NCBI GenBank assembly: GCA_030613505.1
Contig: JAUWLW010000006.1
Span: 18,566-82,565 of the forward strand
Direction: 5' to 3'
Length of the DNA stretch: 64,000 nucleotides
Origin: Candidatus Zixiibacteriota bacterium
GTDB taxonomy: Bacteria; RBG-13-66-14; B26-G2; WVWN01
The notes under the pieces are model-generated. The model saw only the letters and a list, made by a program, of their open reading frames with translations, ran no database searches and was not told the DNA's origin. A program made the position numbers and the translations under genes. Below are positions 1 through 64,000 of this stretch, one piece after another. Numbering within the stretch: position 1 is the stretch's first letter; the number at the start of each line of letters is the position of its first letter.

Positions 1-444
1 CGCGGCGCCCACCGCGAGGAAGTTAAACAACCGGCGCGCGTACCCGAGCGAGAGCACCATGTCGCTGGCGCCGAATTCGCCGGTGTAGTTCCCCAGCTCG
101 TCGCGGCCGGTGAGCTTACCCATGCCCACCCGGCCCGCCGAGAAGCCAATCGTCCCCAAGTTGAAAAGCGGGTACGAAAGGCCCAGGTACTCGTAGCGGA
201 CATCCTCGAGCCATTCGTTGTGGGTAAAGGATACCGCGCGGCGGCTATTCACCGCGAGGCCCGCCGGGTTCCAATACAGCGCTTCCGGGCCTTCGGCCGC
301 CGCGGCCTGAGCCTCGCCCATGCCGACCGCCCGGGCGCCGACGCCGAGCTTCAGAAACGCCGCAGCCGACGAGCCCGCGTCCGCGGCGCCGGCCACGCAC
401 GCCGTCGCCAAAGCCGCAACTAAATAGGGTATTAATCTCTTCAT
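1..444 (-). CDS. PorV/PorQ-family outer membrane protein, 3' part missing (runs off window start)
   Basis: The reading frame opens at an ATG at 444 behind a GGAGGA ribosome site and stays open to base 1, giving the first 148 residues. Residues 1-23 are a signal peptide (basic start, hydrophobic core, AADA end). The next part, FLKLGVGARAVGMGEA followed about 17 residues later by LYWNPAGLA, is the N-terminal hallmark of the PorV/PorQ (UPF0164) barrel family. In Bacteroidetes PorV works with the type IX secretion system at the outer membrane. Here that role is inference, supported by a T9SS-type C-terminal domain on the subtilase at 22.5-24.2 kb. It could equally be a general UPF0164 barrel with no secretion role. 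Confidence 0.8.
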   Translation of the reverse strand, partial: MKRLIPYLVAALATACVAGAADAGSSAAAFLKLGVGARAVGMGEAQAAAAEGPEALYWNPAGLAVNSRRAVSFTHNEWLEDVRYEYLGLSYPLFNLGTIGFSAGRVGMGKLTGRDELGNYTGEFGASDMVLSLGYARRLFNFLAVGAA

Positions 445-481
445 CGTAGTCCTCCACAGAAGCCGAGTGCGTCCCGGCCTG

Positions 482-1153
482 CTAACCCAGGCCTCGCCAA
501 ACCCGACGCGCTACCAAGCTCACGAGCGATAAAACCAGAACCGCGCCTATTCCGTTCTCGACGGCAAGCGCGAGCTGAGCCCAAAAATTGTTCGCCAAAA
601 AAACCGCCGTTCCGGGAAATAACCCCTCGAACCCTATTACGAAATAACTCATATAAGATACGACCGCGTACGACGCGAACGCCCGTTGGCCCAGGAACCG
701 CACCGCGAGGACGTCCAGGACGAAGTACAGCACCGAGAACCAGAACGCGACGTTGAACGTGACCCAGCTCAACCGAAGCGGGCTCGTCCCGTACCGGCTC
801 GAGTAACGCCACAGGCCGAAGGCCCAACTGCGCGCCAGCGCGCCCACGTCCCGGTAGTCGCGGAACCGGAGGCGGAAGTCGCGACGCGTTAGCTCGAGGC
901 GAGTGCGGTAAAACGCGTCCGCCTCCGCAAACCGTCCCCCCCGGACCAATAAGTGCTCCAGCCGACCCAAGCCGTAACGCAACGCGTACCGCTCGTCGTC
1001 CCCCATTTCTTCGTGGGCCCGCGCCGCGCCGCTTAAAAACGCCGTCAATACCTCGCGCGCTACGCGCCGTCCCGCGACTAACTCGCCGGCAAGCCTTTCG
1101 TACTCGCCGCGCAGTCCGGCCGGATCGGCCTCGCCTTCATTACGAGAGCACAC
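482..1153 (-). CDS. membrane protein with degenerate ion-channel-like domain
   Basis: 223 residues from a GTG start with no strong ribosome site. The N-terminal half is charged and helical. From about residue 115 it follows the layout of two-TM potassium-channel (Ion_trans_2) domains often seen at the end of pentapeptide-repeat proteins: a SRYGTSPLRLSW linker, a TM helix, a re-entrant region, and a last TM ending in an arginine-rich tail. Where a channel would carry TxGYGD the sequence reads VIGFEG, so potassium selectivity is doubtful. The same C-terminal layout recurs in the pentapeptide protein at 35.6-37.1 kb. Function is not known; a membrane sensor or modified channel is possible. Confidence 0.6.
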   Translation of the reverse strand: MCSRNEGEADPAGLRGEYERLAGELVAGRRVAREVLTAFLSGAARAHEEMGDDERYALRYGLGRLEHLLVRGGRFAEADAFYRTRLELTRRDFRLRFRDYRDVGALARSWAFGLWRYSSRYGTSPLRLSWVTFNVAFWFSVLYFVLDVLAVRFLGQRAFASYAVVSYMSYFVIGFEGLFPGTAVFLANNFWAQLALAVENGIGAVLVLSLVSLVARRVWRGLG

Positions 1154-1219
1154 TTGTATACGCGTTAGATATTAGCACTGCGCCGGCGGCCTGTCAAGCC
1201 GGCCGGCCCGAAAAAGCCC

Positions 1220-1248
1220 TTGACATCGTGTTAGCAATATGCTATATA
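1220..1248 (+). promoter_or_regulatory. sigma70-type promoter for the DUF2292 gene
   Basis: TTGACA at 1220-1225, a 17-base spacer and TATATA at 1243-1248 form a near-consensus promoter, followed by the small gene at 1286. The -10 region lies inside the palindromes described separately. Confidence 0.7.
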
Positions 1249-1258
1249 TTATATAGCA
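1232..1258. promoter_or_regulatory. overlapping palindromes over the -10 box (putative operator)
   Basis: Two inverted repeats share one arm: TAGCA-ATA-TGCTA at 1232-1244, and a perfect 9-bp palindrome TGCTATATA-T-TATATAGCA at 1240-1258. They cover the -10 box, so a dimeric repressor bound here would block the promoter. The regulator is not identifiable from the window. Confidence 0.55.
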
Positions 1259-1285
1259 CAACGAAAGGGGGTGCGGCATCTTCAC

Positions 1286-1438
1286 ATGCTTAAGGAATTA
1301 GTGCTTTACCTCGGCCGGCTGGCGCGCGAACGTTTCTACGGCTCGGTGGAGCTCAAGTTCGAGGCGGGTCGCGTCATCTTCGTACGCGTCAACCGGACGC
1401 TGAAACTCGAGGACCTCGCCGCCGGCGACAAAACGTAA
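1286..1438 (+). CDS. DUF2292 (YezD-like) small protein
   Basis: A 50-residue protein starting MLKELVLYLGRLARE and ending DLAAGDKT. Residues about 19-41 (GSVELKFEAGRVIFVRVNRTLKL) match the DUF2292/YezD pattern of a short beta hairpin, GSVxxxxxxGRVxxxxRTxK. ATG at 1286 has AAAGGGGG about 14 bases upstream; an in-frame GTG at 1271 is an alternative start. A strong promoter and palindromic operator lie directly in front, and the next gene is on the other strand, so this is a single regulated gene. In other bacteria DUF2292 genes often sit near sulfur or redox-response genes; the function here is unknown. Confidence 0.65.
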   Translation: MLKELVLYLGRLARERFYGSVELKFEAGRVIFVRVNRTLKLEDLAAGDKT

Positions 1439-1482
1439 AAAGCGCGCCGGCCTGCTCGGCCCTTTCCTCCCCCCTCGTCAGT

Positions 1483-2064
1483 CTATTGCGCGAGCTCCAA
1501 GCTGGTCCAATCGACCCAGAGGTCCGCGTTCTGTAAGTACTGCGTCCGGAGCTCGAATATGAAGGGCTCGGCGACGTCGAAGGTGATTCTGAACGTCTCG
1601 TACTTCTCCGGGTCCGGGAAATCTTTGGCGTACAAACCCTTCGACATAATCATCTTAAAGTTTTCGCGGTCGGCTTTGGGGTAACCGGCGATGTCGATCC
1701 AGAAAACGGGCTCGTCGTTTTCGGGCAGTTTCGCCGCCTTCAGGCGCCAACGCGCAATGTAGGAGCCCGGCGCAATTTCCTCGTACGGCCCCCATGCGGC
1801 GTACTCGCCCAACTTGGCGCCCCCCCGCTTCACGAAGAGGGACATCTGGTTCGAGGCGGCCGGGTCCGACGTCACCTCGCCGCGCGATACCTCCGGGCCG
1901 AGTTCCTCCGCTTCGTACGTCTTGCGCAGCGGGTTGGCATCCGCCGGGATGGTCTTTACGATTTTGGGGGGCGGGAGTATTTCCTCCTCCTTGGGCCCCT
2001 TTTGGCAAGCCGCCATCAGCGACGATACCACGAGCAAGGCCACAACCGCCGTCACGTACCTCAT
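1483..2064 (-). CDS. lipoprotein with CBM-like beta-sandwich domain
   Basis: 193 residues from the ATG at 2064, preceded by TGGAGG at good spacing; an upstream in-frame start at 2091 is less likely because it would place charged residues before the signal peptide. Residues 1-20 are a lipoprotein signal ending SLMAAC. The remainder starts with YEAEEL, then has a Gly/aromatic section with APGSYIARWRLK and ends in LWVDWTSLEL, the arrangement of CBM-like beta-sandwich modules. A similar EAE-initiated module ends the two membrane proteins at 47.8-51.7 kb. It is probably membrane-anchored in the periplasm or at the surface and may bind carbohydrate; ligand unknown. Confidence 0.6.
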   Translation of the reverse strand: MRYVTAVVALLVVSSLMAACQKGPKEEEILPPPKIVKTIPADANPLRKTYEAEELGPEVSRGEVTSDPAASNQMSLFVKRGGAKLGEYAAWGPYEEIAPGSYIARWRLKAAKLPENDEPVFWIDIAGYPKADRENFKMIMSKGLYAKDFPDPEKYETFRITFDVAEPFIFELRTQYLQNADLWVDWTSLELAQ

Positions 2065-2103
2065 TTTATACCTCCAGGTGAGACCTTCCACTCCTAAGTT
2101 AAT

Positions 2104-3147
2104 TTAGCTTGCAATCTCCAGCGTCGGCGACGACGAAGCGAACACTTCGCCCACAACCGCGGCCGCGCCGCCTACCTCGGCCGCGTACGCCGCGGCTCGC
2201 TCCGGAGGCAGCGCCACGAGCAAACCGCCCGAGGTTTGAGGGTCGGCGAGCAGGTTCACCGTCGCCTCGTCGACGTCTTCCGCCACGTTGAGTTTCGGTT
2301 CGACGAACTTGCGATTGGTCTTAAGGCCGCCGGGCACGTGGGTCGCGGCGAACTCGTGCGCCTGCGGCAACCGCGGTACGCGGGAGGCGAAGACCCTTAT
2401 GCCCGCCGCCGAAGCGGTGGCCACCTCGAGCGCGTGCCCCAGAAGGCCGAACCCGGTAATGTCGGTGGCGCAGACCGCGCCCGCGGCCACCATCGCCGCG
2501 GCCGCGGCCTTGTTGCTTTGCAACATACTCTCCAACGCCGCCTTCTCCGTTTGGGGCGGGCACTCGCCGCGCTTCACCGCGGTCTGAATCACGCCCGTCC
2601 CCAGCGCTTTAGTCAGCACCAGCGCGTCGCCCGGCTTCGCGCCGGCGTTGGTTACGACGCGGTCGGGCCGCACGAATCCCAACGCCGCCAGGCCGTAGAG
2701 GATGTCGGGCGACGTGACGGTGTGGCCGCCGGCCAACAGGACGCCCTCCGCGGCGCACGTCGCGGCGCCCCCTTTAAGGGTGGTAATCAAAACGTCGTCC
2801 GGAAGCTTGCCGTAAGGGAACGCTACGACGTTCAACGCCAGGAACGGCACACCGCCCATGGCGTAGATGTCGGAGAGGGCGTTCGTCGCGCCTATCCGGC
2901 CGTAGTCGTACGGGTCGTCGACGATGGGCGTAAAGAAATCCACCGTGGCGACCAACGCCTGGTCGTCGTTAATTTTGTACACCGCCGCGTCTTCGCCGTC
3001 CCGCGTCGCCGCCAAAAGCAGCGGGTGGTCCGGGACCGGTAATTGCGCCAATATCTCGGCCAGCGCCTTGGCCGGAACCTTGGCCGCTCAACCGGCGGCG
3101 GTCGTACACTGCGTCAACCGGACGTATTTTCCTGATTCGGCAGACAT
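2104..3147 (-). CDS. selD: selenide, water dikinase SelD, selenocysteine-containing
   Basis: SelD makes selenophosphate from selenide and ATP, the selenium donor for Sec-tRNA. Read through the UGA at 3088-3090, the protein is 347 residues, the same length as E. coli SelD. The N-terminus then reads RLTQCTTAAG-U-AAK, with Sec20 exactly where most SelD proteins carry the catalytic Cys of their G-[CU]-x-x-K motif. Downstream are the conserved DFFTPIVDDPYDYGRIGATNALSD, LAGGHT and DPQTSGG segments. Standard gene calling stops at the UGA and starts at an internal TTG at 3051, losing the active site. Start is ATG 3147 or 3156; neither has a strong ribosome site. SelA, SelB and tRNA-Sec are not in the window. 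Confidence 0.88.
3057..3086 (-). promoter_or_regulatory. candidate bacterial SECIS hairpin after the selD UGA
   Basis: One base after the UGA (3088-3090) the coding strand has CGGCCA at 3086-3081 and its exact complement TGGCCG at 3062-3057, enclosing an 18-base GC-rich loop that can pair further. Bacterial SECIS elements lie immediately 3' of the UGA, so position fits; the fold is only eyeballed. Confidence 0.4.
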
Positions 3148-3218
3148 ATTTCGCATATTTTATCACAAACCACGTTCTAAATCAAATACTCCCGTATGTG
3201 TCCCGCGGTCCCGTCGCC

Positions 3219-3248
3219 TTGACTGGGTACATCGTAATAAGGTATATT
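3219..3248 (+). promoter_or_regulatory. promoter for the kinase/GT4 operon
   Basis: TTGACT at 3219-3224, an 18-base spacer and TATATT at 3243-3248, on the strand of and about 105 bases before the kinase-like gene. Confidence 0.5.
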
Positions 3249-3354
3249 AACCACATGCGTTGCGCCGTGCCCTCGCCATAATGGGACCCTCCTCCGCGCC
3301 GAAAGGTTTCCGGCCCTTTTCGTCGCCGGCGTTAGCGCAACCGTACGCCCGTTC

Positions 3355-4005
3355 ATGAAAGGCGACATCCTAAAAATCAAACCGCACCATACCGCCGCGG
3401 CCCGAGCCGTCTACGACCTACTCGCCGACGAGATCAAAAACGCCCGCGGCCGGTTCGTCGTCGCCGTCGGCGGCGAGTCGGGCTCGGGTAAATCCGAAAC
3501 CGCCGCGGAACTCGGCCGCCTGGCCGGCGAAGACGGCGTCAAGGCGCTCGTCATCCAGCAAGACGACTACTTCGTACTGCCCCCCAAGGCCAACCACCGT
3601 AAAAGGCTCGAGGATTTCGCGTGGGTGGGCCCGGGCGAGGTCCGGCTCGAGCTGCTGGACGAACATCTGGCCCGCGCCCGCGACGCGAACGTTAACGAGC
3701 TCGAGAAGCCGCTATCCCTATTTGAAGAAGACGAGCTCGTCACCGAAAAGGTCTCGCTCGCCGGCGTCAAGTTCGTAATCGTGGAAGGGGCTTACGCTAC
3801 GTCGCTTCATAACGTCGACCGGCGCGTCTTCATCGACCGCGACTTCCGCGCCACGCGGGAGGCGCGCGCCGAGCGGGGCCGCGAAGGCCAGGACGACTTT
3901 CTGGAACGCGTCCTGGAGCGCGAGCACGGGTTCATATCCAAATTGAAGGACGGCGCCGACATCATAATAGGTAAGGACTACGCCGTGACGGCGGCGCGAA
4001 GATGA
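3355..4005 (+). CDS. uridine kinase-like P-loop kinase
   Basis: 216 residues with a clear Walker A GESGSGKS at 40-47 and QQDDYF at 68-73, where uridine kinase/phosphoribulokinase-type enzymes carry the DDFY-like catalytic Asp. VIVEGAY at about 142-148 corresponds to the Walker B-like beta strand, and an RDxRxxR-rich lid follows (RDFRATREARAERGR). The substrate cannot be read from sequence; uridine/cytidine, or a sugar given its partner, are possible. Its stop overlaps the next gene's start (ATGA at 4002-4005), so it is translationally coupled to the GT4 glycosyltransferase and probably works in the same pathway. Confidence 0.7.
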   Translation: MKGDILKIKPHHTAAARAVYDLLADEIKNARGRFVVAVGGESGSGKSETAAELGRLAGEDGVKALVIQQDDYFVLPPKANHRKRLEDFAWVGPGEVRLELLDEHLARARDANVNELEKPLSLFEEDELVTEKVSLAGVKFVIVEGAYATSLHNVDRRVFIDRDFRATREARAERGREGQDDFLERVLEREHGFISKLKDGADIIIGKDYAVTAARR

Positions 4006-5234
4006 AGCTCGATCACCTCGGCATGTTCTCGGTCCACGGCTACGTCGACGCGGAGCCCCGGCTGGGCGCCACCGACACCGGCGGCCAGGTGACGTACGTT
4101 CTGGAGCTCTCCCGGGCGCTGGCCGCGCTCGGCGTAGCGGTGGACCTCTACACGCGAGGGTTCGAGGGGCGGGCGGCCCTCGAGGCGGTGAGCGAGGGCG
4201 TCCGCATAATCCGCGTACCGTGCGGCCCGGACAAATTCATCATCAAGGAGGAAATGCTCCCCTATTGGCCCGAGTTCGCGGACAACTGCGAGCGGCATAT
4301 AAGGGAAGAGGGGCTGGCGTACCAGCTGTTCCACTCGCATTATTGGGACGCCGGGTACGTATGCCGGCTGCTCGCGCCGCGGCTGGGTATAAACTTCGTC
4401 CACACGTCGCACTCGCTGGGCGCCTGGAAGCGCGAGCGCATGGGCGGCGACCCCGCCGAGATGGAGAAGCTGTACCGCTTCGACGAGCGCATAGCCGAGG
4501 AGAAACGCGTATTCGCGGCCGCCGCCGGCATCACCGTCACCAACGCCGCCAGCGTCGAGAAATACAAGGAGTACTACGCCTTCGAGAGCGAGAACATGGT
4601 CGTCATCCCCCCCGGCGTGAACACGGCGCGGTTCAATCCGGACGACGACGGCCGCGCCGTCGCCGGCACCGAGCGGCCATACTTCTTCTCGCTCAGCCGC
4701 ATCGACACCAACAAGGGCCTCGACTCCCTGATAAACGCGTTCGCGCGCGTCGCCCGCGAGGCCGACCTCGCCCTCGTCATCGGCGGCGGCTCCGTAGCGC
4801 CCGAGGAGCGCGAACGCCTGGTCCTGGAGGAGCTCCGCGACCTGGCCGCGACCCACGGCGTCGACGAGCGCGTCACGTTCGCCGGCTACGTTACGGACGA
4901 GGACCTACCCTATTTCTACCGGCGGGCGCGGGCGTTCGTGCTGCCGTCGAAGTTCGAGCCTTTCGGCATGACGGCGCTGGAGGCCATGGCGTGCGGGACC
5001 CCCGTCGTCGCGACTAATCTCGGCGGCCTGGCTCGCTACCTGCGGGACGGGTACGACGCGTTGCTGGTAGACCCTTCCGATAGGGAGGAGCTGACGGCGG
5101 CGATGCTGCGCGCGGCGGCGGATGAGGACCTCGCGGGCCGGCTCGTCGCGCAGGGCCACGAGACCATCGCCCGCGAGTTCACCTGGGAGGCTATCGCCGA
5201 AAAGCACGTCGCGTTTTACGAGAGGTTTTTCTAA
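4002..5234 (+). CDS. GT4 glycosyltransferase, sucrose-phosphate-synthase-like
   Basis: 410 residues with a GT-B fold. The N-terminus has GGQVTYVLELSRAL (donor/acceptor cleft), HTSHSLGAWKR near residue 130 as in sucrose-phosphate/sucrose synthases, VIPPGVNTARF near residue 203, and the retaining EX7E motif EPFGMTALE near residues 318-326 followed by ACGTPVVATNLGGL. These enzymes use a nucleotide sugar and retain the anomeric configuration. Coupling by ATGA overlap to a small kinase suggests a phosphorylated acceptor or a two-step osmolyte or disaccharide pathway. The exact product (sucrose-phosphate, mannosylfructose-phosphate or another) is unresolved. Confidence 0.8.
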   Translation: MKLDHLGMFSVHGYVDAEPRLGATDTGGQVTYVLELSRALAALGVAVDLYTRGFEGRAALEAVSEGVRIIRVPCGPDKFIIKEEMLPYWPEFADNCERHIREEGLAYQLFHSHYWDAGYVCRLLAPRLGINFVHTSHSLGAWKRERMGGDPAEMEKLYRFDERIAEEKRVFAAAAGITVTNAASVEKYKEYYAFESENMVVIPPGVNTARFNPDDDGRAVAGTERPYFFSLSRIDTNKGLDSLINAFARVAREADLALVIGGGSVAPEERERLVLEELRDLAATHGVDERVTFAGYVTDEDLPYFYRRARAFVLPSKFEPFGMTALEAMACGTPVVATNLGGLARYLRDGYDALLVDPSDREELTAAMLRAAADEDLAGRLVAQGHETIAREFTWEAIAEKHVAFYERFF

Positions 5235-5275
5235 ACCGGTTTATATCCCCCACGGCCCGAGGCAAAGGAGGACGT

Positions 5276-5491
5276 ATGGCCGCGCCGCAATGTATCTTCT
5301 GCAGCTGGAAGATGGAGAATTTTGGCAACCAGAACATAGACGACAACTGCCCGGAGGAGTGCTCGGTCAAGCAGCTCAAATCGCAGGCGACGCGCCTTAA
5401 CCAGATGACGCTGGTCACAGGCCGCAAGTTCAAGAAGCTAATCGAAGTGCTCGAGGTCCCGCCCGAGAAGTTCGACGCGGCCGAGAAGTAA
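5276..5491 (+). CDS. small Cys-rich protein of unknown function
   Basis: 71 residues with an excellent ribosome site (AAAGGAGG, six bases before ATG 5276). The N-terminus has a four-cysteine set, C-x2-C at 6-9 and C-x3-C at 25-29, spaced like a small metal-binding knuckle; the rest is a lysine-rich helix. It lies 41 bases after the GT4 gene on the same strand and may be co-transcribed. I do not recognise the family. Confidence 0.6.
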   Translation: MAAPQCIFCSWKMENFGNQNIDDNCPEECSVKQLKSQATRLNQMTLVTGRKFKKLIEVLEVPPEKFDAAEK

Positions 5492-5547
5492 GGGTGGCGG
5501 GGGGCCGCCGGGGCGCTCTTAAAAAGACACCCCGCGGCAAACGAATT

Positions 5548-5564
5548 ACGCCCCGGTGGGGCGT
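5548..5564 (+). terminator. GC hairpin between the small Cys-rich gene and the GT-C gene
   Basis: ACGCCCC-GGT-GGGGCGT is a perfect 7-bp stem with a 3-base loop but no T-run follows, so it may be a weak terminator or a leader hairpin just before the GTG at 5582. Confidence 0.3.
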
Positions 5565-5581
5565 AGGGAGCGGGAGGACGC

Positions 5582-7036
5582 GTGTCCCGTTATCGTAGAA
5601 TTCCGGGGTTGCTTCTGAATCCGTTTTTACTGGGCGCCTTGTTTGCGGTGGGCGTAGCGTTCAGGTTATTGCACCTAGACGACCCCGTCCGCTACGACGA
5701 AGCTTTCACTTACTTGAGCTACGCCGGCCGGCCCCTTTGGGAAGCGCTTACGGACTACGGCGCGCCTAACAACCACTTCCTCAATACGCTTCTCGTACGT
5801 CTAGCGACGTCGGTTCTCGGCGAACGGGCGACGCTGTGGCGACTTCCAAACTTGTTGGCCGGGGTGGGAACGTTAATCCTGGCCGGCGTAATCGCTAAAA
5901 GGTGGTTCGGCAGAGCGGCGGGGGTCGTCGCCTTAGCCGTAACATGCATTTCTCCCGTAATGGCCCATTTCTCGGTCTTAGCGCGGGGCTACGGCCTCTC
6001 GTTATTTTTCGGCCTAACAGCTTTGTATTTTATAGATGTGAGACACGAACGGAAAGCCCGCGCCCTCCCTGTAGCCGGCGCATGCGCGTCTTGCGTCCTC
6101 GCGTGTTACGCGGTCCCTACGACCTTGCTTTTCGTCTTCGCCGTTTTCGCGTACGACGCTTACCTGACTTATCGCGAACGCGCCCGGTTTACGACGTTGA
6201 TACCCTTATGGGTACCGGCGGCGTTGTTGACTCTCCTCCTGTACCTAGGACCGTTAATCACTTCGGGTTCGGAAACGTTCCTCACCAACATCGGCCTGCC
6301 CTCCGCGGCACCTTTCTCGCTTAGCGGCTTACAACCTTACGGCAAGGCGTTACTGGACGAGAAAACATGGGGCCCCGGCGGCGGGTGGTTTTGGTTGCCG
6401 CTCGCGACCATTGGCCTTGTAGTAGGCGCCGCCAAGCGCCCGGCCTTCGGCGTGTTAGCGGCCGTCAGCGTATTGGGCAGTATCATATTACTCGCGGCGG
6501 GATACAGGCCCCCGGCGCGCGTCTTTATTTACCTTTTGCCCGTCCTGTCGTTCGGGGTCGGCGCGGCGGCGGAAGCGTTGTGGGAGCGGCTCCGTTACCG
6601 GTTTTCCGTTAGAAAGGCCGTCGGGGTCGCGCTCCTCGTCGCGGCCGTAGCCGCCGTCGTGGTCGCCGAAAGAGGGCGATACCTAAGTAATTCGCTCCGA
6701 TCCGGCGCGGCCCCCACGGCGCTACCGATACTTAAATACGTATCGGAAAATAACGCCGGCGAGATTTGTATAATAGCAATAGCCCCGTTAAACTACCCCT
6801 TGATGTACTACGTCGAACGTTCCCGATGCGGCGAGATCCTAATAATAACGGGCCATTCTCCTAACGCGTTCACGCTCGAGTCCTTAGTAGCAGTCCCCGC
6901 CGGAGCCGCGTTGCGCGAAGTAGTACGGGAAGGAACGCGCGGGGCCGGCGTCGTGCTCAGCGCAGACTTAGTTATCCGGATATCCGACGTTGGGATATGG
7001 AGGGCTTTAATAGCGTACCCCGACGCCGGGCCGTAA
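5582..7036 (+). CDS. GT-C fold membrane glycosyltransferase (PMT/ArnT-like)
   Basis: 484 residues from a GTG start with GGGAGGA ribosome site. The first TM (residues about 10-28) is followed by LDDPVRYDEAFTYLSY, the acidic first-loop motif of GT39/ArnT-type lipid-linked sugar transferases. About ten further hydrophobic segments follow, then a short C-terminal soluble tail. Such enzymes take sugars from polyprenyl-phosphate carriers on the periplasmic side. The acceptor is unknown. Codon use is more A/T-ending than in the kinase-GT4 operon before it. Confidence 0.7.
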   Translation: MSRYRRIPGLLLNPFLLGALFAVGVAFRLLHLDDPVRYDEAFTYLSYAGRPLWEALTDYGAPNNHFLNTLLVRLATSVLGERATLWRLPNLLAGVGTLILAGVIAKRWFGRAAGVVALAVTCISPVMAHFSVLARGYGLSLFFGLTALYFIDVRHERKARALPVAGACASCVLACYAVPTTLLFVFAVFAYDAYLTYRERARFTTLIPLWVPAALLTLLLYLGPLITSGSETFLTNIGLPSAAPFSLSGLQPYGKALLDEKTWGPGGGWFWLPLATIGLVVGAAKRPAFGVLAAVSVLGSIILLAAGYRPPARVFIYLLPVLSFGVGAAAEALWERLRYRFSVRKAVGVALLVAAVAAVVVAERGRYLSNSLRSGAAPTALPILKYVSENNAGEICIIAIAPLNYPLMYYVERSRCGEILIITGHSPNAFTLESLVAVPAGAALREVVREGTRGAGVVLSADLVIRISDVGIWRALIAYPDAGP

Positions 7037-7081
7037 GTAAGTTCCCCCATCTAATTGTCTTACACAATTGAAAGGAACGGT

Positions 7082-7381
7082 ATGCCTTCCATCTTCCGCC
7101 AGTTCAAAAATGTCATCAAGGAGTACAGCGTCTCGGGCGTGGCCGTCGGCATCGTGATGGGCATAGCCGTGCGCGACTACGCCGAGGCGCTAGTGGGCGA
7201 CTTCATCATCCCGGTAATCAACGCCTTCGTCCCCGACGTCGACTGGGCCGACTGGGTCCTGCGGCTGGGGTAGGCCAAGGTAAAAGCCGGCCACCTCCTC
7301 GCGGCCTCCATAAACTTCCTCATCATCTGCTTCATAATATTCCTCTTCGCCAAGGCCGCGACGCGGGCGGCGAGGAATTAA
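7082..7381 (+). pseudogene. mscL: MscL-family mechanosensitive channel interrupted by an in-frame TAG
   Basis: From ATG 7082 (AAAGGAA ribosome site) the frame reads 63 residues: FRQFKNVIKEYSVSGVAVGI, DFIIPVINAFVPD and WVLRLG, all typical of MscL-family channels. It then meets TAG at 7271-7273. The same frame continues without gap for 35 codons (AKVKAGHLLAASINFLIICF, IIFLFAKAATRAARN, TAA at 7379-7381), which is the second TM helix and tail of the family. There is no frameshift, only one nonsense codon. TAG is an ordinary stop for other genes here (polA, rsmG), so this is a recent nonsense mutation, a sequencing error or programmed readthrough. Confidence 0.75.
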
Positions 7382-7408
7382 TCGCGACTATACGATAAGG
7401 ATGAAAAA

Positions 7409-7430
7409 AGCCCCCGGTGGGGGGCTTATT
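7409..7430. terminator. bidirectional Rho-independent terminator
   Basis: AGCCCCC-GGTG-GGGGGCT at 7409-7426 has T-rich tails on both strands (TATTTATTT to the right, a run of T on the minus strand to the left). It serves mscL and the minus-strand genes ending at 7451-7460. Confidence 0.8.
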
Positions 7431-7450
7431 TATTTGAAAGGACCGGCGCC

Positions 7451-7510
7451 TACAACGCCTCACTCACCACCTTCGCTTGCGGGCAAAGCAGCAGGTAGTC
7501 GCGGCCGCCG
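7451..7510 (-). repeat. displaced second copy of the P5C dehydrogenase 3' end
   Basis: These 60 bases match 8860-8919, the 3' end of the P5C dehydrogenase gene, at all but about seven positions, including an identical 20-base stretch at 7491-7510. In the dehydrogenase frame they read GGRDYLLLCPQAKVVSEAL-stop (true gene: GGRDYLLLFTQAKLVSEAL-stop). The overlapping GT87 gene uses a different frame and ends inside the repeat. A terminator follows 25 bases later, as expected for the original end of the dehydrogenase gene. Confidence 0.85.
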
Positions 7511-8761
7511 ACACGCGGCAAAAAGTTGAATGACCACCGCGGCGTAAAGCAATAACATACCGAAGGTAACGATTTTTAACCGGAAAAACACGTCCTCCGT
7601 CGCGGTCCCCCAAATGTCGGCGGTGGTCAAAGTGTGAGCGGCGAACGAAAGGGCCACAAGCGCATAGCACGCGTTCCGCGCGCCGCCGGGCCCCCTCCGC
7701 CGCGCGTAGTATAAAACCGCCATATAGGGGAAAATCGCGACTACGAAATGCTGTAGCCAAGTTAACGGTTGTAATAAAACACCTGTCAACACAATTAGAC
7801 TTAATAGTAAGTTATCCCGGGCGGAGGGTCCGGCACGCTTTTTTATAAAACCACACTTAACTACGAAAAACGCTATAACGGACGCGAAGAGCGCCATAGT
7901 AGCGGCGTTAACCCAACGGGAATGACGCCGCAGGTACAAAAAACGCGTAAGGTCCCCCCTGTTAAATAACTTATTATATGCAGACACCGCCGCGGGCACC
8001 GACTCGTTGCGATCTAAAGTATAATAAAAATACTCAACTACCGCCGGACGTAAAACGACTTCGTACCAACGGCGATTTAAATCAACGTTACGACTCCATC
8101 CAACGAATACTGCAGACGCCAAGCATAACACCGCGGCGGCGATAACTACGCTTAACAAGGCGCGGTATTCGCGGCGGATTAACAAATAAAGCAGTATCGG
8201 CGCCGCCATTAACTTCGCTAATACGGCCGCCCCCAGTAAGGCGCCGCCCGTTACCTTCTTCCCGCGCTGTATGAAGTATACGCTCAGAAAAGCGAACGCC
8301 CATAGAGGTACGTTTATCTGCCCGGAGCCGAGGTTGTCCCACCATAACCTCGCGGAAACGACCGCCGTCGCGACTAACACCCAATTCCATTTGCCCCTGC
8401 CTAGGTTCGCCAACTTTCGCCTAAGCCACGGCGCCATCGGCACGGCCGGCGACTCCAACAAGTAAAAAGAAACGCTAAAAAGGAGGATTAAAGACCCGAA
8501 ATTGAAAACGAACCACAACGACGCGGCGACGACGCGCGGCATGAGCGCGAACGGAACCATCACTAGGGCGAAGAACGGCGCGCATAGATAACCGGAGAGG
8601 GCTAAACTGCTTCCGGCGTACGGGTCGCCGTCCGTCAATACAGCCTCCCCCGCCTCGAAATATCTTAGAACGTCGCCTCGCTCGGCGCAACGTTCAACCC
8701 ACTCCACGGCGAACGCGACGAACGCCAAAGCAACTACGAAAACGACGAGCCATTTCTTCAT
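7460..8761 (-). CDS. GT87 (DUF2029) family polyprenol-phosphate-dependent mannosyltransferase-like protein
   Basis: 433 residues, ATG at 8761 behind GGAGGTAGGG. The N-terminal TM is followed by DVLRYFEAGEAVLTDGDPY, then LCAPFFALVMVPFALMP and LGSGQINVPLWAFAFLSVYF, the characteristic DUF2029/GT87 segments (acidic loop residues, then G-Q-x-N). About ten TM helices in all. It probably transfers a hexose from a polyprenyl-phosphate donor. The gene lies downstream of P5C dehydrogenase on the same strand and its last codons (RLPAALPASEGGE) are an out-of-frame reading of the displaced dehydrogenase 3' end, so it looks inserted there. Confidence 0.75.
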   Translation of the reverse strand: MKKWLVVFVVALAFVAFAVEWVERCAERGDVLRYFEAGEAVLTDGDPYAGSSLALSGYLCAPFFALVMVPFALMPRVVAASLWFVFNFGSLILLFSVSFYLLESPAVPMAPWLRRKLANLGRGKWNWVLVATAVVSARLWWDNLGSGQINVPLWAFAFLSVYFIQRGKKVTGGALLGAAVLAKLMAAPILLYLLIRREYRALLSVVIAAAVLCLASAVFVGWSRNVDLNRRWYEVVLRPAVVEYFYYTLDRNESVPAAVSAYNKLFNRGDLTRFLYLRRHSRWVNAATMALFASVIAFFVVKCGFIKKRAGPSARDNLLLSLIVLTGVLLQPLTWLQHFVVAIFPYMAVLYYARRRGPGGARNACYALVALSFAAHTLTTADIWGTATEDVFFRLKIVTFGMLLLYAAVVIQLFAACRRPRLPAALPASEGGE

Positions 8762-8858
8762 ACCCTACCTCCAGCGGCACCCGCGACGGCCCGGAATAAC
8801 TTTAAATACGGTCGGCCGTAAAACCGTACGCCGCGAAATGTTCTGCCTCCCCTACCCC

Positions 8859-10409
8859 TTACAACGCCTCGCTCACCAGCTTGGCCTGCGTGAAGAGCAG
8901 CAGGTAGTCGCGGCCGCCGGCCTTGGAGTCCGTCCCCGACATGTTGAAGCCGCCGAAGGGGTGGGCGCCGACCAGGGCGGCGGTGCACTTGCGGTTGAAG
9001 TACAGGTTGCCAACGTGGCACTTGCGCCGCGCCTGCTCGAGGCGCGAGCGGTCGCTCGAGTAGACGGCACCCGTCAAGCCGTATACCGTGTTATTGGATA
9101 TCTGAACGGCTTCGCCGAAGTCTTTGGCGCGGATAAAGGCCACTACCGGCCCGAAGATCTCCTCCTGGGCGACGCGGGCCTTGGGACCGACGTCGGCGAT
9201 AATCGTCGGGTTGATGAAGTACCCCTCGGCGGAGCGCTTGTCGCCCCCCAGTACGAGGCGGCCCTCTTTTTTCCCTATTTCGATGTAATCCAGGATCTTG
9301 GCCTCCGCCGCGGCGTCGATTACCGGCCCCATGAAGTGGGCGAAGTCGCGCGGGTCGCCTACGGTCACCTTCTCCCTGGTCCGGGCGACGACCTTCTCGA
9401 GGACCGAGTCGTAGACGTCGTCGGTGACGATGGCGCGCGAGCACGCCGAACACTTCTGCCCCTGGAAGCCGTAAGCGCTGGCGACGATGCCGTCCGCCGC
9501 GGCGTCGAGGTCGGCGGTGCCGTCGACGATTATGAAATCCTTGCCGCCCATCTCGGCGATGACGCGCTTGATCCAGATCTGGCCGCGTTTGGGCCGCGCG
9601 GCCAGGCGGTTGATGCGGAGGCCCACCTCCCTCGAGCCGGTGAAGGCGATGAAGCGGATGCGCGGGTGCGCCACCAGCGCGTCGCCCATGACGCCCCCCG
9701 GCCCGGGCAGGAAGTTCACCACGCCGGGCGGCAGGTTAACTTCCTCCAGGATCTCGAAGAATTTGTACGCGATGGCGGGAGCGGTGGAGGCCGGCTTGAG
9801 GACTACGGTGTTGCCGGCGACGAAGGCCGCGGCCGTCATACCCACTAATATGGCGCAGGGGAAGTTCCACGGCGGGATGACCGCGCCGGCGCCAAGCGGG
9901 ATGTAGTACAGGTTGTTCTCTTCGCCGGCGTACGGGGTGAGCGGCTGCGGCTCGCCGAGGCGCATCATCTCGCGCGCGTAGAACTCGCAGAAGTCGACCG
10001 CCTCGGCGACGTCGCCGTAAGCCTCAATCCAGTTCTTGCCCTCCTCGATCACCATCCACGCCGCGAGCTCGTAGATGCGGCGCCGCATAATCGCCGCGAC
10101 CTTGAGGAGGTAGCGCGCGCGCTCCTCGGGCGGCGTCCAGCGCCATTTTTCGAACGCGCGGTTGGCCGCGGCCACGGCCTTGCGCGCGGCCTCGGCGTCC
10201 GCCTTCGAGAAAACGCCCACCACCTCGTCTGTCTTGGAAGGGTTTATGGATTTGAATTTCTCGGCGGTGGTTACGCGCTCGCCGCCGATGACGAGGGGGT
10301 ACTCGCGGCCCAGCTCGCCCCCGACTCGTTGGACAGCCTCTTCCATCGCGAGCTTCTCGGCGGCCTCTTTAAATAGTAATATCGGCTCGTTTTCAAATGG
10401 CGGTAGCAT
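8859..10409 (-). CDS. pruA: L-glutamate gamma-semialdehyde (1-pyrroline-5-carboxylate) dehydrogenase
   Basis: 516 residues, RocA/PruA type. It oxidises glutamate semialdehyde to glutamate with NAD+, the second step of proline breakdown. Visible are PPWNFPCAILVGMTAAAFVAGNTVVLKPA (cofactor site), FTGSREVGLRIN, the catalytic glutamate in IAEMGGKD and the catalytic cysteine in GFQGQKCSACSR, then EEIFGPVVAF and the C-terminal PFGGFNMSGTDSKAGGRDYLL. N-terminus FENEPILLF is typical of the stand-alone enzyme. No proline dehydrogenase is adjacent. The last 60 bases have a diverged second copy at 7451-7510. Confidence 0.92.
   Translation of the reverse strand: MLPPFENEPILLFKEAAEKLAMEEAVQRVGGELGREYPLVIGGERVTTAEKFKSINPSKTDEVVGVFSKADAEAARKAVAAANRAFEKWRWTPPEERARYLLKVAAIMRRRIYELAAWMVIEEGKNWIEAYGDVAEAVDFCEFYAREMMRLGEPQPLTPYAGEENNLYYIPLGAGAVIPPWNFPCAILVGMTAAAFVAGNTVVLKPASTAPAIAYKFFEILEEVNLPPGVVNFLPGPGGVMGDALVAHPRIRFIAFTGSREVGLRINRLAARPKRGQIWIKRVIAEMGGKDFIIVDGTADLDAAADGIVASAYGFQGQKCSACSRAIVTDDVYDSVLEKVVARTREKVTVGDPRDFAHFMGPVIDAAAEAKILDYIEIGKKEGRLVLGGDKRSAEGYFINPTIIADVGPKARVAQEEIFGPVVAFIRAKDFGEAVQISNNTVYGLTGAVYSSDRSRLEQARRKCHVGNLYFNRKCTAALVGAHPFGGFNMSGTDSKAGGRDYLLLFTQAKLVSEAL
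8860..8919 (-). repeat. 3' end of pruA, upstream member of a direct repeat
   Basis: In-gene copy of the 60-bp repeat whose displaced partner is at 7451-7510, 1,409 bases away. The pair brackets the GT87 gene exactly. Confidence 0.85.
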
Positions 10410-10543
10410 AAAACGTTGCCTCCGTTTGATTTAAATAAATACGTCTGAACGTTACCAACGGCCCATTTTACGCGGCCGCCGGCGCTATATCAAGCGAAAT
10501 CAGGCGTAGGCGGCGACGTTTTGTTTGCGCGCCGCCCGCCGAT

Positions 10544-12031
10544 ATGCTAAAAATAAACAACCCGCGGCGCGGGCGAACGGCGGATACGACTATGGGTAGA
10601 CTGAAAGCGTTTTGCGGCCGGTTCTGGGTGCAGGTCGGCGCGGTATGTCTCGTCGCCGTGCTGGCGGTAGCGGCGCGCCAACTATTACTCCCGGCCCACG
10701 GGCCGAGGGCGCAAATCAGCCCGTTCTTCTCCCTCGTCCACTTCCATTTTGACTGGTACACGTTCGTGCCGCCGCTGGTATTCGCGGCTTTTATGCTCCC
10801 CCTGCGCTGGGCGCTGCGGCGGCCGCCGGCCGCGAAATTTTTCTACCTCGCTCTCGCCTTCTTCGCCTTCACGACCACGGTCAATATGGCCGGCGGCGGC
10901 CCCATCAAGGTCCTGCCGGGAGCCCTCTGGCAGTACGCCTTCGACGCCCAGAAACTCTACGCGCAAGGCAACTTCCTGCGCGACTACCACCTACACGTCG
11001 CGGGCATGCACTGGCACACGACGGTCCACCCGCCCGGCGTATTTCTCTACTTCTATCCGCTCTTAAAGTTGTTCGGCAACGTATGGATACCGGTCGCGCT
11101 GGTGAACGCCCTGCTGGCGGGCGCGGGCGTCGCCTTCGTCTACAAGGCGGCCGAGCTCGTCTACGGCGGCGACGCCGGCGACGCCCCCGCGGCGCTGTAC
11201 GTGACGACGCCCAGCCTGATACTCTACGGGTCCACCGTCGACGCGGTGTTGTGCGCGCTGGGAGCCGCGGTTTTATTCCTCCTTGCGCTGTACCTCTCCC
11301 GGGGGCGCTTGGTTCACGCCGTGCTGACCGGCCTCGCGCTAGCGGCGGGCACGTTCGCCGCGTACCAATTCGGCTTTATCTGGGTATTGGTGGTTGTATG
11401 GTCCTTACTCTACGTTCTGTACCGGCGCAAAAAAGAACCCGGCGACGACGCGCCGGCCGCCGGAAAGGTTCTGCCCGCCGGGAGGGTGGCGGCGCTGGGA
11501 GCCGCGGCCGCGGCGACGTTCGCCCTCTTCTTCGCCGCGATATACGTCGTCTCCGGTTTCAACGTCATAACCGAATTTCAGTACCAACAACGCGCCTCCG
11601 AGCTGTACTTCGGCGCCGGCGACAACGTCGTCTACTGGATCAAACGCCTTTTCTTCGGCGCGCCGGCCTACGCGACGAAGCACCGCTCGTACCTGATGTG
11701 GGTGCCGGGGAACGTCGTCGCCTTCTTCGCGCTGCTGGGGCCGCCGACGACGGTGCTTTTCTTACGCAACCTATGGGGGGAATTAAAAACGAAAACGGTC
11801 CGGCGCCTTTCGTTAGTCTCACTGGCCGCGGCCGTAAGTTTCGTCCTAGTCAACCTATCGGGCCTAACCCTCGCCGAAACGGAGCGCGTCTGGCTCTTTA
11901 TGGCCCCCTGGTTTCTCCTGGGCGCGGGCTATTATCTGAAAGTCAAGGAAAGCCGCTTTTTCTATCCGGCGTTGCTCTTCAACCTCGCCTTGAGCTTCGC
12001 CTTCGTAATATTCTTCTACCACGTAAAATAA
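10544..12031 (+). CDS. polytopic membrane protein, probable GT-C glycosyltransferase
   Basis: 495 residues, about 11 hydrophobic segments. After TM3 a periplasmic loop carries YHLHVAGMHWHTTVHPPGVFLYFYPLLKLFG, resembling the His/Pro-rich loop of several GT-C proteins, but no classical DxD or EDE is obvious in loop 1. An ATG at 10592 (MGRLKAFCGRFWVQ) may be the real start, because the residues before it are basic and poorly hydrophobic. No strong ribosome site precedes either. The role in glycan assembly is inference from fold and neighbours. Confidence 0.55.
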   Translation: MLKINNPRRGRTADTTMGRLKAFCGRFWVQVGAVCLVAVLAVAARQLLLPAHGPRAQISPFFSLVHFHFDWYTFVPPLVFAAFMLPLRWALRRPPAAKFFYLALAFFAFTTTVNMAGGGPIKVLPGALWQYAFDAQKLYAQGNFLRDYHLHVAGMHWHTTVHPPGVFLYFYPLLKLFGNVWIPVALVNALLAGAGVAFVYKAAELVYGGDAGDAPAALYVTTPSLILYGSTVDAVLCALGAAVLFLLALYLSRGRLVHAVLTGLALAAGTFAAYQFGFIWVLVVVWSLLYVLYRRKKEPGDDAPAAGKVLPAGRVAALGAAAAATFALFFAAIYVVSGFNVITEFQYQQRASELYFGAGDNVVYWIKRLFFGAPAYATKHRSYLMWVPGNVVAFFALLGPPTTVLFLRNLWGELKTKTVRRLSLVSLAAAVSFVLVNLSGLTLAETERVWLFMAPWFLLGAGYYLKVKESRFFYPALLFNLALSFAFVIFFYHVK

Positions 12032-12065
12032 AGGAACGGGTGTCCCGCGCGCCGGGTCGCGGCTA

Positions 12066-13298
12066 TCAACTACTCCGGCCGGAGGAAGGACGCCGCAGCC
12101 GCTGCAGGCAGAACACCGCGAACGCCGCAGCGTATATTATCAATATGAACTCTATCGGGACGCGGAAGCGGAGGAGGGGTTTCAAAACGGTATGGGTGAG
12201 CGCCACTACGGCCACGGGCGCCAACAACGCGAACGTCCGCGACGCCGGCCTGCGGAACAACAAAACCCCCGCCCACGCCGCTACCGTCAACATTCCGCCG
12301 ACGACGATCCAGGCGACGAACGCAGCCTTCTTCTTGGCCGACGGCGCCGGGCTGAAGAAATGCACGAACTTGCCGGGCAGCGAAAGGGCGAAGCGCACCC
12401 GGTACCGGCTCAGCAACTCGAAAGCCTTAGCCCGATAGAACCGCTCGTACTCGATATCGGCGCGCGGCGTACCCCGGTAGGCCCCGACCTTCTCCGCGAA
12501 CTCGGGCGACCGCCGCAGCGCCACCGACGTAGGGACCTCGCCGCGGCCCAGCCGCATGTTCCCCTCGTAGAGGATCTGGCCCGCGTTTAACGTCGCCGGG
12601 ATGAACGCGCCGAAGACGCGGTAGTTGCGGTACGTCCACAGGCCGGTTAACGCCAGAAAGGCCGCCGTGGTCAAGGCCACCGCGCGCACCCTCGCGGCCG
12701 GCCCGCCCATCCTGTAGAACGCCAGCCCCGCCGTCAATACCAACGCCACGACGAAATAAGACGAACGGCAAAGCGCCGCCGCCGCCAACAACAGGCCCGT
12801 AAATACGGCGTAGGCCGCGGAACCGCGCGACGCCCTGGCGTACGCCAGCAGCGCCGCCGCCAAGAGGAACGTCGCCAGCGTTTCCGAAAGGACGACGCGC
12901 GACATCCAGACGTAGACCGGGTGGAACGCGAATATCGCCGCGGCCACGGCCGCCACTTTTTTATCGAAATAAAGCCGGGCCAGATAGTAGACCAGCACCG
13001 CCGTCGCCGCGCCGAGTACGACCTGCGCCGCCACCGCCTGGGCCAAGCCCGGGCCGAACAACTTAAAAACGCCCGCCAGGAATAGCGGGAAGGCCGGCGG
13101 CACGGAGCCCAAAAAGCGGCCGTCGGGAAGGACGTACCCGAGGCCGCTCGCCAAGTTCTGCGCCGTGCTGAAATAGAAGACCGCGTCCGCCTGCAGCCGG
13201 TAACGCGTAAGCGCCGCTATCAGCACTCGCACGACGAGGGCAAGACAAAAAAAACCGGCGGGGACCAGCCACGCCCGCTGCCGCTTAACGTCAACCAT
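12066..13298 (-). CDS. GT39/PMT-like membrane glycosyltransferase
   Basis: 410 residues. After TM1, YRLQADAVFYFSTAQNLASGLGYV supplies the acidic first-loop motif (an ArnT/PMT-like D with a nearby aromatic), followed by VPPAFPLFLAGVFKLFG. Eight to ten TM helices follow. Convergent with the previous gene, with only 34 bases between their ends. Probably adds a sugar from a lipid-linked donor; acceptor unknown. Confidence 0.65.
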   Translation of the reverse strand: MVDVKRQRAWLVPAGFFCLALVVRVLIAALTRYRLQADAVFYFSTAQNLASGLGYVLPDGRFLGSVPPAFPLFLAGVFKLFGPGLAQAVAAQVVLGAATAVLVYYLARLYFDKKVAAVAAAIFAFHPVYVWMSRVVLSETLATFLLAAALLAYARASRGSAAYAVFTGLLLAAAALCRSSYFVVALVLTAGLAFYRMGGPAARVRAVALTTAAFLALTGLWTYRNYRVFGAFIPATLNAGQILYEGNMRLGRGEVPTSVALRRSPEFAEKVGAYRGTPRADIEYERFYRAKAFELLSRYRVRFALSLPGKFVHFFSPAPSAKKKAAFVAWIVVGGMLTVAAWAGVLLFRRPASRTFALLAPVAVVALTHTVLKPLLRFRVPIEFILIIYAAAFAVFCLQRLRRPSSGRSS

Positions 13299-13359
13299 AT
13301 CGCCGTCGGACCGACCCGGGACGCCGCGGGCCGCGTTTTACGCCCGGGGCCCCACTCCC

Positions 13360-14019
13360 TTACCCGCCCATTTCTTCCAGGGCTTTAGCCGCCGCCTTGC
13401 GTACCTGCTCGTCGTCGTCGCCGGCCGCAACCCGTTCCAAGGCCGCGCGCGCCCCCCGCGCCTTCAGCTTCCTCAGCGCGCCGCAGGCCTCGAAGCGCGC
13501 CCACTTGTGGTCGTCGCTCAGGACCGCCACGAGCGCGTCCGTGGCCGCGGCGTCGCCGAGCTCGCCGAGGCCGTACGCGGCGCTCGCCCGGACGTCGCCC
13601 TCCGGCTCTTCCCGCAGCGCTCGAACCATGGGCTCGAGCGCCCGACTGTCGCCTATCTTGCCGAGCGCGCCCAGGACGAACCGCTTCACACCCGGCTCGG
13701 CGTAAGGCAGCTTATCGATTAGCGGGGAGACCGCGCGGTTATCGCCTATCTTACCAAGGGCCTCCGCGGCCAATAGCTGAACCTTGGTGTCGTTATCGTC
13801 CAGCGCTTTTATAAGCCCCGGCGTCGCTACGTCGAACCCCATTACGCCCAACGTGCGGGCGGTGTCGCGCCGCTCCGAGACGTCGGCGCTCTCGAGCATA
13901 TCTATCAAGTAGTACATGTCCTGGGGCGGTTTCTTTTCGGCGGCGGCCGTAGGTAGAACAAACGCCGCGGCCGCGGCGACCCAAAGACATCCCCGAAGTA
14001 ACGTGGCGGCCTTCGAAGC
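13360..14019 (-). CDS. secreted HEAT-repeat protein
   Basis: About 219 residues from a TTG at 14019, chosen because GGGAG lies five bases upstream; a TTG at 14037 would overlap prs. A signal peptide (LRGCLWVAAAAAFVLPTAAA) is followed by five PBS-lyase-type HEAT repeats of about 31 residues (for example ATPGLIKALDDNDTKVQLLA, AVSPLIDKL, ALEPMVRALREEPEGDVRA, ATDALVAVLSDDHKWARFEA). Such solenoids are protein-interaction scaffolds. It starts two codons after prs ends and is probably co-transcribed with it. Confidence 0.75.
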   Translation of the reverse strand, partial: ASKAATLLRGCLWVAAAAAFVLPTAAAEKKPPQDMYYLIDMLESADVSERRDTARTLGVMGFDVATPGLIKALDDNDTKVQLLAAEALGKIGDNRAVSPLIDKLPYAEPGVKRFVLGALGKIGDSRALEPMVRALREEPEGDVRASAAYGLGELGDAAATDALVAVLSDDHKWARFEACGALRKLKARGARAALERVAAGDDDEQVRKAAAKALEEMGG

Positions 14020-14023
14020 CAAC

Positions 14024-14998
14024 TCAGCTCCCGTCAAATAATTTGCTTATCGACCGGTTGCGGTATATGGCGTCGATGGCGGCACCGAAAAGCGCTGCCA
14101 CCGAACATACTTCAATTTTCCCGCCCACGTCCTCATGGAGCGGTATGGTATCCGTTACGAACAAACCCTCTAAACTGCTAGCCTCTATCTTGGCGGCGGC
14201 ATCGCCCGCCAGTATGGGATGGGTAACTACCGCGACGACGTCCACCGCCCCCTGCTCGCGCAGGAGTGCGGCCCCCTCCACCAGCGAGCCACCGGTCGAC
14301 ACGATGTCGTCTATCATGACGACGTGCTTGCCCTCCACGTCGCCAATGATACTCAGCGCCGCCACTTCGTCCGGGCTCTTACGGTGCTTATCCACCACCG
14401 CGAAATCAACGCGCCCCACTTCGCCCTTCTCCTCCCTCAGGCGCTCGAGCCTGCGTGCGAATGACCTGGCTTTCTTGACGCCGCCGACATCCGGCGACGC
14501 GACAACCAACCCATCGAGGCTAAGCGCCATTACCGTCTTCGCGAAAATTGGCGCGGCCGTCAGGTTATCAACCGGGATGTCGAAAAAGCCTTGTACCTGC
14601 CCCGCGTGCAGGTCCATCGTTAAAACACGGTCCGCGCCGGCGCGCGCCAAAAGGTTAGCAACCAACTTCGCCGTTATCGGGACGCGTGGTTGGTCCTTAC
14701 GGTCCTGGCGCGCGTACGCGTAATACGGTATCACCGCCGTAACACGATACACCGACGACCGCCGGAGCGCATCCATTATTATCATCAACTCGAGCAGGTT
14801 CTCGTTTACCGGGGGACACGTAGGCTGGATGACGAAGCAGTCACGGCCACGGACGTTCACTTCTACCTTAACCGAAACCTCGCCATCAGGAAACCGCGAA
14901 ACCGACATCCTACCCAGTTTGTCGCCAAGCGATTCCGCGACGCGATACGCGAATTCAGGATCGCCACTGCCGGCGAATATTAACCTATCGGGATCCAT
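14024..14998 (-). CDS. prs: ribose-phosphate pyrophosphokinase
   Basis: 324 residues. Makes PRPP from ribose-5-phosphate and ATP. Visible: SRFPDGEVSVKV, IPYYAYARQDRKDQPRVPITAKLVANLL (ATP-site flexible region), DLHAGQVQGFF, and the PRPP-binding loop VMIDDIVSTGGSL. The start is ATG 14998 with AGGGAAG upstream. A longer in-frame opening to 15112 runs through the tRNA-Gln gene and is not coding. The HEAT gene follows immediately. Confidence 0.95.
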   Translation of the reverse strand: MDPDRLIFAGSGDPEFAYRVAESLGDKLGRMSVSRFPDGEVSVKVEVNVRGRDCFVIQPTCPPVNENLLELMIIMDALRRSSVYRVTAVIPYYAYARQDRKDQPRVPITAKLVANLLARAGADRVLTMDLHAGQVQGFFDIPVDNLTAAPIFAKTVMALSLDGLVVASPDVGGVKKARSFARRLERLREEKGEVGRVDFAVVDKHRKSPDEVAALSIIGDVEGKHVVMIDDIVSTGGSLVEGAALLREQGAVDVVAVVTHPILAGDAAAKIEASSLEGLFVTDTIPLHEDVGGKIEVCSVAALFGAAIDAIYRNRSISKLFDGS

Positions 14999-15030
14999 CG
15001 CACTTCCCTTGTTACGTGTAAAGTCAAATC

Positions 15031-15101
15031 TGGGGCGGGTGGATTCGAACCACCGCATGCGGGTTCCAAAGACCCGTGGCTTACCACTTGCCGACGCCCC
15101 A
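15031..15101 (-). tRNA. tRNA-Gln (anticodon TTG)
   Basis: On the minus strand a 71-base cloverleaf: acceptor TGGGGCG pairs with CGCCCCA, anticodon arm CGGGT-CTTTGGA-ACCCG carries TTG, and the T arm contains GGTTCGAATCC. CCA is not encoded. It lies 32 bases before prs. Confidence 0.95.
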
Positions 15102-15425
15102 GAGTTTTCCACTTTTGGGGAAATATATTATAACTATTATTAATAATATATATAACTTTATGTTATTGATGTTTCAAGTAAAAATGCCACAACCGGTGCA
15201 ATTCAGCTTTATAACTTCTTAGTTTAGGCCAGCGTTTCGCGGGGTTGGAGTGACGTTAGTAAAACGGCGCGTTGCTAGAAAGTGGAAAACTTGTTTTCCA
15301 AGGCTGTTAGCTATTTATGTAGAAGGCGGGGAGCGTTTTGTAGAAAACGGTGGTGGGGCGGTTAAAAACTTTAGCTTCGGCGCGCCGTCCTCCCTTTTTC
15401 AACGGCTTATTCGGGTCGGCGGGGC
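15102..15425. other. AT-rich intergenic region 3' of dnaA, candidate origin / unwinding element
   Basis: 324 bases with no gene. Bases 15120-15180 are almost pure A/T, very unlike the GC-rich surroundings. DnaA-box-like sequences lie nearby: TTTTCCACT at 15105-15113 and on the opposite strand at 15281-15289, plus TTTTCCA at the end of line 15294-15300. This is the pattern of a DNA-unwinding element beside weak DnaA sites next to dnaA, but no perfect TTATCCACA was found. Confidence 0.35.
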
Positions 15426-16784
15426 TTACAAGCTCAACCGCTCGAGGTTCTTTTCTATGTCGCGCAAGACTTTGGCAGTTTCGTCTTTATCTGCGGCGAG
15501 CTCGCCTTCGATTTTGGATATAGAGTACATAACGGTAGTATGGTCGCGGTTACCAAAGGCGAGACCGATGTCGGAGAGCGAAGAGGACGTTTTCTCCCGG
15601 CATAGGTACATCGCCATTTGGCGCGCGCGGGCGATGTTGGCGCGGCGCGACTTCGAAAGGAGGTCCCGGCGGCTTACGTTGAAGTATCTGGCGGTAGCCT
15701 CTTGGAGTTGGTCGATGGAAAGGCTGGCGCGCCGTTCCTCCGGAGCAATCTCGCCCAGGATATCCTGAGCCAGCGCCATTGAGACCGGCGTCCCGGTGTG
15801 ATGGGCGGTGGCAAAGAGCCTGTTCAACACACCTTCTATGGCGCGAATGTTGGTAGTGAGTCGCGTGGCTATGAGGTCGGCGACTTCGTCGCGGATGGCG
15901 ATCGCCTTCAGGTCGGCCTTGCTCGCTATGATGGCCCGGCGGGTCTCGTAGTCCGGCGGCTGGATGTCGGCGATAAGGCCCCACTCAAAGCGCGTCCGAA
16001 GGCGGTCCTCCACCTTGGTAATGTCCTTGGGCGCTCGGTCGCTCGAGAGGACGATCTGGCTCCCCGCCTCGTAGAGGGTATTGAAGGTGTGGAAGAACTC
16101 TACCTGGGTACCCTCCATGCCGGCCAGGAATTGTATGTCGTCGACGAGCAGAAATTCGACGTTCCGGTATTTCCGTCGGAAGGAATCGGTCCGGTTGTTC
16201 TTGACCGCGGCGATCATTTCGTTCATGAAGTGGTCGCACGAGAGGTACGAGATGCGGACGCCGTTGCCTTTTTGGATGGTCGCGTGGCCTATCGCGTGGA
16301 GGAGGTGTGTTTTGCCGAGGCCGACGCCGCCGTAGATGAAAAGGGGATTGTAGCGGGCCCCGGGGTTTTGGGCCACGGCCCGGCAAGCGGCGTGACAGAA
16401 CGAGTTCGACCGGCCCACGACGAAAGTATCGAACGTGTATTGGGGGTTCAATTTCGACAGTTTGGGCGCCGGGAATTTCGCCGGGCCGACGGCAGGGCCG
16501 GCGTCGCCGAGGAACAACCCCTCCTGGGCCACCGCGGCCTCGACGTCGACTTTGGCCTCCGGTCCCATAACCTCGCGCGCCTTCTCCTCCAAGACCCCCA
16601 AATATTTTTCTTTTATGAATTCCCGATAGAGGTTATTGGGTACCTCGAGGAGGAGGACGTTGTCCGCGACGCCTTTGCACACCGCGGGCCGAAGCCACGT
16701 CTCGCATTCTTTGCGGCCCATTTCGCCTGCGACCCGGCGGAAGATGTCGCGCCACACTCGCGTTTCCGCTTTTACCGACTTCAC
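15426..16784 (-). CDS. dnaA: chromosomal replication initiator DnaA
   Basis: 452 residues, GTG start with AGGAGG eight bases upstream. Domain I (WRDIFRRVAGEMGRKECETWLRP), a short domain II, then AAA+ domain III: NPLFIYGGVGLGKTHLLHAI (Walker A), FLLVDDIQFLAGMEGTQ (Walker B) and RLRTRFEWGLIADIQPPD (sensor/arginine finger region). Domain IV ends with LAFGNRDHTTVMYSISKIE, the DNA-binding signature. It binds DnaA boxes at oriC and opens DNA. It is separated by about 14 kb from the parAB-mnmG-rpmH block that often accompanies it. Confidence 0.97.
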   Translation of the reverse strand: MKSVKAETRVWRDIFRRVAGEMGRKECETWLRPAVCKGVADNVLLLEVPNNLYREFIKEKYLGVLEEKAREVMGPEAKVDVEAAVAQEGLFLGDAGPAVGPAKFPAPKLSKLNPQYTFDTFVVGRSNSFCHAACRAVAQNPGARYNPLFIYGGVGLGKTHLLHAIGHATIQKGNGVRISYLSCDHFMNEMIAAVKNNRTDSFRRKYRNVEFLLVDDIQFLAGMEGTQVEFFHTFNTLYEAGSQIVLSSDRAPKDITKVEDRLRTRFEWGLIADIQPPDYETRRAIIASKADLKAIAIRDEVADLIATRLTTNIRAIEGVLNRLFATAHHTGTPVSMALAQDILGEIAPEERRASLSIDQLQEATARYFNVSRRDLLSKSRRANIARARQMAMYLCREKTSSSLSDIGLAFGNRDHTTVMYSISKIEGELAADKDETAKVLRDIEKNLERLSL

Positions 16785-17323
16785 CGCCCGGACCTCCTCT
16801 TAAAAAAAGCTGGCCGGTTCCGCGTCAGCCGTGCCCCCGCACGCGCCCGAACCGAACCGGGTTTTCCACAATCGTTTCGGCCCAAGGCCGCGTTAGGTGA
16901 CGGTTTGCTGCTGTTCCAAGAAGTGTGCATCGACGTAAGGGCTCTTAACCCAACTACCGCTTACCTGATATATCGATTCGTATACGAACGGTGCGCAAGG
17001 CAGTTAACGACATTAAAATCAACGCGTTATGGGCCGGGAGTGTCCATTGTTTTACGTTGGGTGGTCAAAAAGCCCTGCCCTTGGCATAGGTAGGCGCGTC
17101 GCGGGCTGTTATTCGGACGGCGTTGGGGCGTAGCGGAGGCCATTATCGGGAAAGTTATAAACAGCTTATCAACAAGCAAAATCAGGCACTTACGACGCTG
17201 CATAATATAGCATAACACGGGACGATTTCAAGGAAAAAATTCGCCCCGCGACGAGCCGAGCCGTAATTACACCGTTTGACTCGGCGCCGACGCCGTGTTA
17301 TCGTCGTTTCGGACGCACGAGTT
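16785..17323. other. dnaA upstream intergenic region with DnaA-box-like sites
   Basis: 539 bases with no convincing gene. DnaA-box-like 9-mers are TTTTCCACA at 16862-16870 (fits TTWTNCACA), TTATAAACA at 17155-17163 and TTATCAACA at 17166-17174 (one mismatch each). The 17150-17215 part is A/T-rich. It may autoregulate dnaA or form part of the origin. A TTGACT (17276-17281) with TATCGT 17 bases later may drive the ABC operon. Confidence 0.4.
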
Positions 17324-18271
17324 ATGGAACCGTACCTCAGCCTAAGGCGTGTGAGCAAAGTATACCGTGGCCGCGTTTCGCTGCTAAAGATGTGGAAGCG
17401 TAGGCGGCGGATTACGGCGTTGCGCGACGTCGATTTGGACGTCGCCCCGGGCGAAGTGGTGTGCCTGCTCGGCCCCAACGGCGCGGGCAAGACGACGCTG
17501 TTGAAAATAGCCGCCGGCGCGGTAATCGCCGACGCGGGGGCCGTCGACGTCAACGCCGCGTCGGTGGGTTTCGTGGCCGGCGGCGAGCGGAGTTTTTACT
17601 GGCGCCTCTCCGGCGCGGAGAACTTGAGGTTTTTCGCGGTCCTATTGGGCACGCCGGGTGCCGAGGTTCGGGCCCGGGTGGCTTCCGCCCTCGAGCGGGT
17701 CGGCCTGGGCGGCCGCGCCGACGACCCGGTACGCGTCTATTCCGGCGGCATGCGGCAGCGGCTGGCCTTCGCCCGGGCGCTGTTGCCCGACCCGGCGCTG
17801 CTGTTGGTGGACGAATTGGCGGGCGAGCTCGATTACCCGACGACGTTGGAGCTGGCCCGTTTCGTCCGCGACGACCTAGTCAAGGCCGAGCGGCGCGGCG
17901 CGCTCGTCGCCACCCACCAGTTGTGGCTGGCGCGCATGATAGCGGACCGGATCGTGGTGCTGGTGGGCGGCCGGGTAGTCGCCGCCGGGCCGCCGGGCGA
18001 AGTGCTGGGCGCGCCCTCCGCGCGCTACGGCGCGAGGTTGGCGAGCGTCGACCCCGCCACGGTGGGTGCGCTGGAACGACATGTCGCTAACGTGCAGGTG
18101 GAACGCGGCCGAGATACTTCTTTCGTTTACTTCGACGAGCCGGCGGACGCCGAGGCCCTTTCGGCCGCCTTCGGCGTGTTGGCCGGCGCGGGCGCGTCGC
18201 CCGCCATAAGGGCCCCCGAGGCGACGGAGTCGACGTATCTGGCGCTCTTGCAGGGGGGCGGGGATGATTAG
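17324..18271 (+). CDS. ABC-2 type exporter ATP-binding protein
   Basis: 315 residues from ATG 17324 (an earlier in-frame start at 17276 adds only an Arg-rich stretch). LLGPNGAGKTTLLKIAAG is Walker A, VYSGGMRQRLAFARALL the ABC signature, LLLVDELAGELD Walker B with its Glu, and ATHQLWLARMIADR the H-loop region. A C-terminal extension of about 80 residues follows, typical of drug/polysaccharide-type ABC-2 ATPases. It overlaps the permease start by 8 bases. It energises export of an unknown lipid or glycan from the cytoplasm. Confidence 0.88.
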   Translation: MEPYLSLRRVSKVYRGRVSLLKMWKRRRRITALRDVDLDVAPGEVVCLLGPNGAGKTTLLKIAAGAVIADAGAVDVNAASVGFVAGGERSFYWRLSGAENLRFFAVLLGTPGAEVRARVASALERVGLGGRADDPVRVYSGGMRQRLAFARALLPDPALLLVDELAGELDYPTTLELARFVRDDLVKAERRGALVATHQLWLARMIADRIVVLVGGRVVAAGPPGEVLGAPSARYGARLASVDPATVGALERHVANVQVERGRDTSFVYFDEPADAEALSAAFGVLAGAGASPAIRAPEATESTYLALLQGGGDD

Positions 18272-19079
18272 CTTCTTCCGGATATGGGGCGCGTTCGCGC
18301 GGCGGGACTTTTTGAATATCGCCTCGTACCGCTTTTCATTCGTCATGGGCCTGGCGTCGCTGCTGTTTTACCTCCTCATATTCTTCTTCGTGAGCCGCGT
18401 TTTCACCGGCCTCGGCTCGGCGTACCTTTCACGGTACGGCGGCGAGTACTTCCCCTTCGTAATTATCGGCCTGGCGATGCAGAGCCTGGTGGGCGCCGGG
18501 TTGGGAGGGCTCTCACAAGTCATAGCGAACGAGCAATACGTGGGTACGCTCGAGCCGTTGCTCGGCCGGCGGGGCGGCGAGTTCCGCATCCTGGCCGCGG
18601 CCTCGCTGTCCCGATACGTCGTGTCCGCGGGCCGCCTCGTGGCCTACTTCGTTCTGGGCGCGGTCGTGTTCGGCGTTTCGTTTAGGTTCGCGGGATTTCC
18701 GCTGTTTGCCGCCGTCGCCGCGCTCACGGTCGCGGCGTACTTCGGCCTGGGGATGCTGTCCGCGGCTTTTCTGCTCGTATTTAAGCAGGGCAACCCCATC
18801 AACCTTTTCTTCGGCCAGTTGGCGGTGCTTCTGTCGGGGGTATATTTTCCGGTGGAGGTATTACCCGACTGGTTGCGGGCGGTCGCCGCGTTTATCCCGT
18901 TGACGTACGCGCTGGACGTGGCGCGGTCGGCCGTTCTGGGGGGCGCCGCAGCCGGGCCGGCGACGAAGTCTATAATCATTCTGGGCGCCTTCGCCGTCGG
19001 CGCGCTGGCCGCCGGCGGCGCGGGTTTTCGGTGGGCCCTCGCCCGGGCCAAGCGCGACGGCTCGCTGAGCCAATATTAA
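18264..19079 (+). CDS. ABC-2 type exporter permease
   Basis: 271 residues with six TM helices (about 27-50, 67-90, 115-140, 145-165, 175-200, 230-250) and a C-terminal segment GVYFPVEVLPDWLRAVAAFIPLTYALDVARSAVLGG, the ABC2_membrane signature. Start overlaps the ATPase gene; its TAA overlaps the next gene's ATG (TAATG at 19077-19081), so all three are translationally coupled. Confidence 0.85.
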   Translation: MISFFRIWGAFARRDFLNIASYRFSFVMGLASLLFYLLIFFFVSRVFTGLGSAYLSRYGGEYFPFVIIGLAMQSLVGAGLGGLSQVIANEQYVGTLEPLLGRRGGEFRILAAASLSRYVVSAGRLVAYFVLGAVVFGVSFRFAGFPLFAAVAALTVAAYFGLGMLSAAFLLVFKQGNPINLFFGQLAVLLSGVYFPVEVLPDWLRAVAAFIPLTYALDVARSAVLGGAAAGPATKSIIILGAFAVGALAAGGAGFRWALARAKRDGSLSQY

Positions 19080-19921
19080 TGCCGCCGCCCGACCGACAGC
19101 GCGCTATCCGGCTCATCGTCAACGCCGACGACTTCGGCTCGAGCGTATCGGTCAACGCCGGCGTAGAGCGGGCATGCCGCGAGGGAATAGTGACGTCGGC
19201 GTCGATAATGGCGGGGGGGCCGGCCTTCGACGACGCGCTGGCGCGGTTGGACGATTTGCCCCAGCTGGGCGTAGGCGTACACTTAACCCTCTCGGCCGGC
19301 CGCGCGGTCCTCGAGCCGCGCGCGGCCCCGACGCTGATAGGGCAAGGGGGCGCGCTCCCCAAAGACGCCGCGGCGTTCGCGCGCGGTTTTTTTTCGGGCA
19401 GGATTTCGCCGGCAGACGTGCGCGCCGAGCTCGCCGCGCAGCTCGCGAAAGTATCGGCGCCGGGGGTCCGCGTTACCCACCTAGACGGCCACCAGCACTT
19501 GCACAACTTCTCCGGCGTCGCCGGCGTCGTCGTGGAGCTCGCTCGGAAGTTCGGCATACGGGCCGTTCGCTCGAGCCGGTGCCGGTTGTGGCCGCCCGGG
19601 CGGCGTTGGTTTAGCCGCCAACTAGCGTTGCGTTTGTACGCGGAAGCCTTCGGCGCCCGGGCCCGGCGCGCGGGCCTTAAGATGCCGGAAGGCCTGGCGG
19701 GCCAGGAATGGGCCGGCGCGCTCACCGTCGAGAGGTTAACGACGATCGTCGCCAGGCTCGAGCCGGGGACGTGGGAGCTTATGTGCCACCCCGCCGCGGC
19801 CGACGAAGTCGACGCCGAGGGCTATGACCGCGCCGGCGAGTTGGCCGCCCTCACGGCGCCGGCGGTGCGCGCCGCGTTGGAGGAGAGGGGTGTTCGCCTC
19901 GTAAACTACGCCGGTTTGTAG
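19079..19921 (+). CDS. ChbG/HpnK (YdjC) family carbohydrate deacetylase
   Basis: 280 residues from the ATG overlapping the permease stop. LIVNADDFGSS is the metal-binding NADDFG motif; GVGVHLTLS, THLDGHQHLHNF (second metal-binding histidines) and ELMCHPAA complete the family pattern. These enzymes remove an N- or O-acetyl group from a sugar, as ChbG on chitobiose or HpnK in hopanoid side-chain synthesis. Coupling with an ABC-2 exporter suggests it trims an exported glycolipid or glycan; that is inference. Confidence 0.85.
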   Translation: MPPPDRQRAIRLIVNADDFGSSVSVNAGVERACREGIVTSASIMAGGPAFDDALARLDDLPQLGVGVHLTLSAGRAVLEPRAAPTLIGQGGALPKDAAAFARGFFSGRISPADVRAELAAQLAKVSAPGVRVTHLDGHQHLHNFSGVAGVVVELARKFGIRAVRSSRCRLWPPGRRWFSRQLALRLYAEAFGARARRAGLKMPEGLAGQEWAGALTVERLTTIVARLEPGTWELMCHPAAADEVDAEGYDRAGELAALTAPAVRAALEERGVRLVNYAGL

Positions 19922-19994
19922 CGCGCGCCGATGGGGCAAGCGGCGCGCCGCCGGGTGCGGCTCGCGCCTGAGGGCGTGAGCCATTTTTATTTAA

Positions 19995-20822
19995 TTAGCG
20001 GAAGAGGGCTTTGACGCGGCCGAGGCTAGCCGGCTCCACCGCGGCGGGTTCGTATTCGAGGGGGTCGGTCGAGATCTCGTATACGTACTTTTCGCCGGTG
20101 AAGGTGGAGACGAAGATGCTTTGGAGCGAGGGGCGGCCGAAACAAGCGCCGCCGACGTACTCGTCGTTGACCTTGAACGCGAAGCGCGCGACCGGGAAGC
20201 CGGCGGTCGTGTATTCACGCGCGTCGTAGTTCGGGCGCCCGGACACGACCCACAGGTTGCGGCCGCCGTACGCCAGGGCGTGGTTTTTGGGGTGGGCCGC
20301 GGCGAACGAGGCGACGACCGAGCCGACGCTGGTGAGCCGGTACACGAGGGGGGACTCGTACGAGGAGGCGTAGAGGTAGGAGCCGTCCCAGGTGAGGCCG
20401 TTGACGTGTTTGCCGACGGGGAACGGGCCGTCGAACTTGTTCGTCAGCGAGCCGGTGTCGGCGTTGAGGACGATTATCTTCGCCCGGGATTGCGGCTTGA
20501 CCAGGTCGTCGGCGACGTAGATGCGGTTGCGCAACCCGGGCCGCCAGGCCAGGTCCATCGCCCAATTGACGTCGGCCGGGCAGTTGAACCGCTTCTCGAC
20601 GCTGGCGTTCTCGCCGTCGAAGGTGAACCTGAGTATCCGTACTTGCTTTGGGCCGCGGTTGTCGGCCACGGCGTATTCGGCGTCGCCGTCGAAGGCGAGG
20701 CCGCGGGGGCCGTTCAGCGAGAGCCCCGGGATGTTGAAGCTCGCTATGATGTCGCCCGGGACCGCGCGGGCCGCGGACGCCGCGGCCGCGACGGCGACGA
20801 GGCATTTCACGCACTCTAACAT
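19995..20822 (-). CDS. secreted beta-propeller-like protein with C-terminal SLGRVKALFR tail
   Basis: 275 residues from ATG 20822; an in-frame GTG at 20810 (VKCLVAVAAAASAARA) is an equally good start of the signal peptide. The body repeats blades of about 45 residues with AFDGDAEYAVADN, DLAWRPGLRNRIYVADD, GLTWDGSYLYASS, ALAYGGRNLWVVSG and an asparagine/aspartate-rich loop pattern like NHL/6-bladed propellers. It ends VEPASLGRVKALFR, the same carboxyl tail as the proteins at 28.9 and 58.6 kb. Location is periplasm or surface; ligand unknown. It lies after glgC on the same strand with a 43-base gap. Confidence 0.7.
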   Translation of the reverse strand: MLECVKCLVAVAAAASAARAVPGDIIASFNIPGLSLNGPRGLAFDGDAEYAVADNRGPKQVRILRFTFDGENASVEKRFNCPADVNWAMDLAWRPGLRNRIYVADDLVKPQSRAKIIVLNADTGSLTNKFDGPFPVGKHVNGLTWDGSYLYASSYESPLVYRLTSVGSVVASFAAAHPKNHALAYGGRNLWVVSGRPNYDAREYTTAGFPVARFAFKVNDEYVGGACFGRPSLQSIFVSTFTGEKYVYEISTDPLEYEPAAVEPASLGRVKALFR

Positions 20823-20865
20823 TTCCTTAAGAGTATAACATCGCGGCTGAGCCGCGTCCAGGCCT

Positions 20866-22128
20866 TCACGCCGGGCCGCCGGCGCGGACGTATTCGCCGG
20901 CGGCGACGTCGAGGGTCGAGAAGTCCGGCGGCCGCGCGCCGACCTCGACGCACGCGTTGCGGGCCAGGCGTAGCCCCGCCGGCAGCTCGCTCTCCCGGCC
21001 CACGAGGACCAGCCCCGACGTAAGTTGCTCGGCATAGTGACGGTTGGGCGTATAGTCGTCGCCGTGGCCGAGGACGCAGCCGTCGCCCGCTGCGGTCTCT
21101 TTGTCGATTATAACCCGCTCCAGGCGGCAGTCGGCGCCGACGCGGCACTCGTCCAGTACGACGGAGGACTCGACGACCGCGCCCGGGCCTACGGTCACGC
21201 CGGGGAATATGATCGAGTTGCGGACGGTCCCGTATATCTCGCACCCCTCCGCGACCAAAGCGCGGGCCGCCGAACCGCCCGGGTAGAAGCGCGCGGGCGC
21301 GTAGTCGCGGCTGGGCGTGCGGACGGGCCAATCCTCGTCGTAAAGGTTGAAGTCCGGCAGGTCCGCGATCAGGTCCATATTGGCGTCGAAGTACGCGTCC
21401 ACCGTACCCACGTCGCGCCAGTAGTCCTCGAAGATGTAGCAGTAGACGCGCTTCTCGCCGATGAGCGAGGGTATGACGTGGCGGCCGAAGTCCGTCATCC
21501 CCTCCGGGACGCGCGCCATGGCGTCGAAGAACGCCTCGCGCGTAAAGAGGTATATCCCCATGGAGACCATGTCCGATTTGGGCTCGGGCGGCTTCTCCTC
21601 GAAGGCGACGATGCGGCCGTCGGGCGCGAGCTCGAGCGTCCCGAACCTCGTCGCGTCCGCCCGCGGCACCCGCAGCGTCGCCACGACGACGTCGGCGCCC
21701 TTGACGTCGAGGACGCGTCGCAGGAGGTTGTAATCCATGGCGTAGACGTGGTCGCCGGCGAGGACCAGCACGTGCGCGAAGTTGCGGGCGGCGACGTAGT
21801 GCCGGTTCTGGTAGCAGGCGTCGGCCGTCCCCTTGTACCAGTCGGAGTCGACGCGGCCCAGATGCGGCTGCAGCAGCTCGACGCCGCCCCAGCTGCGGTC
21901 GAGGTCCCAGGCGCGGCCTATGCCGACGTGTTTGGCGAGCGACCGCGGCCGGTACTGCGCCAGCACCGCGACGTGGAAGATCCCGGAGTTCACGCAGTTG
22001 GAGAGCGTGAAGTCGATGAGGCGATAGCGGCCGCCGATGGGGACCGCGGGTTTGGTCCGCCGTCTGCACAGTTCGGCGAGGCGTTCGCCTTTGCCGCCGG
22101 CTAGGATTAAGGCCAGGGTGTTTCGCAT
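20866..22128 (-). CDS. glgC: glucose-1-phosphate adenylyltransferase
   Basis: 420 residues. Makes ADP-glucose for glycogen synthesis. LILAGGKGERLAELCRRRTKPAVPIGG is the nucleotide-binding loop; GRYRLIDFTLSNCVNSG, WYKGTADACYQN, LVLAGDHVYAMDY (catalytic Asp), IVAFEEKPPEP (glucose-1-phosphate lysine) and DYWRDVGTVDAYF are all present. The C-terminus is a left-handed beta helix (IYGTVRNSIIFPGVTVGPGAVVESSVV). No glycogen synthase is adjacent. It pairs functionally with the diverged paralogue at 30.1-31.4 kb. Confidence 0.93.
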   Translation of the reverse strand: MRNTLALILAGGKGERLAELCRRRTKPAVPIGGRYRLIDFTLSNCVNSGIFHVAVLAQYRPRSLAKHVGIGRAWDLDRSWGGVELLQPHLGRVDSDWYKGTADACYQNRHYVAARNFAHVLVLAGDHVYAMDYNLLRRVLDVKGADVVVATLRVPRADATRFGTLELAPDGRIVAFEEKPPEPKSDMVSMGIYLFTREAFFDAMARVPEGMTDFGRHVIPSLIGEKRVYCYIFEDYWRDVGTVDAYFDANMDLIADLPDFNLYDEDWPVRTPSRDYAPARFYPGGSAARALVAEGCEIYGTVRNSIIFPGVTVGPGAVVESSVVLDECRVGADCRLERVIIDKETAAGDGCVLGHGDDYTPNRHYAEQLTSGLVLVGRESELPAGLRLARNACVEVGARPPDFSTLDVAAGEYVRAGGPA

Positions 22129-22203
22129 ACGGCCCTATTTTATACTACGACGTTCGCGATACAAGCAAAAAATCGGCATCGCGGCCGCGGCCCCTACCGG
22201 GGG

Positions 22204-22305
22204 GCGGACTTCCGCCGCAAGGAGCAGGCCAAGGGTAGCTCGGCGGACGGGCAATACCCCATCGGCTTCGACCCCCGGCGCTTCGGCTACCTGGCGTTCG
22301 AGTAA
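22204..22305 (+). pseudogene. orphan 3' gene fragment ending in a stop and terminator
   Basis: In one frame the bases read GADFRRKEQAKGSSADGQYP then IGFDPRRFGYLAFE-stop, with strongly protein-like composition and GC-ending codons, but there is no start codon or 5' part; upstream lies the glgC promoter region. A Rho-independent terminator follows 22 bases after the stop. It looks like the tail of a gene whose body has been lost. I could not identify the parent family. Confidence 0.4.
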
Positions 22306-22326
22306 AGCAAGGGTAATTTATGTAAA

Positions 22327-22352
22327 AGCGGCTCAGTTGAGCCGCTTTTTTT
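22327..22352 (+). terminator. Rho-independent terminator
   Basis: AGCGGCTC-AGTT-GAGCCGCT (22327-22346) followed by a run of T. It now terminates only the orphan 3' fragment. Confidence 0.85.
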
Positions 22353-22400
22353 CGTAGCTGCCAATTTACATACCTAAATAAGTAATATATAAAAAAGTAC

Positions 22401-22428
22401 TTGACAAACAGAACGGGGGGGGTAGACT
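22401..22428 (+). promoter_or_regulatory. promoter for the subtilase gene
   Basis: Perfect -35 TTGACA at 22401-22406, 16-base spacer containing a run of eight G, and TAGACT at 22423-22428. An AAGGAGG ribosome site and ATG 22494 follow. Confidence 0.6.
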
Positions 22429-22493
22429 GTAAGGGTAAAGAAGAGGGTTCGGTTTCTAAATTGGGGTTTTAATTATTGACAAGGAGGACGGAG

Positions 22494-24188
22494 ATGCGGA
22501 AACTAATCTTGACCGGGGTCGCGGCGTGCCTTATAATAGGTTGCGCCGCGTTAGTTAACGCGGTAGAGTATAACCCGGGGATAATCTGCGTGGAGTTCGG
22601 CGATAATGTTAACCTTGAGAGGAAACCGGGGACTAAGGGCTCGGGGCATCCGTCGCTGGACGTGCTCGCGGAGAAGTACGACGTTTACGAGGCGAAGGCC
22701 GTATTCCCAATGCCCAAGGCGCCTATAAAGCACCCGCACGGCCTGTGGGATTGGGAAGACTGGCAGCGGTCGGCGGCGAAGGCGCGGCTGAAATACGTCT
22801 ACGTGTTAAGGTTCCGCGCCAAAACCGACCCCCGGTTGGTAGCCGAGGATTACAAGAAGGACCCGTACGTCGAAAACGCCGCGCCGGAGGGGCGGGGCGA
22901 AGCGTACATGTTCCCCAACGACCCCGATTTCGACCAGCAGTGGTACCTGTACCTCGATTACAACCGCGACTGCGACATCCACTGGCCCGAAGCTTGGGAC
23001 CGCTTTATTTTCGCGCCACCGGACTGGCTTGACGGGTACCCGCTAGCCGGCATTATCGACACCGGCATATACACCTCGACCGGCGATCACGGCGGCATTC
23101 ACCAGGATATCCGAGCAAACGTCGGCGTCGCCTACGACATTTTAGGTGAACCGTTCCCGACGGATATTTCCGGCCACGGTACCGGGGTCGCCGGTATAAT
23201 GGCCGCGGAGACCAATAACTGGTTGGGTATAGCCGGCGTGGGGGTAAACACCTTCAAGGTTATGCCCGTTCGGACGTTCTATTACAAACCCGTTGACCCG
23301 TATCTAGTGGGGTTCGGAATGGTGTACGCGGTAAGCAGGGGAGCCGACCTCTTGAACATGTCCTGGGGTTTTCCTTATCCCCCTCTCGAAATACAGATCG
23401 CGCTCACGCACGTCTGGAACCTCGACATCGTAACGGTAGCGGCTAGCGGCTACAGCCCGAACCCCGGGGACCCGGTCTACAACTACCCCGCGGCGGACGA
23501 GGACGCGCGCATGATAAGCATCGGCGGGACCGTACGCGTCCCCAACGAGTGGTTATGGTGGGACCACAGCGGCTGGCACCAATCGACGGTCGACGTCGTA
23601 GCGCCCGCCACCCCGGACATCTACACCACCTGGCTCTATAACGACTACGCCGACAAGGAAGGGACCTCGTACTCCTGCGCGATGGCCTCCGGCATCGGCG
23701 CCGCCTGCCTCGTGATGTTGGAAGGGCCTTACCCGGGCATCGACGTCGACGTGCGCGAATGTATCCACCACGGCGGCGTTAACTGGGGCGGTTACCCGGT
23801 CGAGGAATGGGGCTGGGGAACCGAATACTACGACGACGCGTTGGACCACGCGATCGCGATACGCGAAGGCGGCGGCGACGGCGGCTCGAGCGGCCCGGCC
23901 GCGGCGACGCCCGCGGTGACGCTCGCCCAGAACGCCCCCAACCCCGCGGCTTCTACGACTACGTTCCGCCTCGAGCTTTCGGCCAAGGGGACCACGCGAG
24001 CGGAGCTTGTCATCTACGACCTGAGCGGCCGCAAGGTCCGGACCTTCGACGTGCCGGTAAAGGACGGCGCCGCGGAGGTGGCGTGGGACCTGACGGCGAG
24101 CGACGGCGCCCGCGTTCCCCCCGGCGTATACATTTATAGAGTGAACGCCGGCGGCGCAACCTCGGCCAAGAAGTGCGTCGTTCGTTAA
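22494..24188 (+). CDS. secreted subtilisin-family protease with T9SS-type C-terminal domain
   Basis: 564 residues from ATG 22494 (AAGGAGG upstream; an ATG at 22476 precedes the ribosome site). Signal peptide MRKLILTGVAACLIIGCAALVNA, a propeptide of about 130 residues, then the S8 catalytic domain with Asp189 (GIIDTGIY), His228 (SGHGTGVAGIMAAE) and Ser392 (EGTSYSCAMASG). Residues about 480-564 form an Ig-like secretion domain: LAQNAPNPAASTTTFRLELS, LVIYDLSGRKVRTF, WDLTASDGARVPPGVYIYRV, a pattern used by T9SS cargo. Predicted cell-surface or extracellular protease, probably exported by a T9SS-like route. Confidence 0.88.
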   Translation: MRKLILTGVAACLIIGCAALVNAVEYNPGIICVEFGDNVNLERKPGTKGSGHPSLDVLAEKYDVYEAKAVFPMPKAPIKHPHGLWDWEDWQRSAAKARLKYVYVLRFRAKTDPRLVAEDYKKDPYVENAAPEGRGEAYMFPNDPDFDQQWYLYLDYNRDCDIHWPEAWDRFIFAPPDWLDGYPLAGIIDTGIYTSTGDHGGIHQDIRANVGVAYDILGEPFPTDISGHGTGVAGIMAAETNNWLGIAGVGVNTFKVMPVRTFYYKPVDPYLVGFGMVYAVSRGADLLNMSWGFPYPPLEIQIALTHVWNLDIVTVAASGYSPNPGDPVYNYPAADEDARMISIGGTVRVPNEWLWWDHSGWHQSTVDVVAPATPDIYTTWLYNDYADKEGTSYSCAMASGIGAACLVMLEGPYPGIDVDVRECIHHGGVNWGGYPVEEWGWGTEYYDDALDHAIAIREGGGDGGSSGPAAATPAVTLAQNAPNPAASTTTFRLELSAKGTTRAELVIYDLSGRKVRTFDVPVKDGAAEVAWDLTASDGARVPPGVYIYRVNAGGATSAKKCVVR

Positions 24189-24210
24189 CGATTTAACCGG
24201 AAACGAAAAC

Positions 24211-24241
24211 CCGCCCCCGCCCCGCCCGGGCGGGGGCGGGG
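24211..24241 (+). terminator. GC-only hairpin after the subtilase gene
   Basis: A C-rich arm and G-rich arm around CCCGCCC-GGGCGGG (24221-24234). There is no T-run, so termination may be partial, letting some transcripts continue into the lipoprotein array 17 bases later. Confidence 0.4.
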
Positions 24242-24257
24242 CAACCCCTAAAAAGCT

Positions 24258-25229
24258 ATGGTTAAAGCAAATACGTTCGCGACGGTTTTAGTATTTTTGG
24301 CTTTACTCGCGGCAGCGGTAAGCTGCGAGGACGTCCCGACTTATACTTTACCGGGCCCGTACGTGCCGCCGCCGGTGAAGGGGGATGACGGCCGGCGTTT
24401 ATTATGGGAGCCCGGGCCGATGGAGGCACAGTGCTTCGAGCCGTCGTTTTCGCCCGACGGCACTAAGGTCGTCGTCAGTTACCGTTTCGGCATCTTCGCT
24501 CCTGCCGCGGACCTCGCGATATTAGACTTGACGACGGGCAAGATAAAAGTCATCGTCGAGGGCAACGTCGCCAAAAGGCCGGCGTGGTCGCCCACCGGCG
24601 AGTGGATAGCATATCAGAGCGACGCGGGGGTCGGCCGATATATTTGGTTGTGCCGGCCCGACGGCTCGGAAAACCACCGGTTGGAGTTTAAAAATGCGTT
24701 TACGCCACGTTGGGGTCCTAAAGGCGATAAGATTTATTTTTCTTACGTATATAACGCAAGGGAAAAGGATTACGGCGTTTACTATGACTTAGGCGAAGGA
24801 AAATTGGACGTTTTATACCGAGACCCGCTTAGGCACGTTGGCGTGTTAATACCATCACCCGGGGGGGAAGAAGTAGCTTTTTACCTACTAGACAATATAC
24901 ATAACGGCAACGATATAAACCTCGCCGCCATCAACGTGGATGGCTCAGGGTTCGAGGTGTTATGGCCCGCGGGCCCCTATAGGGTTTGGGCCGCGGCGCG
25001 TTCCTGGTCCGCCGACGGCCGGTATATACTAATGGGGTACGGCTACCCGGGTACTAGTATTGACGAGTTGGGGACGTACGAGCTAAAGACGGGGATATTC
25101 CGCCCGCTAACGATGTGTCCGCCGAGGCAGAAATACGAAAAAATACTGTACGCGTCGTGGGGGCCTAACGGCGATATAGTATTCGGGAACCATTTGGGCC
25201 GGCTGTCCTTGATCAAGGCGCCGGAGTAA
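24258..25229 (+). CDS. TolB-like beta-propeller lipoprotein, array copy 1
   Basis: 323 residues. Lipoprotein signal MVKANTFATVLVFLALLAAAVSC, cleaved before Cys-Glu-Asp-Val-Pro. A proline-rich linker (LPGPYVPPPVKGDDGRRLLW) leads to PD40/TolB-type blades: CFEPSFSPDGTKVVVSYR, RPAWSPTGEWIAYQSD, PRWGPKGDKIYFSY, SPGGEEVAFYLLD, RSWSADGRYILMGYGYP and ASWGPNGDIVFGNHLG. It ends LIKAPE. First of four paralogues, the only one with a distinct signal sequence. Glu at mature position +2 does not give the Asp+2 inner-membrane retention signal of E. coli. Ligand unknown. Confidence 0.8.
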   Translation: MVKANTFATVLVFLALLAAAVSCEDVPTYTLPGPYVPPPVKGDDGRRLLWEPGPMEAQCFEPSFSPDGTKVVVSYRFGIFAPAADLAILDLTTGKIKVIVEGNVAKRPAWSPTGEWIAYQSDAGVGRYIWLCRPDGSENHRLEFKNAFTPRWGPKGDKIYFSYVYNAREKDYGVYYDLGEGKLDVLYRDPLRHVGVLIPSPGGEEVAFYLLDNIHNGNDINLAAINVDGSGFEVLWPAGPYRVWAAARSWSADGRYILMGYGYPGTSIDELGTYELKTGIFRPLTMCPPRQKYEKILYASWGPNGDIVFGNHLGRLSLIKAPE

Positions 25230-25230
25230 G

Positions 25231-26196
25231 ATGTGTCGGCGGCTGGCGGCGTATTGGCTCGGCCTCTTAGTTATCGGGGGCTTGTCAGGTTGCGAGGACG
25301 TCCCGACTTATACTTTACCGGGGCCGTACGTGCCGCCGCCGGTGAAGGGGGACGACGGCCGGCGGCTGTTGTGGGAACCGAAAGACGAGTACGAAAAACA
25401 ATGTTACGAGCCGTCCTTCTCGCCGGACGGCACGAAGGTAGTCGTTAGTTATAGGAACGGCATTTTCGGGCGGGACGCGGACCTCGCGATACTTGATTTA
25501 AAGACGGGAAAATTGAATATAATAGTCAAGGGAAACTCCGCCAAAAGGCCTACGTGGTCCCCCACCGGCGAGTGGATCGCGTATCAGGGCGACCGTGAAG
25601 CCGCGCCGTATATCTGGTTGTGTCGGCCCGACGGCTCGGAAAACCACCGCCTCGAGTTCAAGTGGGCCTGGACGCCCCGGTGGGGCCCGGAGCGCGATAG
25701 AATTTATTTCGCGTACGCATATGAACCGCGGAAGATATACGGCGTGTATTACGACCTCGACGAGCAGGAGCTGCACGTTTTATACCGGGACCCGCTTCTC
25801 AACGTGGGGCCGCCGCTGCCGTCGCCGGGGGGCGAGAAGGTCGCGTTTTATCTTTGCGACGATTTACAAAATTATAAAGACGTTAACCTGGCCCTCATAA
25901 ACGCGGACGGCACCGGGTTAGACGTGATATGGCCTGCCGGCCGGGCGAGGTATTGGGCTGCGGCGCTGGCTTGGTCGCCCAGCGGAACGTACATCCTTAT
26001 GGGGTACGGCTACCCGAGCAGCGGCTTAGGCGAGTTGGGAACGTACGAATTAAAGACGGGGATCTTCCGGCCGGTAACTAAATGTCCGCCGAGGTTGGGT
26101 TTCGAGAGCATACAGTGTGCGTCGTGGGGCCCGAACGGCGACATCCTATTCGGTAACCATTTGGGCCGGCTTTACTTAATAGAGGCGCCGGAGTAA
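25231..26196 (+). CDS. TolB-like beta-propeller lipoprotein, array copy 2
   Basis: 321 residues, ATG two bases after the previous stop (TAAG-ATG). Signal MCRRLAAYWLGLLVIGGLSGC, then the same EDVPTYTLPGPYVPPPVKG linker and PD40 blades as copy 1. Differences cluster in short loops such as KDEYEKQCYEPSF, KWAWTPRWGPERDRIYFAYA and DLQNYKDVNLALINADGTG. Ends LIEAPE. One-base spacing implies coupled translation. Confidence 0.8.
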   Translation: MCRRLAAYWLGLLVIGGLSGCEDVPTYTLPGPYVPPPVKGDDGRRLLWEPKDEYEKQCYEPSFSPDGTKVVVSYRNGIFGRDADLAILDLKTGKLNIIVKGNSAKRPTWSPTGEWIAYQGDREAAPYIWLCRPDGSENHRLEFKWAWTPRWGPERDRIYFAYAYEPRKIYGVYYDLDEQELHVLYRDPLLNVGPPLPSPGGEKVAFYLCDDLQNYKDVNLALINADGTGLDVIWPAGRARYWAAALAWSPSGTYILMGYGYPSSGLGELGTYELKTGIFRPVTKCPPRLGFESIQCASWGPNGDILFGNHLGRLYLIEAPE

Positions 26197-26197
26197 G

Positions 26198-27163
26198 ATG
26201 TGGCGGCGGCTGGCGGCGTGTTGGCTTGGCCTCTTAGTTATCGGCGGCGCAGTAAGCTGCGAGGACGTACCTACGTCTACGCTGCCCGGGCCGTACGTGC
26301 CGCCGCCGGTGAAGGGCGACGACGGCCGGCGGCTATTGTGGGAACCGGGCCCGGGCGAAAGGCAGTGTTATAATCCAAGTTTATCGCCCGACGGTATGAA
26401 AGCGGTGGTTAGTTACCGGTACGGCTTTTTCGCCCGGGCGGCGGACCTCGGGGTACTGGATTTAACTACCGGCAAGATAAAGGTAATCGTAAGCGGCAAC
26501 TCCGCCAAGAGGCCGACGTGGTCCCCCACCGGCGAGTGGATCGCTTACATGAGCGACCGCGAGGCGGCGCCTTATATCTGGCTGTGCCGGCCGGACGGCG
26601 CGGAGCACCACCGCCTCGAGTTTAAAAACGCGTTTACGCCGCGGTGGGGCCCGGAGGGCGATAAAGTTTATTTCACTTATGACCTCAACCCGAGGGAAAA
26701 GGGATATGGCGTGTATTACGACCTCGACGAGGGGGAGTTGCACGTTTTATACCGCGACCCCCTTCGGCACGTGGGGCCGCCGCTGCCGTCGCCGGGGGGC
26801 GAGAAGGTCGCGTTTTACCTCTGCGATAATTTACAGAGTTATAAAGACGTTAACCTGGCCCTCATAAACGCCGACGGCACCGGTTTTGAGGTAATATGGC
26901 CTGCGGGCCGGGCGAGGTATTGGGCCGCGGCGCTGGCCTGGTCGCCCAGCGGGAGGTACATCCTTATGGGTTACGGCTACCCGGGGAGCGGCTTAGGCGA
27001 GTTGGGGACGTACGAGCCCAAGACCGGGATATTCCGGCCCCTCACTAAGTGTCCGCCGAGGCTGGAATACGAAAAAATACTGTACGCGTCGTGGGGGCCG
27101 ATAGGGGACATATTATTCGGCAACCATTTGGGCCGGCTTTACTTAATAGAGGCACCGGAGTAA
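26198..27163 (+). CDS. TolB-like beta-propeller lipoprotein, array copy 3
   Basis: 321 residues, again one base after the preceding stop. Signal MWRRLAACWLGLLVIGGAVSC and EDVPTSTLPGPYVPPPVKG linker. Blade loops vary (GPGERQCYNPSL, LNPREKGYGVYYD); the last 60 residues are nearly identical to copy 4, suggesting recent duplication or gene conversion. Confidence 0.8.
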   Translation: MWRRLAACWLGLLVIGGAVSCEDVPTSTLPGPYVPPPVKGDDGRRLLWEPGPGERQCYNPSLSPDGMKAVVSYRYGFFARAADLGVLDLTTGKIKVIVSGNSAKRPTWSPTGEWIAYMSDREAAPYIWLCRPDGAEHHRLEFKNAFTPRWGPEGDKVYFTYDLNPREKGYGVYYDLDEGELHVLYRDPLRHVGPPLPSPGGEKVAFYLCDNLQSYKDVNLALINADGTGFEVIWPAGRARYWAAALAWSPSGRYILMGYGYPGSGLGELGTYEPKTGIFRPLTKCPPRLEYEKILYASWGPIGDILFGNHLGRLYLIEAPE

Positions 27164-27164
27164 G

Positions 27165-28127
27165 ATGTGGCGGCGGCTGGCGGCGTGTTGGCTTGGCCTA
27201 GTAATTCTCGGCGGCTTGGTAGGCTGCGAAGACGTGCCGACGTCGACGCTGCCCGGGCCGTACGTGCCGCCGCCGGTGAAGGGGGACGACGGCCGTCGCC
27301 TGTTGTGGGAGCCCGGGCCGATGGAGGCGCAGTGCTTCGAGTCGTCTTTCTCGCCGGATGGGACCAAGGTAGTAGTGAGTTATCGTTTCGGGATCTTTGC
27401 CCGGGCCGCGGACCTCGCGATATTGGATTTGACGACGGGCAAGATAAACGTTATAGTCGAGGGCAACTGCGCCAGGAGGCCGACGTGGTCGCCGACCGGC
27501 GAGTGGGTCGCGTATCAGAGCGACGGCGAGGCGGCGCCGTATATCTGGTTGTGCCGGCCCGACGGGTCCGACAACCACCGCCTCGAGTTCAAATGGGCCC
27601 GGACGCCGCGGTGGGGCCCGGAGGGGGATAAAGTTTATTTCGCATATATTTACGAACCGGGGAAAGAATATGGGGTATATTACGACCTCAACGAAGAGAA
27701 ATTGGGTATATTATACCGCGACCCGCTCCTAAAGGTTGGCCCGCCGCTGCCGTCGCCGGGGGGCGAAAAGGTCGCGTTTTACCTCTTCGATAATTTACAG
27801 AATTATAAAGACGTCAACCTGGCCCTCATCAACGCGGACGGCTCAGGGCTAGAGGTGATATGGCCGGCGGGTCGGCCGAGGTGGTGGGCGGGGGCGCTGG
27901 CTTGGTCCCCCGACGGGAGGTACATTCTAATGGGTTACGGCTATCCGGGGAGCGGCTTAGGCGAGCTGGGTACGTACGAGCCGAAGACCGGGATCTTCCG
28001 GCCCCTCACTAAGTGTCCGCCGAGGCTGGAATACGAAAAAATACGGTACGCGTCGTGGGGCCCGAACGGGGACATCCTATTCGGCAACCATTTGGGCCGG
28101 CTTTACTTAATAGAGGCGCCGGAGTAA
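27165..28127 (+). CDS. TolB-like beta-propeller lipoprotein, array copy 4
   Basis: 320 residues. Signal MWRRLAACWLGLVILGGLVGC. The N-terminal blade resembles copy 1 (GPMEAQCFESSFSPDGTKV) while the middle and end resemble copies 2 and 3 (NLQNYKDVNLALINADGSG, PRLEYEKIRYASWGP), a mosaic pattern expected from recombination within the array. Same linker, same LIEAPE end. The barrel-like protein follows 20 bases later and may share the transcript. Confidence 0.8.
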   Translation: MWRRLAACWLGLVILGGLVGCEDVPTSTLPGPYVPPPVKGDDGRRLLWEPGPMEAQCFESSFSPDGTKVVVSYRFGIFARAADLAILDLTTGKINVIVEGNCARRPTWSPTGEWVAYQSDGEAAPYIWLCRPDGSDNHRLEFKWARTPRWGPEGDKVYFAYIYEPGKEYGVYYDLNEEKLGILYRDPLLKVGPPLPSPGGEKVAFYLFDNLQNYKDVNLALINADGSGLEVIWPAGRPRWWAGALAWSPDGRYILMGYGYPGSGLGELGTYEPKTGIFRPLTKCPPRLEYEKIRYASWGPNGDILFGNHLGRLYLIEAPE

Positions 28128-28147
28128 AAAGGAGCGCGAGGAGTTAT

Positions 28148-28846
28148 ATGTTTAAATACTTATTTCCGGTAGTATGGGTGGTTTTAACCCTAACCGGCGT
28201 CGGCACGACTTGGGAATTAATCCCGGAGGTAAGCTACGGCGTCTCCTTCCTGGACGGCGCGCCGTGCGCGTACGTCGAGACCGAGCCCGCGCCGGAGACG
28301 AACGAGCCGATGGGCGGGGCCCTTAGCGCGGACTTCGGCCGCTACGCCGTAGAGGTGTCGTACATACCGCGCTACGACCTGTACGCTGTCATCGGCGCGG
28401 TGCACGATTTTGCCGCGGTGGCGCGCGCCGCCCCTATATCCCGCGAGCGGTGGGCCGTGTACGGCGAGGCCGGCGTGGGCGTATCCAAGTGCGCGGCGCC
28501 GATGGCGTTCTTGTTCGAGGAGGGGCCGGAGTATATCTGGACGCCCGTGGTTGGGGCCGGCATCGGTTACGTGCCCTGGGAGTGGCTCGAGCTTGACGCC
28601 GGCGTCTCGTACCGTATCCGGGCGCAGGTCTTGCAGTACGGTACCGTGAGGTCGCGCGCGATCGATATATACGCGGAGTGTTTATTCGCGCCGCTACCGT
28701 ACGTGGCCTTTGGCCCCTCTTTCCGCCAGATCCTCTACGGCCCGTACGACTATTACCTTTACGGCGAGACCCACCGAAACGCCGGTTGGGTTACCGGGAA
28801 GGAAACGTACGTTCTCGCCACGGTGGCTTTCCCGATTCATTTTTAG
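28148..28846 (+). CDS. outer-membrane beta-barrel-like protein
   Basis: 232 residues from ATG 28148, preceded by GAGGAG; longer in-frame openings overlap the lipoprotein gene. A signal-like hydrophobic N-terminus (MFKYLFPVVWVVLTLTGVG) is followed by alternating polar/hydrophobic strands with many aromatics (YAVEVSYIPRYDLYAVIGAV, WAVYGEAGVGVS, YIWTPVVGAGIGYVPW, LELDAGVSYRIRAQ) and a terminal Phe (TVAFPIHF), the usual outer-membrane barrel ending. It lies directly behind the four lipoproteins and may anchor or present them; that partnership is inference. Confidence 0.65.
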   Translation: MFKYLFPVVWVVLTLTGVGTTWELIPEVSYGVSFLDGAPCAYVETEPAPETNEPMGGALSADFGRYAVEVSYIPRYDLYAVIGAVHDFAAVARAAPISRERWAVYGEAGVGVSKCAAPMAFLFEEGPEYIWTPVVGAGIGYVPWEWLELDAGVSYRIRAQVLQYGTVRSRAIDIYAECLFAPLPYVAFGPSFRQILYGPYDYYLYGETHRNAGWVTGKETYVLATVAFPIHF

Positions 28847-28863
28847 GTGAATTGGATAAAAGA

Positions 28864-28890
28864 AAGCGGCCCTTGCGGGCCGCTTTTTTT
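28864..28890 (+). terminator. Rho-independent terminator of the lipoprotein/barrel operon
   Basis: AGCGGCCC-TTGC-GGGCCGCT (28865-28884) followed by seven T. Confidence 0.9.
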
Positions 28891-28911
28891 CAAACGTTGT
28901 CGGCGCGGTTG

Positions 28912-29871
28912 CTACCGCATCAGCGCCTTGATCCTTCCTACGGAGGAGGGGTCGACGCCCGGGAAGTTCCGGTACTCGTAAATTGTCCCGTTGGTGCCGA
29001 CGGCCCAGCCGTGCGTGCCGTCCAACATGAAGAGGCCGGAGAAGCTCTCCGACGTGGCCGGTTTGGTGTTAAACTTTTTCCAGCTCACGCCGTCGTAGCG
29101 CAGGATAACGCCGTCGTCGCACACCGCCCAACCTTCCGTCGGGCCGGTGAACGCCATTTCGCGGACGGCGGCCGTGGTGGGCGTGGTGACCTGCACCCAG
29201 CTCACGCCTTCGTAGTGGAAGAGGCGGCCTGAAGCGCCGCCCGCCCAAACGTTATTCTCGGACAGGGCGTAGATGCAGTGGAAATTCGTGGTCGTCGCGG
29301 CGCTGACCTGGGTCCATTCCGATTCCGCGAAGTGGAAGACCTTGCCTTTGTTGCCGCATAGCCAGCCGTCGTTTGGGCTCGAGAAATGTACGTCGTGGAG
29401 GGCGGCCAGGATACCGATATTCCAGGAGCTCCAGGCGCCTGTTCTCCCGCCGGTCCAGCGGAAGACGGTGCCGCGCTCCCCTACGGCCCAAGCAACCGAA
29501 TTTTGCCCGGGCGGGATCGTGACGCCCCAGATATTACGCTTGGTCGGCATACCGGCGAACTTCCACTTGGTGCCGTTGAAGACGGCGCCGTTACCCTGGG
29601 AGCCTACGGCGAGGCCGAAGTTCGCGGTGCCGAAGTCGACGTCCTGGAAGTACTGCGTGGGCCACGTGAAGTTGATGTTCCACCTCCCGTTACGGTAGCG
29701 GAGGATTTCACCCCAGTAACCGACGGCCCAGCCGGTATTGTCGTTGACGAACGTTACGGCGTTAATGTCTTTTGCGGTGGGGGATTTGTATTTCAACCAT
29801 CCGGAGCTGGCGTAGCTGAAACACGCCGCCACCACTATAGCGACCGCGGTCGTTAAACATACCCGCTTCAT
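28912..29871 (-). CDS. secreted BNR/Ycf48-like propeller protein with C-terminal SVGRIKALMR tail
   Basis: 319 residues with signal peptide MKRVCLTTAVAIVVAACFSYA. The body is about seven blades with the recurrent motif GWAVG..G.I.RY..G.W (NTGWAVGYWGEILRYRNGRW, NDGWLCGNKGKVFHFAESEW, NNVWAGGASGRLFHYEGVSW, EGWAVCDDGVILRYDGVSW, HGWAVGTNGTIYEY), as in BNR/Ycf48-type propellers. The last 14 residues VDPSSVGRIKALMR match the tails of the proteins at 20.0 and 58.6 kb. A good promoter lies about 170 bases upstream, leaving a long leader with a strong hairpin. Confidence 0.75.
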   Translation of the reverse strand: MKRVCLTTAVAIVVAACFSYASSGWLKYKSPTAKDINAVTFVNDNTGWAVGYWGEILRYRNGRWNINFTWPTQYFQDVDFGTANFGLAVGSQGNGAVFNGTKWKFAGMPTKRNIWGVTIPPGQNSVAWAVGERGTVFRWTGGRTGAWSSWNIGILAALHDVHFSSPNDGWLCGNKGKVFHFAESEWTQVSAATTTNFHCIYALSENNVWAGGASGRLFHYEGVSWVQVTTPTTAAVREMAFTGPTEGWAVCDDGVILRYDGVSWKKFNTKPATSESFSGLFMLDGTHGWAVGTNGTIYEYRNFPGVDPSSVGRIKALMR

Positions 29872-29907
29872 CTCGCATCACCTCCGTTGGTGGGCGTTTA
29901 GCGGGTT

Positions 29908-29932
29908 AACCGTCCCGCGGCGCGGGACGGTT
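29908..29932. repeat. 25-base near-perfect palindrome in the leader of the propeller gene
   Basis: Arms AACCGTCCCGCG and CGCGGGACGGTT with a single central base. On the minus strand it lies in the 5' leader, ending about 36 bases before the ATG; on either strand it could also act as a terminator-like hairpin, with only a short T-run on the plus strand. Confidence 0.5.
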
Positions 29933-30036
29933 TCGTAAGTTTCTTTTCGTCGCCCCCCCGCTTAACGTTTCGATACACCTTGGCGGCGCGGCTAAATCTT
30001 CGCTCCGCCGTAATTTCATACCTGCCGATACGCATA

Positions 30037-30065
30037 AAATTAGAATAATCGACGGCTTTTGTCAA
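30037..30065 (-). promoter_or_regulatory. promoter for the 28.9-29.9 kb propeller gene
   Basis: Minus-strand TTGACA (30065-30060), 17-base spacer and TAATTT (30042-30037) in an A/T-rich stretch. The predicted transcript would have a leader of roughly 160 bases. Confidence 0.6.
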
Positions 30066-30125
30066 GCATTTTTTCGGGAAAATACTCATATTGAGTGGAT
30101 TACGGATGTTTATTTAAAAGCCTTT

Positions 30126-31400
30126 TTAATCGACAACGCTCGCGGTAACGCCGTTGGGCATGGCGCCGTCGAAACGCGCCAGCGCGTTTTCCTGTACGCC
30201 GACGTCGAGCAGGCAGTTCCTCCCGACCGCGAAATGCGCCGGTATTCGCACCCGCTTGCCGACCAACGTTATCCCGCGGCTCAGCTGTTCCGGAAAATCC
30301 TCGTTCGGCCGGGGTTCGCCGACGTCGTCGCCCACGCGGGCGCCCGGCCCTACGCCGGCGAACTTGTCCAGTATCACGCGGTCCAACGACGCGCCGGCGC
30401 CCACCCGCGTCCCATCCAGAACTATCGAATCCTTAACCCGCGCCCCCGCTTCGACGTAGACCCGCCGGAATAGTACCGAGTTTTCCACGCGGCCGTTTAT
30501 TATGGACCCGTCGGCGACGAGGGAATTTACCACCTCCGCCTCCGGCCCGAACTTCACCGGGGGGTCGTCGGGGAGTCTGGTGTATATGGGCCAGGCCGGG
30601 TCGTCGAGCTTGCAGGCCGGGTTTTCGGCCAGGCACTCAAAGGTTACGTCGTAGTAGTCGTCGACCGTGTCTATCCGGGCCCAATATTCGTCGTGCCGGT
30701 AAGCGGCGACGGCGCCCTCGGCGACGGCCGGCGCGACGACGTCGGCGACGACGTCCGTGGCGCCCCGCGTCTCCGCCTGGCGTAATTTGTCTACCAGGAG
30801 AGAGCGGCCGAATACGTATATACCCGTAGACGCGTACCAGGAGCCTTCGGCCGGCGCGGCGACGCCCACCGCGGCGACGACGTTGCCGCCGCCTATTTCG
30901 ACCGCGTCGTTTCGGCCCGGTTGGGGCGCGGCCATTTTCTTAACGACGAGCGTTACGCTCGCGGGCGAAACGGCGTGGAAGTCCAATAGCGGCCGGTAGT
31001 CCATTTTGTACACGCCGTCGCCCGAGGCCACGACCACGCAATCGAAGCGTTCGTCGTCGACCACTTCCAGATTTTGGGCCAGCGCGTCCGCCGTCCCTTC
31101 GTACCAGTGGGTCTCGCCGCCGCGGTAGTAGGGCTCGAGCAGGCGGATGCCGCCGTCGCGTCGGTCGAGGTCCCACGGCTTGCCGATGCCGACGTGGGCT
31201 TTCAGCGACTCGGGGAGATATTGGGTGACCACGCCCACGTTGGTTATGCCGGAGTGAGTGAGGTTGGACAACGTGAAGTCGATGAGGCGATAGTGGCCGG
31301 CGAAGGGAACCGATGCCTTGGGGCGGACGCGGGAGAGGGCGAGCAGGCTGTCGCCCCGGCCGCCGGCGAATATCATCGCGAGGACGTTGCGCATCGGCAT
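30126..31400 (-). CDS. glgD: GlgD-like ADP-glucose pyrophosphorylase paralogue, likely regulatory
   Basis: 424 residues, related end to end to GlgC at 20.9 kb (GHYRLIDFTLSNLTHSGI, VGIGKPWDLDR, WYEGTADALAQN, ASGDGVYKMDY, beta-helix INGRVENSVLFRRVYVEAG). The nucleotide loop is altered (FAGGRGDSLLALSRVRPKASVP) and the FEEKP segment holding the glucose-1-phosphate lysine is missing: the chain goes from VGVAAPAEGSWY straight to ASTGIYVFG. This fits a non-catalytic GlgD-type subunit. The start codon touches the parB stop; ATG 31394 (MRNVLAM) aligns better with GlgC. Confidence 0.75.
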   Translation of the reverse strand: MPMRNVLAMIFAGGRGDSLLALSRVRPKASVPFAGHYRLIDFTLSNLTHSGITNVGVVTQYLPESLKAHVGIGKPWDLDRRDGGIRLLEPYYRGGETHWYEGTADALAQNLEVVDDERFDCVVVASGDGVYKMDYRPLLDFHAVSPASVTLVVKKMAAPQPGRNDAVEIGGGNVVAAVGVAAPAEGSWYASTGIYVFGRSLLVDKLRQAETRGATDVVADVVAPAVAEGAVAAYRHDEYWARIDTVDDYYDVTFECLAENPACKLDDPAWPIYTRLPDDPPVKFGPEAEVVNSLVADGSIINGRVENSVLFRRVYVEAGARVKDSIVLDGTRVGAGASLDRVILDKFAGVGPGARVGDDVGEPRPNEDFPEQLSRGITLVGKRVRIPAHFAVGRNCLLDVGVQENALARFDGAMPNGVTASVVD

Positions 31401-32243
31401 TTACGAGGAGCCCTTTTTTAACATAGCTTCCGCCAATCGGTTGAGGTCTTCGGCGCTGTAGTAGTGGACCTTGACGGTGCCGCGCTTCGCCGAGCCGGTT
31501 ATGGTTACCTTCGTCGCGAGCGACTTCTCGAGCCGGGCGGCGAGGTCGTCGAGGTACGGCGCGGCGCCCCGGCGGCGGGGGGCTTTGGGCGCCACCCGCT
31601 TCGCCAGCGCCTCGGCCTGCCGCGCCGAAAGGCCCTCCCGGCCTATGCGCCGGGCGAGCGCTATCTGGCGCGACTTGGGCTCGACGCCCACCAGTGGCCG
31701 CGCCTGGCCCGCGGTGAGCTTGCCCTCCCCCAGCATGGCCAGCACCGGCGCCGCGAGCGCGAGCAGCCGTAGCGCGTTCGTGACGGCGGCGCGGCTTTTG
31801 CCCACCCCCCGGGCGACGGCCTCGTGGCTCAGGCCGTACTCGTCAACCAGGACCCTGAACGCCGCGGCCTCCTCCACCGCGTTCAGGTCCTCGCGCTGCA
31901 GGTTCTCCACCAGCGTCAGCGGCAGCATCATTTCGTCGGGGACGGCGCGGATGACGCAGGGGACGGCCCTCAGGCCCGCCTTGCGGGCGGCCAGCAGGCG
32001 ACGCTCCCCGGCGACCACTTCGTAGCCCTTGCCGGCGCGGCGCACGACGAGCGGCTGCAGGATGCCGTGCTCCCGGATGGAAGCCGCCATCTCGGCCAGC
32101 TCGTCCGCGCCGAAGCGGCGGCGCGGCTGCCGCGGGTTGGGTTTTATCAGGTCTACGGCGATTTCGCGGACCACGGCGCCTTCCGCGGCGCCGGGCGGTA
32201 TCAGTGCCTCCAGCCCCCGCCCCAGCACTTTCTTAGCGGCCAT
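31401..32243 (-). CDS. parB: chromosome-partitioning protein ParB
   Basis: 280 residues. N-terminal [10 protein letters not shown], then the ParB/Srx domain [33 protein letters not shown] and [16 protein letters not shown] (CTP-binding box II; GERR.RA is GERRLLAA here), [15 protein letters not shown], and the helix-turn-helix [25 protein letters not shown]. It binds parS and loads SMC. Overlaps parA by 11 bases. Confidence 0.95.
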
Positions 32244-32997
32244 CTCCTAAAACCTCCTGCGCGAGCGCAAGGTACGCCTGCGCGCCGCTCGAGGCGGCGT
32301 CGTATAAAAGGACGGGCAGGCCGAAGGAGGGCGCCTCGGCCAGCCGCACGTTGCGGGGTATGACGGTCCGGAAGACGGCGTCGCCGAAGTAGCGCCGGAT
32401 CTCCTCCGCCACCTGCACCGACAGGTTGGTCCGGCCGTCGTACATGGTGAGCAGCACGCCGTCCAGCTCGAGCGACGGGTTGAGCCGCTCGCGCACCAGC
32501 GCCAGCGTCTCCATCAACAGGCCCACGCCCTCCAGCGCGTAGTACTCGCATTGGATGGGGAGGAGCACCGACTCCGCGGCCACGAGGGCGTTGACGGTCA
32601 GAAGCCCCAGCGAGGGGGGCGTGTCGATGAGGACGTAGTCGTATTGGTCCGTGACCTCTTTTAATTTAAATTTGAGTCGCGCCTCGCGGTCCTCGGCGTC
32701 GGCGAGTTCGAGCTGGGCGCCTACCAGCCGGGGGTGGGAGGGCGCGAGCTTGAGGCCCGGGACGCCGACCTCGACGACGACGTCCGAGAGCGTGGCCCCG
32801 CCCAGCAGCAGCTCGTACGTAGTGGCCTGCAGCGCGTCGCGGTCGACGCCCAGGCCCGAGGTGGCGTTGGCCTGCGGGTCGCAGTCGACCAGCAGGACCG
32901 GGCGCTCCGCGGCCGCCAGCGCCGCGGCCAGGTTGACGGCGGTGGTCGTCTTGCCGACGCCGCCCTTCTGGTTCGCGATCGCGACGAATTTCTTCAT
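32233..32997 (-). CDS. parA: chromosome-partitioning ATPase ParA/Soj
   Basis: 254 residues. [21 protein letters not shown] is the deviant Walker [17 protein letters not shown] Walker A', and [20 protein letters not shown] Walker B. Full-length chromosomal Soj type without an N-terminal HTH. With ParB and the adjacent parS sites it segregates origins. Confidence 0.96.
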
Positions 32998-33009
32998 ATC
33001 AGCGTTTAC

Positions 33010-33023
33010 GTTTCACGTGGAAC
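33010..33023. promoter_or_regulatory. parS-like site 1
   Basis: GTTTCACGTGGAAC, a parS core with one arm variant (GGAAC), in the gap between parA and rsmG. Confidence 0.75.
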
Positions 33024-33034
33024 GGCAGGGCCGA

Positions 33035-33050
33035 TGTTTCACGTGAAACC
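33035..33050. promoter_or_regulatory. parS site 2
   Basis: TGTTTCACGTGAAACC matches the bacterial parS consensus (TGTTTCACGTGAAACA) at 15 of 16 positions. Its centre is 26 bases from that of site 1, and it touches the rsmG stop codon. Confidence 0.92.
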
Positions 33051-33703
33051 TACTCTTTTATTACCTCGACGAGGAGGCGCGGTTTCGTAAGCGTCGGCAA
33101 ATTATATTCGTGAATGTTGGCCAACCGCCCTCCCGCGGCGCCCGCCTCTTTTTCGAGGCCCGTTAACCTCTTACCGGCCACGTCCCCCAGGAAGAGCACC
33201 GCCCGGCCTCCCGCTTTGACCAGCGGCAACGACAACTTCAACGCGACGTCCGCTCGGGCAAACGCCTTCGCGCAAGCCACGTCGAAGGCCGCGCCCGCCA
33301 ATTCCTCCGCCGGCCGCGCATCCACGGCGACATTCCCCAACTCGAGCTCGGCCGCGGCCAGCCGTAAATACTCCGCTTTGCGCGGGGACGGTTCTATTAA
33401 CGTTATTTTTAAATCCTCCCGCACGATCGCGAGCGGCAACCCCGGGTAGCCACCGCCGGAACCCACGTCGGCCAGCGTTTCGGCCGTCCCGGGCGGCGCC
33501 AATTCTTGCAATTTCAAGCTATCCAAGACCAAATGGACGACGTACGCCTCGGCCTCGAGCAGCGCCGAAAGCTTCGCCCGTTTCCGGTATTTTTCGTGGA
33601 GCGCGGCGAGCTTTTTCAGCTTTTTCCGCGCCTTTTCGCCGGTTTCGGCCAGGTATTTATCCAAAAAGAAGCCGATGTCGGCTCTAGCTGTTCGCGCACC
33701 CAC
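33050..33703 (-). CDS. rsmG: 16S rRNA (guanine527-N7)-methyltransferase
   Basis: 217 residues from a GTG. SAM-binding LADVGSGGGYPGLPLAIV, ITLIEPSPRKAEYL, and ACAKAFARADVALKLSLPLVKAGGRAVLFLG are the GidB signatures. Sits between parA and mnmG, its usual neighbourhood near the origin. Confidence 0.93.
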   Translation of the reverse strand: MGARTARADIGFFLDKYLAETGEKARKKLKKLAALHEKYRKRAKLSALLEAEAYVVHLVLDSLKLQELAPPGTAETLADVGSGGGYPGLPLAIVREDLKITLIEPSPRKAEYLRLAAAELELGNVAVDARPAEELAGAAFDVACAKAFARADVALKLSLPLVKAGGRAVLFLGDVAGKRLTGLEKEAGAAGGRLANIHEYNLPTLTKPRLLVEVIKE

Positions 33704-33734
33704 GTCGGCATATTAACTCCGGCCGCGCGGCCTG

Positions 33735-35549
33735 TCAACCGCGTTTTCCCTTGATAAACCGCAATAGGACTATCAAATCCGCGGGCGTGACGCCCTGCAG
33801 CCGCGACGCCCGGGCGAGCGTCGCCGGCCGGACGCGTTTGAGCGTGTCCCGCGCCTCGCTCGAAAGGCCCGTAACACCCTCATAATCCAGGTTTTCGGGT
33901 AACAACGCCTCTTCGTAGGCCGCGAGCGCCGCGGCCTCCTCCTCTTGCCGCCGGACGTACCCCGCGTACTTTATATCCGTCTCGACGCGGGCCCGCGCCG
34001 CCTCGCCGAATTCGGATATTTCGGGCAACTCTTCGGTTAAATATTCCATAGTGACCTCGGGGCGCTTGAGCATTTCCGCCGCGGCCTTCCGGCTCGAGCC
34101 CTCGCCGACCTTCCGCTCCTCCAACGTCTTACGCAGGCCGGTTACTTCCTCCCGGAATCGGGCCAGCGCCCGGCGGCGCGCCGGTTTGACCAGGCCGAAC
34201 CGATACCCGTACTCGAGGAGGCGGTCGTCGGCGTTGTCCTCGCGGAGGCGGAGGCGGTACTCCGCCCGGGCGGTGAACATGCGGTACGGCTCGACGTGCT
34301 CCTTGGTGATGAGGTCGTCGACGAGGACGCCTATGTACGCCTCGTCGCGGCGGAGCGTGAACGGCTCGTCGCCTCGGCAGGCGAGCGCGGCGTTGACGCC
34401 GGCGACGATGCCCTGCGCCGCGGCCTCCTCGTAGCCGGAGGTCCCGTTTATCTGGCCGGCGCAGTAGAGGCCGGGGACCGCTTTAGCCTCCAGCGTCGCC
34501 TCGAGCTGGCGCGGCGGAACGAAGTCGTACTCCACGGCGTAGCCGGCCCGCGTCATCCAGCAGTCCTCCAGGCCGGGGACCGTCCGCAGCGCCGCCTCCT
34601 GGACGTCTACCGGCATGCTGGTCGCGAAGCCGTTGACGTAGAACTCGTCGAGGCGGCGGCCCTCGGGCTCGAGGAAGAGCTGGTGGCGCTCGCGGCCGAA
34701 GCGCACCACCTTATCCTCGATTGACGGGCAGTACCGCGGCCCGACGCCGACGATGACCTTCTGGAAGAGCGGCGAGCGCTCGACGTTGTCCATCAGCAGC
34801 TGCGCCGTCCGCTCGTTGGTGTACGTTACGTAGCAGGGGAGTTGTTGTACCTTTAAATAAGGCCGCGTAAAGGCGGGGCAGGGTTCGTCGCCGAGTTGGA
34901 CCTGCGTCTTGGCGAGGTCCACCGAGCTAGCCTTGACGCGGGGCGGCGTGCCGGTCTTCAGGCGGCCGATGTCTATGCCGAGGTCCCGGAGCGAGTCCGA
35001 CAGGCCCTCGGCGGGCGGCTCGCCGACGCGGCCTCCCGCCTCTTGCCGCATGCCGACGTGCAGCAGGCCGTTTAAAAACGTCCCCGGCGTGAGGATTACG
35101 CGGCTCGAGGGGAAGAAGACGTCCCCGGCGATCACCCCTTCGACGCCCGAGTCGCCCGCGGCTATTGCCGTAACCGTCGCCTGGCGGAGGTCGAGGTTGG
35201 CCGTACCCTCGAGGAGCCGTCGCGCGCGGCGCCGGTAGTCGTCGCGGTCGCATTGCAGCCGGGTCCCGCGGACCGCCGGGCCCCTGGAGCGGTTCAACGT
35301 CCGACCCTGGACCGCGGCGGCGTCCGCCAGCAGGCCTATGGCGCCGCCGAGGGCGTGGACCTCCTTGACGAGGGGGCCCTTGCCTAAGCCGCCGACGGCG
35401 GGGTTGCAGGACATCAGGCCGACGGTGTCGAAGCGGCCGGTCAGCATCAGCGTCCGGCAGGCCATCGCGGCCGCGGCTCGAGCGGCCTCGACGCCGGCGT
35501 GGCCGCCGCCCACGACGATCACGTCGTACGATTGGGGGTAGGTCCACAT
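33735..35549 (-). CDS. mnmG: tRNA uridine 5-carboxymethylaminomethyl modification enzyme MnmG
   Basis: 604 residues from ATG 35549; an in-frame ATG at 35573 adds MSGPQNRG but lies inside a hairpin. [16 protein letters not shown] is the FAD-binding motif, followed by [33 protein letters not shown] and [14 protein letters not shown]-like [16 protein letters not shown], then [16 protein letters not shown] and a C-terminal helical tail. With MnmE it modifies U34 of tRNAs. Confidence 0.95.
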
Positions 35550-35564
35550 ACCTCTATTTTGCGG

Positions 35565-35584
35565 CCCAGACATTCGTGTCTGGG
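35565..35584. repeat. perfect hairpin between the pentapeptide gene and mnmG
   Basis: CCCAGACA-TTCG-TGTCTGGG, an 8-bp stem with a tetraloop. It overlaps the alternative mnmG ATG at 35573 and may act as a weak terminator or translational control for mnmG. Confidence 0.5.
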
Positions 35585-35585
35585 G

Positions 35586-37142
35586 TTACCTACGGAACGC
35601 CCGCCGTAGCGCGAGGATGGCGAAAGTTAATAATGCGCCGCCGGTTAATTTCTGGGCTGTATTAATTAAGAAATCGATGGCTGGTGCTTCGCGGGGCGGT
35701 AGCGTTATAAAGTTTTTAAAAGCCGACCAAAATTTGCCCCACAAGAATTTGATCGGTTCTAAATTATCTATAGGGAGTTTTATTGATATATATTCCCAAG
35801 GATAGATGAAATTACCTTTTATTAAATCGGACATACCTGCTATTTCGTTTGCGAAACTTACAATGGTTAGCATTACGAACGAAACGTACCAAAGGGTTAA
35901 AAGCCAACCCAAGGGCCTAATAACGTCTTCGCCGTAATTACTCACGTATTTATATATCCTTAGGAAGAATTTTTTCGAATCCGGGAATCTTGGGTCGGCG
36001 AGTAGCATTTCCATTTGACCTACGTGGAAATCGGACGCTTGTTCAAAAGCGAGTCGGCTTTCGAAATTTTGCCTTATTAAGCGGTAAATTTCGCCTACTC
36101 TTTCATAAGTCATTTCTTCTTCGCCTATGAGGTCTTCTTCACGTACGGTTTTTCTTTTATCACCTTCGGTTTTCCATATGGTTTCTTCGAATCCGAAAAT
36201 TCCCGGGTTTTTTATTGCCGTAGTTCCCGTAAAGCGCCATTTTCTTACTGATGTTTTATAAGTGTAGACTTCGCTTTTATCGTAGAAATGGCAATAGGTT
36301 AAATCTATTTCCGCTTCGGGGATTATTATTTTTATATTATTTTCTTCATCCCTAATGAATTCGCTTTTTGCGTCGCGGGCGTAATTATTAACCACCCGGT
36401 CTAAGAATAGATAGTTGAAGCATTCTATTCCTATAAATAAACCCCGTCGCCTAAACTCGGCTTCGGAAAAGTACGTTTCGCCTTTAAACGTCGCACGATG
36501 GAATAAGGTGGCTTCTTTAAACACGGCGGTTGTGAAACGAGTTTCCCCCAGGAACTTAGCGTTGGAGAAAATTGCTTTTCCTCCGAAAAAATTACCGCGG
36601 AAATCTGCTTCTTCGTGGAATTCGGCCCCCCTAAAATTAGCCTCGGCCAAGAACCGGCCCTTTCGAAAATCCGCTACACAAAAAAACTTCGAATCCGCGA
36701 AATTCGCTTTTAGGGAAAATAAAGACTCGCTAAAATCCGCGAAGCCTGGGTATTCTAACGTACCCATAGTGGTATACATTTTTATTAGAAGGAATTCCGG
36801 ACACCGGCGGAATTCCGTTGCAACGAATACGACTTGCCCTTTAAATTCTAGCCCCGCGAATTCCGCATCTCCGTAGAAGACCGCGTTAGTAAAGGTAATA
36901 TGAAAAGGTATTTCTTTAGGGAATCTCCATTCTCCGAAAGGCGGGAATACGAAATACGAACAATCGAATAATATAACGGCTTTGTTTTCCGCTTCCTCGT
37001 ATTCCTTAAGTGTTTCTTCGAAGTATGTTTTGAATCTTTCCCAAAAATCCTTAGGTTTCTTTTTATCTATAGGCGCATGGAAAATACAATCTCCTTCTTT
37101 CGTTTCCGCGTCCCTTCCGCACCAACAGTTTTTTCCGCTCAT
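35586..37142 (-). CDS. pentapeptide-repeat membrane protein with Cys-rich head and channel-like tail
   Basis: 518 residues from ATG 37142 behind AGGAGG. The N-terminus has CWCGRD....DCIFH, a knuckle-like C-x-C...C-x2-H set. Residues about 75-250 are pentapeptide-like repeats rich in A-x-F and F-xx-A (NAVFYGDAEFAG, FRGAEFHEEADFRGNFFGGKAIF, FKGETYFSEAEF). FEQASDFHVGQMEM then leads to two or three TM helices near 405-518, the layout of pentapeptide/ion-channel fusions but without any TxGYG filter. Codons are strongly A/T-ending, unlike mnmE and mnmG on either side, so it looks horizontally acquired. Function unknown. Confidence 0.7.
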   Translation of the reverse strand: MSGKNCWCGRDAETKEGDCIFHAPIDKKKPKDFWERFKTYFEETLKEYEEAENKAVILFDCSYFVFPPFGEWRFPKEIPFHITFTNAVFYGDAEFAGLEFKGQVVFVATEFRRCPEFLLIKMYTTMGTLEYPGFADFSESLFSLKANFADSKFFCVADFRKGRFLAEANFRGAEFHEEADFRGNFFGGKAIFSNAKFLGETRFTTAVFKEATLFHRATFKGETYFSEAEFRRRGLFIGIECFNYLFLDRVVNNYARDAKSEFIRDEENNIKIIIPEAEIDLTYCHFYDKSEVYTYKTSVRKWRFTGTTAIKNPGIFGFEETIWKTEGDKRKTVREEDLIGEEEMTYERVGEIYRLIRQNFESRLAFEQASDFHVGQMEMLLADPRFPDSKKFFLRIYKYVSNYGEDVIRPLGWLLTLWYVSFVMLTIVSFANEIAGMSDLIKGNFIYPWEYISIKLPIDNLEPIKFLWGKFWSAFKNFITLPPREAPAIDFLINTAQKLTGGALLTFAILALRRAFRR

Positions 37143-37152
37143 CTTTCCTCCT

Positions 37153-38499
37153 TCACTTCCCAATACAAAACCGACTGAAAATCTCGCCGTAGATCTCCTC
37201 GATATCTATGGCGCCGACGATGCGGCCGAGGGCGTCGGAGGCCAAACGCAGCTCCTCCGCGCCCAGCTCCTCGATGCCGCTTGAGGCTAGGTGCTCGCGG
37301 GCGCGGTAGAGCGAGGCCGCGGCCTCCTCCAGCAACCGCCGCTCACGAGCGGAGAGCGACAGCTTCCCCGGCCCCTCCTCGGCGGCGTCGCGCGCGGTCG
37401 CGCGGCGGACCAGCTCGGCCACCACCTTGTCTACGCCGCGGCCCGTCCTGGCCGATATCGCCAGCCGGTCCTTCCGCGCCAGCGCCTGCGGCCACCCCGC
37501 CGCTAACGGCAGGTCGCACTTGTTCACGACGTGGATGAGCTTTTCCGGCGCGACCATCGGCTGCTTGCGCGGCGGCGGCCGCGAGCCGTCGTCCAGCCAG
37601 ACAACGAACGCCGCCTCCTCCACGTACGCCCGGGCGCGGCGAATCCCCTCCTGCTCGACGACGTCGTCGCCCTTCGCGTCCAGGCCCGCGCCGTCGGAGA
37701 GGCGGAAGAGGATCCCGCCCGCTATGTACGGCGCGTCGATGCGGTCCGTCGTCGTGCCGGCCCTGGCCGTCACGATCGCGCGCTCCTCGCCCAGCAGGCG
37801 GTTGAAGAGGGTGGACTTGCCGACGTTGCGCCGGCCTGCGATGGCGACGGTGAGGCCCTCCACCAGCGCGGCGCGGTCCCGGCTCGAGGCCACGAGGGCC
37901 CGCGCGCCGGCCTCCGCGGCGGCGACCAGCGTCAGGACCCTTTCGCTCTTGACGTCCTGCTCGAACTCCAGCGCGGCCTCCACCAACGCCCGGGCGGAGA
38001 GGACGCGCTCGCGCAGGCCGTTTATTTTATCCGATAGCTCGCCCGCCAGGCGGCGGAGGGCGTCGGCTCGAGCCTCGGCGGTGCGCGCGTCGGCCAGGTC
38101 CGCGACGGCCTGCGCCGCGGCGAGGTCGAGCTTGTCGTTACCGACGGCGCGCCAGGTGAACTCGCCCGGCTCCGCGGCGCGGGCGCCGGCGGCGTACAGC
38201 GCCTCCAGCGCGGCCTCCAGTACCGCCGGGCCGGCGTGGGTGGTCAGCTCGGCCATGTCCTCGCCGGTGTAGGAGTTGGGCGCGGCGTAGAGGACGAGGA
38301 CGGCGCGGTCGACGACCTCCGCCGTCTCGGGGTGGACGAGGTCGCCGACGCGGGCGACGCGGGGGGCGGCGGCCGCCCGGGCGCGGAAGACCTTGTCGGC
38401 TATCTCGCGCGTCGCGGGGCCGCTCAGGCGTATTACGGCCAGCGCGCCCCGGCCGGGGGGCGTCGCCACGGCGGCTATGGTGTCGCCGTCTCGAAACAC
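37153..38499 (-). CDS. mnmE: tRNA modification GTPase MnmE
   Basis: 448 residues. The folate-binding N-domain (DTIAAVATPPGRGALAVIRLSGP) is followed by a helical domain carrying the G domain: VAIAGRRNVGKSTLFNRLLGEERAIV (G1), GTTTD (G2), DGAGL (G3, usually DTAGL) and NKCDL (G4). The C-terminus ends FSRFCIGK, the essential CxGK motif. Works with MnmG. Confidence 0.95.
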   Translation of the reverse strand: MFRDGDTIAAVATPPGRGALAVIRLSGPATREIADKVFRARAAAAPRVARVGDLVHPETAEVVDRAVLVLYAAPNSYTGEDMAELTTHAGPAVLEAALEALYAAGARAAEPGEFTWRAVGNDKLDLAAAQAVADLADARTAEARADALRRLAGELSDKINGLRERVLSARALVEAALEFEQDVKSERVLTLVAAAEAGARALVASSRDRAALVEGLTVAIAGRRNVGKSTLFNRLLGEERAIVTARAGTTTDRIDAPYIAGGILFRLSDGAGLDAKGDDVVEQEGIRRARAYVEEAAFVVWLDDGSRPPPRKQPMVAPEKLIHVVNKCDLPLAAGWPQALARKDRLAISARTGRGVDKVVAELVRRATARDAAEEGPGKLSLSARERRLLEEAAASLYRAREHLASSGIEELGAEELRLASDALGRIVGAIDIEEIYGEIFSRFCIGK

Positions 38500-38584
38500 T
38501 TATGGGCTTTATCCGCGTAATTCATAAAGATATCCCGCCGTCGCCGGCGGGATACGATTTTAAATAATATCGGCTCGCCGGCCG

Positions 38585-39391
38585 TTAGGAGGGCGGTTGT
38601 TTCTTTTCGGGGCCGTCACCCTTGGGCTTGCGGCGGCGGCGGCGCGAGCTTTTGGCGCGCTTGGCGCCGGCCTTCTCGGGTTCGGACGTTTGCGCGCGCG
38701 GTCTACTGGGCGGCCGGGCGCGGCGTTCGCCCTTGGGTTTGCCGGCGGCCTCGGGCGCTCGTTTGCGCCTGGCGGCGGCGGGGTAGACGACTACGTGGCG
38801 CTTGTTGCCCGTGCCCCCGCTCTCGGTCACGACGCGGCCGTCGCGCTCGAGGGTCATGTGGACCGTGCGGCGGTCGCGGGGCGTCATGGGCGCCAGCGCC
38901 TCCTGCGCCCGGCCCGAGGCGATGCGGTCGGCGGCGGCTCGCGCCAGCCGTTGCAGCTCCTCCTCGCGCGAAATTTTGTCCTCCGCGAAAGAGGCCTTTA
39001 CGGCTATCTTGTTTTTCGCGCGCCGGTTGACGACCAGCTCGACGACGTGGGCCAGCGCGTCGGCGAAGTCCTCCTCTTTCTGGAATTGGCGCAGTTCGTG
39101 GCCCGCGAGCTCGAGGTGAACCGTGTGCTTGTGCATCTCGACGCGGGCCTCGACCGGGACCGGCAAGAAGGACACGATGCGATTAATTATTTCGGCGGCG
39201 TCCTCGAGGACGTTCTCCTCGACGATAGTGACGCGAACCGTAACTCGCTTGAACCCCAAGAAACCGAACATGCCGCGCGGTTCTTCTCGTAATACCTCGA
39301 CTTTGACGTCGTCCACGTCGGCGCCCAGGAGCTCGAGGGCGCGCCGGGTCGCGTCTACGCGCGAATTCCCTTCCACTTCTACGGTACGCAT
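38585..39391 (-). CDS. khpB: RNA-binding protein KhpB (Jag)
   Basis: 268 residues: Jag_N domain (VEVEGNSRVDATRRALELLGADVDDVKVEVLREEPRGMFGFLGFK-like, residues 3-48), KH-like domain, then an R3H domain (RLARAAADRIASGRAQEALAPMTPRDRRTVHMTL). A basic Lys/Arg/Pro-rich tail of about 65 residues is extra. Immediately after yidC, its conserved place. Confidence 0.9.
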   Translation of the reverse strand: MRTVEVEGNSRVDATRRALELLGADVDDVKVEVLREEPRGMFGFLGFKRVTVRVTIVEENVLEDAAEIINRIVSFLPVPVEARVEMHKHTVHLELAGHELRQFQKEEDFADALAHVVELVVNRRAKNKIAVKASFAEDKISREEELQRLARAAADRIASGRAQEALAPMTPRDRRTVHMTLERDGRVVTESGGTGNKRHVVVYPAAARRKRAPEAAGKPKGERRARPPSRPRAQTSEPEKAGAKRAKSSRRRRRKPKGDGPEKKQPPS

Positions 39392-41059
39392 TTAGTCGTT
39401 GGCCTCCAGTGGCCGCATGGACTTCCGCATTATGAACATTTGGGCCATAGTGAACAACTGGTTGCTGGTCCAGTAGAGCACCAGCCCCGACGGCCAATTG
39501 TAGAAGAGCAGCGTGAAGATCACCGGCAGCCAGGCCATGAGCTTCTGCTGCTCCGACTTGACGCCGCCCTTGCCCGGCATGGTGAACTTGTTCTGCAGGA
39601 CCCAGGTGACGCCCATTATTATGGGCAGCACGTTGACGGAGCCGATGTTGACCAGTGGGATGGTGAACGGCAGCTTGAACAGGACGTCGGGCTGGGAGAG
39701 GTCGCTAATCCAAAGGAGGAACGGCGCGCCCTTGAGCTCGATGGCGTTGCGGAGGGCGTTGAACATCCCCCAGAAGATGGGTATTTGGAGCACGAGGGGG
39801 AGGCAGCCGCCGAAGGGGTTGATTTTGTACTTCTTGTACAGCGCCATCGTCTCGGTGTTCATGCGCTGCGAGTCGCCCTTGTACTTCTCGCGGAGCTGCT
39901 TGAGGATGGGTTGGATCTCCTGCATCCGCTGAGACGATTTCAGCTGGATCCCGGTGGGCCAGTACGTTAACAATTTGATAATAAAGGAGAATATAATTAT
40001 GGTGACGCCGTAGTTGTGGACGACGTCGTTGAGCAAGATTATCAACCGGAGCATCAGCGCCGCGATGACGCCGATGATGGACCAGCCGAGGTCGACCGTT
40101 CGCTCCAACCCGACCTTGAATTCCTTCAGACGGTCGTAGCCCTTGGGGCCGAAATAGATTTTGTAATCGCCGCCGCCCTTGAGGACGTACGTGCCGGCCA
40201 GGGCGTCGTTTTTGGTTCTGGTTACCGTCAGTTCGTCCCCTTGGGGCGCGACGGCGGCCAGGATGAAGTACTTGCTCCGCAGGGCGGCCCACGGGATGTC
40301 ACCGCGGTAGTTTTTGACCTCGTCTTTGCCGGAGAGCTTGTCGTGGATTTTCTTGGTATCGACCAGCGCGTCGACCGATATTTCGCCCACCTCTTTGGGG
40401 TCGTCCTCGGCCTTGACGAAAGAGCCCATCGACAGCGCCACCGGGTCGTCCTCGTCGCCGGCGACTACGTTAGCGGCCACTTCGTAGTCGTCGCCGCGGA
40501 AGACGTACTCGGCGCGGGCGGCCACGCGCTCGCCGTCCACCAGCTTAAATACCAACTTGCCCGTCGCGCCGGGGCGGACGTTCAACGTTTTGCGGTCAAC
40601 CTCCCACCGGGCGTTCTCGCCGGCCTCGACGAGGGGCGCGTACGGCGGCGCCGCGGCCCCGTCCAAACGCGCGAACAGGAGTTGGTCTTCATCCGGAGGG
40701 TATTCGGCGAGCTTCAGGTGGACGAGGCCGGCGTCTTCGAAGGTCGCGACGTACAGCGCCGTCGTCACGACGGCGCGGGCGCCGGTCTTGACGCGTTCGG
40801 GGGCCGTGGTGGGCCGGGGGGGCGCGGGTATTTCAGCTTCCCCGGTCGGCGCGGCCGTTTCGGGCGCCCCCGTTTCGGGCGGTGCGGTTTCGGGGGCGGT
40901 GGTCTCCGGAGCGGCCTTCGCGACGGTCTCGGCGGGGGCCGGTTGCTCGGGCGCTTCCTTTTTGTCGCGTTTCGGGCCGAAGAAGGTGGAATACGCGAAC
41001 ATCACCGCCGCGGCGACGAAGAGCGCCAGGATCATGCGTTGTTGGCCCGAAAGTTTCAT
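39392..41059 (-). CDS. yidC: membrane protein insertase YidC
   Basis: 555 residues of Gram-negative type: N-terminal TM, a low-complexity A/P/E/T linker (about 35-95), a large periplasmic domain, then the five-TM core with LLTYWPTGIQLKSSQRMQEIQPILKQLREKYKGD, NPFGGCLPLVLQIPIFWGMFNALRNAIELKGAPFLLWI, and VLYWTSNQLFTMAQMFIMRKS. Start follows the stop of yidD by 18 bases. Inserts and folds inner-membrane proteins. Confidence 0.95.
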   Translation of the reverse strand: MKLSGQQRMILALFVAAAVMFAYSTFFGPKRDKKEAPEQPAPAETVAKAAPETTAPETAPPETGAPETAAPTGEAEIPAPPRPTTAPERVKTGARAVVTTALYVATFEDAGLVHLKLAEYPPDEDQLLFARLDGAAAPPYAPLVEAGENARWEVDRKTLNVRPGATGKLVFKLVDGERVAARAEYVFRGDDYEVAANVVAGDEDDPVALSMGSFVKAEDDPKEVGEISVDALVDTKKIHDKLSGKDEVKNYRGDIPWAALRSKYFILAAVAPQGDELTVTRTKNDALAGTYVLKGGGDYKIYFGPKGYDRLKEFKVGLERTVDLGWSIIGVIAALMLRLIILLNDVVHNYGVTIIIFSFIIKLLTYWPTGIQLKSSQRMQEIQPILKQLREKYKGDSQRMNTETMALYKKYKINPFGGCLPLVLQIPIFWGMFNALRNAIELKGAPFLLWISDLSQPDVLFKLPFTIPLVNIGSVNVLPIIMGVTWVLQNKFTMPGKGGVKSEQQKLMAWLPVIFTLLFYNWPSGLVLYWTSNQLFTMAQMFIMRKSMRPLEAND

Positions 41060-41077
41060 ATTTTACCTCGCCTTGAG

Positions 41078-41320
41078 CTACGGCACCGGGTCGTAGCCGC
41101 CGGCGTTAAGGGGGTTGCAGCGGAGTATGCGGAGCGCCGCGAGCGCGAACCCGCGCCACGGCCCGTGCTTGCTAACGGCCTCCAGCGCGTACCTGGAGCA
41201 CGACGGTTCGAACCGGCAGCTCATCGGCATCAGCGGCCCCAGCGTGAACTGGTACGAGCGTACGAAGCCGACGAGGAGTGCCGTCGCCGTCGCGTCAGTC
41301 GCTTTCCGTAGGGGCATCAT
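41078..41320 (-). CDS. yidD: membrane protein insertion efficiency factor YidD
   Basis: 80 residues with YQFTLGPLMPMSCRFEPSCSRYALEAVSKHGPWRGFALAALRILRCNP-type signature throughout and GGYDPVP end. Overlaps rnpA by 26 bases and precedes yidC, the canonical order. Confidence 0.93.
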   Translation of the reverse strand: MMPLRKATDATATALLVGFVRSYQFTLGPLMPMSCRFEPSCSRYALEAVSKHGPWRGFALAALRILRCNPLNAGGYDPVP

Positions 41321-41684
41321 TTTTTCCGCCTGTCAACTCCGCCAACGCTGCTAAAACATTTTCCTCCAGCGTCTTGAAATCCTTTTCCGCGATGGGCGGC
41401 TTGGCCACCGCTACGAACCAGAGGCCGTCCCGGAAGTGCTCCGGGTGGGTCCGGAAGAGCTCGCGGAGGCGCCGCTTTACGCGGTTCCGAACCACGGCGT
41501 TGCCGACGCGCCGGCCGCATACTACGCCGAGCAACCTCCGCTCCCCGGGGACGGCAAGGCAATGGATGACGAACGCCTCCCGGGCGACGGTCCGGCCGTC
41601 GCGGATGGTGCGCGCGAAATCCCGCCGGCGCCGCATGCGCGCGGCGCGCGGGAAGCGGAAGCCTCGTTCGTCGTTACCGGCCAA
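41295..41684 (-). CDS. rnpA: ribonuclease P protein component
   Basis: 129 residues from a TTG. FRFPRAARMRRRRDFARTIRDGRTV and RRVGNAVVRNRVKRRLRELFRTH (RNR motif) are the RnpA signatures. Binds the RNase P RNA for tRNA 5' maturation. Eight bases after rpmH. Confidence 0.92.
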   Translation of the reverse strand: MAGNDERGFRFPRAARMRRRRDFARTIRDGRTVAREAFVIHCLAVPGERRLLGVVCGRRVGNAVVRNRVKRRLRELFRTHPEHFRDGLWFVAVAKPPIAEKDFKTLEENVLAALAELTGGKNDAPTESD

Positions 41685-41691
41685 GGCCGCG

Positions 41692-41829
41692 TCATACCGT
41701 TAGGCGCTTGCGCCCCTTAGCCCGGCGCCGCCGTAAGACGCGGCGGCCGCCCGGTTTGGCCATACGGCTCCTGAAGCCGTGAACGCGGGCGCGACGCCGC
41801 CGCGACGGTTGATAAGTCCTCTTGGGCAA
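41692..41829 (-). CDS. rpmH: 50S ribosomal protein L34
   Basis: 45 residues from TTG 41829, with AAGGAGG upstream. Reads [20 protein letters not shown] then [20 protein letters not shown] and KRLTV, the full L34 sequence. It heads the rpmH-rnpA-yidD-yidC-khpB-mnmE operon. Confidence 0.95.
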
Positions 41830-41859
41830 TATCTAACCTCCTTCTCGAGCCGGCGACCG

Positions 41860-42864
41860 TTAACCCAAAACGGCGTCAACGGCGCTTACGACGTCGGCCG
41901 GCAAGAGGTCCACCATGCAACGAAAATGTTTCTCTGGGCACCGTCGGCCGCCGTGGGCGCCGCAAGGCCGGCACGATAGCTCGGGCACCTCCGCCACCGC
42001 CGACCTGCTCGCCAGCGGCGCGAACCCCTGTGCCGGGACCGTAGCGCCGAACACCGCTACCGTGGGCGTGTCGAACGCCGACGCCAGGTGCACCGGCGCG
42101 CTGTCGTTGGCCACCAGCAGCGCCGCCTCCGCCACGAGCGCGGCCAGCTCGCGGGTCGTCGTCTTCGCCGCCAGGTTGGCGGCGGGCGCTTCCATGGCCG
42201 CGGCCACCGCGGCCGTTTCTTCCTCTTCGCCCGGGCCCCCCGTTATTACGACGCCGTAGCCGCGCCCGGCGAGGTAGTCGCCCACCGCCGCGAATCCCTC
42301 GGGCATCCACCGCTTCGTGGGCCAGACGGAAGACGGCGACATTACGACGTAACGTTCGTTGCCGGCGGCGCCGCGGGCCGCCGCCCGTTCGTCGTCGGCC
42401 ACGGCCAACGTCGGCCTCCGGTCGCCGTGGCTACTCCCCATCGCTTCGGCCAGCGCGAGTATCCGCTCCGTTTCGTGTCGGTCCGCCGGCCGCGCGATGC
42501 GTTCCGTGTACAGAAACGACAACGCGCTCTCGCGGTAGCCGACGCGCCGCGGCGCGCCGGACGTCCGCGCTATCAAGCTCGAGCGCGCCGAGCGGTGCGG
42601 CGATACGACGACGTCGAACTTCTTAGCGCGCACTTCCCCCATTACCCTCCCGAGCTCGCCCAGGCCGCCGGCGCGTTTGTCGTGTATTATTATTTCGTCC
42701 AGCGCCGAAAGACGTTCCAAAACCGGCGCGGTCTCCGGTATTACCAGCGCCGCCAGGTGCGAGGCGGGCCACAATTCTTTCAGGGCCCGGAACAACGGCG
42801 TCGTCAATACGACGTCGCCCAGGAACGCCGTTTGGATGACGAGCACCCGCGGCCCGGTCGTCAC
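41860..42864 (-). CDS. GT9 heptosyltransferase-like glycosyltransferase
   Basis: 334 residues from the GTG at 42864, which overlaps the upstream gene's TGA (GTGA); longer in-frame openings run inside that gene. VLVIQTAFLGDVVLTTPLFRALK is the GT9 N-terminus, VVMSPSSVWPTKRWMPEGFA the donor-binding segment, and LLVANDSAPVHLASAFDTPTVAVFG the conserved C-terminal loop. The Cys-rich SCRPCGAHGGRRCPEKHFRCM segment is typical of LPS heptosyltransferases. Probably adds a core sugar to lipid A. Confidence 0.85.
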   Translation of the reverse strand: MTTGPRVLVIQTAFLGDVVLTTPLFRALKELWPASHLAALVIPETAPVLERLSALDEIIIHDKRAGGLGELGRVMGEVRAKKFDVVVSPHRSARSSLIARTSGAPRRVGYRESALSFLYTERIARPADRHETERILALAEAMGSSHGDRRPTLAVADDERAAARGAAGNERYVVMSPSSVWPTKRWMPEGFAAVGDYLAGRGYGVVITGGPGEEEETAAVAAAMEAPAANLAAKTTTRELAALVAEAALLVANDSAPVHLASAFDTPTVAVFGATVPAQGFAPLASRSAVAEVPELSCRPCGAHGGRRCPEKHFRCMVDLLPADVVSAVDAVLG

Positions 42865-43859
42865 GCCGCCCTCAGCATCTCGCGCGTCGCCCCGGCCACC
42901 GCCGCCGGTCGGATATCCTCCATACAATAGCGCCGCGCGCGCCAGCAAGGTCGCCGGCCGTGTTTGCTGCACGGGCTGCACGGCAGCTCGAGGTATATCG
43001 TCCGGTCGCGCGCTCCCCACGGCGCGAAGCCGAACCGCGGCGACGTGGGCCCGAAAAGGGCCAGGCACGGCACGTCCACCAACGGCGCAAGGTGGTTCAG
43101 CGCCGAGTCGTTACTCACGAGCAGCGCGGCGCCCCGGAGGGCTTCGGGGAGCTCGCCGACGCCGACCCGGCCCGCCAGGTTGACGGCGCCGTCTGTCGCC
43201 GCGGCGACCTCCTCGCACAACGGCCGTTCGGGTGCGTCCCCCAAGAGTAAAAGTTGACGTCCCTCGGCCGCGAGCGTCTGCGCCAGCTCGAGCCAATGCG
43301 CGGCGGGCCAGGCCTTGGCGGCGTGGCGCGCCCCCGGCGCGAGGGCGACCCTACCGGGCGTCAGGCCGTCATGCCGGAGCTTCTCGGCCGCGGCTGCGTC
43401 TTCCGCCAGCCGGAACGACCAGTCCGGCCCCGGGACCCCCCACTTCGCCGCGGCGCGCACGTACAGCTCGGGCACGCTTTTCGTGGGGCGCGGCAAAAGG
43501 TCTATCCCCAAAGCCGCCAATAGCCAGCGCCGGACGCCGTGCTTGGCGTACCTGAATTTCTCGTACGCGCTGACGTGACTCGCGACGTACCGCGCGAGCG
43601 GAACGCCGTGCCAATCCAATATTATATCCGGCTTTATTTCTTCGTTCAGCCGGCGTACCAGCTCGTTGACCGCGCCCTCGGCTTTTTCGCCTCGGCTCGG
43701 CAGCGTAGCGACGACATCCACCGCGACGTGCCGCGCCGCGAGCGGGGCCCACTCCTCCCGCGTCACGTATGCCAGCGAAGCGCCCGTCGCCCTCGCCACC
43801 GGCCCCAGAGCCGGCAGCGTCAACAAAACGTCGCCCAGCGACGAGAGCCTTATTATCAC
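42861..43859 (-). CDS. GT9 heptosyltransferase-like glycosyltransferase
   Basis: 332 residues, GTG start. IIRLSSLGDVLLTLPALGPVARA, ALAPGARHAAKAWPAAHWLEL, and LLVSNDSALNHLAPLVDVPCLALFGPTS are the GT9 blocks, with CSPCSKHGRRPCWRARRYCM near the end. Overlaps and is coupled to the second GT9 gene, so the pair likely acts in sequence on the LPS core. Confidence 0.85.
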   Translation of the reverse strand: MIIRLSSLGDVLLTLPALGPVARATGASLAYVTREEWAPLAARHVAVDVVATLPSRGEKAEGAVNELVRRLNEEIKPDIILDWHGVPLARYVASHVSAYEKFRYAKHGVRRWLLAALGIDLLPRPTKSVPELYVRAAAKWGVPGPDWSFRLAEDAAAAEKLRHDGLTPGRVALAPGARHAAKAWPAAHWLELAQTLAAEGRQLLLLGDAPERPLCEEVAAATDGAVNLAGRVGVGELPEALRGAALLVSNDSALNHLAPLVDVPCLALFGPTSPRFGFAPWGARDRTIYLELPCSPCSKHGRRPCWRARRYCMEDIRPAAVAGATREMLRAA

Positions 43860-43892
43860 GCACGTTATCGGGCTGCGATTAATCGTTTTCCG

Positions 43893-44702
43893 CTAATAGT
43901 GGCCGCCGACGAACAAGGCCGTAAGGAACACGTCGGACAATAGGATGAGGATGCAGGAAGTGACGACCGATATCGTGGTCGCGCGGCCCACGCCCTCCGC
44001 GCCGCCCCGGGCCTTGAAGCCCTGGTTGCAGCCTACGGTCGCGATTATTATGCCGAAGACGACGGTTTTCAAAAGGCCTATTAGGATGTCGCTTACGTGG
44101 ACCAGTTGGTTCATTTTTTCGATATAGACGCTCGGGTTTATACCCAACGTCGTCGTCGATACGGCGTAGCCGCCGGTGATGCCGATGAAGTCCGCCAGCG
44201 CGGTGAGGGTTGGTAACATAATGAAGGCGGCGACGACGCGCGGCGTTACTAGGTATTTGATAGGGTTGGTGGCCAGCGTCTCCAGAGCGTCGACCTGCTC
44301 GGTGACCTTCATCGTCCCGATCTCCGCGGCGATGGCGGCCCCCACCCGCCCCGAGACCATGAGCCCCGTGAGCACCGGCCCGAGCTCGCGCGTCATCGAT
44401 ATGCCGACGATGCCGCCGATGTAGATGTCCGCGCCGAACTTCGCTATCTGGTACGTGGCCTGGAGCGCGAGGACCATGCCGGTGAAGACGGCGGTCAGCA
44501 TTACCACGGGCACGGAGTCTACGCCGATCCGCACCATTTGTTCGAATATGCGCGCCGGTTTGAAAGGCCGCTTGAAGGCATAGTAGACGGCTTTGAAGAA
44601 AAGGATGGTAGAGCTGCCTATATCCTCCAGCAAATATACAATTACCCGGCCGAACCGCTCGAACCAGAGAAGTAGGAACATAAAGCCGCCGTTCTTCGGC
44701 AA
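43893..44702 (-). CDS. mlaE: MlaE-family ABC lipid transporter permease
   Basis: 269 residues; ATG at 44681 (MFLLLWFERFG) is an alternative start. VVMLTAVFTGMVLALQATYQIAKFGADIYIGGIVGISMTRELGPVLTGLMVSGRVGAAIAAEIGTMKVTEQVDALETL-type sequence covers residues 65-140, the MlaE/YrbE signature with its E-x-G-x-x-x-x-T-x-Q-x-D-A motif, followed by three TM helices. MlaE moves phospholipid between membranes with an MlaF ATPase and an MCE protein; neither is in the window. Confidence 0.93.
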   Translation of the reverse strand: MPKNGGFMFLLLWFERFGRVIVYLLEDIGSSTILFFKAVYYAFKRPFKPARIFEQMVRIGVDSVPVVMLTAVFTGMVLALQATYQIAKFGADIYIGGIVGISMTRELGPVLTGLMVSGRVGAAIAAEIGTMKVTEQVDALETLATNPIKYLVTPRVVAAFIMLPTLTALADFIGITGGYAVSTTTLGINPSVYIEKMNQLVHVSDILIGLLKTVVFGIIIATVGCNQGFKARGGAEGVGRATTISVVTSCILILLSDVFLTALFVGGHY

Positions 44703-44765
44703 ATTTTAAAGAGTTTAAGTCTAACATACGCGACGATTCGTTTCAACCTCAAACGCCGGCGCGCC

Positions 44766-45581
44766 TTATCCCCGCGTTAAGTGTTTATATACGGAGCGCT
44801 TAGCGACGTTGAACGTGCGCGCCGCTACGGCCGCGGCCCGCGTCGCCGGCAATCCCTTCGCCACGAGCTCGCGCGCCAGCTTGACGGCCGCGCCCGCGTC
44901 CGCTTCTTCGCGCGCCCCGGCGACCACCAGCGTCATCTCCCCTTTGCGCGGCCGCGCCTTCACCTCTCCCCCGATCTCGCCGAGCCTCCCGCGGATTACC
45001 TCCTGGTGGACCTTCGTCAGCTCGCGCGCCAGCGCCGCGTCGCGGTCGCCCCACACGTCGCGCGCGTCGGCCAGCTCCGCGGCCAGCCGGTGCGGCGTTC
45101 CGAAGACGACGAGCGTGGTCGGCAGCGCCCTGTAGCGCTCCAGGAAAGTCCGCCGTTCGGCGTGCCGCCGCGGGAGATACCCGAGGAAGGCGTACGGGTA
45201 GGGGGGCAGGCCGCTCAGCGCGAGCGCGGCGTGCACCGCCGACGGCCCGGGTACGTAGTCCACCGCGACGCCGGCCGCGAGCACCTTCTGCATGACGACG
45301 TAGCCCGGGTCGGCGAGGAGCGGCGAGCCGCCGTCGGTGACGAGTGCGACCGTCTCGCCGTGCTTGAGGCGAGCGAGGATTTTACGCGCGGCCGCGGCCT
45401 CGTTGTGCTCGGCGTAAATAAGCAGGCTCTTCTGAAGGCCGAGGTGGGCGAGCAGCTTGGCGGTGCGGCGCGTATCCTCGCAGGCGACGACGTCCGCGGA
45501 CGCCAAGGCCTCCCGCGCCCGGGCGCTGACGTCGCCCAGGTTGCCGATGGGCGTCGCGATGAGTACGAGGCGAGGGGGCAT
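44766..45581 (-). CDS. rsmI: 16S rRNA (cytidine1402-2'-O)-methyltransferase
   Basis: 271 residues. LVLIATPIGNLGDVSARAREAL, VVACEDTRRTAKLLAHLGL, LVTDGGSPLLADPGYVVM (usually SDAGTPLISDPG), YVPGPSAVHAALALSGLP and FLGYLPRR are the RsmI blocks. A C-terminal helical extension resembles a small DNA-binding helix-turn-helix. Fine-tunes decoding with RsmH. Confidence 0.93.
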   Translation of the reverse strand: MPPRLVLIATPIGNLGDVSARAREALASADVVACEDTRRTAKLLAHLGLQKSLLIYAEHNEAAAARKILARLKHGETVALVTDGGSPLLADPGYVVMQKVLAAGVAVDYVPGPSAVHAALALSGLPPYPYAFLGYLPRRHAERRTFLERYRALPTTLVVFGTPHRLAAELADARDVWGDRDAALARELTKVHQEVIRGRLGEIGGEVKARPRKGEMTLVVAGAREEADAGAAVKLARELVAKGLPATRAAAVAARTFNVAKRSVYKHLTRG

Positions 45582-45588
45582 TTTTTAC

Positions 45589-45616
45589 TTGACTATTTAT
45601 GATACTATGTTAGAAT
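45589..45616 (+). promoter_or_regulatory. promoter of the orphan small RNA
   Basis: TTGACT at 45589-45594, 16-base spacer and TAGAAT at 45611-45616 on the plus strand, although both flanking genes are on the minus strand. Confidence 0.6.
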
Positions 45617-45621
45617 GTAAC

Positions 45622-45705
45622 GGAATCGGTGCTTTCCCTAGAAAGCCGCGAGGGTAAAACCTGCCGATTCCCTTTCTAATCCCCCGCTTCGGCGGGGTTT
45701 TTTTA
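45622..45705 (+). ncRNA. putative orphan small RNA, about 80 nt
   Basis: Between a plus-strand promoter and a plus-strand terminator lie about 60 bases with a clear fold: GGAATCGG (45622-45629) pairs perfectly with CCGATTCC (45664-45671), and the enclosed part can form CTTTC/GAAAG (45632-45645) or CCCT/AGGG (45636-45654). No open reading frame of note. It does not match any RNA family I can recognise (not 6S, 4.5S, tmRNA or a common riboswitch). No plus-strand gene follows, so it would act in trans or antisense. Confidence 0.5.
45680..45705 (+). terminator. Rho-independent terminator of the small RNA
   Basis: CCCCGC-TTC-GGCGGGG-type stem (45682-45697) followed by seven T and TATT on the plus strand; there is no T-run on the minus strand, so it is oriented for plus-strand transcription. 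Confidence 0.8.
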
Positions 45706-46581
45706 TTCTCCGGGAGGCGCGTCGAATATACGGATACCGTATTTTAAATGGAGAGGGGTCTCCGGGTTATTGCTTTCCCAATGAAGCCCGCGTACTTTAG
45801 AATATAATATACGTATATCATCTCTTTCTTGCCTTTCGGCGTTTAAAATATATGCGATAATATCTGCTAATTCGATGCCGGCGGTACAGGATGAATCGGC
45901 GAATAATACGGCTTGGACATTGCGCCATTCTCTCCCTCTTTGGTGGCCGAATGTATATCTCCAAAAGTTATTTAGCGTTTTGATGTCGCTAGCCCTATCC
46001 GTCTCATCGAAAACCAATATGGCCGCTTCGGTTGTCGAGATCTCTTCGCACATCAGGTTTATACGTTCTATTAACCTTTGATACCAAATTGAAAGTACCC
46101 GGTCATTCGCTGTCCCGGAGGGGCGCGTAGAAATACTAGCGAAAACCTTACACCCGTAGTATCCTGCTATCTTAAGAAGTTTAATGATTTCTTCTACGAC
46201 TACCGGAAATCGACTAACCATATTACTATTAAGTAGTTCTCTACCCTTCAATTCGAAGTCAGACATATCTGATAGCGTAGGGGGAACTCTATGCCCAGGT
46301 ATTTTAACGAATCTCCCCTCATTAATGTTTTCTTCGGATAAATCTCTACCTAATTTTATGGCTTTACCTTTTTTATAGAACGCGAAATCGCGGGGGATCT
46401 CGTAAGGCCCTAGGCGACCGAATTCTAAGTATAACGTATTACATAAAGCACGTTTATACCGGAATACTTCCCAATGGAAATCCCTCGCCCGGTGGCTTTC
46501 CAAGCTAACCGCCGCCAATACCGCGTATCTCGACGGGCTCGCCGGGTGATACTTCCCGCTTTCGTCCACGAAGAACAACAT
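45703..46581 (-). CDS. DUF3800 domain protein
   Basis: 292 residues. MLFFVDESGKYHPASP at the N-terminus, AILVFDETDRASD in the middle and GIELADIIAYILNA near the end are the three acidic DUF3800 blocks, thought to form an RNase H-like metal site. Many DUF3800 proteins sit in mobile or defence contexts. Codons are strongly A/T-ending against GC-rich nadE and rsmI on either side, suggesting acquisition. Activity unknown. Confidence 0.75.
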   Translation of the reverse strand: MLFFVDESGKYHPASPSRYAVLAAVSLESHRARDFHWEVFRYKRALCNTLYLEFGRLGPYEIPRDFAFYKKGKAIKLGRDLSEENINEGRFVKIPGHRVPPTLSDMSDFELKGRELLNSNMVSRFPVVVEEIIKLLKIAGYYGCKVFASISTRPSGTANDRVLSIWYQRLIERINLMCEEISTTEAAILVFDETDRASDIKTLNNFWRYTFGHQRGREWRNVQAVLFADSSCTAGIELADIIAYILNAERQERDDIRILYSKVRGLHWESNNPETPLHLKYGIRIFDAPPGE

Positions 46582-46597
46582 AGCCGTACCTCCCCGG

Positions 46598-47440
46598 TTA
46601 AAAAATTTCGGGTAGTTTTAAAGGTTTATTTATCGTCCTGCCGGTAACTTGGGCGATAACCGGCACCTTGCGCTTGAAGAGGTTGCGGTTTATCAGGCCG
46701 ATGACGTGCCGCTGGAAGTCGGCGTCGAAGCCGCGCTCCAACAGCTTCGCCGGCCTCTCGCCCTTCTCGACGAGGTAATACAGGTACCGGTCGACCTGGA
46801 AGTAGAAGATGCCCATCTCACCCTCGTCCGTCTGCCCGGGCCAAAGGCCGGCGGAGGGCGTCTTTTGGATAATCCGGTCCGGGACGCCGAGCGCCTCCGC
46901 CAGTAAGTACACCTGCCCTTTATATAAATCCGCGAGCGGCGCGACGGAGCAGGCGGCGTCGCCGAAGAGCGTGAAGTAGCCCAGCAGGAGCTCGGTCTTG
47001 TTGCCGGCCCCCATCACCATCGCGTTCGCTTCTTTGGACCGGTCGAAGAGGACGATCATCCGCGCGCGGGCGCAGACGTTGCCGCGCCGTACGTCGTCCA
47101 CCTCGCCGGCCTGCGCCAGGTACGCGTCCGCCATCGGCGTTATCGATATCTCTTTGAATTTGATGCCGAAGCGCTCGACGACCGCCTGGACGTCGTCGCG
47201 GTCGCTCGCGTCGTGGTAGGGGAGCCATAGGCCGGTGACGTTCTCGGCGCCGAGGGCGGCGGCGGCCAGGGCCGCGGCGGCCGCGGAGTCTACGCCGCCG
47301 GATATTCCCAAGACGATGCCCTTCAGGCCGGCGTTTTCCACCTCGCGGCGGATGAAGCGTTCCAGCACCGGCCGGACGAGGTCGACGTCGATCGTCAATT
47401 CGGGTGGGTATTTTCCTTGCGATCCGTTTTCGGGGATCAT
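46598..47440 (-). CDS. nadE: NH3-dependent NAD+ synthetase
   Basis: 280 residues. GIVLGISGGVDSAAAAALA is the PP-loop, with GNVCARARMIVLFDRS, MGAGNKTELLLGYFTLFGD and KTPSAGLWPGQTDEGEMG as further NadE motifs. No glutaminase domain, so it uses ammonia. Amidates nicotinate adenine dinucleotide to NAD+. Confidence 0.94.
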   Translation of the reverse strand: MIPENGSQGKYPPELTIDVDLVRPVLERFIRREVENAGLKGIVLGISGGVDSAAAAALAAAALGAENVTGLWLPYHDASDRDDVQAVVERFGIKFKEISITPMADAYLAQAGEVDDVRRGNVCARARMIVLFDRSKEANAMVMGAGNKTELLLGYFTLFGDAACSVAPLADLYKGQVYLLAEALGVPDRIIQKTPSAGLWPGQTDEGEMGIFYFQVDRYLYYLVEKGERPAKLLERGFDADFQRHVIGLINRNLFKRKVPVIAQVTGRTINKPLKLPEIF

Positions 47441-47761
47441 AGTCGCGTCCTCTCCGTAATTACCCCCGGGTAGCCTAATGTACCATAACGCGCGGGGCCG
47501 CCCTAATTAAAAAGCCGCCCCCCGCCCCGGTAGGTTTGTGTAGCGCCGCCACCGCGGGGTAAGGGCCCGATTCCTCCTCCTCCCGCGCCGGGGGGTGTTG
47601 GCGGAGTGTTTTTTATTGTACAATAGCAAGTAAGGAAGAGAGGCGTTTAATCCTTACGGAGCCGGCGGGATAATCCCGTTTCGGGTTCCCGGGAGGTCTA
47701 GGCCACGGAGGGCGTCGGTACGGCAAAGGGTGTTGCGACTCGCGACCGGTGGATAGCGGGC
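47441..47761. other. divergent intergenic region between nadE and the GT-C tandem
   Basis: 321 bases. It holds a possible plus-strand promoter (TTGGCG 47598-47603, 15-base spacer, TACAAT 47619-47624), a GGGAGGT ribosome site at 47690-47696 and a coding-like stretch 47705-47761 that extends the following gene (see its entry). The GC-rich 47500-47590 part shows nothing I can name. Confidence 0.4.
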
Positions 47762-49630
47762 GTGACCGCGGCGGGTTTGGCGGCGTTGTACTTCGCCACG
47801 CGAACGCAGTGGCATAACTACGACGCGATCGTGACGGCGACCCTCACGGACTGCCCGGCCGCCGGTACGTTTCTCCACCAAAACCGCTTCCTTTTTGCGA
47901 CCGTGGGCTGGCTGGTCTTACAGCCGCTGCGGGCGCTCGGTTACGCCGGGTCGTCGTTGGCGCCGGGGGCGGCGTTGTCCGCGGCGTTGGCGGCGGGCGC
48001 GGCGGCGCTATTCTTCCTCTTCTTACGTCGCTTGGACGTGCACTACGCCGTGGCGCTGGTAGTAACGGCGGCGGCGGCCTTGTCGCCAGCGTGGTGGTAC
48101 TTAGCGGGAGAGGCGGAGGTGCTCTCCGGAATCTCGTTTACGCTCGCCGGAGCGCTATGGCTATTAGCCCGGCAGGGAGGGCGGTGGCCGCAGGCGATGG
48201 GGATAGGGTTGTGGCTGGCCGTCGGGACCTGGTATCACGTAACGGTAGCGCTATTTTTCCCCGTGGCGCTGATCCTTGTCGCCGCCGAACGGCGGGGCCG
48301 GGGACCGCGGCTAGTGGCCTTGGCGGTGACGTACGTCGTTTTAGGGCTGGGCGCGTACCCGGTAGTCTACTGGGCAGTATTTCACCCCGCGGGGTGGAGG
48401 TCGTTTTACGAATGGTTCACGATGCTCCACTGGTGGTTGGGGTGGGGCCAATGGGAGGGGGGCCGGTTTGGAACCGGCGTGATTCGCCTGCTGACGGCTG
48501 TGGGGACGCCCGGCAACTTCCCCTATGCGCGATTCGATCAGGCGACGGAGGCGGAGATCGTGACGCGCCTCGGCCCCGGCGCGGCGTACGTGGCGGCCGT
48601 CGTGGCGACGGTCGTCTTCGCGGCCGGGCGGTTGTGGCGCGAGAGGCGGCGGTGGTTGGTGGCGGGGGTGACGTGGTTCGCGATTTACCAAGGGTTTTTC
48701 TCGTGGTGGGAGCCGACGAACGTCGAGTGGTGGATCGCGACGGCCTTGCCGCTGTGGATGCTATTCGCCGTGGCGGCTCCTCCGCGGCGCGGGGTCGTCG
48801 TCGTCGCGGCCGCCGCGGTGGCGGTCCTCGCGGTGGTGAATTTCACGCGGATGATCCTCCCGCACAGCCGTATTCACGACCCGGAGGAGGCCGCGGCCCG
48901 GGCGATCGTTGCCGCCTCGCGGCCCGGGGACACGGTGATTATGTCTGCCGGTCGGACGCGGATCTGGGTCGACAACCTCTCCCGGCATACGCGGAAGCTG
49001 GTAGCGGTCGAAACGGAAGAGGAATGCGGCCGGCTGGAGGAACTGGCGCGCGAACCGTGGCCCGCGGGCACGCGCGTGTTCCTAACGGATTATGAGTTGG
49101 ATAACCCGGCGCTCGGCCGCGGGCCGGCCGCGGAGCCGGCGCGGCGGTCCGTATACCGGTTGATCGAGGGCGGCGAACCGGCGGAGATCGTGTACGTCGA
49201 GGGGCGGCCGCGGCTCTTGTACCGCTCTTTCGGGCCGGCGCCTTGCGCGGCGTTACGAATTTACGAGGCTGAGCTGGCACAGAACCGCCGAGGGTATAAG
49301 ACCCTCGGCAGGAAACGCCCCGTCGCCTCCTTCGTCGTGAACGTACCGGCGGCGGGTTGGTACGTCCTGGGCGTCCAGGCGTGCGTCGAACCCAAGGCCG
49401 GCGACCCGCCGCGGATGGAGGTATACGAGAGCGGCCAGCGCCGGTTGGGAAACGACGTCCGGAACGAGTTCTGGCAGTTTTTCCGCCGGACGGCCCATCT
49501 GAAGGCGGGCAAGAACGTCGTTAAGGTGAAGGCGGGCGCTTCCGCCGGCGGCCCGCGTCTGCTTGTAAACCGCCTCGTCGTGTACCGCGGCTCGGGAGAA
49601 GTAGCCCCTTTAAAACCGTTTATTGACTAG
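47762..49630 (+). CDS. GT-C-like membrane protein fused to a CBM-like domain, paralogue 1
   Basis: 622 residues from GTG 47762. About eleven TM helices (to residue ~355), then a soluble part ending in a beta-sandwich module that begins IYEAELAQNRRGYK and ends LLVNRLVVYRGSG. Homology to the next gene continues upstream of the GTG: 19 codons from 47705 (ending VATRDRWIAG) align without gap to paralogue 2's N-terminus, and an ACG at 47705 sits exactly where paralogue 2 has its ATG, nine bases after GGGAGGT. Either ACG is the true start or the ATG was lost and a shortened protein is made. Probable lipid-linked sugar transferase. Confidence 0.6.
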   Translation: MTAAGLAALYFATRTQWHNYDAIVTATLTDCPAAGTFLHQNRFLFATVGWLVLQPLRALGYAGSSLAPGAALSAALAAGAAALFFLFLRRLDVHYAVALVVTAAAALSPAWWYLAGEAEVLSGISFTLAGALWLLARQGGRWPQAMGIGLWLAVGTWYHVTVALFFPVALILVAAERRGRGPRLVALAVTYVVLGLGAYPVVYWAVFHPAGWRSFYEWFTMLHWWLGWGQWEGGRFGTGVIRLLTAVGTPGNFPYARFDQATEAEIVTRLGPGAAYVAAVVATVVFAAGRLWRERRRWLVAGVTWFAIYQGFFSWWEPTNVEWWIATALPLWMLFAVAAPPRRGVVVVAAAAVAVLAVVNFTRMILPHSRIHDPEEAAARAIVAASRPGDTVIMSAGRTRIWVDNLSRHTRKLVAVETEEECGRLEELAREPWPAGTRVFLTDYELDNPALGRGPAAEPARRSVYRLIEGGEPAEIVYVEGRPRLLYRSFGPAPCAALRIYEAELAQNRRGYKTLGRKRPVASFVVNVPAAGWYVLGVQACVEPKAGDPPRMEVYESGQRRLGNDVRNEFWQFFRRTAHLKAGKNVVKVKAGASAGGPRLLVNRLVVYRGSGEVAPLKPFID

Positions 49631-49710
49631 GTCAATCCTACGGTCCCCCCTGACTAATTATGTCCTTACAGGGTAGGTGACGGTTTAAAAAAGGGTCAGG
49701 AGGTGCCTTC

Positions 49711-51675
49711 ATGGCGGAAGCGGACCGGAGGCAGATGTGGACGGCGCGGGACCGTTGGGTCGCGGCCTTTGTGGCCGTAGGCTTAATCGCATTATATTTC
49801 GTTTTTAGAACGCATTATCACCACTGCGACGCTATTAAGACGGCGACGAGCGCGGAGGCGCCGGAGCTCGGTATTTTTTTGCACCAGAATCACCTCGCGT
49901 TCACTCCCCTAATTTGGCTTCTCCTAAAAGGTTTACGCGCGCTCGGCTACGGCGGGTCGCCGTTTGCCGTAGCCGCGGCGGTATCGTCGATTTTCACGGG
50001 CGCGGCCGCGGCCGGGTTTTTCCTGTTCCTGCGGCGAGTCGGCGTGACCTTCCGGACGTCTTTACTCGCGTTGAGCGCCGCGACGTTTTCGGCGGCCTGG
50101 TGGTTCTACGCCGGCGGCGCGGAACAGCGGTCGGCGATATCTTTTTTCATCGTAGGGGCGTTGCTATTATTGGCGGCGCCGGCGCGCCGATGGCACGCGG
50201 CGGCGGCGGGTGCGGTTTGGCTTTCGGCAGGAGCGTGGTTTCATATTTCGATAACGCTTTTCTTGCCCGTCGCCGCCATATTGCTGGCCCGGAACAAGGA
50301 AGGGCGATGGTTGCGTTTATCGGTTTTGGGCGCGATTTACGCCGTCCTGGCCTTCCTGCCATACGTAATTATCTTTCGGTTATTTTATCAAGGTGCCCAT
50401 GGCGGATCGTTTTATAAGTGGATAACTTTCCTACATTGGTGGGGCGGGTGGGGACGTTTCGATTGGAGTAGGTTCGGGGAAGGCGCGTTGCGTATGTTCG
50501 CGGCCGCGGTCGCGCCGGGGGATAGTTTAAATTGCTTGTTTACCGGCATTAGCGGAGCCGAATTCGCGTCCCGACTTGGGCCGGGGGCCGTATTTTTAGC
50601 GGCGGTGATAGCCGTCGTCGCCGTCAACGGGAAGCGTTTGTGGCGGGAAAAGAGGTGGTGGCTCGCCGCGGGGATAACCTGGTTCCTCATTTACCATACG
50701 TTTTTTTCGTGGTGGGCGCCCCAGAACGCGGAATGGTGGGTGGCTACGATAATGCCGTTGTGGATACTATTCGGCTTAGCGGCGCCGACGCGCCTCGCCT
50801 TCGTTTTACCGGCCGCGGCGGTAATATTGTGCGTGGCCGCCGTTAATTTTACTCGTTTAATACTACCTACCAGCCGCCCGGGCCGAGATGCGGCCGAGCG
50901 GGCGGCCTGCGTAATCTCAGCCGCCACGCAGCCGGGCGACGTCGTTTTAATTTCGCGGATGCGTACGAGGATCTGGCTCGAATACCAAACGAAGCGCACC
51001 TGCATGCTTTGGGGGTCCGGCGGCCTTAGCGAACTCAAAGAAGTCGAAACGTTCATCGATAGCGTTTCCCGCCCCTCGCCGGACCGCAAGAGGGGGAGCG
51101 GCAATGCCTTCCTCACGGATTACGAAATGGATAACCCGGACTTCGACCCGGGGTACGATGGGTATAAAATGCGGGCGTCGCTATTCCGTATAATACGCAA
51201 CGCCGAGCCGGTGGCGTTGGTACCGTTAGACGGACGGCGTGCGGTTCTGTACCGTTGTCGCGGAGCGGCCAGATTTTGGCCGTTGAGGATTTGCGAGGCG
51301 GAGGTCGGGGCGCGGAAGGAGGAGTTCAGGGTCCTCCGCGAAGCGGGGCAGGCCAAACGGTTCAAGGTCAAGTTGCAGAGGGGGGGGCGATATGTGGTTT
51401 GCCTACAGGCGCGCGGCACTTTCGCCGGGGGCGAGTGGCCTGCGGTGCGCGTCGCCGCGGACGGCGAGACGCTTGCGACGTTAGCCGTGACGACTGATTA
51501 CTGGTGGTTTTACGAGACCAAGGCCGTGCTCGGCGCCGGTAAACATACCATCGACGTCGTATTACTTAACGGCTTCCGGGGCGCCGCCGATGAAAACCGT
51601 TTCTTGTATTTAAACCGGCTCGCCGTCTACCGCGACGCGGCGAAAGTGCCCCCGCTTAAACCGTTGAACGACTAA
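49711..51675 (+). CDS. GT-C-like membrane protein fused to a CBM-like domain, paralogue 2
   Basis: 654 residues from ATG 49711 with GGAGGT upstream. N-terminal TM helix with HYHHCDAIKTATSAEAPELGIFLHQNHLAFTPLIWL in the first loop, many TM helices, FYKWITFLHWWGGWGRFDW, and a C-terminal beta-sandwich (ICEAEVGARKEEFR ... RFLYLNRLAVYRDA). Clearly a tandem duplicate of the preceding gene, including about 27 bases of shared sequence after the stop (TCCTACG.TCCCCC.TGACTAAT). Role in glycan transfer is inference. Confidence 0.65.
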   Translation: MAEADRRQMWTARDRWVAAFVAVGLIALYFVFRTHYHHCDAIKTATSAEAPELGIFLHQNHLAFTPLIWLLLKGLRALGYGGSPFAVAAAVSSIFTGAAAAGFFLFLRRVGVTFRTSLLALSAATFSAAWWFYAGGAEQRSAISFFIVGALLLLAAPARRWHAAAAGAVWLSAGAWFHISITLFLPVAAILLARNKEGRWLRLSVLGAIYAVLAFLPYVIIFRLFYQGAHGGSFYKWITFLHWWGGWGRFDWSRFGEGALRMFAAAVAPGDSLNCLFTGISGAEFASRLGPGAVFLAAVIAVVAVNGKRLWREKRWWLAAGITWFLIYHTFFSWWAPQNAEWWVATIMPLWILFGLAAPTRLAFVLPAAAVILCVAAVNFTRLILPTSRPGRDAAERAACVISAATQPGDVVLISRMRTRIWLEYQTKRTCMLWGSGGLSELKEVETFIDSVSRPSPDRKRGSGNAFLTDYEMDNPDFDPGYDGYKMRASLFRIIRNAEPVALVPLDGRRAVLYRCRGAARFWPLRICEAEVGARKEEFRVLREAGQAKRFKVKLQRGGRYVVCLQARGTFAGGEWPAVRVAADGETLATLAVTTDYWWFYETKAVLGAGKHTIDVVLLNGFRGAADENRFLYLNRLAVYRDAAKVPPLKPLND

Positions 51676-51694
51676 GCCCCTCCTACGTTCCCCC

Positions 51695-51723
51695 TTGACT
51701 AATCAGGACGTTTTCTATATCCT
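51695..51723 (+). promoter_or_regulatory. promoter for polA, possibly leaderless
   Basis: TTGACT 51695-51700, 17-base spacer, TATCCT 51718-51723. The GTG start of polA is only seven bases after the -10 box and no ribosome site is visible, so transcription may begin at the start codon. Confidence 0.5.
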
Positions 51724-51729
51724 TCCGAC

Positions 51730-54327
51730 GTGAAAAAGCGCCGCCTTCTCGTCGTCGATACGATGAACCTCGTCTTCCGGGCCTACTACGCGCTCATCGG
51801 CAGGCCGCTCCGCACCACCGACGGCCGCAATACCTCCGCCGTCTTCGGCTTCGCGCGCATGCTCCTCAAAGCGCTCGCCGACTACCGGCCCACGCACGTC
51901 GTCGTCGCGCTGGAGGGGGGCGGCCCGACCTTCCGCGAGGAAATATATCCGGAGTATAAGGCCACGCGCAAGGCGCCCCCCGACGACCTCGTCGCGCAGA
52001 TCGAACCCGTCAAGGAGTTCGCCCGCCTGCTGGGCCTGGCCGTCGTCGAGAAGGAGGGTATGGAGGCCGACGACGTCGTCGCGACGCTGGCGCGCGGCGG
52101 CGCCGGCCCGTTCGACGAAGTCCTCATACTCTCGGGCGATAAAGACCTGATGACGCTGGTGGGCGGCGGCGTCAAGTTGCTCGCGCCCAGGACCGGCGTC
52201 TCCGACATAGACGAGATGGACGCCGCGGCGGTGGAGGCCAAGATGGGGGTCCCGCCGGCCGCGGTGCCGGACCTCTTGGCGCTGGAGGGCGACAGCGCCG
52301 ACAACGTCCCCGGCGTGGCCGGCATCGGCGAGAAGACCGCCCGGGCGCTGCTCGAGCAGTACGGCTCGCTCGACGGCGTCTTCGCGCACCTGGACGACGT
52401 CGAGCCCAAGCGCGCGCGGACGGCGCTCGAGAAGGGGCGCGCCTCGGCCGAGCTTTCGCGCACACTCGTCGGCCTCAAGGACGACCTCGAGCTGGGCTTG
52501 GACGCCGCGGCGCTCGAGCCCAAGGGCCGCGACGAGAAGGCGCTGTGTTCCTTTTTGAAAGAATATGAGCTCAAGACGCTGGCGGAGGAGTTGGGGGTCG
52601 GCGCGGCGCCGGCGGACGAGCTGAAGCCGGACCTGGTCTCGGCCGAGGAGCTCGCACCCACGGCGCCGGAGGCGGGGGACGAGTGGCTCGGCTTGGAGGC
52701 CGTCGTACGGGGGGGAGAGTTCGCGGGCGCGGCGCTGGCCGCGGGGGCCGAGCGCGTGACCTTGCTCGACGGTTCGCCGGCCGAGGTCGTGCCCAAACTC
52801 GAGAAAATTTACCAGGAGTCCGAGCTGCCGCTGGCGGGGCACGATACGAAGCGGCTGGTTCACCTAATGGGCCCGGAGGTCAGGTTCGACGGCGACACGA
52901 TGCTCGCGGCGTACCTCCTCAACCCCGAGCGCGTAAACTACCGCCTGGCGGACCTGGCGTACGAGTACCTCAAAGTGCAGCTCCCCGCCAAGGAGGCGGA
53001 GGGGGAGCTGGCGTTCGGCGAGGGGGCGCGCGACGAGGCCGCGGCCCGGGCGCAGGCGGTGGCCCGCCTGGCCGAGGTTACGGCGCGGCTGGTCGAGCAG
53101 CAGGACATGGGCGAGCTCTACCGCGACCTGGAGGTCCCGCTGGCGCCGGTGCTCGGCGCCCTCGAGGAGCGCGGCGTCAAAATAGACCGGCCCCACTTCG
53201 CCAAGCTGGCGCGCAGCTTCGAGAAATATTTGAAGAAGGCCGAGGGCGAGCTGTACGAGCTGGCGGGCGGCGATTTTAACCCCAACTCGCCCATCCAGCT
53301 GCGCGAGATCCTCTTCGACCGGCTGGGCCTGAAGCCCACGCGCAAGACCAAGACCGGTTACTCTACCGCCGCCGACGTCCTGGAGACGTTGGCCGAGGAA
53401 CATCCCCTCCCGGCCAAGATATTGGCGTACCGCGAGCTGGCGAAGCTCAAGAACACGTACGTCGACGTCCTGCCGACGCTGGCGGATGAGAACGGCCGCG
53501 TACACACGACGTTCAACCAGGCCGCGACGGCCACCGGCCGCCTGAGCTCCGCCGACCCCAACCTCCAGAACATCCCCATCCGCACGGACCTGGGCGCCGA
53601 GATCCGCAAGGGCTTTGTCCCCGGCGACGGCCTGGTCTTCCTCTCGGCGGACTACGCCCAGGTGGAGCTCCGCATCCTGGCCCACGTCGCCGACGACCCG
53701 GGCCTGCAGCAGGCCTTCGCCGAAGGCAAGGACATCCACGGCGCGACGGCCTCCGAACTGTTCGACGTCCCGTTCGACAAGGTGAGCCGCGAGCAACGAA
53801 CGCTGGCCAAGGCCATCAACTTCGGCCTGGCGTACAAGATGGGGCCGCGCCGCCTCGCCCGCGAGACCGGCCTCTCGGTCAAGGAGGCCGAGGCGTACAT
53901 CGAGAAATATTTTACGCGCTACCCCGGCGTGAGGCGCTTCATCGACGAGGAAATAGAGCGCGCGCACCGGGAAGGCTACGTCCACACGGTCCTGGGCCGT
54001 CGGCGTTACCTGCCCGATATCGCGTCCGACAACAGCCGTGCCCGGGCCGCGGCCGAGCGCGTAGCGGTGAATATGCCCATCCAGGGGTCGGCCGCGGACA
54101 TCCTCAAGCTCGCGATGGTCGCGCTCGAGCGCCGCCTGCGGGACGAAACGCTAAAGGCGTGGATGCTGTTGACCATCCACGACGAGCTGCTGTTCGAAGC
54201 GTCGCCCGAAGACGTCGATGAGTTGGAGGCGCTGGTCAAAGAGGAGATGGTCGGCGTCTTGAACCTCAAGGTACCGCTCGAGGTGCACGTCGGGATAGGT
54301 TATAATTGGCTGGATGCGCATAGGTAG
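51730..54327 (+). CDS. polA: DNA polymerase I
   Basis: 865 residues from GTG 51730. Residues 1-290 are the 5'-3' exonuclease (VVDTMNLVFRAYYA, EADDVVATLA, ILSGDKDLMTLV, GDSADNVPGVAGIGEKTA). Residues about 315-470 keep the fold of the 3'-5' exonuclease but its catalytic acids are gone (LGLEAVV in place of FDTET), so no proofreading is expected. The polymerase domain has TATGRLSSADPNLQNIPIRT (motif 1/T), LSADYAQVELRILAHV (A), RTLAKAINFGLAYKMGP (B) and LLTIHDELLFE (C). The last codons read NLKVPLEVHVGIGYNWLDAHR; a diverged second copy lies past the next gene. Confidence 0.96.
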   Translation: MKKRRLLVVDTMNLVFRAYYALIGRPLRTTDGRNTSAVFGFARMLLKALADYRPTHVVVALEGGGPTFREEIYPEYKATRKAPPDDLVAQIEPVKEFARLLGLAVVEKEGMEADDVVATLARGGAGPFDEVLILSGDKDLMTLVGGGVKLLAPRTGVSDIDEMDAAAVEAKMGVPPAAVPDLLALEGDSADNVPGVAGIGEKTARALLEQYGSLDGVFAHLDDVEPKRARTALEKGRASAELSRTLVGLKDDLELGLDAAALEPKGRDEKALCSFLKEYELKTLAEELGVGAAPADELKPDLVSAEELAPTAPEAGDEWLGLEAVVRGGEFAGAALAAGAERVTLLDGSPAEVVPKLEKIYQESELPLAGHDTKRLVHLMGPEVRFDGDTMLAAYLLNPERVNYRLADLAYEYLKVQLPAKEAEGELAFGEGARDEAAARAQAVARLAEVTARLVEQQDMGELYRDLEVPLAPVLGALEERGVKIDRPHFAKLARSFEKYLKKAEGELYELAGGDFNPNSPIQLREILFDRLGLKPTRKTKTGYSTAADVLETLAEEHPLPAKILAYRELAKLKNTYVDVLPTLADENGRVHTTFNQAATATGRLSSADPNLQNIPIRTDLGAEIRKGFVPGDGLVFLSADYAQVELRILAHVADDPGLQQAFAEGKDIHGATASELFDVPFDKVSREQRTLAKAINFGLAYKMGPRRLARETGLSVKEAEAYIEKYFTRYPGVRRFIDEEIERAHREGYVHTVLGRRRYLPDIASDNSRARAAAERVAVNMPIQGSAADILKLAMVALERRLRDETLKAWMLLTIHDELLFEASPEDVDELEALVKEEMVGVLNLKVPLEVHVGIGYNWLDAHR
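54262..54293 (+). repeat. 3' end of polA, upstream member of a direct repeat
   Basis: 32 bases identical at 31 positions to 57088-57119. The two copies bracket the restriction-modification gene. Confidence 0.85.
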
Positions 54328-54343
54328 GAAAGGGGTAAGGATA

Positions 54344-57061
54344 ATGAAGAAGGAAGTCGGTTTATTAAAGAAGTATATTCTAAGTAGTAGGTCCGAAGAC
54401 TCGACCGATTACTTGGTGGAGCAATTTATACGTTCGGTTTACGGCAAGTTCCAAAAAGGGTCGGAGGCGGAAGGGGTAGATATTTACGTCGAAGGTAGGT
54501 TGGCGGTTGAACTTAAGACAAAACCAGAAGATTGGTTAAGCGCGTTTTACCAGGTGCAACACTACCGTAAAAAGGGCCAGGAATTCGGTGCGTTTTGTGT
54601 AATCGCACATAAATTCGTCGGATTATGGAAAGTTAATGATATACCCAAGTTCGCCGCGGAACTCGCGAAAAAGGCCGCCGCGAAATTACCGCCAAATAAG
54701 GTCGGCCCGATGAACGCCCGAAAAACGAATAAGGGACAACAGGCGGAAATAATCAATAGCGCCGCTTTTTGTATCACGCCGGAGATAATTGATAAAGAAA
54801 GCCTTTTTAAAGAGGACATAGACGTATTATTAGCCGAGTTCGTGGACGCGCTTAAAAACGTAGAATCCCGACGCCAACAAATAAACCCCCGCAATTTCAT
54901 ACAGAAAGTAGAGTACCTAAAGCGATTTTTCGACGACCCGATGGATGCGATACACTGTTTTTATACGATATTAAATTATTGGGACGCTACCTCCGTCGTA
55001 CCGGAACCGCAAGTCGCGGCGCCCTCGCGGTTAGTAGTAGTAAAAGAAAATGGCCGTCGAATGAGCGAGAGTTTCGACGTTAATCCGCGATACCAACGCG
55101 AATTCCGAAAATTCATCGAAAACCATTATGTATTTACGAACGAGGGTTCAGGTTTAACTGTAGACTACTACTTTAGTAGGTTCGATGAAGTTTTAACGCA
55201 GTTGAAGCCCGAATACGCAAAACAGCACGGGATATTTTTCACGGATCATAATTTGTGTAAGTTCGCCCTCTGGTTCGTACATCGATACTACGAAAATAAG
55301 TTGAGCGAAAAATACATCATTTTAGACCCGGCTGCCGGGTCGGGAAATCTCGTAACCAGTTGGAGAAACCACCTAAAGCATAAGATCGTATCGGAATTAG
55401 AGCCGGATTTGTTAAAGATAATCGAACGCCGGATGAAGGCCGATGCCGACCAAGTAAAAATCGGATTTACGATCGTGCCTAAAACGGCATTAGGCATCGG
55501 CTTAAATTTCCTCGACAAACCCGGCGCGGAATACCTCGAAGCATTAAAAGATGCTTTACGAGAAAACAACCTACGGTTAAATAAACCTTTAGCTTTCCTG
55601 CTAAACCCCCCTTATAAGAGCACGGACGAAAACGTTTCTATAAGGGCCGGCGTGGAAGCTGATTATCAGATTAACCCCTCGATATTAACGCTTACAGGCA
55701 AAGACGCGGGGAAGGAAAGGTACCTCGCGTTCTTGGGGCAAATCGTTAATATATCGAAAGAACAAGTCGCCGAGAAACCGGACTTTAAACCCATTGTGAT
55801 GATATTTACGCCTACTTCTTGGTTGGTGCCGCGGCCTTCTTACTTGGATTTTCGTAAGGAATTCGATAGGTATTTTAAGTACGAAAAAGGTTTTATTATA
55901 ACCGGTAACGAGTTTTTCAAAATCAAAGGTACGTTCCCGATATCTTTTACGATCTGGAGGTTTAACCATCGAGAGAGCGGCAATAAAAACGTAGTGCGTT
56001 TGAAAGACTATACCGCGTTAAAGAACGCAGAATTAAACGATATTAATTGGGAATTACCGTTTAAAAAACTTGACACGGTTGTAGGTCGTCTCGTCCGCGG
56101 GAGTAAGTCAGTCTCTTACGGTAGAGCGAGATCGCTAATAAAAGAATGGTGCGGGCAACGGATGTACGACTTTAAGCGTTCGCGTACGAAAAGAGAATTA
56201 ACGGAGGCAGTAGTAGGTGGATTACCATTAAGAGACGAAAGGCGGGCTAATAAAAAAACCTACGGCGTTACTAATTCAGCCGTTATCGGGTTTATGGATG
56301 ACGGTTCGCCGGTAAGGGTTAAACCCAAAGAGGATGTTCGTTTTGGTAAGGAATCAGGCGCGTTCGTCTGGTTTAGGTTAGATAACGATTTGAAAAGCGC
56401 TAATAGAACCAGGTGTTTAAATGGCCCACCCGATAAGTATGGTTATTGCGCTTTCGATTTAACATCCGCTAAGCGCACTTTTCTATGGTTCGCGCTCACT
56501 AAAGCTCTCAATGGCCGGTATCCTACTTGGGCCAACCAGCTCGATATCTGGGTGCCCGAGATTAAAAGTACTCTAAAGAATTATTTTTATTCGTTGTGCT
56601 TCGCTTTCGGCCTTGCTAACAACGGTTGTGTAGTTACTAAGTTCGAAGCCAATAATCCGGTGCCGGGCGCGCCCGAGGTTTTCGTCGGTAACCCCTTATG
56701 TCCTTCGGATCCGGGTTCATTTTGGTCGGAGGTTCTAGATGACGAAATAATTCGGAGACCCAATACTGCGACGGTGTTGGTTGGCGCTGTTAAAGGCCTT
56801 TACGATTTATGGCGTAGTAAATATTGCCCCCAGCCGAAAATCGAACACGTCGGCCTAAAGGAAGAACCGTATTTTAAGTATTTCGGTTATCCGGACTTTA
56901 TAACGCCTTATTCGGGCTTAGTTCAAATACGCAAGTACGCGGATCTTAGAGCAGTGCCGGATTTAAACGAAGCAATAAACGACGTTAAAACCAAGGCTAA
57001 AATAGTTCTAGATACTATTTACCGTTTATTGGTAGATGAATTCCGATATTTCGAGAGTTAG
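54344..57061 (+). CDS. single-chain type IIG-like restriction-modification enzyme
   Basis: 905 residues from ATG 54344 (54314 is an earlier in-frame ATG overlapping polA). The N-terminal 110 residues carry a PD-(D/E)xK-like nuclease core (GVDIYVEGRLAVELKTK). An adenine-specific N6 methyltransferase follows: HGIFFTDHNLCKFALWFV, motif I ILDPAAGSGNLVTSW near residue 337, and motif IV FLLNPPYKS near residue 420. The remaining ~450 residues should include the target-recognition domain. Such fusions cut and methylate the same site. Codons are strongly A/T-ending versus polA. It starts 16 bases after polA and is followed by a displaced polA 3' end. Confidence 0.8.
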   Translation: MKKEVGLLKKYILSSRSEDSTDYLVEQFIRSVYGKFQKGSEAEGVDIYVEGRLAVELKTKPEDWLSAFYQVQHYRKKGQEFGAFCVIAHKFVGLWKVNDIPKFAAELAKKAAAKLPPNKVGPMNARKTNKGQQAEIINSAAFCITPEIIDKESLFKEDIDVLLAEFVDALKNVESRRQQINPRNFIQKVEYLKRFFDDPMDAIHCFYTILNYWDATSVVPEPQVAAPSRLVVVKENGRRMSESFDVNPRYQREFRKFIENHYVFTNEGSGLTVDYYFSRFDEVLTQLKPEYAKQHGIFFTDHNLCKFALWFVHRYYENKLSEKYIILDPAAGSGNLVTSWRNHLKHKIVSELEPDLLKIIERRMKADADQVKIGFTIVPKTALGIGLNFLDKPGAEYLEALKDALRENNLRLNKPLAFLLNPPYKSTDENVSIRAGVEADYQINPSILTLTGKDAGKERYLAFLGQIVNISKEQVAEKPDFKPIVMIFTPTSWLVPRPSYLDFRKEFDRYFKYEKGFIITGNEFFKIKGTFPISFTIWRFNHRESGNKNVVRLKDYTALKNAELNDINWELPFKKLDTVVGRLVRGSKSVSYGRARSLIKEWCGQRMYDFKRSRTKRELTEAVVGGLPLRDERRANKKTYGVTNSAVIGFMDDGSPVRVKPKEDVRFGKESGAFVWFRLDNDLKSANRTRCLNGPPDKYGYCAFDLTSAKRTFLWFALTKALNGRYPTWANQLDIWVPEIKSTLKNYFYSLCFAFGLANNGCVVTKFEANNPVPGAPEVFVGNPLCPSDPGSFWSEVLDDEIIRRPNTATVLVGAVKGLYDLWRSKYCPQPKIEHVGLKEEPYFKYFGYPDFITPYSGLVQIRKYADLRAVPDLNEAINDVKTKAKIVLDTIYRLLVDEFRYFES

Positions 57062-57078
57062 TCCCCCGTGTGGTCTTT

Positions 57079-57153
57079 GAAGTTTTCAACCTCAAGGTCC
57101 CGCTCGAGGTGCACGTCGGCGTTGGAAAGAACTGGCTCGAGGCCCACGGCTAA
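57079..57153 (+). pseudogene. displaced 3' end of polA
   Basis: In one frame the bases read EVFNLKVPLEVHVGVGKNWL then EAHG-stop, matching the end of PolA (NLKVPLEVHVGIGYNWLDAHR) and in fact closer to the usual family ending GVGKNWLEAH. It begins about 18 bases after the R-M gene stop. The first 32 bases of the match are almost identical to polA; the rest differs mainly at third codon positions. Confidence 0.85.
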
Positions 57154-57176
57154 CCACGTTATTAGGAGGTTACGAG

Positions 57177-57371
57177 TTGCGCATATCCGTTCTCGTGGTT
57201 ATAATTACGGTGGCCGCGCTGGCGGCGTGCGGCGGTTGCGCGAAGAGGGCGGAAGAGGTTATAGTGGTACCCCGGTGCGATTGCGACGAGCCGTGCCCCG
57301 AGTGCGTTTGCGAGGAAGAGGTCAAGGCTCGCGCGGGCGAAGCCGAGGGCGCCGAGAAAAGCGGACTTTAA
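57177..57371 (+). CDS. small Cys-rich lipoprotein
   Basis: 64 residues from TTG 57177 with AGGAGGT upstream. Signal MRISVLVVIITVAALAAC gives a lipobox LAAC; the mature part has CGGCAKRAEEVIVVPRCDCD and EPCPECVCEEE, seven further cysteines in C-x-C and C-x2-C pairs, then an acidic tail. A metal- or redox-active envelope protein is possible; family not recognised. Confidence 0.6.
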   Translation: MRISVLVVIITVAALAACGGCAKRAEEVIVVPRCDCDEPCPECVCEEEVKARAGEAEGAEKSGL

Positions 57372-57447
57372 ATATTATATAAGAACGGGGGGCGGTTTAA
57401 GGCGGCCAGGCCGCCGGTTTAACGCCGCCCTCAAGGAGGAAAGAGAC

Positions 57448-58269
57448 ATGCGGAAGGTAATTTTTATCGCGACGGCGCTGGCGGCGGCCGCGCTGATGAT
57501 CGCGGCCTGCGGCAAGAAGGCCGTGGAGGGGCCGACGATGGAGGAGCTCAAAGCCGAAATCGCCGGCGTCACCGCCGGGTTGAACGCTTATCTGGACGCG
57601 CACAACTTCTCGAATACCGACGCCGGTACGTTGACGGACGAGCTCAAGAAGCTGGCCAGCAAGTACGGCGAGCTCGAGAAGCGCGCCCACGATATGAGGA
57701 CCCAGGGCGGCGACGAGCGGTACGGCGACGTCGGGAACCTGGCGGGGGAAGGCCGGGCCAAGGTCGAGGCGCTGGCCTTGGTGCTCGAGGCCGGGGCTCC
57801 CATGGGAGACGCGGCCAAAGCGACCGCGCTGAACGACGTCGTTGAGAACTGGGCCGACTACAGCGATAAGGTGGGCGCGGCACCGGGCGAGGCCGCGCCG
57901 GTGGAGGGCGAGGAGCCCGGCGTAGGGGAACCCGCGGAGCCCGGCGTCGGGGAACCTGGCGAACCAGGCGAACCGGGTGAACCCGTTGAACCGGGCGAGC
58001 CGCGTTATCCCGGCAAGGGGCGGCATCTCGGCTGGTGGAAGAATCCGGAGTGGGCGCGCGACCGCGGGACCCGCCCGCTGCCCGAGGGCGACGTCCCCGG
58101 CGGGCGCGAGAAGGAGCGTAAGCGCGAACGCGAGCACGTAGCGCCGGGCGGCGGCCCGGGCGCAAGCCCCGGCGGCGAAACGCCCGGGGGAGCCGGCGGC
58201 GCCGGTAAGGGCGGCGGCAAAGGCAAAGGGAAGGGCGCCGACAAGGGCGGCGCCATGGGCGGCCAATAG
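57448..58269 (+). CDS. lipoprotein with helical domain and Gly/Pro/Lys-rich repeats
   Basis: 273 residues, AAGGAGG upstream. Lipobox LMIAAC at 16-21. Residues 28-140 are predicted helical (TMEELKAEIAGVTAGLNAYL, LTDELKKLASKYGELEKRAHD), then a low-complexity part with GEPGEPGEPGEP-type tripeptides (about 150-180), a basic segment (REKERKREREH) and a final GGKGKGKGADKGG run. Surface or periplasmic anchor; function unknown. Confidence 0.65.
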   Translation: MRKVIFIATALAAAALMIAACGKKAVEGPTMEELKAEIAGVTAGLNAYLDAHNFSNTDAGTLTDELKKLASKYGELEKRAHDMRTQGGDERYGDVGNLAGEGRAKVEALALVLEAGAPMGDAAKATALNDVVENWADYSDKVGAAPGEAAPVEGEEPGVGEPAEPGVGEPGEPGEPGEPVEPGEPRYPGKGRHLGWWKNPEWARDRGTRPLPEGDVPGGREKERKREREHVAPGGGPGASPGGETPGGAGGAGKGGGKGKGKGADKGGAMGGQ

Positions 58270-58287
58270 CGGTCGTTGGAAATAATA

Positions 58288-58312
58288 AAAGGAGCCGCAA
58301 AGGCTCCTTTTT
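58288..58312 (+). terminator. Rho-independent terminator
   Basis: AAAGGAGCC-GCAAA-GGCTCCTTT followed by TT; ends the lipoprotein transcript just before the oppositely oriented tRNA-Leu. Confidence 0.85.
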
Positions 58313-58316
58313 CATA

Positions 58317-58403
58317 TGCCGAGGGCGGGGCTCGAACCCGCACGGCCCGGATGGGGCCAGCGGATTTTAAGTCCGCTGCGTCTGCCAGTTCCGCCACCTC
58401 GGC
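58317..58403 (-). tRNA. tRNA-Leu (anticodon TAA)
   Basis: 87 bases on the minus strand: acceptor GCCGAGG pairs with CCTCGGC, anticodon arm CGGACTTAAAATCCG carries TAA, a long variable arm (TGGCCCCATCCGGGCCG) and GGTTCGAGCCC T arm mark a class II tRNA-Leu. CCA not encoded. Confidence 0.95.
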
Positions 58404-58494
58404 TCGAGCGGGGCATAGTTTAACCGCTTAGAGGAAGGTTGTCAAGGGGCGGCGGTTCTGGCGACGCTGCCCTTTATATAAGGATATTTTATTA

Positions 58495-58547
58495 CCCGGC
58501 TAAACCCGCGCCGCGGCGCCGCGGTCAAAAGTTAAGGTTGAGGTAGA
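58495..58547 (+). repeat. 53-bp exact direct repeat, copy 1 (upstream of tagged propeller gene)
   Basis: Identical to 59859-59911. Contains the perfect 14-bp palindrome CCGCGGCGCCGCGG (58511-58524) and ends 72 bases before an ATG. A TATATT box follows about 17 bases later, so this is probably an upstream control region. Confidence 0.9.
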
Positions 58548-58618
58548 TTTACCCCCCCGCGACGTTATATTATAATTTATAAAATCGGGGTAGCAGTAAT
58601 CGAACGTAGGAGGGGACG

Positions 58619-59650
58619 ATGAAGCGTTTAACTTTCCCCGCAATAATTATATTCTCGGCCGTAGCGGCGACCGCGGCGTTCGCAGCGTGGGAGGAGGTCC
58701 CGCTCCCGCCCAAGGAGGACGCTGCCATTGGCTGGATGGACTTCGCGCGGCCGGACCTCGGCTTCGCGTGCACCAGCGACCCCCTCGACCCGCGGCCTTT
58801 CCTTACGTACGAAAACGGCCGGTGGATGGACGGGAGCTTCGTGTTCAACGCCCTCGCGGGGGACGGGTGTTTCCTCCCGAGCGGCTACGGCTGGGTCGTG
58901 GGGGCGAGCACGCGGATATACCCGTGCATTTATACGTTGCGCCTGCAGGCGGGCTCGAGCCAGTTGGAGTACGTACCCAATCCGTACAGCAGTCCGCCCG
59001 GCGCCAAAGGCGGCGGGCCGAGGGTACGCTTCGCCGCGGAGGAGGACGGGTGGCTTCTGCTCAGTTCGCCGAACGAATTGCTCCGATACGAGGACGGCTA
59101 CTGGCGAACCGTCGGGAATCCGCTGCCGGTGGAGTTAGGTTACGCCAGGGACATTTGCTTTCCTACGGCCGACGAGGGGTGGGTCTGCGGCTCGAGCGGC
59201 TTCGCGCACTACAAGGACGGGAAATGGGAGTTCGTCCCGGGGCCCCAGGTAGACGGGCTCGACTTCACCGCGCGCGACGACGGTTGGGCGATGTCGTACG
59301 GCGATACGGGGACGATTTACCACTACGACGGCTCGTCGTGGTCCGTCTCATATTCCGCGCCGGGCTATTACGTCAACGGTTTAGGCTTCCACGACCGTAA
59401 TAACGGCTGGGCCATACTTTCGGGATACGGCGTCGAATCGCGATGGTTGAAATACGATAACGCCGGATGGCACAAAATAATCCCGCCCAATGGTCAATCG
59501 GGGTACTTCCCTACGCCCTTCCACGAGGAAGCTTGGTTCGAAGGTTTCAAAATCGAAAAAGGCAAGATCGTTAAAACGAGCTGGCATTGGACGACGGCGC
59601 CGAACGTACGGCCGGCGTCCCTCGGGCGCGTGAAGGCGTTGTTCCGGTGA
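58619..59650 (+). CDS. secreted propeller-like protein with C-terminal SLGRVKALFR tail
   Basis: 343 residues, AGGAGGGG ribosome site. Signal peptide MKRLTFPAIIIFSAVAATAAFA. Blades of the BNR/Ycf48 kind recur: NELLRYEDGYWRTVG, EGWVCGSSGFAHYKDGKWEFV, DGWAMSYGDTGTIYHYDGSSW, NNGWAILSGYGVESRWLKYDNAGW. It ends VRPASLGRVKALFR, the tail shared with the 20.0 and 28.9 kb proteins. Copies of a 53-bp repeat lie upstream of this gene and upstream of the next one. Predicted exported; ligand unknown. Confidence 0.75.
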   Translation: MKRLTFPAIIIFSAVAATAAFAAWEEVPLPPKEDAAIGWMDFARPDLGFACTSDPLDPRPFLTYENGRWMDGSFVFNALAGDGCFLPSGYGWVVGASTRIYPCIYTLRLQAGSSQLEYVPNPYSSPPGAKGGGPRVRFAAEEDGWLLLSSPNELLRYEDGYWRTVGNPLPVELGYARDICFPTADEGWVCGSSGFAHYKDGKWEFVPGPQVDGLDFTARDDGWAMSYGDTGTIYHYDGSSWSVSYSAPGYYVNGLGFHDRNNGWAILSGYGVESRWLKYDNAGWHKIIPPNGQSGYFPTPFHEEAWFEGFKIEKGKIVKTSWHWTTAPNVRPASLGRVKALFR

Positions 59651-59683
59651 ATTAATATTTACCTTGTGCACTTCATAAAAATC

Positions 59684-59708
59684 GCCCGGCATAGCGCCGG
59701 GCTTTTTT
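59684..59708 (+). terminator. Rho-independent terminator of the tagged propeller gene
   Basis: GCCCGGC-ATAGC-GCCGGGC (59684-59702) followed by six T. Confidence 0.9.
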
Positions 59709-59983
59709 GTGTTAATTTTGTGTCAAAATTCCCCCGCGTAGCGATTTGTTCCCCTGAATTACCGTTAATTTCCCGATACCGTAATTCCCTGAAATAAAAA
59801 GCGGTTGCCCCATAGTGGTCCGCAACCGCTGAGCTTATTAAAAGGGATAGTTTTACCGCCCGGCTAAACCCGCGCCGCGGCGCCGCGGTCAAAAGTTAAG
59901 GTTGAGGTAGACTAAAACGCCCCAAGAGGTTATATTTCCCGTAAGTATTTTAAAACGTCCAGGACTTCTTACCGGAGGCCGCA
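59709..59983 (+). other. leader/upstream region of the macroglobulin gene
   Basis: About 275 bases with no gene. Holds an inverted repeat AGCGGTTGC (59800-59808) / GCAACCGCT (59822-59830) with a 13-base loop, the second 53-bp repeat, then TAGACT (59908-59913), 17 bases, and TATATT, a plausible promoter before ATG 59984. Confidence 0.45.
59859..59911 (+). repeat. 53-bp exact direct repeat, copy 2 (upstream of macroglobulin gene)
   Basis: Identical to 58495-58547, with palindrome at 59875-59888. It ends 72 bases before ATG 59984, the same spacing as copy 1 to its gene. Confidence 0.9.
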
Positions 59984-62900
59984 ATGAAGTATTATGCTAT
60001 TTCCGTCGTCTTATTATCTTCCCTTATAGCAGGAACCGCCGTCGCCGACGGCCATACCTCCGAGGCGCCGCCGCCCGTCGGCCCGGACTACGCGAAAAAC
60101 CCGCCGGCGAGCGCGGACGCGGCGCTCGAGGACGCCCGTTCATATTTCGACGAGGGCTCCTACAAGTGGGCGCTGGCCGCGGCCGAGGAGCTCGCCAAGC
60201 GCTGGCCCGATAGCCACGCTCGAGCGGAGGGCGACCTGGTCGCGCTGCGCTGCTACCTCCAACTCGAGATGTGGCCCCAGGCTGACGCGGGCTTCGCGGC
60301 GTACTTCAAGCGCCATAAGAAGTCGGTATGGGCCGCGGACGCCGCGGACGTGCTGGTGGACGCGTACTCCGAGACGCGCGACGTATACGACAGCTGGGGC
60401 TGGCAGTCGTACCTCGGCGAGAAGTACGACTTCTACGTCTACGGCGACGAGGACGACCGCGCCAAATTCGACAAGCTGCGACGGCGCGTGTTGAAGCAGG
60501 CCAAATCGGTATACCGGGGTCTGATTAAGAAGGCCGCCGGCGAGGAGCGGGCCTACCTCGCCGACCGCCTGGTCGCGAATTACCTAATCGTGTACGCGTA
60601 CTTCGACTGGGAACGCGGCGACTCGAGCCGCGGGTACGGCCGGCGCGGGTCGTACCTCAAGGAAGTAGGCCGCTTCGAGATGAGCGACGACATGCGCTCT
60701 ATCCTGGCCGTCGAGGAGGCGCTCCTCGAGTTCGGCTTCATGCCGGCCGACGAGGCCGCGTGGGAGGCGGCGAACCTTGCCCCCGACGAATATGACCGTT
60801 GGCTGCAGGAGCGGCGCTTCGCCGCCGGCCGCGCGAGGTTGGAGGAGATTGCGGCCTCGTACGGCGACGCGCCGGGGGCGCTGGTGGCGCGGGCGGCGCT
60901 CGCCCACTACGACGTGACGTACCTGGACGAGCCGGCCGCGGCCGCCACGGCCTTCGACGAGCTCGCCGATTCGCTTGAGAGCGAAACCTACGCCGAGTTG
61001 AACCGGCGGTACGCGCGGCACCTGCGCGAGCCGGCGCTGGCGGTGTTGCACGTCGACGCCGACCCGGCGAAGACGCCGCTGGTATCCGTTGAGCTGGCCT
61101 GCCGCATAATCCCCGACGTCGAGCTTAGAATTTACGACGTCGACCCGGCGAAGTACCTTGAGCTCCAACGCGAGCTCGACGCGGTCGAGGCCGTCGTGGA
61201 AGGAGGCGCCGAAGAGGAAGGCCAGGGTGTGGGCCGCGTCGAGGAGTACCGTCCCATCCCGACGCCGCAGCTGCCGGGGGTGCGGGGAGAGGTCGCGAGC
61301 TGGACCGTCGCCACCGGCTGCGAGGAGGGCGACTACCACATCAAGAGAGTGCTCGCGACGCGCGACGACCTGGCGCCGGGGCTGTACGTAGTCGAGGCGC
61401 GCGCGGGGGACGAGCTCTCGCGGGCGATGTTCTTGCTGACGGGGGCCGCGGCCTTGACGGCCACCGACAACGAGGACCTCTTCCTCCAACTCGTCGACGC
61501 GCAAACCGGCGCGCCGGCGACGCTGGGCGACATTTGGGCCTACAATATCTATTACAAGCCGGACGAGCGCGGGTATAACAAGGAGTTCGTGGATGCCGTC
61601 GACGTGGACGCGGCGCCGCGCGGCGACGGCGTCTTAATCGACCTCACCGGGTTCCAGAAGGGCAGCACCGCGTTTTTCGTGCTCGAGTCGGCGCTCGGGC
61701 CCGCCGTCTACAGGTGCAATACCGCCTGGCAGGTGCGCGACCGCGACGGCGTAGCGGGGACCGTGATAACGGACCGGCCGCTCTACCGCCCGGGCGACAA
61801 AGTATCGTTCAAGGGCATCGTGCGCCGGGTGGATTACGTCGAGAAGGTCCTGGCGCCGCTCGCGGGCCGGGAAGTCGACGTCGTCGTCGCCTCGCCCGAC
61901 GGCCAGGAGGTCTGGAAGGACAAGGCCGTCACGGACGAGTTCGGCACCGTCGCCGGCGAGCTCGAGCTCCCGGCGGGCGTGCGGTTGGGCCGCCAGACGA
62001 TATACCTGAGGTGGGAGGAGGAGAAGAAGAAATACTCGGTATGCGGCACCTTCGACCTCGAGGAATACGAGAAGCCCGAGTACGAGGTCGTCGCCACCGG
62101 GGTCAAGGACCGGTACTTCTCGGGCGAGAAGGTGGAGCTCGACGTCGTCGGCTCGTACTACTTCGGCGCGCCCATGGCCGGCGCCGCGCTGTCGTACCAG
62201 GTATATCGCAGCGGCTACACGCCCAAAGAATACGAGTACGATAAGCTTGTCAAGAAGGGCGAGGGCGTGCTGGACGCCGAAGGTAAATTCCGGCTGGCCT
62301 TCGACACGCCGTGGGCCAAGCGGTACGACAATTACTTCAACATATATCTCAAGTTGACGGACGTGAGCCAGCGCGTCGTCGAGGAGACGGCCTACGCCAA
62401 CACGTATAAGACGGACCGCTTCGTCAGCCTTTCGACGGATAAGTACGACTACCGCGCGGGCGAGACGGTGAAGGTGGACCTCTGGGTCGACGACTGGTAC
62501 GACAACCCGGTCTCGGCCGAGGTCGCGGTCGCGGCGTACGAGTACCTGTGGGACAACGAGCGCGGGTACTACCGCGGCGACGTGCTCTACGAGACGCGCG
62601 CGGTCACCGACGCCGACGGCCAGGGCGTAACCGAGTTCGAGTTGGTCGAGCCGCCCGACGAGGTGGAAGTCGTCGCCCGGGTGACGGGTACCAACGGCGC
62701 CGAGTACGAGACGTCCACCACCGTCGAGTTCGTGGCCGGGCCGGCGGAGACGACGGTCCGCAAGCCGGAGATAGGCATAAACGTCAGCGACAACTACCCG
62801 ACGCTGGGCGACGAGGTCGAGGTCTCGCTGGAGTCGCGCTTCGACGACGCCGAGTGTTTGATAACGGTTTACTCGGGCCGCGTCGTCGGCGTCCGACACG

Positions 62901-64000
62901 TCAAGTTGTCGGAGGCCGAGCTGGGCTCGAGCGCGACGTTCACGCTGGCGGTGGACGACGCCATGGTCCCCTCCTGCACGCTCTACGCCGCCGTAATACG
63001 TGACGGCTCCTCCTGGTCCGACAACGAGTCGTTGTACGTGACCAATACCGACGTCCGGATGAAGGTGGAGGTGGAGGCCGGCCGCGACGTGTACCGGCCG
63101 CGCGACGAGGCGACGGTAACGGTCACGTGCGCCGACCCCGCCGGCCTGCCGCTGGCCGCGGACGTCTCGCTGGCCGCGGTGGACGCGTCGCTGTTGGCGC
63201 TGCGGCCCGACCGGACGTACGCCGTCCCCGGTACGTTCGAGGGCGCGCTGGGCCGCTACGGCTATCTGCAGCAGGACGACTCGCTCGGCGACCGCGGCTT
63301 CGTGGGCCGCGCCGTCTTCTGGTTCCCCTACTACCCGTATTACTACGAAGCGTCCGGGACCCTCTTCGTTCCGGAGGACGCCGAACGTTGGGGCCCGGCC
63401 GCGGGGATGCTCGAGCGCCTCTACCTCCCGGCCTTCATCGATCCGGGCCTCGAGGCGTACTTCCAAATAGCCGACGTGGACCTGCTGGGGCGCGAGGCGG
63501 CGTATTACTGGGCGCGGGGCGACCGCGGCATAGGGCTCGTCGATTCTCTTTCGAGTGTAGCTTACCGCGGCGGCATGGGCGCCGGCGGCGGTTACGGCAT
63601 GGGGGGCGCGGCTACTACCGAAGAGGGGGAAGCGTTCGCCGAACCCTCCGCCTCGCCGCCGATGGAGGCGGACGAGAAGGCGCGGAAAGAGGTAGCCGAC
63701 AAGGGGAAGGCCGGCGAGTTCGCCGAGGCCGAGGTCCGCGAGGAGTTCGCCGACACCGCGGTGTGGCTGCCGCACGTGCGCACCTCCGAGGGCGGCGACG
63801 CGGAAGCTTCGTTCAAGCTCCCCGATAACCTGACCGAGTGGCGCCTGATGGCGCTCGCGCTCGACAGCGGCCAGCGCTTCGGCTGGGGCTCGAGCTCGTT
63901 CGAGGTCAACAAGTTCGTCATCGCCCGCTTGAAGGCGCCGCGCTACTTCGTCGCCGGCGACGTCGCGCGCTTGACGGCCATAGGCCACAATTATTTAAAG
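59984..64000 (+). CDS. alpha-2-macroglobulin-like protein, partial (3' end beyond window)
   Basis: Open for 1,339 residues to the window edge. Signal peptide MKYYAISVVLLSSLIAGTAVA, a helical N-terminal region with TPR-like spacing (about 45-330), then MG domains. TDRPLYRPGDKVSFKGIVR near residue 597 is the MG2 signature, several beta-sandwich units follow, and near 1250-1300 FADTAVWLPHVRTSEGGDAEASFKLPDNLTEWRLMALA is the A2M core domain. The thioester region, if present, lies beyond the edge. Bacterial homologues are periplasmic or surface protease traps. A 784-residue antisense opening over this gene is a shadow of its GC-rich codons. Confidence 0.88.
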   Translation, partial: MKYYAISVVLLSSLIAGTAVADGHTSEAPPPVGPDYAKNPPASADAALEDARSYFDEGSYKWALAAAEELAKRWPDSHARAEGDLVALRCYLQLEMWPQADAGFAAYFKRHKKSVWAADAADVLVDAYSETRDVYDSWGWQSYLGEKYDFYVYGDEDDRAKFDKLRRRVLKQAKSVYRGLIKKAAGEERAYLADRLVANYLIVYAYFDWERGDSSRGYGRRGSYLKEVGRFEMSDDMRSILAVEEALLEFGFMPADEAAWEAANLAPDEYDRWLQERRFAAGRARLEEIAASYGDAPGALVARAALAHYDVTYLDEPAAAATAFDELADSLESETYAELNRRYARHLREPALAVLHVDADPAKTPLVSVELACRIIPDVELRIYDVDPAKYLELQRELDAVEAVVEGGAEEEGQGVGRVEEYRPIPTPQLPGVRGEVASWTVATGCEEGDYHIKRVLATRDDLAPGLYVVEARAGDELSRAMFLLTGAAALTATDNEDLFLQLVDAQTGAPATLGDIWAYNIYYKPDERGYNKEFVDAVDVDAAPRGDGVLIDLTGFQKGSTAFFVLESALGPAVYRCNTAWQVRDRDGVAGTVITDRPLYRPGDKVSFKGIVRRVDYVEKVLAPLAGREVDVVVASPDGQEVWKDKAVTDEFGTVAGELELPAGVRLGRQTIYLRWEEEKKKYSVCGTFDLEEYEKPEYEVVATGVKDRYFSGEKVELDVVGSYYFGAPMAGAALSYQVYRSGYTPKEYEYDKLVKKGEGVLDAEGKFRLAFDTPWAKRYDNYFNIYLKLTDVSQRVVEETAYANTYKTDRFVSLSTDKYDYRAGETVKVDLWVDDWYDNPVSAEVAVAAYEYLWDNERGYYRGDVLYETRAVTDADGQGVTEFELVEPPDEVEVVARVTGTNGAEYETSTTVEFVAGPAETTVRKPEIGINVSDNYPTLGDEVEVSLESRFDDAECLITVYSGRVVGVRHVKLSEAELGSSATFTLAVDDAMVPSCTLYAAVIRDGSSWSDNESLYVTNTDVRMKVEVEAGRDVYRPRDEATVTVTCADPAGLPLAADVSLAAVDASLLALRPDRTYAVPGTFEGALGRYGYLQQDDSLGDRGFVGRAVFWFPYYPYYYEASGTLFVPEDAERWGPAAGMLERLYLPAFIDPGLEAYFQIADVDLLGREAAYYWARGDRGIGLVDSLSSVAYRGGMGAGGGYGMGGAATTEEGEAFAEPSASPPMEADEKARKEVADKGKAGEFAEAEVREEFADTAVWLPHVRTSEGGDAEASFKLPDNLTEWRLMALALDSGQRFGWGSSSFEVNKFVIARLKAPRYFVAGDVARLTAIGHNYLK

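Follow-up and report, generated by a model that had tools for sequence, protein, structure and literature searches.

The question raised by this locus is how a restriction-modification (R-M) gene came to lie directly behind polA, with a second ending of polA stranded beyond it. The window, i.e. the whole stretch of DNA that was analysed, is 64,000 nucleotides long and belongs to the genome of a Coatesbacteria-type bacterium, 2.86 Mb in 100 contigs. We have compared this genome with three relatives of the same genus, G001, G002 and G003, the comparison being limited to a few loci.

The two endings of polA

The polA gene (51730-54327, plus strand) is intact and, by its translation, encodes a DNA polymerase I of 865 residues with 91% and 85% amino acid identity to its siblings. 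The R-M gene (54344-57061, plus strand, 905 residues) starts with an ATG 16 nt past the polA stop, and twenty nucleotides beyond its own stop begins the displaced polA ending (57082-57153, plus strand), which is 72 nt long to the stop codon. The two endings form a direct repeat (54256-54320 and 57082-57146) of 65 nt with 80% identity, in which the differences are distributed very unevenly: only 1 occurs in the 32 nt starting at 54262 (54262-54293, plus strand; 31/32 common to both copies), while 14 of the remaining 34 positions differ (Fisher p = 2e-4), mainly at third codon positions, as the preliminary description of this DNA had reported. A DNA search of the genome found the polA tail at two places only, both at the polA locus.

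The native copy can be recognized by comparison with the relatives, since in G001, which has an empty site, polA adjoins the same small lipoprotein-like gene (57177-57371, plus strand, TTG start) that here trails the displaced copy in synteny with G001. In G003 the R-M gene is also missing and polA is directly followed by the next gene along; no match to the R-M protein was found in G001, G002 or G003. The displaced copy differs from the G001 ending at 5 of 34 positions, all of them third codon positions, suggesting that it was the working end of polA until recently. It is in frame only as a polA ending and continuous with the native downstream DNA, so that there is no sign of the independent conserved gene that had been considered as an alternative.

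The last 34 nt of the current polA (54294-54327, plus strand) present the reverse picture. Here 12 of 34 positions differ from G001, mostly third codon positions, as compared to 3 of 32 in the core and 78 of 866 (9.0%) in the upstream part of the gene (p = 2e-5 for the excess, binomial against the upstream rate), and the GC content of the last 36 nt is 0.47, versus 0.58-0.61. In the last 34 nt the displaced copy has 5 and 7 differences from the two siblings and the current end 12 and 14, which agrees with the earlier remark that the displaced copy is nearer to the family. From these sequence comparisons we conclude that the displaced copy is the native polA end and the current end is foreign, as had been proposed for comparison with relatives lacking the R-M gene (G001 and G003). 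Judging by its many third-position differences and low GC, the current ending was probably shaped as the 3' end of polA in a different lineage richer in A/T, and was brought in together with the R-M gene; no donor lineage for it was found. We read the 31/32 core as the signature of a crossover inside a short homology, and thus as the likely crossover interval.

The restriction-modification gene

As noted from the beginning, the R-M gene is rich in A/T-ending codons (GC3 = 0.49, versus 0.91 for polA). A Pfam search gave no match for its protein, there is a weak, partial NCBIfam match to the adenine methyltransferase family TIGR02987, and PDB sequence searches yielded nothing useful. Among the homologues the motifs DPAxGSGN and NPPY vary little or not at all, and a candidate D..ExK is present at residues 46-58. 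With a structural model of low confidence (mean pLDDT 59), the top Foldseek match, and the sole PDB match below E = 0.001, was the type IIG enzyme BpuSI (E = 6e-5). On the basis of sequence and model, type IIG-like appears to be a fair label for this gene, not a proof.

Homologues with 47-65% identity occur in a Candidatus Coatesbacteria genome, Ignavibacteriae, Syntrophaceae, Bacteroidetes and others, a spread that fits a pattern of wide transfer. No flanking direct repeats were present at eleven of these homologues (12 loci, one genome being present twice). The repeats therefore derive from the target and not from the R-M gene, and the possibility that they are a property of this R-M family was ruled out. 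The insert behind polA consists of a single long ORF, the R-M gene itself, and has no integrase gene; in accord with the original observation, no integrase, transposase or tRNA att site was found at the polA locus. The genome has 6 tyrosine recombinases (PF00589), none of them at the repeat-flanked loci described below; the four that were examined are XerC-like, XerD-like and, in two cases, phage-like, and none reaches the curated cut-off for integron integrases.

Other cases in the window

An intact aldehyde dehydrogenase gene (8859-10409, minus strand; PF00171, E = 2e-147) is followed by a GT87 glycosyltransferase gene (7460-8761, minus strand; PF09594, E = 8e-24), whose end runs into a displaced native tail of the dehydrogenase (7451-7510, minus strand) that forms a direct repeat; G003 has the empty site. 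This is presumably the other, unrelated cargo with the same arrangement that had been mentioned together with polA, and it is real. In G001 the same junction between GT87 and tail is found, together with a second GT87 copy and another tail in between, so the flanking repeat probably served a tandem duplication. A third case is intergenic: two direct copies of D7, a 72-nt element (58487-58558 and 59851-59922), surround a gene at 58619-59650 (plus strand), while G001 has only one copy and a different gene at that place.

Some further genes of the window deserve mention. An A/T-rich DUF3800 gene (45703-46581, minus strand; GC3 = 0.46; PF12686, E = 2.5e-11) behind the gene at 46598-47440 is absent at the same place in G002 and G003 and has no detectable flanking repeat; it is an insertion without the repeat signature. 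A pentapeptide-repeat gene with GC3 = 0.43 (35586-37163, minus strand), lying between GC-rich genes, is probably another acquired gene. A tandem run of four paralogous genes, of approximately 321 residues each, occupies positions 24258-28127.

Recurrence of repeat-flanked genes in the genome

We have also scanned 1.50 Mb (53%) of the genome for repeats of at least 38 nt lying 0.3-8 kb apart, removing pairs flanked by paralogous protein sequence. The scan gave 39 isolated direct pairs versus 1 inverted pair (118 versus 4 before the paralogue filter). The resulting density was 26 pairs per Mb; the sequence scanned came mostly from the initial 20 kb of the contigs, and repeats may be overrepresented there. 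With the same procedure the density was 0-2.5 per Mb in three controls: 0 pairs in 0.15 Mb of E. coli K-12, 0 in 0.3 Mb of S. meliloti pSymB, and 1 in 0.4 Mb of G002, whose low count is weak evidence, as its short contigs are joined by 100 Ns (for the same reason G002 was ruled out as a long-read control). In other genomes, a limited sample of loci (0.23 Mb in all) contained 2 pairs. A safer number of pairs for our genome is approximately 30 or somewhat fewer, because six pairs on contig C11 mostly reflect a shared C-terminal motif and some others involve short interspersed elements.

The DNA between the repeats has a GC content of 0.53, versus 0.61 in the flanks (p = 3e-7), and the cargo across the genome is mostly not R-M. 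In a scan for gene tails, 16 isolated downstream tails were found after setting aside the C-terminal motif family, and in about eleven of these the alignment extended across the stop codon or close to it; the upstream control gave 5, two of which are the same events viewed from the cargo. The genome scan that had been proposed to show whether the pattern is systematic thus bears out the recurrence of direct pairs, but not a restriction to gene tails: the repeats around cargo also cover gene heads and intergenic DNA, so that tails are not a special target but one class of a broader process. For the same reason we do not retain the idea that the process always keeps the essential gene whole, since intact genes are probably the outcome of selection rather than a goal of the process. 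In the comparison of insertions between this genome and G002 detectable repeats were seldom present; either not all insertions are of the repeat-flanked kind, or old insertions lose the repeat. At about 30 junctions inspected by eye the cargo ends displayed no terminal inverted repeats or shared motif.

Two features of individual loci bear on the mechanism. A second mosaic is present in an R-M-like tail on contig C33, with 3 of 84 positions different in the core and 14 of 33 past it. Arrays also occur: at G001:C88 there are 4-5 copies of one tail with cargo between, and yebC of our genome has possibly three tail copies.

Several side observations were made in the course of these scans. The separators of the cargo gene array of G001:C88 (locus L213, 1-1500) are copies of a tail encoding ATDRKIDELVYELYGLTDEEI, which we take to resemble the C-terminus of R-M methyltransferases. 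Many proteins encoded on contigs C10, C11, C12, C30, C38 and C100 share a C-terminal motif like P.SLGRVKALFR/K-stop, often with signal-peptide-like starts and NHL-type repeats, and this motif may be a C-terminal sorting or anchoring signal. The intergenic DNA of our genome and of G001 contains short palindromic interspersed elements of the form GTAGGGGCG...CGCCCCTAC (for example near 530 of L213 and on contigs C42 and C41), some of them within displaced tails. On contig C78 (8140-9251) an intact ClpC-like gene is preceded, at a distance of 1 kb and with cargo in the interval, by an A/T-rich, degenerate copy of its head; this is a gene-head mirror of the polA case. Finally, locus L056 of G003 has, on the reverse complement at 10579-10692, a second copy of the DNA adjoining a tRNA-Leu; the two copies are approximately 5 kb apart and enclose NHL-repeat genes.

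Origin of the arrangement

The explanation that we favor, with slightly better than an even chance of being correct, is that a molecule consisting of a donor tail plus cargo, probably a circle, integrated at polA by one crossover. The molecule would have come from a diverged relative and would have carried a short piece of the polA 3' end followed by the R-M gene; a single crossover with the resident polA would then have occurred inside the 32 bp over which the two are nearly identical. For a circular molecule, the expected order of the product is resident polA with the last 34 nt of the donor, the R-M gene, the donor polA remnant joined to the resident ending, and the native downstream DNA. 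PolA would have remained intact, as the piece from the donor extended as far as the stop codon, and the flanking repeats could recombine again, giving tandem arrays or clean loss. This account builds on the observed empty site, native ending, mosaic join, genome-wide recurrence and arrays at other loci; the mosaics at polA and C33 have the form expected after one crossover between diverged homologues, and the ratio of 39 direct pairs to 1 inverted pair and the low GC of the cargo also count in its favor. A circle carrying one tail and the cargo would need only one crossover, and the resident tail would thus be left behind the cargo; the arrays in G001, and possibly that of yebC, could reflect the same crossover repeated. 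Against this account, a 32-bp homology is short for RecA, on which the crossover would presumably depend, and some other pairs are 97-100% identical and would require a close donor or a different mechanism. Support for a circle is also weak on the right-hand side, where the donor-like part of the copy spans only 6-9 nt; the identity of the donor and the route of entry are likewise suppositions of the account.

The alternatives have to be weighed against the same observations. The R-M gene could have entered non-homologously, duplicating approximately 70 nt of the resident polA end, with the copies diverging later. Insertion with long target duplication is described for R-M genes of Helicobacter (Nobusato et al. 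2000, as reported in PMC3031569 and PMC1643837), and it would account equally well for the several pairs of this genome that are 95-100% identical (that of C62 is 100% identical over 99 bp); the several repeats that continue beyond the stop codon through the terminator, and the repeats in intergenic DNA and gene heads, also speak for it. The earlier proposal that cargo and a donor's 3' end recombine by short homology is favored by the mosaic at polA, but several of the near-identical pairs could be plain target duplications. At polA, however, a plain duplication predicts the reverse pattern of divergence: the current copy, on which selection acts, has accumulated the most changes, with an abrupt onset past the core and a preference for third positions, and the released copy has a native appearance; for this locus we therefore consider the explanation unlikely. 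Still less likely, in our judgment, is homology-facilitated illegitimate recombination, in which a linear donor would have been joined at one end through the homologous polA tail and at the other through a chance microhomology upstream of the crossover, duplicating the tail. Loss of resident DNA is a more frequent outcome of such recombination than a duplication of 40-240 bp, and the process does not on its own lead one to expect arrays in which cargo alternates with copies of one tail. On the other hand it needs no circle and suits the short donor-like stretch at the right junction, and PMC3240628 describes it as known from three species with natural competence and as reported for conjugation in E. 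coli.

An assembly artefact or a mixture of strains, setting the tails of two strains on either side of the cargo, seems very improbable. The genome does look like a metagenome assembly, and the yebC tails, on contigs C99 and C7, could belong to two strains, so that strain mixture may affect single loci such as this one. Nevertheless, contig ends overlap by exactly 141 bp, indicating a k = 141 de Bruijn assembly without scaffold gaps, and junctions should therefore be supported by reads; the junction between GT87 and tail is also present in the separate assembly of G001, and there is a single polA locus in the genome.

Relation to known systems

The integration by one crossover that we favor can be compared with several known systems. 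With long target duplication the locus shares a single accessory gene, often R-M in that system, a long direct target repeat flanking the insert, an empty site in a close relative and the lack of a transposase. It differs in that the copies are not both resident-derived: the left copy at polA is a diverged homologous ending (12/34 from G001, against 9% upstream), whereas the displaced copy is native; the mostly non-R-M cargo of this genome is a further difference. For rhs genes, circular intermediates with displaced 3' ends have been proposed (Jackson et al. 2009, PMC2935791). As in that system, where homologous recombination is limited to related donors, the old 3' end of polA is displaced downstream and a new one appears to have been attached by homologous crossover; arrays of displaced ends are found at other loci of the genus, not at polA. 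In rhs, though, the new ending is a different functional domain, while at polA it is a homologous housekeeping ending and the passenger is a separate gene behind it. In transposed Arabidopsis genes direct repeats homologous to the target also flank the genes, and circles integrating at these repeats are the explanation (Woodhouse et al. 2010, PMC2869330), but the organism is a eukaryote and the movement is within the genome. Integrative islands in gene 3' ends, such as SGI1 at trmE (PMC8409611), also restore the 3' end of the target gene with element-borne sequence; here the element is without an integrase and there are many target genes, and thus no single att site. The polA case unites the known ideas of long target duplication and circular intermediates; the genes concerned are housekeeping genes, and the insertions are densely spread within a single genome.

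Implications

For most single accessory genes of bacteria, no vehicle can be seen in the genome. It is possible, though we hold it as doubtful, that this genus gains single genes by a cycle that recurs without any transposase: small circles, each joining the end of a host gene to a passenger, would excise and integrate by short-homology crossovers, with ordinary gene ends acting as attachment sites and cassette-like arrays as a product. An insertion of the polA type is a way to place a gene behind an essential gene without breaking the latter, and the dozens of repeat-flanked single-gene insertions point to a homology-driven route without transposase as a simple way of gaining genes. The high density of insertions, together with mosaic joins that record the place of the crossover, makes the mechanism of single-gene gain readable in this genome, and the succession of tail, cargo and displaced tail is a simple signature that can be searched for in other genomes.
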